Virus record (IMG/VR): IMGVR_UViG_3300025128_000295
Coordinates: 1-25,686 of that record
Strand: one strand, 5' to 3'
Source of the DNA: a virus
DNA length: 25,686 bases
In this document: positions 1-25,686 of the stretch, one piece after another
Numbering within the stretch: the first letter of the stretch is position 1
Layout: each line of letters begins with the position of its first letter
Program-made: the position numbers and the translations under genes
The notes under the pieces: model-generated
What the model was told of the DNA's origin: nothing
Database searches by the model: none
The model's input: the letters and a program-made list of their open reading frames with translations, nothing else

Positions 1-606
1 GCTGAGGGGCTGGTTCACGGCGATTATTCGTGTATTCAGGTTTTGGATGTGCGTGACGGGGAGCAGGTCGCTGTCTGGCATGGGCATATTCCGCCGGATA
101 CGTTGGCTACGGAGGTGTACCGTCTGGCTCTGTGGTACAACGACGCGTTGACGTGTGTGGAGTCGAACAATCACGGGTTGACGACGATTGTTCAGTTGCG
201 ACATTTGGGGCATCCGAACTTGTTTAGGAAACGGACGTTGAATACGTCCGTGACTAGGGTTTCTCAGGAGTTTGGTTGGAAGACGACGAGAACGTCGAAG
301 CCGTTGTTGATTGACGATTTGGGTATGGCGCTTCGTTCTGGCGAGTTGAAGATTCATGACCGGTACACGGTGGCGGAGTTGCGAACTTATGTTCGCAATG
401 AGCGGGGAACCATGGGGGGATCGCCGCATGATGACCGTGTGATGGCTTTGGCTTTGGCGAATCAGATGCGCCAGTACGCGTTTATGCCCGAGTTTGCACC
501 GAAAGTGGACGATTACTGGACGGTTGATTGGTTTGCCCGCATGGTGAAACCGGAGGAAAAGCCGGATTACACCATCGGTTCCCACTCCATGCGTGGGACA
601 CTTTGA
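1..606 (+). CDS. terL: Terminase large subunit, C-terminal nuclease domain (5' partial)
   Basis: The reading frame is open from base 1, so the ATPase half and true start lie outside the window; 201 residues are present. The family packages phage DNA: the C-terminal RNase H-like nuclease cuts concatemers using acidic residues that bind metal. Visible marks are the opening AEGLVHGDYS, which in relatives directly follows the first catalytic Asp (here lost just upstream), then ESNNHG with the second acidic residue at about residue 54, and HDDRVMALALA near residues 143-153 with the third acidic site. The gene is followed by two small genes and the portal, the usual order in packaging modules. The ATG at 43 is internal, not the real start. 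The family assignment is strong; the cut at the window edge is only positional. Confidence 0.87.
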   Translation, partial: AEGLVHGDYSCIQVLDVRDGEQVAVWHGHIPPDTLATEVYRLALWYNDALTCVESNNHGLTTIVQLRHLGHPNLFRKRTLNTSVTRVSQEFGWKTTRTSKPLLIDDLGMALRSGELKIHDRYTVAELRTYVRNERGTMGGSPHDDRVMALALANQMRQYAFMPEFAPKVDDYWTVDWFARMVKPEEKPDYTIGSHSMRGTL

Positions 607-640
607 TGTTACATTTTAGGCGACTTTGAGAGAAGGTTTC

Positions 641-952
641 ATGTCAGCAGCAGGTAAGTTCGTTTCGCATACTTCGGCTTCACGGACGGTCGATGGCGCT
701 TCGGGCCAGAACAACAAGATGGAGCGCGGCGGTTCTGTCGTGGCTAACCCGATTTGGGAACCAGCCGCACCGAACTCGCCGAAGGAACGTCTTAGTAACC
801 CGAAGTACGCCAATCAGACCGGCGGCTATGGTGAGGTCGGTGTTAGGGATACGCCGATGAACCAGCACGGTACAACCGGCAAGGTTGAACCGGGTAAGCC
901 ACAGCCAAACCTGAAGGGCCACAACGCTGCCCCCCATACTAAGCGCCCGTAG
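641..952 (+). CDS. Small hypothetical protein, probably disordered
   Basis: 103 residues starting at ATG 641, which has a good ribosome binding site (GAGAGAAGG, 628-636). A TTG at 626 in the same frame is rejected because it overlaps that site. The protein is rich in Gly, Asn, Pro, Ser and Lys, has no hydrophobic segment and no recognised motif, and looks unstructured; its C-terminal third carries many Lys, His and Pro residues. It sits between terminase and portal, where phages often carry small head or packaging accessory proteins. No function is assigned. Confidence 0.65.
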   Translation: MSAAGKFVSHTSASRTVDGASGQNNKMERGGSVVANPIWEPAAPNSPKERLSNPKYANQTGGYGEVGVRDTPMNQHGTTGKVEPGKPQPNLKGHNAAPHTKRP

Positions 953-954
953 CA

Positions 955-1227
955 GTGGCCGTCCTCCCACGGGAGGCGTCCTATGCGGAGTTCCGCGAGT
1001 ATGTGGTGGGGCTGCGTGGGGCGCTGTCCTGTGCAGAACTGGATGAATTGTGGGAACGCCGTCAAAGGCTGCTTGGCATCGGCTTCGTAACTGGTCGGGG
1101 TTACCGATCCCAGTTACCCCCCGACGAGCAACACCTGACGAGAGAAGAGCGCGGTCAAAAGACCGAAAGCGAGGCTCGTTCTCAGGGACGTAACATTGAA
1201 CGGTTGCCGGACAAGGCGATGTTTTAG
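955..1227 (+). CDS. Small hypothetical protein upstream of portal
   Basis: 90 residues from a GTG start two bases after the previous stop; its stop codon shares one base with the portal start at 1227. No clear ribosome binding site precedes it, so translation is probably coupled to the upstream gene. The N-terminal half (EASYAEFREYVVGL, then CAELDELWERRQRLLGIGF) looks helical; the C-terminal half is hydrophilic, charged and probably disordered. No family is recognised. Position suggests a packaging or head accessory role, but that is inference only. A strong inverted repeat (1087-1117) lies inside the gene. Confidence 0.6.
   Translation: MAVLPREASYAEFREYVVGLRGALSCAELDELWERRQRLLGIGFVTGRGYRSQLPPDEQHLTREERGQKTESEARSQGRNIERLPDKAMF
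1087..1117. other. Inverted repeat, possible RNA hairpin
   Basis: GTAACTGG (1087-1094) pairs with CCAGTTAC (1110-1117), and the inner TCGG (1095-1098) pairs with CCGA (1104-1107). This gives a 12-pair stem with a two-base bulge (1108-1109) and a five-base loop. It lies inside the small gene before the portal, about 110 bases upstream of the portal start. No U-tract follows, so it is not a classical terminator. It could be chance, an RNA-stability element or a protein-binding site. Confidence 0.4.
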
Positions 1228-3101
1228 TGGCGAAAAAATCTAAAACAGAAAAGTTTGACGTTGCCCAACGCCGGTTGCGTGCTTCTGCACGCTGGCGTGA
1301 CGAGATGGGTTATGACAGCCTGTGGCGACGCATGAACGATCTGTACCGTGGGAAGCATTGGCCGCGAACAACGGCGTCAACGGAAGACATGATTGCCGTA
1401 AATCTTGCTTTCAGCACGGTAAACGTGATCGCCCCGTCGGTGTCCGTCAATCACCCGAAGGTGGTGGTTTCTCCGACGAAGCCGGAAGATCAGGACCGCG
1501 CAGCGTTTGTCGAGGCTGTGGTCAACTACCTGTGGCGCCATCACGACTTCAAAAAGCCGTTCAGGCGCGCAGTCAAAGACTTTCTCGTGTTCGGCCACGG
1601 CTGGATAAAAACCGGGTGGAAGTTTCTGGAACAGGAACGAATGCTTGGGGATGCCGAACGGGACGAGTTGTTCAACACGGCCGTGACAGAAACGGACTTG
1701 TTTGCTGAAGAACGCCCCGACTTGGCTGCGGGGCTTCCGTCCGATGAGCAGATCGAATCGGGTATTCCGCAGACCGCCATGACTGTGGTTGAAGATCAGC
1801 CGTTTGTGGAGCGGATCAGCCCGTTCGACATGTATGTGGATCCGGAGGCGACCTGCATTGAGGATGCCAAGTGGATCGCGCAGCGGATCACACGCAGGTT
1901 GGAGGACGCTAAGAGCGACAAGCGGTACAAGGCTTCTTCTAGGAAGCGGTTGACTGCTGATTCGACGGTGTTCCCGATGTACGACACTGCTGAGAAGCAG
2001 GAGAAGGAAGAGTATCTGCGAGAAGAGGATCGGGTCGTTATCTTCGAGTTTTACGACGTGTCAGAGAACACGATGAGCGTGTTCTCCATGACTGGCGATG
2101 ATTTCCTTGTCGATCCTATTCCGATGCCGTATGCGTATGGTCAGCCTTTCGTGATGCTGCGGAACTACGATGTTCCCGATTACTTCTATCCGATGGGTGA
2201 TCTGGAGTCAATCGAATCGTTGCAGTTGGAACTGGACAAGACTCGTTCCCAGATGATGAATGCGCGGAAACGGTACGCGCGAAAGTACCTGTACCACGAG
2301 CGTTCGTTCGGTCCTGAGGGCCGCGAGGCTTTGGAGTCCGATCAGGACGGCCGTCTGGTGCCGGTGGTGGACGAGAATAAGCCGTTGAGCGAGATTGTGG
2401 TGCCGATGCCGCAAACCCCGCTGTCTCCCGAAGTGTACAACATGTCGGAGATCGTGGAGCAGGACATCAACACGGTGTCGGGTGTGTCGGAATATGCGCG
2501 CGGGCAGATGCCCGAGATTCGCAGGACAGCAACTGAGGCGAGCATTATTGCGGACGCCGGGAACGCTAGGGCTGCGGACAAGTTGGCGATCATTGAGATC
2601 GGTATTTCCCACATTGCGCGCCGAGTGTTGCAGTTGATTCAACAGTTCATGACCGGAGAGCAGATGGCTAGAGTGTCTGCCCGTTCCGGCGAAGATCTTT
2701 TCGTTCGGTACACACGCGATGACATTACCGGAGAGTACGACTTCAGCGTGGAGGGTGGGTCTACGCAGCCGATAAATGACACGATCCGCAAGCAGCAGGC
2801 CGTGTCTTTGATGAACGCTATTGCGCCTTTGATCGGTGTGGTCATAGACCCTGCCGCTCTGGCGCGATACGTGCTGCAACAGGGCTTCGATGTGAAAGAT
2901 CCTGACAAGTTCATAATGCAGCAACCACAACAGGCTCCCACGCAGGAAGGGGCACAACCTACTGCACCCCAAGGCGGCATGGGTGTTCCTGAACCGGGCG
3001 GTCCCCCCGGCATGGGCGCGTTTGCGCCCACTGGCGGGGTTCCCCCAGAATTAGTGGCACAACTTCAGAACCAGATGGGTCTGGAACTGCCAGCGTTGTA
3101 A
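1227..3101 (+). CDS. Portal protein
   Basis: 624 residues. Portals form the twelve-subunit ring at the capsid vertex through which DNA enters and leaves, and onto which the tail adaptor docks. The N-terminal region (RMNDLYRGKHWP, then IAVNLAFSTVNVIAPSVSV and FLVFGHGWIKTGWK, about residues 30-135) has the pattern common to podovirus-type portals: a short segment before the wing, then the helix that scans the neighbouring subunit. The C-terminal 60 residues are rich in Gln, Pro, Gly and Met, an unstructured tail. The start is GTG at 1227, overlapping the previous stop by one base; no strong ribosome binding site is present, so coupling is likely. Position between terminase and scaffold supports the call. 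Confidence 0.85.
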   Translation: MAKKSKTEKFDVAQRRLRASARWRDEMGYDSLWRRMNDLYRGKHWPRTTASTEDMIAVNLAFSTVNVIAPSVSVNHPKVVVSPTKPEDQDRAAFVEAVVNYLWRHHDFKKPFRRAVKDFLVFGHGWIKTGWKFLEQERMLGDAERDELFNTAVTETDLFAEERPDLAAGLPSDEQIESGIPQTAMTVVEDQPFVERISPFDMYVDPEATCIEDAKWIAQRITRRLEDAKSDKRYKASSRKRLTADSTVFPMYDTAEKQEKEEYLREEDRVVIFEFYDVSENTMSVFSMTGDDFLVDPIPMPYAYGQPFVMLRNYDVPDYFYPMGDLESIESLQLELDKTRSQMMNARKRYARKYLYHERSFGPEGREALESDQDGRLVPVVDENKPLSEIVVPMPQTPLSPEVYNMSEIVEQDINTVSGVSEYARGQMPEIRRTATEASIIADAGNARAADKLAIIEIGISHIARRVLQLIQQFMTGEQMARVSARSGEDLFVRYTRDDITGEYDFSVEGGSTQPINDTIRKQQAVSLMNAIAPLIGVVIDPAALARYVLQQGFDVKDPDKFIMQQPQQAPTQEGAQPTAPQGGMGVPEPGGPPGMGAFAPTGGVPPELVAQLQNQMGLELPAL

Positions 3102-3118
3102 CGGGACAGTTGTCCCGT
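3101..3118. promoter_or_regulatory. Perfect hairpin at the portal stop codon
   Basis: ACGGGAC and GTCCCGT are exact inverse complements separated by AGTT, starting on the last base of the portal stop. Together they form a compact 7-pair stem with a four-base loop in the 57-base gap before the scaffold gene. There is no T-tract after it (GTAAATAGG follows), so it is more likely an RNA-processing, stabilising or attenuating element than a strong terminator. It could set the ratio of portal message to scaffold and capsid message. Confidence 0.5.
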
Positions 3119-3158
3119 GTAAATAGGAGCAACCTAAAGGACTCCGAGAGAGGAAAAC

Positions 3159-3914
3159 ATGGACGAGGACGTTACGGAATCCGCTTCGGCGGACAATCTG
3201 GATTCTTCGGTGGAGGTTCAACAGGAACCTGCGGGCGATTCGTACACCGTAAAGGTGGACGGATCCGAAGAGCAGGTCAGTCTGAACGAACTTCGGGATG
3301 GGTACCAGCGACAGTCGGATTACACCCGTAAGACGCAGGAGTTGGCATCCGAACGTAAACGATTAGAGCAGGCAGAGGCTATTGTGGCTTCTCTGGAGTC
3401 AGATCCAGAGGGGACACTGCTGGCGTTGGGAGACGCTTTCGGTGTGAGTCCGGCAACTCCGCAACACGTACCACCCCCACGGACGGACACGTCCGACGAC
3501 TGGGCGAGTGATTCGTGGGAGGAACAGTCAGATCCTACATCGGATCGTATAACCCAACTAGAGGCGCGTCTGGCGGCTCAGGATCGTTTGCATAGACGAC
3601 AAGAAGTGGAGAAGCAGGTAGAGGACCTGCAGTCGGAGTACGGCACCTTTGATCCTTCGGATCTTTTCCAACATGCGTTGCGACACAAGATCGGCAATTT
3701 AGAGGCGGCGTTGACGCACATGCGTTACGGCGACGTTGCTGATCGGGCAGCAAAGTTGGAGAAAGAGCAGGAGCGAACTGAGGCAAAACGTGGCGCCAGC
3801 GTGGTGGAACCTGCGGGTTCCAAACAGGCTGGGTCTACGCGCAGTACGGCGCCTGAACAGGTATCTTCTATCCGTGAAGCGTTTGAAAACGCCAAGCGGG
3901 AACTTGCTTCGTGA
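3159..3914 (+). CDS. Capsid scaffolding protein (putative)
   Basis: 251 residues, ATG start preceded by GAGAGAGG. Scaffolds direct coat subunits into a correctly sized procapsid and are then removed. The sequence has the usual features of this class: an acidic N-terminus, then YTVKVDGSEEQVSLNELRDG and YQRQSDYTRKTQELASER (about residues 27-67), a signature often seen in phage scaffold or capsid assembly proteins. A long charged helix with coiled-coil character follows, then a disordered Ser/Asp/Pro stretch, a second coiled-coil segment near residues 125-160 and a helical C-terminus (SSIREAFENAKREL) where scaffolds typically bind coat. It lies directly before the capsid gene. No protease motif is seen. 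Confidence 0.75.
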   Translation: MDEDVTESASADNLDSSVEVQQEPAGDSYTVKVDGSEEQVSLNELRDGYQRQSDYTRKTQELASERKRLEQAEAIVASLESDPEGTLLALGDAFGVSPATPQHVPPPRTDTSDDWASDSWEEQSDPTSDRITQLEARLAAQDRLHRRQEVEKQVEDLQSEYGTFDPSDLFQHALRHKIGNLEAALTHMRYGDVADRAAKLEKEQERTEAKRGASVVEPAGSKQAGSTRSTAPEQVSSIREAFENAKRELAS

Positions 3915-3934
3915 CAAGAGAGAGGTAACAGATT

Positions 3935-4885
3935 ATGGCGGCTGGTAACAGCAACTTTGACGAGATTCTGTCTACCACCCTCAAGAACTACGTCCCGAAA
4001 CTCACTGATAACATCTTTAGCGCACGGCCTTTGTTCTATGCGTTGACGAATGGTCAGACGATTCGGCGTATTTCGGGTGGTTCGAAGATCGTCGTCCCGA
4101 TTATTTACGGGACCAACTCAACGGCCGGTTCGTACTCAGGTACGGACACTATTTCCACGACGGCACAGACGGGCATTAGCGCGGCTGAGTACGACTGGAA
4201 GCAGTATGCGGCCACTGTGACCATCAATGGTATGGAGGAAGCCAAGAACAACGGCGAAGCCCAGATCATTGATCTGCTGGAAGGCAAGATCTTCCAGACA
4301 CAGGAAACCATCATTGAAAACATGAACACCATGTTGTTCGGAAACGGCACCGGTAACAGCAGCAAGGATATGCTCGGTTTGAGCGCCTTGGTTGGTTCCA
4401 CCGGTTCACCCGGCGGCATTGATGCCACCGATGGTGACAACTCGTGGTGGCGTTCAGCGGTAACCAATCAGGGCGGTGCAATCACCATTGCCGCGATGGC
4501 TACCCTGTACAACAACTGTTCGGTTGGTAACGACCAGCCGACCATCTGCATCACCGGTCAGAACCAGTACGAGGCTTACGAGGCTCTGCTCACCGATCAG
4601 ATCCGTTACACGGATACTGATATGGCGGACAGCGGCTTCCAGAACCTTCTGTTCAAGGGCTGCCCGATGACGTTTGATGGAACCTTGGCTGGGGAAGGGA
4701 AACTGTACTTCCTCAACACCAAGTACCTTCAGTTGGTTGCACATAGCGACGTTTGGTTCAAGCCAACGCCGTTCGTGCGTCCGACCAATCAGGACGCGGT
4801 GTTCTCGCAGTTGCTCTGCTACGGCGAGTTGACGACGAGTAACCGTGCCCGTCAGGGCTACATGTACGGCATCACGCCTGCCTAG
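3935..4885 (+). CDS. Major capsid protein
   Basis: 316 residues, ATG start with AGAGAGAGG upstream. The N-terminal region (STTLKNYVPKLTDNIF then ARPLFYALTNG) and the segment from SAAEYDWKQYAATVTINGME to EEAKNNGEAQIIDLLEGKI match the pattern of a widespread family of phage coat proteins presumed to have the HK97 fold: an extended N-arm, a long spine helix (about residues 100-130) and a beta-rich peripheral domain. There is no long N-terminal delta domain, which fits the separate scaffold gene just upstream. The C-terminal part (VWFKPTPFVRPTNQDAVFSQ) is typical of the axial domain. Capsid assignment is strong; the fold is inferred from family knowledge. Confidence 0.87.
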   Translation: MAAGNSNFDEILSTTLKNYVPKLTDNIFSARPLFYALTNGQTIRRISGGSKIVVPIIYGTNSTAGSYSGTDTISTTAQTGISAAEYDWKQYAATVTINGMEEAKNNGEAQIIDLLEGKIFQTQETIIENMNTMLFGNGTGNSSKDMLGLSALVGSTGSPGGIDATDGDNSWWRSAVTNQGGAITIAAMATLYNNCSVGNDQPTICITGQNQYEAYEALLTDQIRYTDTDMADSGFQNLLFKGCPMTFDGTLAGEGKLYFLNTKYLQLVAHSDVWFKPTPFVRPTNQDAVFSQLLCYGELTTSNRARQGYMYGITPA

Positions 4886-4922
4886 TAGCACCTGATAGAC
4901 GGTAGTTGCCACGGGAGGCATC

Positions 4923-5183
4923 ATGGCAAGGGGTTTCGCATACGCGCACAAACAGGGCCAGCGCCCCGCAGATCAACCTGCGGGAAATTATAAGACGCTC
5001 GTACCCGAAGGGCACGCCCACGGGCGCAGCCGTAGCGTACACCGCGTAAACCCCACCCCCACCCATGCTGCCCCCGTGGCGACACCATCTGTGTGTGTCG
5101 CCATCACGAAAGCCGGGAACCCCTGCAAGGGGCGACCGATAGAACAGACGGACCATTGCGCATTCCACACGGTAAAGGACTAG
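4923..5183 (+). CDS. Small Cys/His protein, putative zinc-binding
   Basis: 86 residues, ATG with GGGAGG at 4913-4918. The N-terminal 50 residues are basic and rich in Pro, His and Arg, probably disordered. The C-terminal third holds CVAITKAGNPCKGRP then DHCAFH, giving Cys-x8-Cys-x10-Cys-x2-His. This is the spacing of small zinc-knuckle-like motifs (TK.G.PCK......C..H) found in many phage and bacterial small proteins. It lies between the capsid and adaptor genes, a place for head decoration or head completion proteins, but the motif itself suggests nucleic-acid or metal binding. Specific function unknown. Confidence 0.6.
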   Translation: MARGFAYAHKQGQRPADQPAGNYKTLVPEGHAHGRSRSVHRVNPTPTHAAPVATPSVCVAITKAGNPCKGRPIEQTDHCAFHTVKD

Positions 5184-5186
5184 ACC

Positions 5187-5993
5187 GTGCAACTTAGCGT
5201 AATGCGCGACTACGTTCGCAACGTGGTGGACATCACGACCAACGACGTGTCCGACGCCACGATGAACACGTTCATTCGTGAAGGCTACGACATCATCGTG
5301 TACTCAGAAAAGCGATGGCCGTTCTACGAGGCAGCCGCAACCTTCAACACGGTTGCGGATCAGAAGGACTACACGCTGTCTGAGATAGGCACCAACTTGA
5401 GCATTACTCACGATGGTGTCACGTTCTCGGGTGCATCAGCCCCGAAGAACGTCGGGTTGCGTGAAGTGGCCGCTATGAAAACGGACAACCATGTGCTGGA
5501 ATACATCGGGTACGACGCCGGAGATGTGATCTATCCGTTGGATTCCAATTCCACGGGGAGGCCGTGGTACTGGTCTTCGTGGAGTGGTGGTGCGAGCGCA
5601 TCGGCGGCGGTATCGAATCAGACGATTCGCCTGTATCCGACGCCTTCCAGTGTTCAGACCATTTCCGTCCGGGGGTACCGCAATCCTGTGGATTTCGGGG
5701 GAACGGCAGCAATCTACAGGGCGTCGATAGCCGACGCCAACACGGCGGACCTGCCGTTTCCGTTCAATAACGTCCTTGCCCTGTATGCGCTGTATCGGAC
5801 GTATCAGCAGCAAGAGGATGCGGGGATGGGGCAGCAATACTACGCGCAGTTCATTCAGGAGTTGGATAATCTGAGGGCACGCTTTGAGGACTCGCCAGCC
5901 CCACAGCCGTTGCTGTTGAACAGCATCAGGGCTTCACGCTGGTTGTCTCAGTCCTACCTGCCCAACCGGCTTCGTTATACTTGGGAACTGTAG
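5187..5993 (+). CDS. Head-tail adaptor candidate
   Basis: 268 residues. The start is GTG 5187, chosen because AAAGGA (5174-5179) lies at good distance; the next in-frame ATG is at 5202. The N-terminus (MRDYVRNVVDITTNDVSDAT, then MNTFIREGYDIIVYSEKRWP) forms helices like those of podovirus adaptor proteins that sit under the portal. A beta-rich middle follows and then a helical segment (ALYALYRTYQQQEDAGMGQQ). The last residues (SQSYLPNRLRYTWEL) suit an extended arm inserting into the portal, as seen in gp4- or gp11-type adaptors. The position just before the nozzle candidate fits. Remote homology only, so the label is an inference from order and shape. Confidence 0.55.
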   Translation: MQLSVMRDYVRNVVDITTNDVSDATMNTFIREGYDIIVYSEKRWPFYEAAATFNTVADQKDYTLSEIGTNLSITHDGVTFSGASAPKNVGLREVAAMKTDNHVLEYIGYDAGDVIYPLDSNSTGRPWYWSSWSGGASASAAVSNQTIRLYPTPSSVQTISVRGYRNPVDFGGTAAIYRASIADANTADLPFPFNNVLALYALYRTYQQQEDAGMGQQYYAQFIQELDNLRARFEDSPAPQPLLLNSIRASRWLSQSYLPNRLRYTWEL

Positions 5994-7673
5994 ATGCCGT
6001 TACAGGCAGATACGCGTGCGGCGCAGGCTGCTGACGCTTACCGTTACGATGAGAAGGCTGACTTTACGGGCGGTCTGAATCTGCGGGCCGACCAGTTCAG
6101 TCTCGCCTTGAACGAATCTCCTGATCTGCTCAACGTGGACGTTGATCCCCGTGGCGGCGTTTCCCGCAGGGACGCTGTTGACGTAATCAACCCCACGGCA
6201 GTGGGGGGTCACATCCTGAGCCTGTTTGCCCATTCGGATAGTTCTAACAATCAGGTTTTAGTTTCGGCGGTGAGTGGTAGTAACAGTACGTTACATTACG
6301 CTGCTAATGCTTCCGGAAACTTTGCGGCGGTACAGTCGTCGGCTGGTGCCGTGACGATGACGGGGTTGCAGCGTTCACAGGCAGTAACCTTCAACGACAC
6401 CACGTATATTGTAAACGGGTCACTGTTTGACACGTCGTATTCCGCTGTGGCGTGGACGGGTTCCAACAATGCAGCGCGCAAGACGCCCGACATTGACGCG
6501 TCTGACGGGCACTTTCCGTGCGCCCGCTACGTGGCAGCGTGGGCCGAGTACGTGTGGGCCGCCTATACCTTGGAGTCCGGAACGACTCATCGGAACAGGG
6601 TGAGGTTTTCTAAAGTAAACGATGCCGAAAACTGGACGGCAACGGATTACATCGACATCGACATCGGGGAAGACGGCGACCACATAACGGGAATCCTGCC
6701 GAACGCTGACCGGTTGTTGGTGTTCAAACAGAACAGCGTGTACGCGATCTACGGGTTTAGCCGCGATTCGTTTGAAGTGCGCAACATCACGCGCACCGCT
6801 GGTTGCAGGGACGGCGTTGATCCGGTTGCTGGAACTCCCGGTGTTTTCTTCTGGTATGGCGAAGACGGCATATTTCTGTTGACTTACGACCAGATGGTGT
6901 GGGCCTTTGAACGGCTGAAACCTGCTTTGGATGATGGTTCGTTGACGTTATCGACAGCACCATCCATGATGTGGTTTGACGAGAAACTCTGGGTGTCTGC
7001 GGACTTTCAGTCCGGAGACAACCTAGCGGGTTCCGCCCAAACCAACCGGCGCAACACGTTTATGTGGGATCCGTCTCTGGGAACCGGGGGCGCATGGACG
7101 CGATATGACATCAATGCCAGATCGCTGCTGGCGTATCGGCCGTCAGGAGCGCAACATCTGGGGCTAGCCGTAACGTCTGATGTGAGCGGCACCGCTGCCT
7201 TTACCAGAGTTGCCAAGGTAAACGTGGATGCTGACCGGGATGACTATACGGGGTCCGGTGATGCCGCCGATCTGGAGGAAATCCAATCCTTCTATCAAAC
7301 CGGGTGGTTTATCGGCAACAGGCCCACTTTCCCCAAGAGGTGGGGAAAGACGCGCACTGTAATGTTGGCGGACAATACCGTAAACGTGCGCATGGGAATC
7401 TACAAGGATTACGATTTATCGACTGAAGCAGTAACGCAGACTCAGCAGATAACGGGGTCAGCGACGGTTGCGCGGTGGGATTCGGCAGTCTGGAACAACA
7501 ATTTGTGGGAAGCCGGGGGCACGACAAACATGTACAAGTTCTTTCGTTGGCCCACGGCTGGGACAGCGAAGGCTATTAGTTTGAGGTTTAGTGTCAGCCC
7601 CGCTGCCGACAATCGCGGCAAGTGGGGGCTGACATCAGCAATAGCGATGTACAGGACTAGGAGATTGCGCTAA
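5994..7673 (+). CDS. Tail nozzle / tail tubular B-like protein candidate
   Basis: 559 residues; ATG immediately follows the previous stop. The N-terminal region (DFTGGLNLRADQFSLALNES then PDLLNVDVDPRGGVSRRDAV) is a form often seen at the start of podovirus tail-tip proteins. The middle has repeated short beta-strands with VRFSKVNDAENWTATDYIDI, then DGDHITGILPNADRLLVFKQ and NSVYAIYGFS, resembling a beta-propeller blade pattern typical of nozzle proteins. The C-terminal domain is also beta-rich. In short-tailed phages this protein forms the narrow end of the tail tube below the adaptor and gates DNA. Placement right after the adaptor candidate supports this. It could instead be a different minor tail protein. 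Confidence 0.55.
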   Translation: MPLQADTRAAQAADAYRYDEKADFTGGLNLRADQFSLALNESPDLLNVDVDPRGGVSRRDAVDVINPTAVGGHILSLFAHSDSSNNQVLVSAVSGSNSTLHYAANASGNFAAVQSSAGAVTMTGLQRSQAVTFNDTTYIVNGSLFDTSYSAVAWTGSNNAARKTPDIDASDGHFPCARYVAAWAEYVWAAYTLESGTTHRNRVRFSKVNDAENWTATDYIDIDIGEDGDHITGILPNADRLLVFKQNSVYAIYGFSRDSFEVRNITRTAGCRDGVDPVAGTPGVFFWYGEDGIFLLTYDQMVWAFERLKPALDDGSLTLSTAPSMMWFDEKLWVSADFQSGDNLAGSAQTNRRNTFMWDPSLGTGGAWTRYDINARSLLAYRPSGAQHLGLAVTSDVSGTAAFTRVAKVNVDADRDDYTGSGDAADLEEIQSFYQTGWFIGNRPTFPKRWGKTRTVMLADNTVNVRMGIYKDYDLSTEAVTQTQQITGSATVARWDSAVWNNNLWEAGGTTNMYKFFRWPTAGTAKAISLRFSVSPAADNRGKWGLTSAIAMYRTRRLR

Positions 7674-8047
7674 TGGCGGCTTTGGCTGTGACCAATTCGT
7701 TTACTGCTGGCACGTCGATTGTGGCGTCCCAGATGAACGCCAACTTTACGGATGTGGTGTCGTGGGCGACCGGGACGCCGTATTTGTCGGCGTCCGGGCA
7801 GTTGACCACAGTTCAGGGCACCCTGTCGGTTTCGCAGTTGGCTACGTTTGCGGCTGGCATCAAGATTGATGGATCGAATCCTGTTATCACGTTTGAGGGT
7901 GCGACCGCTGATGCGTATGAAACGGTTGTGAACGTGACTGACCCTACTGCCGACCGCACTATCACGATACCCAACGATACCGGAACCGTTCATCTGAACG
8001 GTGACGGCAACGCCAGCGATATTCTGTCCAACTCGGTCTTCAACTAA
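7673..8047 (+). CDS. Small tail-fibre-like structural protein
   Basis: 124 residues; the ATG shares one base with the previous stop. The N-terminus (VTNSFTAGTSIVASQMNANF) is a pattern common at the head of phage tail-fibre proteins, where it helps attach the fibre to the tail. The second half (PVITFEGATADAYETVVNVT then DPTADRTITIPNDTGTV) is a beta-rich repeat seen in viral fibre shafts. The protein is far too short to be a whole fibre, so it is either an attachment module working with neighbouring proteins or a small tip protein. It opens the tail-appendage block. Confidence 0.6.
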   Translation: MAALAVTNSFTAGTSIVASQMNANFTDVVSWATGTPYLSASGQLTTVQGTLSVSQLATFAAGIKIDGSNPVITFEGATADAYETVVNVTDPTADRTITIPNDTGTVHLNGDGNASDILSNSVFN

Positions 8048-8056
8048 GGAAAAATC

Positions 8057-8413
8057 ATGGCAACGTATTCAAAAGAGTTCCTGTCGGGCAGCACAAACGG
8101 CAAGAACATTTCCATCACTTCAACTACGGCAGGATCGCCTGTAACGATCCATACCGTCGGTTCGGGTACTTCCAACAGGGACGAGATTTGGGTTTACGCC
8201 TGCAACACTTCCGCTTCAGCGGTCGTGTTGACCGTCCAGTTTGGTGGCACGACCGATCAGGACGACTACATCGAACTGGAACTGGCAGCCGATTCAGGAA
8301 TGACCCTGATTGTGCCGGGGTTCCTGCTGGACAACAGCCTGATTGTGAAGGCGCACGCTGCGACGGCGAACGTCATCAACGTCAACGGTTTCGTAAACCG
8401 CATCACCGCCTAG
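8057..8413 (+). CDS. Small beta-rich structural protein
   Basis: 118 residues, ATG with AAGGAAAAA upstream. Alternating Thr/Ser/Val strands and many small residues suggest a beta-sandwich. Examples are ISITSTTAGSPVTIHTVGSG, WVYACNTSASAVVLTVQFGG and VINVNGFVNRITA. No signal peptide or membrane segment is seen. Similar small all-beta proteins occur among phage virion genes as decoration or tail-tip proteins. Neighbours are tail-appendage genes, so a virion surface role is the best guess. No family name is assigned. Confidence 0.6.
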   Translation: MATYSKEFLSGSTNGKNISITSTTAGSPVTIHTVGSGTSNRDEIWVYACNTSASAVVLTVQFGGTTDQDDYIELELAADSGMTLIVPGFLLDNSLIVKAHAATANVINVNGFVNRITA

Positions 8414-8416
8414 CAG

Positions 8417-9070
8417 ATGTTCCGTCAGGACCGCACCAACCCGTCCACCGCCGTATCAAACTGGCGGGGGCGGCATGACACGCCGAAGGCGTGGCCTTCG
8501 ACGGCTGTGTCTACTTGGCTGAACGGCGGCCTGTTTGGTCAACCAGACTCTTTAGAGGCGCTTGAGTCATCGGTATTCGGATCGGATGCGTCGTCGGTAA
8601 CATTCACTTCGGCTGGATCTTCGGCTTCCCCGTGGACGGAATACCAAGACCTGATGATCGTTTCTTATGCCCGTTCAGCGGTCGCTGGTACTTCGGCGGG
8701 TGGACTGACCGTTCGATTGAATGCGTCATCGTCGCCTTATCGGCTCCAGTATCTGTACGGGAACATTTCGACGGCGACGGCGGCATGGGAAAGTAACGAC
8801 GGGGCACGGTTGGGGGCAACCGCCCGTGCTGGGTGGACGGCGAACACGTTTGGTGGAGCGCGGGCTTACCTGAGTGACATCAACTCTGCGAAATGGAAAG
8901 TGGTTACTGGGATGAGCGGCGTCGCTGACGCTTCCAGAGGCGACGTAATGCAAGTGACGACGCTATGGGAGAACACGGATGCGGTTACTTCTATCGTCAT
9001 TCTGGATGCAGGCGGCGGCAACATTCTCACTGGTTCACGTTTCGACCTGTACGGACTGAGGGCCACCTGA
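8417..9070 (+). CDS. Tail appendage beta protein, first of three related genes
   Basis: 217 residues, ATG three bases after the previous stop without a clear ribosome binding site. The N-terminal 40 residues carry the motif PSTAVSNW and then PSTAVSTWLNGGLF, a doubled PSTAVSxW element that may be an attachment peptide. The rest is a beta domain: SSVTFTSAGSSASPWTEYQD, then LTVRLNASSS, ending in GGGNILTGSRFDLYGLRAT. The VTF(S/T)S opening and F-x-L/I-YG ending recur in the next two genes, so the three are taken as paralogues. Likely a receptor-binding or tail-tip adhesin component; this is inferred from context. Confidence 0.6.
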   Translation: MFRQDRTNPSTAVSNWRGRHDTPKAWPSTAVSTWLNGGLFGQPDSLEALESSVFGSDASSVTFTSAGSSASPWTEYQDLMIVSYARSAVAGTSAGGLTVRLNASSSPYRLQYLYGNISTATAAWESNDGARLGATARAGWTANTFGGARAYLSDINSAKWKVVTGMSGVADASRGDVMQVTTLWENTDAVTSIVILDAGGGNILTGSRFDLYGLRAT

Positions 9071-9591
9071 TGGCTTACGAACTTATCGAAAGCCAGACTC
9101 TAGGTTCAGACCAAACGTCGGTGACGTTCTCGTCGCTCGGCTCCTACGAGCATTTAGAGATTCTCATGACGGTACGAACCGATCTCAACACCACGCCAGG
9201 TTACGACTATGTGGGCATTCAGTTCAACGGTGACACGGGCAGCAACTATGCGACCCAGACGATGTACGGGTATGACACGACTGAGGGGACTACACGGGAA
9301 ACGGGAAACGCCAATGGGATGAAGGTTCATATCGCAGCGTGTGACCCTGAGAACGCCGCCAACTTCGGAGGCGGGAGCGTTTTGATTGCCGATTACCGTG
9401 GGGCCAACGTCAACAAGACATCGACTTCAATGGGTGGAAAGTCGGGTGCATCCAACAAGGGGTTCACTTCCAACGGGACGGGCGAGTGGGATAATACGGC
9501 GGCGATCACTTCGGTTGTGTTGACGCCTGGTGGTGGCACCAACTTCAACTCTGGGTCCGTGTTTACCATTTACGGGCTGAGGAGTGTCTGA
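9070..9591 (+). CDS. Tail appendage beta protein, second of three related genes
   Basis: 173 residues; ATG at 9070 overlaps the previous stop (TGATG). A longer frame from 8965 exists but would overlap the previous gene by 106 bases, so it is rejected. Shared with the following gene are TSVTFSSLGSYEHLEIL, VGIQFNGDTGSNYATQTM and the end NFNSGSVFTIYGLRSV. The protein is a single beta-rich domain with Asn/Asp-Gly turns, a type used by phages for carbohydrate or surface recognition. No catalytic motif is seen. Its length equals that of the next gene exactly. Confidence 0.62.
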   Translation: MAYELIESQTLGSDQTSVTFSSLGSYEHLEILMTVRTDLNTTPGYDYVGIQFNGDTGSNYATQTMYGYDTTEGTTRETGNANGMKVHIAACDPENAANFGGGSVLIADYRGANVNKTSTSMGGKSGASNKGFTSNGTGEWDNTAAITSVVLTPGGGTNFNSGSVFTIYGLRSV

Positions 9592-10112
9592 TGGCAGCCT
9601 TTGAACTGATTGAGCATGTGGAAGTCGGTGCGGGCGGACAGGTGTCGGTGACGTTCTCGTCCATTTCGGCTTCTTACGAAACACTCAGACTCTTTGGAAA
9701 GTTGCGCGGCGAGTCGGGAGACACGACTCAGGATTGCCTTATCAGGGTCAACGGTGATAGTGGTGCCAACTATCCGACCGAAAGGTTGGAGAGTTCAACG
9801 GGAACTCCCGTTACGAGTCTAACGGGGAGTGCCTCGTATGTTGTTATCCCATCAGCGGGCACCTCTGCGACCGCTGACACGTTCACGCAGTTTGATTGTT
9901 GGATGCCGGGTTACTCCAGCACTTCGTTTTTCAAGCCTTTCGTGATGATTGCTGGCAAGATCATTTCGGCCACGTTAAACACTAACCGAACATACATGAT
10001 CGGTGCAGAGTGGTTGGATACTTCAGCCATTGACACGATCTTGCTTCAGCCAACCGCTGGCGATCTAGCCCAGTATTCGACCATGACCCTGTATGGGATC
10101 AACGGAGCGTAA
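9591..10112 (+). CDS. Tail appendage beta protein, third of three related genes
   Basis: 173 residues; ATG overlaps the previous stop (TGATG), with GAGGAG a few bases upstream. It shares with the second copy the pattern VSVTFSSISASYETLRLFGK, LIRVNGDSGANYPTERL and the end YSTMTLYGINGA. The central part differs strongly, which is the expected pattern if the copies recognise different surfaces. No membrane segment or enzyme motif is visible. The tail assembly chaperone-like gene follows directly, supporting a tail-fibre or tail-spike context. Confidence 0.62.
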   Translation: MAAFELIEHVEVGAGGQVSVTFSSISASYETLRLFGKLRGESGDTTQDCLIRVNGDSGANYPTERLESSTGTPVTSLTGSASYVVIPSAGTSATADTFTQFDCWMPGYSSTSFFKPFVMIAGKIISATLNTNRTYMIGAEWLDTSAIDTILLQPTAGDLAQYSTMTLYGINGA

Positions 10113-10120
10113 GGACAGTT

Positions 10121-10390
10121 ATGGCATTAACAAAGATAGTAGATAACGTAGTCATCGAACTGACTGCTGAGGAGATCGCTGAGGTTGAGGCCCGTGTGGC
10201 CGCAGCCGATCTGGATTTCAGCGGGGTGCGAGGCGAACGCAACGGGTTGCTGTCCAACAGCGATTGGACACAGATAGCCGACTCGCCTGCGGATGCCGAT
10301 GCTTGGGCAACGTATCGCCAGTCTTTGCGGGATCTACCACAAACGTACACTCGCGTGTCCGAAGTGGTGTGGCCCACACCGCCTGAGTAA
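10121..10390 (+). CDS. Phage tail assembly chaperone-like protein
   Basis: 89 residues, ATG with TAAGGA upstream. The middle and end carry the well-known pattern ERNGLLSNSDWTQ, then AWATYRQSLRDLP (about residues 39-75), which marks the Phage_tail_APC-type domain found at the end of tail-fibre assembly proteins. Such domains help fold or attach fibres and often follow fibre genes, exactly as here. The N-terminal part (ELTAEEIAEVEARVAAADL) is a helix. Although the domain is named for tail assembly chaperones, no tail-tube or tape-measure genes are present, so a fibre-related role is favoured. Confidence 0.75.
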   Translation: MALTKIVDNVVIELTAEEIAEVEARVAAADLDFSGVRGERNGLLSNSDWTQIADSPADADAWATYRQSLRDLPQTYTRVSEVVWPTPPE

Positions 10391-10746
10391 TGAACACCCC
10401 GACCGACATCCGACAGGTAAAGATCCCGACTATCGCGGTCGGTTTGATCCTGTCCGTGGCGGTGATCGCTGGGACCATCACATGGTCTTCTGCTCGCACG
10501 GTGGCCCGCATCGACCGCCTGGAGGAATCGGTCGAAGCAATTGAAGACTCGATGGACATGAACGCCTACGCCCGCGTGGAGGATGTCACGGAAGACATAC
10601 GCGACTTGGAAACACGGTTGGCTGCGATGGAGGAACTGTGTAACCGCGTTGACACTATGGAGGAACTTGTCGCAGGAATCGCCACCTCTGTAAGCGCATT
10701 GTTGATGGAGGCAGAACAGGAGTGGTGGTCTGATGCCGACGGTTGA
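10390..10746 (+). CDS. Membrane-anchored coiled-coil protein
   Basis: 118 residues; ATG shares a base with the previous stop. One transmembrane segment is evident (IPTIAVGLILSVAVIAGTI, about residues 12-30), followed by a long charged helix with coiled-coil heptads (IDRLEESVEAIEDSMDM, then LETRLAAMEELCNRVDTMEE). A short polar tail ends the protein. This is the layout of inner-membrane spanins and of other phage membrane anchors, but no partner lipoprotein is found. The next small gene overlaps it by 14 bases and is also coiled-coil, suggesting the two products associate. Confidence 0.65.
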   Translation: MNTPTDIRQVKIPTIAVGLILSVAVIAGTITWSSARTVARIDRLEESVEAIEDSMDMNAYARVEDVTEDIRDLETRLAAMEELCNRVDTMEELVAGIATSVSALLMEAEQEWWSDADG

Positions 10747-10867
10747 GTATAAGCCGACTCACCGGTTTGTTGGGCCGAACGCTACATCTATTGAGTACGA
10801 ACTTCGGAAGATTCAAGAAAAACTGGACGACCTGGAGGCGCGTGTAGCGGCTCTGGAGTCTCCGTAG
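10733..10867 (+). CDS. 44-residue coiled-coil microprotein
   Basis: This short frame begins at ATG 10733 inside the end of the previous gene, with AGGAGTGG about eight bases upstream, and stops at 10867 just before the ribosome binding site of the next gene. The product starts MPTVEYKPTHRFVGPN and continues into EYELRKIQEKLDDLEARVAA, a regular heptad helix. Without this gene there would be a 128-base gap in otherwise packed coding sequence. No hydrophobic segment is seen. It probably forms an oligomer alone or with the preceding coiled-coil membrane protein. Confidence 0.6.
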   Translation: MPTVEYKPTHRFVGPNATSIEYELRKIQEKLDDLEARVAALESP

Positions 10868-10874
10868 GAGAAAC

Positions 10875-11162
10875 ATGGGTATCAGGAGATCAGCAGCAGA
10901 ATACGGGTCTACCGTGGGTGATGAACAGTTGGCGGTAGCCGGAACTGCCGTGTCGCTTGCTTCGGTTCCTGCCACGGCGGTAGCGGCGATGGTGACTAAC
11001 GGAGCCGAACCTATCAGGGTTCGGTGGGGAACGCCGACGGCCAGCGTGGGCCATTACATCAATCCTTACAGCGTGTTGGACTTGTACCAGGACGATTTGA
11101 CGGATGTGAAGTTTATTCGGGTGTCGTCGAGTAGCACTATCGATGTCACTTACTTCGGCTAG
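10875..11162 (+). CDS. Small beta-rich virion protein (putative)
   Basis: 95 residues, ATG with TAGGAG upstream. The sequence is a compact beta-rich domain: LAVAGTAVSLASVPATAVAA, then PIRVRWGTPTASVGHYINPY and FIRVSSSSTIDVTYFG. The final strand and aromatic end resemble small tail or head accessory proteins of phages, but no family is named. There is no membrane segment. It lies between coiled-coil genes and a tail-fibre motif gene, so a virion appendage role is likely. Confidence 0.6.
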   Translation: MGIRRSAAEYGSTVGDEQLAVAGTAVSLASVPATAVAAMVTNGAEPIRVRWGTPTASVGHYINPYSVLDLYQDDLTDVKFIRVSSSSTIDVTYFG

Positions 11163-11170
11163 GAGAGAAG

Positions 11171-11335
11171 ATGCCTTCGCGTATTACTCAACGAATCGAT
11201 CAAGTCCCCACGGGGGACATTACTGCTGTGACTGCTGGTGTTGCAATCAACGGGGGCGGTACGAGCGGTGCGGTTGTAATAAATGTAACGGTCGAGGACG
11301 ACGATCTTGTGATTGCCGGCCAGGTTTATAGTTAG
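11171..11335 (+). CDS. 54-residue stand-alone tail-fibre motif protein
   Basis: ATG 11171 has AGGAGAGAAG directly upstream and the frame closes at 11335. The product contains GDITAVTAGVAINGGGTSGA followed by VVINVTVEDDDLVIAGQVYS. The first part matches the repeat GDIT.VTAG.GL.GGGTSG found inside many tail-fibre proteins, where it forms a trimeric beta shaft. Here it is the whole protein. It may be a remnant of a longer fibre or a working small fibre unit or cap. The strong ribosome binding site and intact frame argue for a real gene. Confidence 0.6.
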   Translation: MPSRITQRIDQVPTGDITAVTAGVAINGGGTSGAVVINVTVEDDDLVIAGQVYS

Positions 11336-11358
11336 CGGGACAGAAGGAACCTATTGTT

Positions 11359-12012
11359 ATGGCGAATACACCAGGAAACGCTCCACCCTCAGTGAACCAG
11401 TTGGATGCGTTCATGCAGGCTCGATCGCCGTCGGCGGAGATCGGAAAGTTCAATCAGGATCCGCAGGCTGCCGCTGTGATGCAGTGGTTGGCGACACCGG
11501 AGGCGCAGGAGTTTTTGCGCCGGATCGTGATGGAGCAGGGTTTGATGGATCAGGGGCCGCCTCCTGGCGCACCTGGTCCTGGTTCTGGCGGGGCTCCGTT
11601 GCCAAGCCCTGGTGGCCCTCCCGGCGGTCCCGGTCCTATGGATCCAGGTGGCCGGGGCGGTCCTTCCGGTCCCGGCCATTTCCGGCCGCATGAACAACGG
11701 CCAGTACCGTCGCCGCCGCTACCACCTTGGGCCGAATCGCCGGCACCGGGCGTGCCGGGCGCTACCCGAGATCCATCAGATCCAGCATCTTTTGGCCCGC
11801 AGGGCGACCATCCGTTGACCGGTGTAGGCCGCGCTATCGCCGGCGCTCTTGGTGGTCCTCGACCAGTGTTTGATCCACGAACGGGCCGACAGTTGCATGT
11901 CGATCCGAACACGGTGCGGGGCGCTGGACGACAGTCGTCTGGCCCTGGTCGTGCTGCCGCCATTCAGGCTCTGATAGCAGAACAGGCTGCTGGCGGCAGA
12001 GTCGGTCGCTGA
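11359..12012 (+). CDS. Pro/Gly-rich putative internal virion protein
   Basis: 217 residues, ATG with AGAAGGAAC upstream. The N-terminal 60 residues are helical and contain VMQWLATPEAQEFL (about residues 40-53), which is echoed in the 692-residue protein two genes downstream. Residues 65-135 are almost entirely Pro, Gly and polar residues, clearly disordered. The C-terminal part (HPLTGVGRAIAGALGGPRPV, then AAAIQALIAEQAAGG) is helical again. It opens a run of large Ala/Gln/Arg-rich genes leading to the giant protein, so it is grouped with probable internal or ejected proteins. Function is not established. Confidence 0.55.
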   Translation: MANTPGNAPPSVNQLDAFMQARSPSAEIGKFNQDPQAAAVMQWLATPEAQEFLRRIVMEQGLMDQGPPPGAPGPGSGGAPLPSPGGPPGGPGPMDPGGRGGPSGPGHFRPHEQRPVPSPPLPPWAESPAPGVPGATRDPSDPASFGPQGDHPLTGVGRAIAGALGGPRPVFDPRTGRQLHVDPNTVRGAGRQSSGPGRAAAIQALIAEQAAGGRVGR

Positions 12013-12021
12013 CCTTTTACG

Positions 12022-12528
12022 GTGGCGATTGACTTTAACGTCACGAACCGCTCCAAGGAGTCGGTTGGGCCTTTGACGCCGGCTGGCGTCCAGGGTCGCG
12101 CTGCTGGCGCTATTTCGCCGTCCCCGTTGGGGAATGTTCCGAAGTATGCGTCGGTTGCCAAGAGTGGCCGTGATCTGCGTCGCCGTTTGTCGGGGTTGCA
12201 GCATCAGCGTGAGGGGTATGGCCGGCAGCGGGCGATGGGTTTGGATGACATGAGTCGCCGGTTTGGGGATCTGCGTCGGCAGATCCCCGGTCAGTTCAAT
12301 CGGCGCGGCATGTTGGATTCGGGCCAGTTTCAGCGGGGGTTGGGTCGGACGTATACGGATGAGTTGCGTCAGGCTGGCCGCTACGAGATGGGTGTGCAGG
12401 GTGCGTTGGATCAGTTGGCTGCTCAAGAGTGGGAGGCGGAGCAGGCGTACGCTGGGCAGCGTTTGGGTGGCGTTATGGATGATGCGTCGCGTCGGGCTGT
12501 GATGGCTGCACGGATCAGGGGCGCCTGA
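12022..12528 (+). CDS. Arg-rich helical putative internal virion protein
   Basis: 168 residues from GTG 12022. No in-frame ATG gives a reasonable alternative, and the gap to the previous stop is only nine bases. The protein is basic and helical (RDLRRRLSGLQHQREG, MSRRFGDLRRQIPGQFNRRG, then MLDSGQFQRGLGRTYTDELR). Fields of Arg suggest DNA or capsid-interior contact. The FNRRGMLDSGQFQRGL segment has the look of a conserved module seen in phage internal proteins, but no name is given. Its stop overlaps the next start (TGATG), so the two are probably made together. Confidence 0.55.
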   Translation: MAIDFNVTNRSKESVGPLTPAGVQGRAAGAISPSPLGNVPKYASVAKSGRDLRRRLSGLQHQREGYGRQRAMGLDDMSRRFGDLRRQIPGQFNRRGMLDSGQFQRGLGRTYTDELRQAGRYEMGVQGALDQLAAQEWEAEQAYAGQRLGGVMDDASRRAVMAARIRGA

Positions 12529-14606
12529 TGCCGGGTCCTCGCGGTCGGATGGCTCCGTCTGTACGAAGCCGTAGCGGCATTTTGACGAATGCTGCGGCAG
12601 GTGGCTCGTCTGGAGAAGTTGCAAACTTATCGGAACTTCATAACCGATTGGGGCAAACGGGAACAATACAACCTGCTCCGGCAGTTGCAACGCCAGCAAG
12701 ACGAGGTCGACAAGCCTCTAGTCGGGCTGCTGCTCCGGCACCGGCAAGAATCGCAAGTCCGATGGCGCAGGCACCTGCGCCCGTTGCGTCCCGTCCCGAT
12801 CCTGGCGCTTTGGCAGCCGCCAGGTATGAAGCAGCGTGGATGGCGCCTGCTGTAGATCGTCCTGCACCGGGGGTGCTGGAGGCAGCGAGGTATCAGCAGG
12901 CAGGCAATGTTTTGCATGATCCGGTTACCGGGGGTCCAACGGCTGCGTGGGAAGCGATGCAGGCTGCTCCGACGTTTGGTACGCCAGGTGCTATGGGTGG
13001 TCCTCCAGGTCCGACGGATCAGGAGGTTCTCGACTGGCTTGGTACGTCTGATGCTCAGAACTTTCTAGGGATCACGACTCCTGCTGCCCCGGCTCCTGCT
13101 CCTGCTGCTCCGACTTCGACATTGGGTGTCCCCATCGAAGACGCATACACCGACATGTTCACCGATCTGCGGGACGACGCCGCAACAGCGTTCGATGCGT
13201 CGGAGGACTATTTCACTACAGAAGGCGAGGCAACAACCGGTTTCTACGATACGGGCGCTGATCTGTCAGGCGGCTATTACGACGATCGTACTACCGCTGC
13301 GGAAGACTATTTCGGCGGGACGCGGGACGACGCTCTCGAATATCTGACGGGCCGGGAGGGCCGTGAACAGCAGCAGATCCTGGACATGGCGGATATGCGT
13401 CGGGGGAATGTCAACCAGCAGTATCAGCACATGATCGATGCGTTGAATGCTGAGCAGGCGCGTCGAGGCGGCGTGTACGACCAGTTGGAAACTCAGCGTG
13501 GCGCAAGGTTGAATGACTACGAGGCGCAGTTGTTGAGCCAGATGGAGGGTCTGGAGGGGCAGCGTCTGACCCAGGAGCAGGCGATGATGGACGCTATGAG
13601 CGGCCGTTATACGGGCGCTCAGGGTGGTTTGGATCAGCGCCGGTTGGCTGCGGAGGCTGCCTTGCGGGAGCAGGGGGTCAGTCCAGAGGCGTATACGGCG
13701 GCGGTTGGTGCGGAGACTGCGGGGCTGTTGGGGTCGCAGGCTCTTTCGTCGCAGGATTTGCAGGGCCGGTTGGCGTCGATTGCGGCGTCGGAGGCTACGG
13801 ATCGTTCGTTGGGGGCGACGGGGTTGTTCCAGGATGCCCGTGCCGCTTTGGCGGATGAGTTGTTTAGTGGCCGTGCGAACCTTGCGGAGGATATTGCTGG
13901 TCGGCGCACGGGCTTGGGTTTGCAGAACATGCAGGCGTTGGGTGGCATCAATACGGGCGAGTTGGGGTCGCAGCATACGTTGGCGAACGAGATCGCTCAG
14001 GGGCGCTTTGGAGCCAACCAGGCGTACAGCACGGGGATGTATAACACTGGCGAGCAGATTGCTGCCGGGAGGTTTGAGGGTTCTGAGGCGGCCCGTACGG
14101 GGGCGTTTGGTGCGGGTCAGGCGCAGCGTGCCGGCGTGTATGGGGCGCAGCAGACGTATAACACCGAGATGTCGCGGATCAATGAGGCGGAGGCGTCGGG
14201 GCAGATTTCGAGGGCGGAGGCTGCCCAGGCGAAGGCTGAGGCTGAGGCGAATGCTGCTCAGGCTCAGGCTGCGGAGTCAGCCCAGTTTGCGACGATCGAT
14301 ATGCAGATGGGTTTGACGCCGGGTACGGCTGAGGCGATGGCGGCGGGCGGTTTGTTGGGTGATTTGTACGGCGATTTGATGGGTGAGCCGGAAGGCAATG
14401 AGTACGAGAACATGATGCCGTGGACTGATGCTGCGGGTGAAACGTATTTTGTGGATCCTGAGATTGCTATGAGGGCGGAGATTGATGCTGCTCAGAGTAG
14501 TCCGGTGGGGTTCTATCCGGTGAATATCAACGGGCAGATGGTGCCTATGCCGATTTCCGGTTGGGGAGATGTTGAGGCGTCGCAGGAGTACGAGGCACGG
14601 AGGTAG
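12528..14606 (+). CDS. Ala/Gln-rich 692-residue putative ejection protein
   Basis: ATG overlaps the previous stop. The N-terminal 190 residues are Ala/Pro-rich linkers with a small repeat (DPGALAAARYEAA at 91-103, APGVLEAARYQQA at 113-125) and the motif VLDWLGTSDAQNFL (167-180), echoing the 217-residue protein upstream. From about residue 210 to 600 the protein is a long helical, repeat-like region rich in Ala, Gln, Glu and Arg. It includes near-repeats such as EIAQGRFGANQAYSTGMYNT and EQIAAGRFEGSEAARTGAF. The C-terminus is acidic (PEGNEYENMMPW). Long Ala/Gln-rich helical proteins before a giant gene resemble podovirus internal proteins ejected with the DNA; this role is inferred. No enzyme motif was found. 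Confidence 0.55.
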   Translation: MPGPRGRMAPSVRSRSGILTNAAAGGSSGEVANLSELHNRLGQTGTIQPAPAVATPARRGRQASSRAAAPAPARIASPMAQAPAPVASRPDPGALAAARYEAAWMAPAVDRPAPGVLEAARYQQAGNVLHDPVTGGPTAAWEAMQAAPTFGTPGAMGGPPGPTDQEVLDWLGTSDAQNFLGITTPAAPAPAPAAPTSTLGVPIEDAYTDMFTDLRDDAATAFDASEDYFTTEGEATTGFYDTGADLSGGYYDDRTTAAEDYFGGTRDDALEYLTGREGREQQQILDMADMRRGNVNQQYQHMIDALNAEQARRGGVYDQLETQRGARLNDYEAQLLSQMEGLEGQRLTQEQAMMDAMSGRYTGAQGGLDQRRLAAEAALREQGVSPEAYTAAVGAETAGLLGSQALSSQDLQGRLASIAASEATDRSLGATGLFQDARAALADELFSGRANLAEDIAGRRTGLGLQNMQALGGINTGELGSQHTLANEIAQGRFGANQAYSTGMYNTGEQIAAGRFEGSEAARTGAFGAGQAQRAGVYGAQQTYNTEMSRINEAEASGQISRAEAAQAKAEAEANAAQAQAAESAQFATIDMQMGLTPGTAEAMAAGGLLGDLYGDLMGEPEGNEYENMMPWTDAAGETYFVDPEIAMRAEIDAAQSSPVGFYPVNINGQMVPMPISGWGDVEASQEYEARR

Positions 14607-14608
14607 TC

Positions 14609-17600
14609 GTGCCGTCCCGCGAAGATATTCTGGCGAACATTACGACTGGGCCTGGGCGGCCGAGCCGTAAGGACATTCTCGCCAACATGACTACGGGCGT
14701 TGACAGCCCGTTGATTAGCCTGGTGAAGGGTCCAAAGGACGCTCCGCAGCGTACGCCTGTGACGACAAGCCAGTTGGTGCCGCGGCCGGAGCCGGTGATG
14801 ATACCGGAGGCGCCGGAGCCGGAGCCGGGACCGTTCGAGTTCGCTGGCCCGTTGGGGAAGTTCATTGATCTGATCGATACGCCGCGTGCGGCGATCGTGT
14901 CGACGATCAAAGAGGTCGGGGATCTGTTCACGGGGGAGGGGTTTTCGCCTGTTGATTGGTGGAAGCAGACTGAGGACAACCTGTTTATGCAGGATGTGAT
15001 GCGTGATTGGGGGGTGGATCTTCCTGGCCCGTTGGACATGGTGGTGGGGTTGGGGTTCGACATCGCGTTTGATCCGATTACCTATATGACTGGTGGTATC
15101 GGGGGTGCCGGCCGTGCAGGGATGAGTGCCAACAAGTTGATAGATGTGATGTCGAAGGGTGCTGCCTGGTATGACGACATCGCTAAGGCTGGCGGTAAGG
15201 CTGGGGTGACGCAGGCGCAGGCTGTTCACAAGTCGAAGGTGTTGAAGGACGGTGTTACGGCTGTCGGCAGGTCGAATGCGATGCATTCGGCTGGCCGGGA
15301 GGCGTTGCAGGAGGTTGGTCTGCTGGGTCAGATGGGGTTGTTTGTTCCGACGACGGGGCGTTTGGGGCGGGGGGTGCGTCTGGACAAGGTGTTGGACAAG
15401 GCGACCAGGGGCGGGATGACGGCTCGTCGTGCCCGGCAGGCGTCGAAGTTGCCGTACATCGGGGATCTGGCTCGACCGGTCGCAGGGAAGGCTGTGGATG
15501 ATGCTGCTGAGGCGGTTGCCAGGTTTGGCCGTGAAGGACTGGAGGATGCCGCTGCGGCGGAAGCAAAGATCATTAGCCGGATGAAAGACATCTCCAAGGG
15601 TGTCGACCTGGGTGACATTCCTGACGATTTCTACACGGCGGCGGCACGGATGGCGTCGAGGATGCCGGTCGAAGCATTCAAGTTGCCTGGTTTCACCGGG
15701 AAAGTGTTGACAACTGTCGTCCCACAGTTCGGGAAGGGGAAGGCGGCTCTGTTCGATAGGAAGATTGCGGAAACGATCGACAAGTCGTTCAACACGAAGT
15801 CGAGCATCAAGCAGGGGTTGCGTAGCAAGGACTACAAGACGGTCCTGGAAGCGAACCGGGTGATGGTGAGCAACAGTGCGGGGTGGGCTGCACGCAACCG
15901 GTTCATGGATCTCATGTCGAAGGATGCGTTGGCTCTGCGTCGCAGGGCGCGACGGTTGGGGTTGGATCCTGAAACGGTCGACGACATGTTGAAAACACAG
16001 TTCTATCTGACTGATTCGTTGGGCGCCCAGGTTCTGGAGGAGGGCTTACCGGTCATCAATCCGAAGTTCCGGGAGAAGTTTGGTTCTGTCATGAGTCGGG
16101 CTGGTGACAGTGCAATATCGGATTTTTGGACTCAGGGCCGCAAGTGGATGGATGATGCTCTGATTCGAGCGAACATGTTCGGTGGGACCCAGTGGTTGGC
16201 TGCGAGCGCCGACGAGTTGTGGGTGATGCGTCGGGCGTTGGAGCAGGTGTATGACCCGACGATGCCGCGTAGGTTGATTCCTGGCGGCGAGTTCAGGGGT
16301 GTCCCGTTGGTGAACCAGATGGATGATCCGGCGAGGCGTACGATTGACGAGCAGATCAGGGCGATAGCGGATACAGAGTTTGGTGACGGGGCGCGTGAAC
16401 TGTTTGATACGAACATCTGGAAGTCTATGGATGTGTATTTGAGCAAGATCGGGGAGGGGGTGCGTCGAGCGAAGATCATGAACTTGTTGGAGGAGGGGGG
16501 TATTGCGTTCAAGGATCCGTTGACTTGGATCAAGGGGCAGAAGGATGCCGCTCATAGCGCATTGAAGGGGCTTTACGGCAACAGGGGGGACGCGTTCGAC
16601 GAGGTGTTCAAGGGTATTGAGCGTGGCCTGGATGTGGAGCAGGTCAAGGCGATGCGGATGGCTATTGCGAGGCGGGAGGGGGCGTCTGAGGTTGGGGCGC
16701 AGACGGCTGCGTGGGTCGCTGAGGTCGAGATTCTTGAAGCGAAACTGGTTGACATACAGGCCCAGTTGATGGAGGTAATGCGGGGTGTGAGCAGTAGGGC
16801 GCAGAGGTCGCGGCAGGCGCTGTACGACTTTATGACGCCTTTGTTGGAGGAAGCGTCGCTGGTCGGGTACCGGTGGAATCAGTTGAAGGCGATCAGCAGC
16901 ATGTTGGCGCAGCAGCGGACTGCGGCGACGAGAACGATCGTTGACGACAAGTTGTTGGACGACTTGATTGAAAAGTTTGGCGATGTCGAAGCGCAGATGC
17001 GGCACCTGGTGGAGGAAGCGAAGTCGCTTGCCGAGGTGTCTAAGGATGTGCAAAGCATAAAGCGGTTGCTGCATACTTTGCAGGCGCCGTTGAGCGAGTT
17101 GGATCAGCAGGGCTTGTTGGATGCGTTTCCTAAGGATTTGAAGATGCGGGAGTGGTTGGGAGATGTGTTCTTTTTCAGGGAAGTGTTTGACGAGACAAAG
17201 GTTACTGACGGCTGGTTTGGGAAGGACATCCTTGGGGAGGGGTTTGATGTACGCCAGGTGTACGACGATGATCGCCTGTTCCCTGATATTGGCAGCATCT
17301 ACCGGGATTACAACGGGATTGATGTGGCGAAACTGCCGCGGTGGATGCAGGAGGCTGACAATAGTTGGCAGGAGGTGTCCGCTGCGTATGAGGGTGCCAG
17401 GTCGCGGGGGCATAATCACGGGGTGAAACTGACTGAGTGGCAGCAGCGTCAGGCGTTGGCTGGCGGTGTGTTGTTGTCTCAGGATTCGCCGTTTGTGCGG
17501 GTCGAGGCGACGTTGCGGGATGGTGTGTGGGCGAGGAATGTTTCTGGTGGCGCTGAGGTGGCTGAGGGTGAGCCGTTGAGGTGGTCGAAGGGGCCGTCTG

Positions 17601-20600
17601 AGGGGGTGTTTGGTGCTTCACGGCGGGGGCGGGAGCCGAAGTTTTCGATCCCGTCGGAGGAAGAACTGGAGTTGGCGCACGCTCCGGCCAGGATCACTTA
17701 TCAAGATCCGGCGAAACAGGCGGCACGACGAAGTCAAGAGGAACTGACTGAGGAAGCAATCCAGGCGGCAACGGGTATGACGTTGGAGGAACGCCAGGCG
17801 TTGCGCCGCCGGGAGTGGAAGGAGTGGACTGACGCCGGCAAGCATGTCGGAGCCAAACCGCGCACGACGATGCCTGGGGAGACTGCGATGTCGGTGCAGG
17901 TCGTCGATGGCGAACGCATTATTGACGTTTGGACGATTGAGCCGCATGGCAGCGTACAGACAGTTGAGGAGTTCGGCAAGCGGGTCACTAAGTGGGTTCG
18001 TGACGGCTGGGTTGTTTCGGTGAATGGTGTACCGGTGGCTGATGTCGGCGTCGGTGGTGGGGTGGTCAAGACCTTGAAGGAAGCGAAGGAGGTGGCGCAG
18101 GCGGAGGCGGCGAAGCGTTCGGGTAGGTCGGCTGCTGATCGTATGGCGGAGATCCGTGGCACCGGGCGCGAGGTTGACCCGGAGTTGGAGGCTTTGTGGG
18201 AGGCGGAGAATCTGGCGAAGGGGGCGGATGATGCGCCGCCTTCACCCCGCATCACGCCTGGGGCAGTAGCAGCCGCCGCAGAGGCGGATGCGGTCTTGGA
18301 ACGGGTGCCTCAGGGGCTCACCGAAATCCAGGGTTTGCTGTGGCGGGCCGGGAAACCTCTGGGCGACGACTTGGCTTTGGACGCTGAGAAGATTTTGGGT
18401 AGATACCCTGGCATGAGGTCACTCCAAATGTGGGGGGGGTACTTCAACACCCCTGGTCTGGATACGACGTTGAAGTATGTGCAGGAGGCGTACCCCGCGT
18501 GGACCCAATCGCGTCAGAAGGCGTATGCGAAGAACTTGGCGGAGTATTTGCAGGAAGTAAACAAGGGTCTTGCTGATGCACGGAAGTTGTTGCAGGAACT
18601 ATCGCCCTACGCAGCGACATTTGCCGGGAGGGCAACCATCGCTGCCTACCCGGTTGCGACTTTGCCGGCAGAGCAGGTCCGCCGGTTGGCTGCGGAGGCG
18701 GCGATGGCGGCCGGGTTGCCGGCGAGGCGTGCTGCGGCACGCCGCAAGGTGTTCGCCATGTGTACGAAGGCGAAGTGCGAGTTGGCGGAAGGTGCCACGG
18801 TCGCTGCCGAGGATCTTTACACGGATGAAACGTTCAAGTTTATGAAACGCCAGATCGACATTAGTGACGCCGAGTTGGGTGGCATTATTTCTGCGAAGCA
18901 CGGGGTGTTAGATCCGGCTGAATTGGTTGAAACGTACGATGTGCAGTTGCCTAAGACGGGCGCTAAGGAAGTTGTCGCTGGACCGGAGCAACTACAGAAG
19001 TTTGTTGATCTTGTGGGGGATGCGGAGGAACTGTTCTTTTACGGTTCTGCCAAGTACCGGGTATTGATGCGGGATCTGTTGGAGAGGGCGCAACAGCGCG
19101 GCATGTTGAGCCAAGAGGTTCGTATTGTCGAGCCCACGGGAACGGGAAAGCGCGGCGGCCCTGCAGGCAGCGGGGAGATCAAGTCGAGTTTCAGTCAGTG
19201 GGCTGGCGAAACGGGGGCACCCAGGATTCATGAGATTCCTGCGGAGGCGGTCACACCGCCTCCGGCGGCGGTCACACGGCCTCTGGCAACGACTGACGAA
19301 ACCGCTGCGTCGATCACGGCGAGGCGGATGGATCTCGAAGCACGGTCGGAGGCAGCGTTCGAGCAGGACGATTACGTGGGCAGTCTCGACGACCTGAGAC
19401 ATGTAATCGAAGACTACGAACTCGACCTGGAGGCAATTGAAGTCAACCGGCAGGACGATCTTGCCGGGGTGGTACGCCCGGAAATCTGGAGCGGGGAGCC
19501 CGTCGGCCGCACCGCCGTGGTTTTAACCGGCGACGATATACAGGCGCTGCCTGGAGAAACCCGTTCTGCCGCAATCAACCGGTTCCACGACGAACAAAAG
19601 CGTCGCGTCGAATACATCCTTGACCAGAAGCGGGCCGAAATGACCACCTTCGAGCCCGGTGCGGCGGCTGCGGAGGCGGTTACGCCTCCTACTCCCCGTG
19701 AAGAGGATTCGATTCGTCGGATTAAGATAGCGGCGGAGGCGGTCACACCGGCTCCGGCAGCGGCACGGGATCCGTTCGCTGACACTCGCCTGCGTATCAG
19801 CAGGGAGGAAGGCGACGCGCTGATAGAACAGTCACCCGCACGGCCAAGCGATCCTCAGCCAGGGTTTACGGAAGCAGATGCTCTCGAACTCGAAGCCGTA
19901 CGGTACGACATGCGTGACCGCGTCGTGTGGAGCAAGGAGGCCGGACAGGCGTATGTGGCCGATATGCGGCCAGTTGTCGAACGCCCCGTCAGAGGACGCG
20001 GTAAGGAGCCTCACCGGATTTCGCTTCGCATCAGGAAAGAAGGTGGGACTTGGAATGTTTATGTGCTTGAAACGCCGGTGGAGTTCCAAGAGTTTGGTGA
20101 AGCAGCCCAGGCGTTAGCCCGCAGACTGAAGGGGACGTATGCACACCAAGCGTTCGAGCCGACCGTCCAGTGGAGCAGCAACCGGCCCGCCCCGTGGGAG
20201 CAGCGGTTCGCAGGGGTTTCGGATGCGGGTGCTGAAGGAGGGACAGGGGGTTTCCGCACGCTGAGGGACGCTAAGGCGTTCGCGGAGAAAGAGTTGGATC
20301 TCATTATGTGGGATGCGCCGACGCCGACGCTTCGGACTTCGCGTGAGATTGCGGCGGAGGCGGTTACGCCGCCTCCGACCGTGGTGGACCGGATGCCTAC
20401 CTGGATGGACAGTCAACTGGATGAGTTGACTGAGGCGCTCCGTGCTAAGCGCGAGGCGGTTACCCCTCCGCCAGCAGCGGCGGCACCTACACCGCCTCCG
20501 GCTGCGGCGGCTACCAGGGCGCCGGATCCGTCGGGAATGTACGGCCCGAAGGGCGCCCCCAAGTTCGAACAGGTGATCGTGCGTACGCCTTTCGGTGATT

Positions 20601-23209
20601 TCCGGTTGCAGTTCACGGGGAAGCGGACCGGTCAGAAGGTGAAGATTCTGGATGCTCCGGCGGCGTTGGCGGCTTCGCCGGCGAAGACGGGGCCTGCGGT
20701 GCCGGGAACACGGGCGCCGTTGGGGCCGGGTGTCGAGTTCAAGAACTATGCGGCGGCGGAGAGCAGGATCGACGAGTGGGCGCAGGAGGTCTTTGAGAAG
20801 CGTTGGACCGGTGTCGACGTTGGCCCTGAGGAAGCATTCCCGACCGATTTTGCCCAGGGTGCGGTGGGGCGTTTGTTGGCGGATCCTGCCCGGCAGGGTG
20901 GGGTGCGGCAGGCGTTGGCGACGTTGACGGGTCGGACTGAAACGACGGCGTTTTCTGGTATGCAGGGTTTGTCGTGGACTGGCGAGTTGGAGGAGGCTAT
21001 TATTCGAGCCGGCTATCGTGACTACGTTCACGATCCGCTGTTTCGCGAGTTCGCTAGAATGGTTCGTGTAACTGGAGCGGCCGAAAAGGACGAGATTTTG
21101 GAGCCGCTTTCCGCTGCGGCGGAAGCCTTGCGGCGCGATGACCCTTACAACTGGAAAGAGTTTAGCCGCGCCAGAGGCTATTCTGAACAGGAAATAGCAG
21201 ACTTTGAGCGATACCTCGATCTGGAACGGCAGGTAACGGCGAAGTATCCAGAAGATCCAGACCTTACGTTTGGGCTGGTACACAATCTGCAAGAAGTGGC
21301 TCCAGATCTACAGGACTTGCTCGAAGGCAATATTCCGATGTGGCAGTTCCCGTTGGATCAGAGAATGGCGATGACGGAAACGGAGCGTCGCCTTCTGACC
21401 GAATCGGAGCGTTTGACGCACCTGGCGTACGCTTCGGAGCATTACAGGCAGGCTGAGGCGGCGATGGCGGCCGGGTTGACGTTGGAAGCGGAGATCGCGA
21501 CGATGCAGGGGCGGATAAGGCAACTGGCTTCCCAAACAGAAGCCATCCAGGCGGTATACGATGCCGCTGCCCCGGCTGCGGCGGCGGCTGGAAGGGCCAA
21601 GAACGAGGTGTGGCCGGCGGATGTGGTGGAGTTGTTCGATGGGACTCGTTCTGAGATAGACGACTTCCAGGAGGCGTTGCGTAAGTTCAACGCGACCCGC
21701 ACCAGGAACCTGTTCAATGAAACATTGACGCAGCAGACGGCGGCACAGTGGGGGCCGAATACGAGCAACCCGAAGTGGTCGAGGGGTTGGATAGCGCCGT
21801 TGTCGGAAGACGGAGGCGAAGCGCCGCTGTTCGAGATGTTGAACGCGTTGTTCAAGACGAGTTCGTCGACCGGCGATTTCCACGGGTTCTTGAAGTGGTA
21901 CGACAAGTTCCTGAACTATTGGAAGGCGCAGGCGGTGTCGACGCCGGGGTTCGTTATCCGTAACGGCCTGGGTGGTTCATGGTTGTCGTACGCGTTTGGT
22001 TTGATGGAGTTGGGTTCGACGAACAAGTTCGCCGGGGTGTTCCTCAAGGCGTCGAGGTTGGGTGAAGGCAACGCTGTCAAGGGTGTCGACGAGATGATTA
22101 AAGCACTTGGGGTAAGCAAGAAGAAGTCGGTGGGGGTCGGGTTTGGTTCCCGTGTCGACATCAACGAGTTGCGTACTATCCGTCGTGTTCTCGACAGCGG
22201 CATCGTCGGTGGCGGCCAGGTCATCACTGAGGTTGACAGGAATGTTGCTATGAGGCTTGTCAGGGAGTCTCGTAACCCGCTCACCAACCAGCCGATCGAT
22301 GTGGTGTTCAACCCGGCTTCGACGGAGTTCGCTCCGTTCCGGTTTATCCGGTCAGCGAACGAGCAGATGGAAACGGTGTTGCGTGGCGCTCTGGCGTTCG
22401 ATGTGTTGCAGAAGGGTGGTTCGATCGGGGATGCTGCCGGCCAGGTCTACAAGTTCCATTTCAACTATGCGGATTTGACGGGCACGGAACGGAAGATGCG
22501 GCGTGTCATTCCGTTCTGGACCTGGCAGAAGAACGTGGTGCCGATTCTGGTGGAGAGCCTGGGGAAGCATCCGTATGCATGGGGCCGGTTGCAGCAGGTG
22601 AAGGGCAATCTGGAACTCCAGTCGAAGGAGGAGGGGGTGGTGCCGGATTATTTCCTGGAGAACATGGCGATCCGGTTGCCGTGGAAGATCAACGACTACC
22701 AGTCGTATTGGATTCCCGATCTGCCGTTCCGTGATCTGAACCGTCTGATGAAGGAGCCGGGTTCGATCACGCGGGTGTTCGCTGAGTCGGCTGCGCCGCC
22801 GGTGAAGGTGCCGTTGGAGATTTGGGCGGGGAAGCAGTTCTTCGCTGACCTGCCGTTCAGCGGCAGGTATCAGCAGGTTCCTCCGGTGTACGCCAAGTTC
22901 CCTTTCCTGATGGAGGCTTTGGGTTTGGCTGGGAAAGCCAAGAAGGACAAGAAGGGGGAGTATAAGATGCGGGACCAGGATCTCTACATGTTGGATAGTT
23001 GGATGCCGTTCTTGTCTAGGTTCCGTAGGTTGTTGCCGAATGAGAGCCGCTATTCGCGGCGGGTGGCGTCGACTGTGGTGTCGACGGTGTTCGGCACGCA
23101 GGTGCGGATCAATGATCCGCATGAGAAGCGCAACCAGATTCTTCGGAATGATCGTGCGTTCGAGGAGAAGATGCGTGATCTGATCGATATCGAGATGAGG
23201 GTTCGATGA
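14609..23209 (+). CDS. Giant mosaic virion protein, 2866 residues (putative internal/ejection protein)
   Basis: GTG start with GGAGG five bases upstream. By length it matches the giant internal proteins of some short-tailed phages. Parts: tandem PSREDILANITTG / PSRKDILANMTTG (2-14, 18-30); a conserved-looking block FIDLIDTPRAAIVSTIKEVG to LGFDIAFDPITYMTGG (about 90-165); long helical regions to about 950; a strand-plus-helix unit (1094-1170), repeated near 1802-1900; a DUF6884/YaaA-like region with CTKAK (1385-1389), ISAKHGVLDP (1427-1436) and YD (1443-1444); five AEAVTPPP-type linkers (1545-1957); and a C-terminal region with NYADLTGTERKMRRVIPFWT, a form I associate with large actinophage virion proteins. 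No polymerase, lysozyme or protease motif was recognised. The amidase start overlaps its stop. An alternative is a tape-measure protein, disfavoured by the missing tail-tube genes. Confidence 0.65.
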   Translation: MPSREDILANITTGPGRPSRKDILANMTTGVDSPLISLVKGPKDAPQRTPVTTSQLVPRPEPVMIPEAPEPEPGPFEFAGPLGKFIDLIDTPRAAIVSTIKEVGDLFTGEGFSPVDWWKQTEDNLFMQDVMRDWGVDLPGPLDMVVGLGFDIAFDPITYMTGGIGGAGRAGMSANKLIDVMSKGAAWYDDIAKAGGKAGVTQAQAVHKSKVLKDGVTAVGRSNAMHSAGREALQEVGLLGQMGLFVPTTGRLGRGVRLDKVLDKATRGGMTARRARQASKLPYIGDLARPVAGKAVDDAAEAVARFGREGLEDAAAAEAKIISRMKDISKGVDLGDIPDDFYTAAARMASRMPVEAFKLPGFTGKVLTTVVPQFGKGKAALFDRKIAETIDKSFNTKSSIKQGLRSKDYKTVLEANRVMVSNSAGWAARNRFMDLMSKDALALRRRARRLGLDPETVDDMLKTQFYLTDSLGAQVLEEGLPVINPKFREKFGSVMSRAGDSAISDFWTQGRKWMDDALIRANMFGGTQWLAASADELWVMRRALEQVYDPTMPRRLIPGGEFRGVPLVNQMDDPARRTIDEQIRAIADTEFGDGARELFDTNIWKSMDVYLSKIGEGVRRAKIMNLLEEGGIAFKDPLTWIKGQKDAAHSALKGLYGNRGDAFDEVFKGIERGLDVEQVKAMRMAIARREGASEVGAQTAAWVAEVEILEAKLVDIQAQLMEVMRGVSSRAQRSRQALYDFMTPLLEEASLVGYRWNQLKAISSMLAQQRTAATRTIVDDKLLDDLIEKFGDVEAQMRHLVEEAKSLAEVSKDVQSIKRLLHTLQAPLSELDQQGLLDAFPKDLKMREWLGDVFFFREVFDETKVTDGWFGKDILGEGFDVRQVYDDDRLFPDIGSIYRDYNGIDVAKLPRWMQEADNSWQEVSAAYEGARSRGHNHGVKLTEWQQRQALAGGVLLSQDSPFVRVEATLRDGVWARNVSGGAEVAEGEPLRWSKGPSEGVFGASRRGREPKFSIPSEEELELAHAPARITYQDPAKQAARRSQEELTEEAIQAATGMTLEERQALRRREWKEWTDAGKHVGAKPRTTMPGETAMSVQVVDGERIIDVWTIEPHGSVQTVEEFGKRVTKWVRDGWVVSVNGVPVADVGVGGGVVKTLKEAKEVAQAEAAKRSGRSAADRMAEIRGTGREVDPELEALWEAENLAKGADDAPPSPRITPGAVAAAAEADAVLERVPQGLTEIQGLLWRAGKPLGDDLALDAEKILGRYPGMRSLQMWGGYFNTPGLDTTLKYVQEAYPAWTQSRQKAYAKNLAEYLQEVNKGLADARKLLQELSPYAATFAGRATIAAYPVATLPAEQVRRLAAEAAMAAGLPARRAAARRKVFAMCTKAKCELAEGATVAAEDLYTDETFKFMKRQIDISDAELGGIISAKHGVLDPAELVETYDVQLPKTGAKEVVAGPEQLQKFVDLVGDAEELFFYGSAKYRVLMRDLLERAQQRGMLSQEVRIVEPTGTGKRGGPAGSGEIKSSFSQWAGETGAPRIHEIPAEAVTPPPAAVTRPLATTDETAASITARRMDLEARSEAAFEQDDYVGSLDDLRHVIEDYELDLEAIEVNRQDDLAGVVRPEIWSGEPVGRTAVVLTGDDIQALPGETRSAAINRFHDEQKRRVEYILDQKRAEMTTFEPGAAAAEAVTPPTPREEDSIRRIKIAAEAVTPAPAAARDPFADTRLRISREEGDALIEQSPARPSDPQPGFTEADALELEAVRYDMRDRVVWSKEAGQAYVADMRPVVERPVRGRGKEPHRISLRIRKEGGTWNVYVLETPVEFQEFGEAAQALARRLKGTYAHQAFEPTVQWSSNRPAPWEQRFAGVSDAGAEGGTGGFRTLRDAKAFAEKELDLIMWDAPTPTLRTSREIAAEAVTPPPTVVDRMPTWMDSQLDELTEALRAKREAVTPPPAAAAPTPPPAAAATRAPDPSGMYGPKGAPKFEQVIVRTPFGDFRLQFTGKRTGQKVKILDAPAALAASPAKTGPAVPGTRAPLGPGVEFKNYAAAESRIDEWAQEVFEKRWTGVDVGPEEAFPTDFAQGAVGRLLADPARQGGVRQALATLTGRTETTAFSGMQGLSWTGELEEAIIRAGYRDYVHDPLFREFARMVRVTGAAEKDEILEPLSAAAEALRRDDPYNWKEFSRARGYSEQEIADFERYLDLERQVTAKYPEDPDLTFGLVHNLQEVAPDLQDLLEGNIPMWQFPLDQRMAMTETERRLLTESERLTHLAYASEHYRQAEAAMAAGLTLEAEIATMQGRIRQLASQTEAIQAVYDAAAPAAAAAGRAKNEVWPADVVELFDGTRSEIDDFQEALRKFNATRTRNLFNETLTQQTAAQWGPNTSNPKWSRGWIAPLSEDGGEAPLFEMLNALFKTSSSTGDFHGFLKWYDKFLNYWKAQAVSTPGFVIRNGLGGSWLSYAFGLMELGSTNKFAGVFLKASRLGEGNAVKGVDEMIKALGVSKKKSVGVGFGSRVDINELRTIRRVLDSGIVGGGQVITEVDRNVAMRLVRESRNPLTNQPIDVVFNPASTEFAPFRFIRSANEQMETVLRGALAFDVLQKGGSIGDAAGQVYKFHFNYADLTGTERKMRRVIPFWTWQKNVVPILVESLGKHPYAWGRLQQVKGNLELQSKEEGVVPDYFLENMAIRLPWKINDYQSYWIPDLPFRDLNRLMKEPGSITRVFAESAAPPVKVPLEIWAGKQFFADLPFSGRYQQVPPVYAKFPFLMEALGLAGKAKKDKKGEYKMRDQDLYMLDSWMPFLSRFRRLLPNESRYSRRVASTVVSTVFGTQVRINDPHEKRNQILRNDRAFEEKMRDLIDIEMRVR
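18695..18718 (+). repeat. 24-base direct repeat, copy 1
   Basis: An exact 24-base match to 21455-21478, both in the same reading frame of the giant gene and both encoding AEAAMAAGL. The bases just outside differ, so the shared block is sharply bounded. It could mark a duplicated helix or an old recombination within the gene. Confidence 0.7.
19242..20481 (+). repeat. Five palindrome-bearing AEAVTPPP repeats in the giant gene
   Basis: Near-identical coding repeats occur at 19241, 19670, 19733, 20354 and 20453, each giving (A)EAVTP(P/A)P. The DNA is partly self-complementary. At 19242-19264 CGGAGGCGGT and ACCGCCTCCG flank CAC, a perfect 10-base stem. At 20355-20377 CGGAGGCGG and CCGCCTCCG flank five bases. 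At 19672-19689 GGAGGCG and CGCCTCC flank four bases. The copy at 19735-19755 has one mismatch and the last is degraded. The repeats separate otherwise unlike regions of the protein and act as Pro-rich linkers. Confidence 0.75.
21455..21478 (+). repeat. 24-base direct repeat, copy 2
   Basis: Second exact copy of the block at 18695-18718, 2760 bases (920 codons) downstream, same frame, again encoding AEAAMAAGL. A looser relative (AEAMAAGG) appears near the end of the 692-residue protein. Confidence 0.7.
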
Positions 23210-23991
23210 AGCCGTTGTCGGAAACGCGGGGGGTTGTGTCGCGGGTCGAGTGGGGGGCGCGTGGCCCGGCGAAGCCGTTTCGTGCGTTGTCTCCTGGCCG
23301 GGTGAAGGGCGTGGTGTTGCATCACAGCGGCGTGAAGGATGGCCCGTCGGGGGTTGCGGCGGTGAAGGCGTTCGAGTCGTATCACATGGATACCCGCAAG
23401 TGGGATGCGATCGCCTACAACTGGCTGGTGGATTCGTCTGGTGCGGTGTTCGAGGGGCGTGGTCCTGGTGTGCGTGGTGCTGCTACGAAGGGGTGGAATG
23501 CCCGTTCGGAATCGGTGTGCTATGTGGGGTGGGGGTATGATCGGGTGCCGGATGTGGCGTTGAAGTCGATTATGGCTGTCATTGATGATGTGCAGTTGCG
23601 GTATGGGGGTTCGTTGTGGGTGCGGGGGCATCGGGATGTGTCGTCGTCGACCTGTCCCGGCAGGTGGTTGCATGACTGGTTGACGGATGGTGCCCGTGTG
23701 GATCAGGGGCCGCCTTCCGACATCGACTGGGCGGGGATTGTGGCCTATCTGACGGCTCTTGGGGGCCGTGTGGCGGCTTCTCCCCTGTCGTGGCGTCGGC
23801 GGAGCCGTGGAGAGGCTGTACGGGCCGCTCAGAGCCGTTTGAGGGACCGCGGGTACGACCCTGGTCCCGTGGACGGGATCTATGGTAGGCGTACAGCCGG
23901 CGCTGTGAAAAGATTCGAGAAGGCTATGGGCTTCTTGAAGCCCAACGGTGTCCTCGACGGCAACACCTGGACGGCGCTGTTCTTCGTATAG
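23206..23991 (+). CDS. Endolysin: N-acetylmuramoyl-L-alanine amidase with C-terminal peptidoglycan-binding domain
   Basis: 261 residues; ATG overlaps the giant gene stop (ATGA). The enzyme cuts the bond between muramic acid and the stem peptide of peptidoglycan. The Amidase_2 domain covers about residues 10-160. VVLHHSG holds the first zinc His (39), AIAYNWLVDSSGAVFEGRGP is the conserved core, GHRD gives the second His (142), and STCPG gives the Cys ligand (150), the T7 lysozyme/PGRP arrangement. A linker leads to a peptidoglycan-binding PG_binding_1-type domain (about 200-260): EAVRAAQSRLRDRGYDPG, then VDGIYGRRTAGAVKRFEKA. All key residues are present, so it should be active. There is no signal peptide, so export needs a holin, found about 500 bases downstream. 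Confidence 0.93.
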   Translation: MKPLSETRGVVSRVEWGARGPAKPFRALSPGRVKGVVLHHSGVKDGPSGVAAVKAFESYHMDTRKWDAIAYNWLVDSSGAVFEGRGPGVRGAATKGWNARSESVCYVGWGYDRVPDVALKSIMAVIDDVQLRYGGSLWVRGHRDVSSSTCPGRWLHDWLTDGARVDQGPPSDIDWAGIVAYLTALGGRVAASPLSWRRRSRGEAVRAAQSRLRDRGYDPGPVDGIYGRRTAGAVKRFEKAMGFLKPNGVLDGNTWTALFFV

Positions 23992-24026
23992 AGGGACACC
24001 CCACCCATCTAATAGGAGGTACCCAC

Positions 24027-24212
24027 ATGCCGAAGGGCAAAGGTTACGGAACATTCGAGAAGACGTTCGGATCGCAGGACGAGCAGCCCTACGACTCGAC
24101 ATCGAGCGAGAACATGCACGCCATGAGCGGCAAAGCGAAGAAGGACGCTGCGTATCTCCGCAAGACGAAGTTGGGGAACGCCGCCCACGGTGGCCGTCCC
24201 TTCGGGAAGTGA
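24027..24212 (+). CDS. Small basic hypothetical protein
   Basis: 61 residues, ATG with a strong ribosome binding site (ATAGGAGG at 24012-24019). The sequence is hydrophilic and basic at both ends (MPKGKGYGTFEKTFG and AAYLRKTKLGNAAHGGRPFG), with an acidic polar middle. There is no membrane segment or recognised motif. Small proteins beginning MPKGKGYG are familiar among environmental phage sequences, without known function. It starts a run of tiny genes between endolysin and holin. Confidence 0.65.
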   Translation: MPKGKGYGTFEKTFGSQDEQPYDSTSSENMHAMSGKAKKDAAYLRKTKLGNAAHGGRPFGK

Positions 24213-24217
24213 GCGAC

Positions 24218-24349
24218 ATGCGTGACGGCAAGACCCCCAAGGCTGTGAAGGCCGACCAGGTGCTGGTCACCTCGGTGAAGACCGGCGGCGGTATCGGTTC
24301 CGTCGGTTCACCCTCAAAGAGCGGCGCCCGTAAAGCCTTGTACGACTGA
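24218..24349 (+). CDS. 43-residue hypothetical protein
   Basis: ATG 24218 lies five bases after the previous stop and the frame closes at 24349; a longer frame from 23948 would run across the endolysin end and is rejected. The product starts MRDGKTPKAVKADQVLVTSV and ends KTGGGIGSVGSPSKSGARKA then LYD. It is basic and Gly/Ser-rich in its second half. No clear ribosome binding site is seen (GTGAGCG), so coupling to the preceding gene is likely. No function is assigned. Confidence 0.5.
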   Translation: MRDGKTPKAVKADQVLVTSVKTGGGIGSVGSPSKSGARKALYD

Positions 24350-24387
24350 TGCCAGGCAAGAAGAAGCCTCGCCGCCCAAGGTACTGA
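24349..24387 (+). CDS. 12-residue basic micro-ORF
   Basis: A TGATG junction at 24347-24351 starts a frame encoding [12 protein letters not shown], ending in TGA one base before the next ATG. It fills an otherwise empty 39-base gap and joins both neighbours by stop/start contact. It could be a real micropeptide or simply a coupling leader that hands ribosomes to the next gene. It is too short to judge by composition. Confidence 0.3.
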
Positions 24388-24388
24388 C

Positions 24389-24523
24389 ATGCCCCTCAAG
24401 AAGGGGTCCAGCCAGGACGTAATCGGTCACAACATCGGCAAGTTGATTACCGAAGGGTATCCCCGTGACCAGGCTGCCGCTATCGCCTACGACAAGGCAA
24501 ACAAGTCGAAAGGGAAAAAATGA
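24389..24523 (+). CDS. 44-residue conserved small phage protein
   Basis: ATG 24389 to TGA 24523. The product starts [20 protein letters not shown] and continues [20 protein letters not shown]. The pattern MPLK.GSS...I..NI..L...G....QA.AIA...A resembles a small protein very common in phage and prophage sequences, but its function is unknown to me. It is a basic two-helix protein. Its stop overlaps the holin start (ATGA), so the two are probably translated together, and a run of six A bases precedes the junction. Confidence 0.65.
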
Positions 24524-24678
24524 GAAACATGTTAGAGAGAGCAGCGTGGACCTTTTGCCAGGGATTCCTGGGAGTGTTCCTGGTCAGCGACCTGTCCACA
24601 GGTCGCGGTGCGATCGTAGCCGGCGTCGCCAGCGCCCTGTCCGTCGTCAAGACGTACGCTCAAGACAAGATCTCGTAA
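24520..24678 (+). CDS. Small holin, r1t-like (putative)
   Basis: 52 residues, starting at ATG 24520 over the previous stop. Holins collect in the host membrane and open it at a set time so the endolysin can reach the wall. The sequence [20 protein letters not shown] shows the ERA..TF.Q pattern of r1t-type holins of Gram-positive phages. It has one hydrophobic helix there, a short polar turn (DLSTGRG) and a second hydrophobic helix [18 protein letters not shown] charged end (QDKIS) follows. It is shorter than most r1t holins (about 65-90 residues), so this may be a minimal version. Position close to the endolysin supports the role. Confidence 0.68.
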
Positions 24679-24995
24679 TGGACGACCTCGATGCCAAATG
24701 GGGGAACTTCATGGCATCCAGCGGCGTTCAACTAGAAGAAGACATCCTGCAATCCCTACAGGAAAGCCGCCACATCCTCGACATCGAGGACGGCACCCAC
24801 GCTTCCTGGTACGACAACCGCCTCGGGACACTGCTGGTGTTCCAACACGACGAAGCACTCAGCATGATCGGTGCGTGGCACGACGCAGACGGCGGCGACC
24901 TGATCGCCCTGTCCCGCGTACTCAGGTGGGTGGGCGGCTTCATGGACATGCTGGAACAGTGCCTGATGCTCTACGATTCGTTCGACGACGAATAG
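24678..24995 (+). CDS. Acidic hypothetical protein, 105 residues
   Basis: ATG 24678 shares a base with the holin stop. An upstream frame from 24465 is rejected because it would run through the holin and the small gene before it. The protein is strongly acidic (many Asp and Glu; ends YDSFDDE) and helical with aromatic contacts (ILQSLQESRHILDIEDGTHA then SWYDNRLGTLLVFQHDEALS). There is no membrane segment or Cys motif. It is the last gene of the rightward block and its final 25 bases overlap the end of the opposing gene. Function unknown; a lysis accessory role is possible from position only. Confidence 0.6.
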   Translation: MDDLDAKWGNFMASSGVQLEEDILQSLQESRHILDIEDGTHASWYDNRLGTLLVFQHDEALSMIGAWHDADGGDLIALSRVLRWVGGFMDMLEQCLMLYDSFDDE

Positions 24996-25393
24996 ACGCC
25001 AAGGCGGCGCTGAACCAGCGCCGAATCCGCTAACTCGTCTTGTAGTTTCTGAACAATCCGGTCACGCCTGCGCGCCAACGTCGTCTTCGGAACACCCAAG
25101 ACCCTTCCGACGAAACGCAAACTAAGTTTCACTTTCGTCAACATCAAGAAGATCCACCGTTCTTCCTCGGTGAGAGAATCCAACGCATCGGCCAGGATCT
25201 CCCGCAACTCGTCCTGTTCCTCGATGCTTTCTTCCGGCTCATCGAACGGAGCGACACGCATCAACGCGTCGTAAACAGTTTGTGGCCTACGGCGATGCCA
25301 ATGCCGGGAAGGCGAACCTTCCGATGCCGGCCCCAACAGGGAATCCAACAGGTATGGGTCTGCTGTCCATGCTCCCCGCTCCGCCCTACTCAA
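24971..25393 (-). CDS. Sigma-70 region 4-like helix-turn-helix protein
   Basis: 140 residues on the minus strand. The start is a TTG within the end of the preceding minus-strand gene (8-base overlap); no ATG lies near. Residues 58-122 form a region 4-like unit: an acidic helix (ESIEEQDELREILADALDSL), TEEERWIFLM, then the helix-turn-helix SLRFVGRVLGVPKTTLARRR and DRIVQKLQDEL. This is the pattern of sigma factor region 4 and related phage regulators that bind promoter DNA. No region 2 is seen, so it cannot act as a complete sigma factor; it may redirect host polymerase or act as a small DNA-binding regulator. Its last residues overlap the opposing gene and the hairpin. Confidence 0.7.
   Translation of the reverse strand: MSRAERGAWTADPYLLDSLLGPASEGSPSRHWHRRRPQTVYDALMRVAPFDEPEESIEEQDELREILADALDSLTEEERWIFLMLTKVKLSLRFVGRVLGVPKTTLARRRDRIVQKLQDELADSALVQRRLGVYSSSNES
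25005..25023. terminator. GC-rich hairpin at the convergent junction, possible terminator
   Basis: CGGCGCTG (25005-25012) and CAGCGCCG (25016-25023) are exact inverse complements with an AAC loop, starting ten bases after the stop of the last rightward gene. There is no run of T after it. It lies inside the 3' coding end of the leftward gene. Terminators lacking a T-run have been proposed in actinobacteria, so it may stop late transcription here. Confidence 0.45.
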
Positions 25394-25686
25394 CAGCCGG
25401 CTGATTCAGAAACTGCTCCCCGATGACCCTGGTGTTCTCCGGGTCGTAATGCGCGGGATCGCCCTTCTCCCACGCCTCGTCGTAGTCGATCCAACCCAGG
25501 ATGTCGACGACGCGGAACTCCGGCGGCACAGGCTGCACCACCCACAGCACCAAACCCATGTCCAACTGGCGTCGGCGTACAGCCGCGTTGGTGCTGGTCC
25601 GCACCCGACGCACCTCGATGTTGTGGCCCACATCCGGCAGATGCTTGTAGTTCTTATGCTCCGACTTGTGCCACACATGCCCAGGC
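25386..25686 (-). CDS. Unassigned protein, 5' partial, possible nuclease-like fold
   Basis: The minus-strand frame is open to the window edge (a GTG at 25676 is available but need not be the start); the stop is at 25386-25388. The product includes WHKSEHKNYKHLPDVGHNIE, VRRVRTSTNAAVRRRQLDMG and LVLWVVQPVPPEFRVVDILG, then WIDYDEAWEKGDPAHYDPEN. Asp in PDVG, Glu in IEVR and the strand pattern LVLWVV...FRVVDILGWID resemble small phage proteins thought to have a PD-(D/E)XK-like fold, whose members often end in a loading-type loop plus a C-terminal hydrophobic patch like GEQFLNQP. The match is weak. It lies directly upstream of the sigma-like gene in the same operon. Confidence 0.55.
   Translation of the reverse strand, partial: PGHVWHKSEHKNYKHLPDVGHNIEVRRVRTSTNAAVRRRQLDMGLVLWVVQPVPPEFRVVDILGWIDYDEAWEKGDPAHYDPENTRVIGEQFLNQPAVE

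Follow-up and report, generated by a model that had tools for sequence, protein, structure and literature searches.

Three neighbouring genes in the window, the 25,686-nucleotide stretch of viral DNA analysed in this study, derive from one beta-sandwich tail protein as old copies that have since diverged, and in well over a hundred of the phage fragments examined the genes occur as a set of three. Taking sequence comparisons, structure models and analogy with known systems together, the trio is an ancient three-gene set that probably builds a 1:1:1 heterotrimeric receptor-binding tip. The three genes, the N-terminal module of the first and the two adjoining genes are as follows:

8057-8413, + strand: phrog_30535 gene, function unassigned (118 aa; E=6.9e-33); left end of the exchanged block
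8417-9070, + strand: first trio gene (217 aa); a 41-residue module fused to a beta-sandwich domain of ~170 residues (domain about 8552-9064)
8417-8539, + strand: N-terminal module of the first trio gene (MFRQDRTNPSTAVSNWRGRHDTPKAWPSTAVSTWLNGGLFG), 41 residues with a doubled PSTAVSxW; proposed virion plug
9070-9591, + strand: second trio gene (173 aa); domain only, 1-nt overlap with the stop of the first gene; model pLDDT 93.7
9591-10112, + strand: third trio gene (173 aa); domain only, 1-nt overlap with the stop of the second gene; assigned to class 3
10121-10390, + strand: tail assembly chaperone (PF16778; E=1.9e-19)

Homology and predicted fold of the three proteins

The trio proteins open with VTFTS, VTFSS and VTFSS and end in FDLYG, FTIYG and MTLYG, respectively, and an NGD(T/S)G(S/A)NY motif is present in proteins 2 and 3, as FNGDTGSNY and VNGDSGANY. 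An earlier note on this DNA had drawn attention to these shared openings and endings, to the NGD motif and to the doubled PSTAVSxW of the first protein, and had read the genes as an array of tail-appendage paralogues, the first copy bearing an extra N-terminal module; all of these features are present and the description holds. In BLASTP comparisons, proteins 1 and 2 share 33% identity over 176 columns (E=4e-17) and proteins 2 and 3 share 32% over 175 columns (E=3e-13), and the pair of proteins 1 and 3 taken alone is below significance (E=0.30). HMMs built from phages outside the lineage of the window score all three window proteins, at best 82.9, 95.7 and 110.7 bits, and the trio is therefore one family, with a homology that extends beyond chance. 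The identical 173-aa length of copies 2 and 3, for which the ATG at 9070 was taken as the start of the second protein, is incidental, since lengths differ among relatives. Promoter- and terminator-like sites at 7600-11400 show no excess over shuffled sequence, and no Rfam match was found at 7500-11500.

The model of protein 2, built from an alignment with 112 family rows, is an all-beta domain of 12 strands with a mean pLDDT of 93.7. The strand order of the protein 1 model is the same from residue 46 onward, and its confidence is low N-terminally, where residues 22-42 score less than 50 and the mean over the first 40 is under 55. The two models have their four best BFVD matches in common, ranked differently. 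As modelled, copies 1 and 2 thus share a fold, and neither of the outcomes that would have separated the copies, matches limited to chance or unrelated folds, was found. Among the BFVD matches of the models, several viral proteins with this fold bear the names collagen-triple-helix or Stf fibre. Both of these protein classes form trimers, and the matches of the models to them hint at trimers for the trio domain.

Among solved structures, the nearest folds of the trio domain are generic beta-sandwiches only. A Foldseek search of the PDB found nothing at E<=0.001. The comparison by VIA gave a best Z of 7.4 overall, with C1QL2 at Z 6.5 and scores of about 6 for lectins, galectins and chains of the C1q family, and the sequence search against solved structures gave one match only (E=0.33). 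For the three window proteins, Pfam returned 0 families at E<=10; for the nine proteins searched against NCBIfam there was no match at E<=1. The Pfam matches of family members are scattered, each family being matched by at most 2 of the 112 members (25 of the 38 families shown). The second window protein is matched over 4-170 by phrog_31512 (E=1.3e-7), a family without a named function that matches just 2 of the 112 members at E<=0.001; the first window protein had no PHROG match, and the third had none to phrog_31512 at E<=10. Phage records gave just two hits to protein 1 at E<=1, both over residues 42-216, with the module outside the match. No report on the trio family was found in the open-licence literature searched. 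Going by these sequence searches, the family is unnamed, with neither a Pfam nor an NCBIfam match for the window proteins.

Copy number, order and inheritance of the trio

An HMM of the window proteins was run on fetched contigs, and triads were present in most loci of this first sample. Clusters counted as complete when their flanks were 450 and 600 bp or longer; the three window pieces were removed and clusters with an identical domain were merged, so that L004 stands for the window in the tree. Of 47 complete clusters, 41 have three copies; six, two and one copies occur in 2 clusters each. Since one- and two-copy clusters exist (4 of 47; L038, L039, L085 and L088, two of which are annotated phage records), the domain need not occur in threes. 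Loci with copies outside trios include a Streptomyces phage and an Erythrobacter phage. For the copies outside trios in these four clusters, the best and second-best class HMMs are at most 8 bits apart, whereas the median margin in a held-out sample is 55 bits.

For the held-out sample, at least 586 relatives in viral contigs were confirmed with class 3 alone and at least 583 with class 1 alone, with 600 pattern matches listed in each scan. The loci taken were the best 80 of the 586 (class 3 query) and the best 80 of the 583 (class 1 query); one genome-collection locus was added and sequences already seen were removed. With at least 900 bp required on both sides, 90 complete clusters in 86 loci were obtained, of which 78 read exactly 1-2-3 and 2 read 123123; 4 read 12, 3 read 3, and 21232, 1123 and 2 occur once each. 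In L294, L221 and L195, the second protein has a long C-terminal extension that separates 1-2 from the 3 that follows, and in L311 the third domain lies just beyond the flank limit. In L208 the first trio gene is broken into two overlapping halves in different frames (2970-3471), with the second and third genes intact. Among the three-copy clusters of this sample, 110 of 111 read 1-2-3, and 73 of the 78 clusters that read exactly 1-2-3 remain at under 60% identity.

Two side observations concern these loci. The only genome-collection match to class 1, L314, comes from an uncultured actinobacterium bin and has three copies. Small ORFs lie between trio genes that are intact around them in L046 (6514-7047), L073 (6976-7545), L079 (2513-3082) and L294 (4485-4904), and by motif we take them to resemble HNH homing endonucleases.

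The trio genes group by position. In a tree of 57 triads (one of 58 was dropped at 80% identity), the position label changes 7 times, where at least 2 changes are needed and shuffled labels average 81.1. Across 167 triads, the distances at one position track those at the others (Mantel r 0.75-0.78, against no more than 0.184 after shuffling), and the trio is therefore inherited together. Inter-chain covariation over the same number of triads (MI with APC) gave peaks no higher than those with permuted pairing, and the permutation z-scores (148 triads) are dominated by near-invariant columns. L075b was set aside in the distance-correlation, covariation and p-AU analyses and partly in the recoding analysis described below.

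The order of classes within the lineage of the window may differ from 1-2-3. The position labels resembled 1-2-3 when the HMMs included this lineage. When it was excluded, 32 of 60 labels were recovered (13 of 20 first genes and 19 of 20 third genes), and the second genes were labelled class 2 in 0 of 20 cases and scored best as class 1 in 20 of 20. When the window lineage, L045a and L081 were recoded as 2-1-3, with L075b left out, the label changes equalled the minimum of 2; p-AU values of 0.902 for the recoded class 2 and 0.911 for the first-position genes reject neither grouping. Judged from these sequence comparisons, the order in the window lineage could be 2-1-3, as it apparently is in L045a and L081. 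The assignment of the third gene to class 3 is firmer, as is a separate group for each position, which the tree recovers within the lineage (SH-aLRT 95, 92 and 98).

These data bear on the suggestion that the three genes are independent homotrimeric adhesins for different receptors, kept together for a wider host range. A median identity within a triad of only about 33% would suit such adhesins, as would the exchange of the block between phages, and two held-out loci (L227 and L214) do bear one or two extra divergent copies or pieces next to a complete triad. However, independent adhesins would be expected to be lost or duplicated singly and often, and in the samples whole triads double instead (123123). 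The rare one- or two-copy clusters come from unspecialised relatives or from triads that have been split, and proteins two and three have no leader of their own. We therefore regard independent adhesins as improbable. The earlier note had likewise raised a local duplication that diversifies to broaden host range. This is not supported by the data, in which the copies are anciently separate and are kept as three in otherwise dissimilar phages, whose other genes, as far as tested, have no similarity to those of the window. The trio is not a recent host-range array, and the hetero-oligomeric tip is the better of the two readings that the note had offered.

Leaders, extensions and the predicted tip

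The leader is found mainly on the first protein. Among the 49 of 53 triads whose first gene has an ATG, the ATG nearest the domain lies at least 12 residues ahead of it in 45. The second and third genes, for which the start codon nearest the previous stop was chosen, begin at most 12 and 13 residues ahead of the domain, respectively, in all 53 triads each; a median of 3-4 residues precedes the domain in proteins 2 and 3, and neither a shaft nor a coupling segment is present. With the leader mainly on the first protein, the other two would therefore have to be held by it. Gene gaps range from -8 to +3 nt in 47 of 53 first and 46 of 53 second junctions, and both junctions in the window overlap by 1 base.

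C-terminal extensions of 242-388 residues show a different distribution among the 173 triads not cut by a contig end, with 13 triads in which the third protein is extended, 3 in which both the second and the third are, and none with an extended first protein. They are Gly-rich by composition in 12 of the 13 third-only triads and throughout the other three. The leader and the C-terminal extension would lie at opposite ends of the assembly. The second trio protein carries an additional Gly-rich stretch of about 270-300 residues in L294, L221, L195 and L311; in the three of these loci with complete ends, the third protein is extended as well.

Trimeric phage fibre tips are usually considered homotrimers. 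A constant trio of mostly abutting genes, with shared inheritance and a leader mainly on the first protein, fits an obligate 1:1:1 hetero-oligomer, and one copy of each chain in one tip is the simplest explanation of a set of three. The three genes would accordingly encode the subunits of a single receptor-binding tip, in which each chain would contribute a beta-sandwich (jelly-roll-like) domain and one of each would form a pseudo-threefold heterotrimer. Chain one, alone in bearing an N-terminal leader, would be the point at which the assembly attaches to the virion; the practically leaderless chains two and three would be held by contacts with chain one. The one-nucleotide overlaps between the genes may provide a balanced output of the chains, and the adjoining PF16778 protein may assist their folding. 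In the window lineage, the leader of chain one would be the 41-residue plug that is elsewhere placed on Gly-rich or Kelch-like adhesins.

The constant order and the leader mainly on protein one could also be accounted for by three different homotrimers (or rings) stacked head to tail, with protein one as the base, two as the middle and three as the tip. Such a stack would explain as well why extensions occur on the third or on the second and third proteins and never on the first in the 173 triads. However, proteins two and three are bare domains without the shaft or coupling segment of a stack, and a strict stack is ill-suited to the apparent 2-1-3 order in L045a and L081. Stacked homotrimers are the main rival reading but seem unlikely, and the heterotrimeric tip is preferred in what follows.

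Exchange of the adhesin block and comparison with known systems

The adhesin block is exchanged between phages. The window and L096 share 68% identity over 1-3412 and 85% over 3867-4896 (capsid gene), followed by short matches only to 6757, and then 99.3% identity over 8057-10397, where the L096 contig ends. A block at 99.3% beside lower identity elsewhere indicates that the tip moves as a block. In comparison with L130, identity is 93.5% over 8057-8533 and breaks off where the module ends; the match picks up again from 10384 at 90-92%, and the module forms one edge of the exchange in this case. The phrog_30535 gene at the left end of the block (8057-8413) is 96-100% identical in several phages, the other structural genes of which are far more diverged. 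Further downstream in the window, 14609-23209 is a single ORF of 2866 residues; two pieces that together span roughly two thirds of it were compared with PHROGs, and one gave no match, the other two families of unknown function (best E 4.6e-10).

The module is 85-100% identical in the 80 retained of 113 confirmed relatives and is joined to quite different C-terminal parts across loci. Sorted by letters and motifs, its carriers among 47 distinct complete genes comprise 38 Gly-rich genes, 6 Kelch-like genes and 3 fused to the trio domain; fusion as in the window is found in L001, L003 and L142. Gly_rich_2 (PF21722) is matched by all three Gly-rich examples tested; of three Kelch-like partners tested, one has a weak Kelch_1 match and two have no Pfam match. 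In module loci that reach 1500 bp or further downstream, trio genes come after 16 Gly-rich genes and after the 2 fused ones, and are missing after 7 Gly-rich and 5 Kelch-like genes. As 12 of these 30 carriers (Gly-rich or Kelch-like) are without the trio, it is dispensable in the window lineage. With the same downstream length, a PF16778 gene was found by phmmer at E<=1e-5 in 15 of 18 module loci with the trio, the other three having under 1710 bp downstream, and in 0 of 12 without it. In the genome collection, 22 stretches fit the module pattern and 0 were confirmed. One record of 93140 bp (G001) has a module gene and trio twice (L134 and L139), about 38 kb apart and with different Gly-rich partners, which is either a real double array or a chimeric assembly.

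The module is also conserved at the DNA level. At four-fold silent sites its mean identity to the window is 0.74, compared with 0.34-0.50 in five neighbouring genes (50% in the capsid gene, 50% in 8057-8413, 36% in the portal gene and 34-38% in two other structural genes), across up to 87 loci per gene that are not independent, since several are overlapping pieces of the same contigs. By analogy, we infer that the module is a putative interchangeable virion plug or anchor. Its conserved DNA may serve as a joint for adhesin block exchange, with recombination taking place at the joint of the mosaic seen in these comparisons. The 41-residue module could in turn be used as a marker of adhesin exchange in uncultured phages.

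The neighbouring genes and module partners also bear on whether the three genes might not form a receptor-binding tip but a set for decoration or capsid/tail stabilisation, as closest solved folds that are merely generic beta-sandwiches would allow. Of 87 upstream neighbours, taken as the longest ORF within 1200 bp, 40 were scanned (downstream, 40 of 88 ORFs); 16 of the 40 upstream neighbours match tail-fibre phrog_38058 and 11 match minor-tail phrog_8780, two families that may overlap. Together with the swapping of the module among adhesin-like partners and the tail assembly chaperone that adjoins the trio, these matches make a decoration set very unlikely.

The receptor-binding tip proposed here can be compared with three known systems. 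The C1q globular head is a heterotrimer of three chains (PMC5153404). The trio likewise has three related domains, and C1q-family and lectin chains are among the weak fold matches of the window models; the C1q-like matches (Z 5.8-6.5) lie in the range of a merely common arrangement, and no homology is claimed. Modular receptor-binding proteins (e.g. PMC8262889, PMC10408124), a well-known kind, combine a conserved N-terminal anchor with a swapped specificity part. The module resembles them in that one conserved N-terminal part sits on different C-terminal parts and is spread by exchange, but differs in that the conserved part is just 41 residues long and is also carried by one member of a three-gene assembly. 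Its commonest partners, the Gly_rich_2 (PF21722) adhesins, are absent from the trio of the window.

The closest parallel in gene arrangement comes from the virophage DSLV2, in which three consecutive tail proteins co-purify as a 1:1:1 heterotrimer, as shown biochemically in 2025 (PMC12724248). These are PF07484 tail-collar proteins that cluster by array position in a tree and are maintained as a trio. Here too, three consecutive same-strand tail genes of comparable size are found, and the clades of the tree follow array position, with the 7 label changes given above. Unlike the DSLV2 proteins, as described there, the window proteins come from a tailed phage and have no PF07484 (0 Pfam families at E<=10), and so they may work like the DSLV2 trio without being filed with it. 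A broader proposal, to which our confidence is evenly divided, is that the trio represents an unnamed and widespread class of tailed-phage tip, an obligate heterotrimer of three paralogous beta-sandwich chains that is apparently independent of the virophage PF07484 trio, with its threefold symmetry broken so that the leader, and sometimes a large Gly-rich adhesin, sits on some chains only, and re-hung via chain one and the 41-residue exchangeable plug. Under this reading, a large group of genes that now lack annotation would receive names. Moreover, the maintenance of the trio across diverged phages, together with a virophage heterotrimer built from another domain, suggests that a tip split into three chains is a recurring solution.
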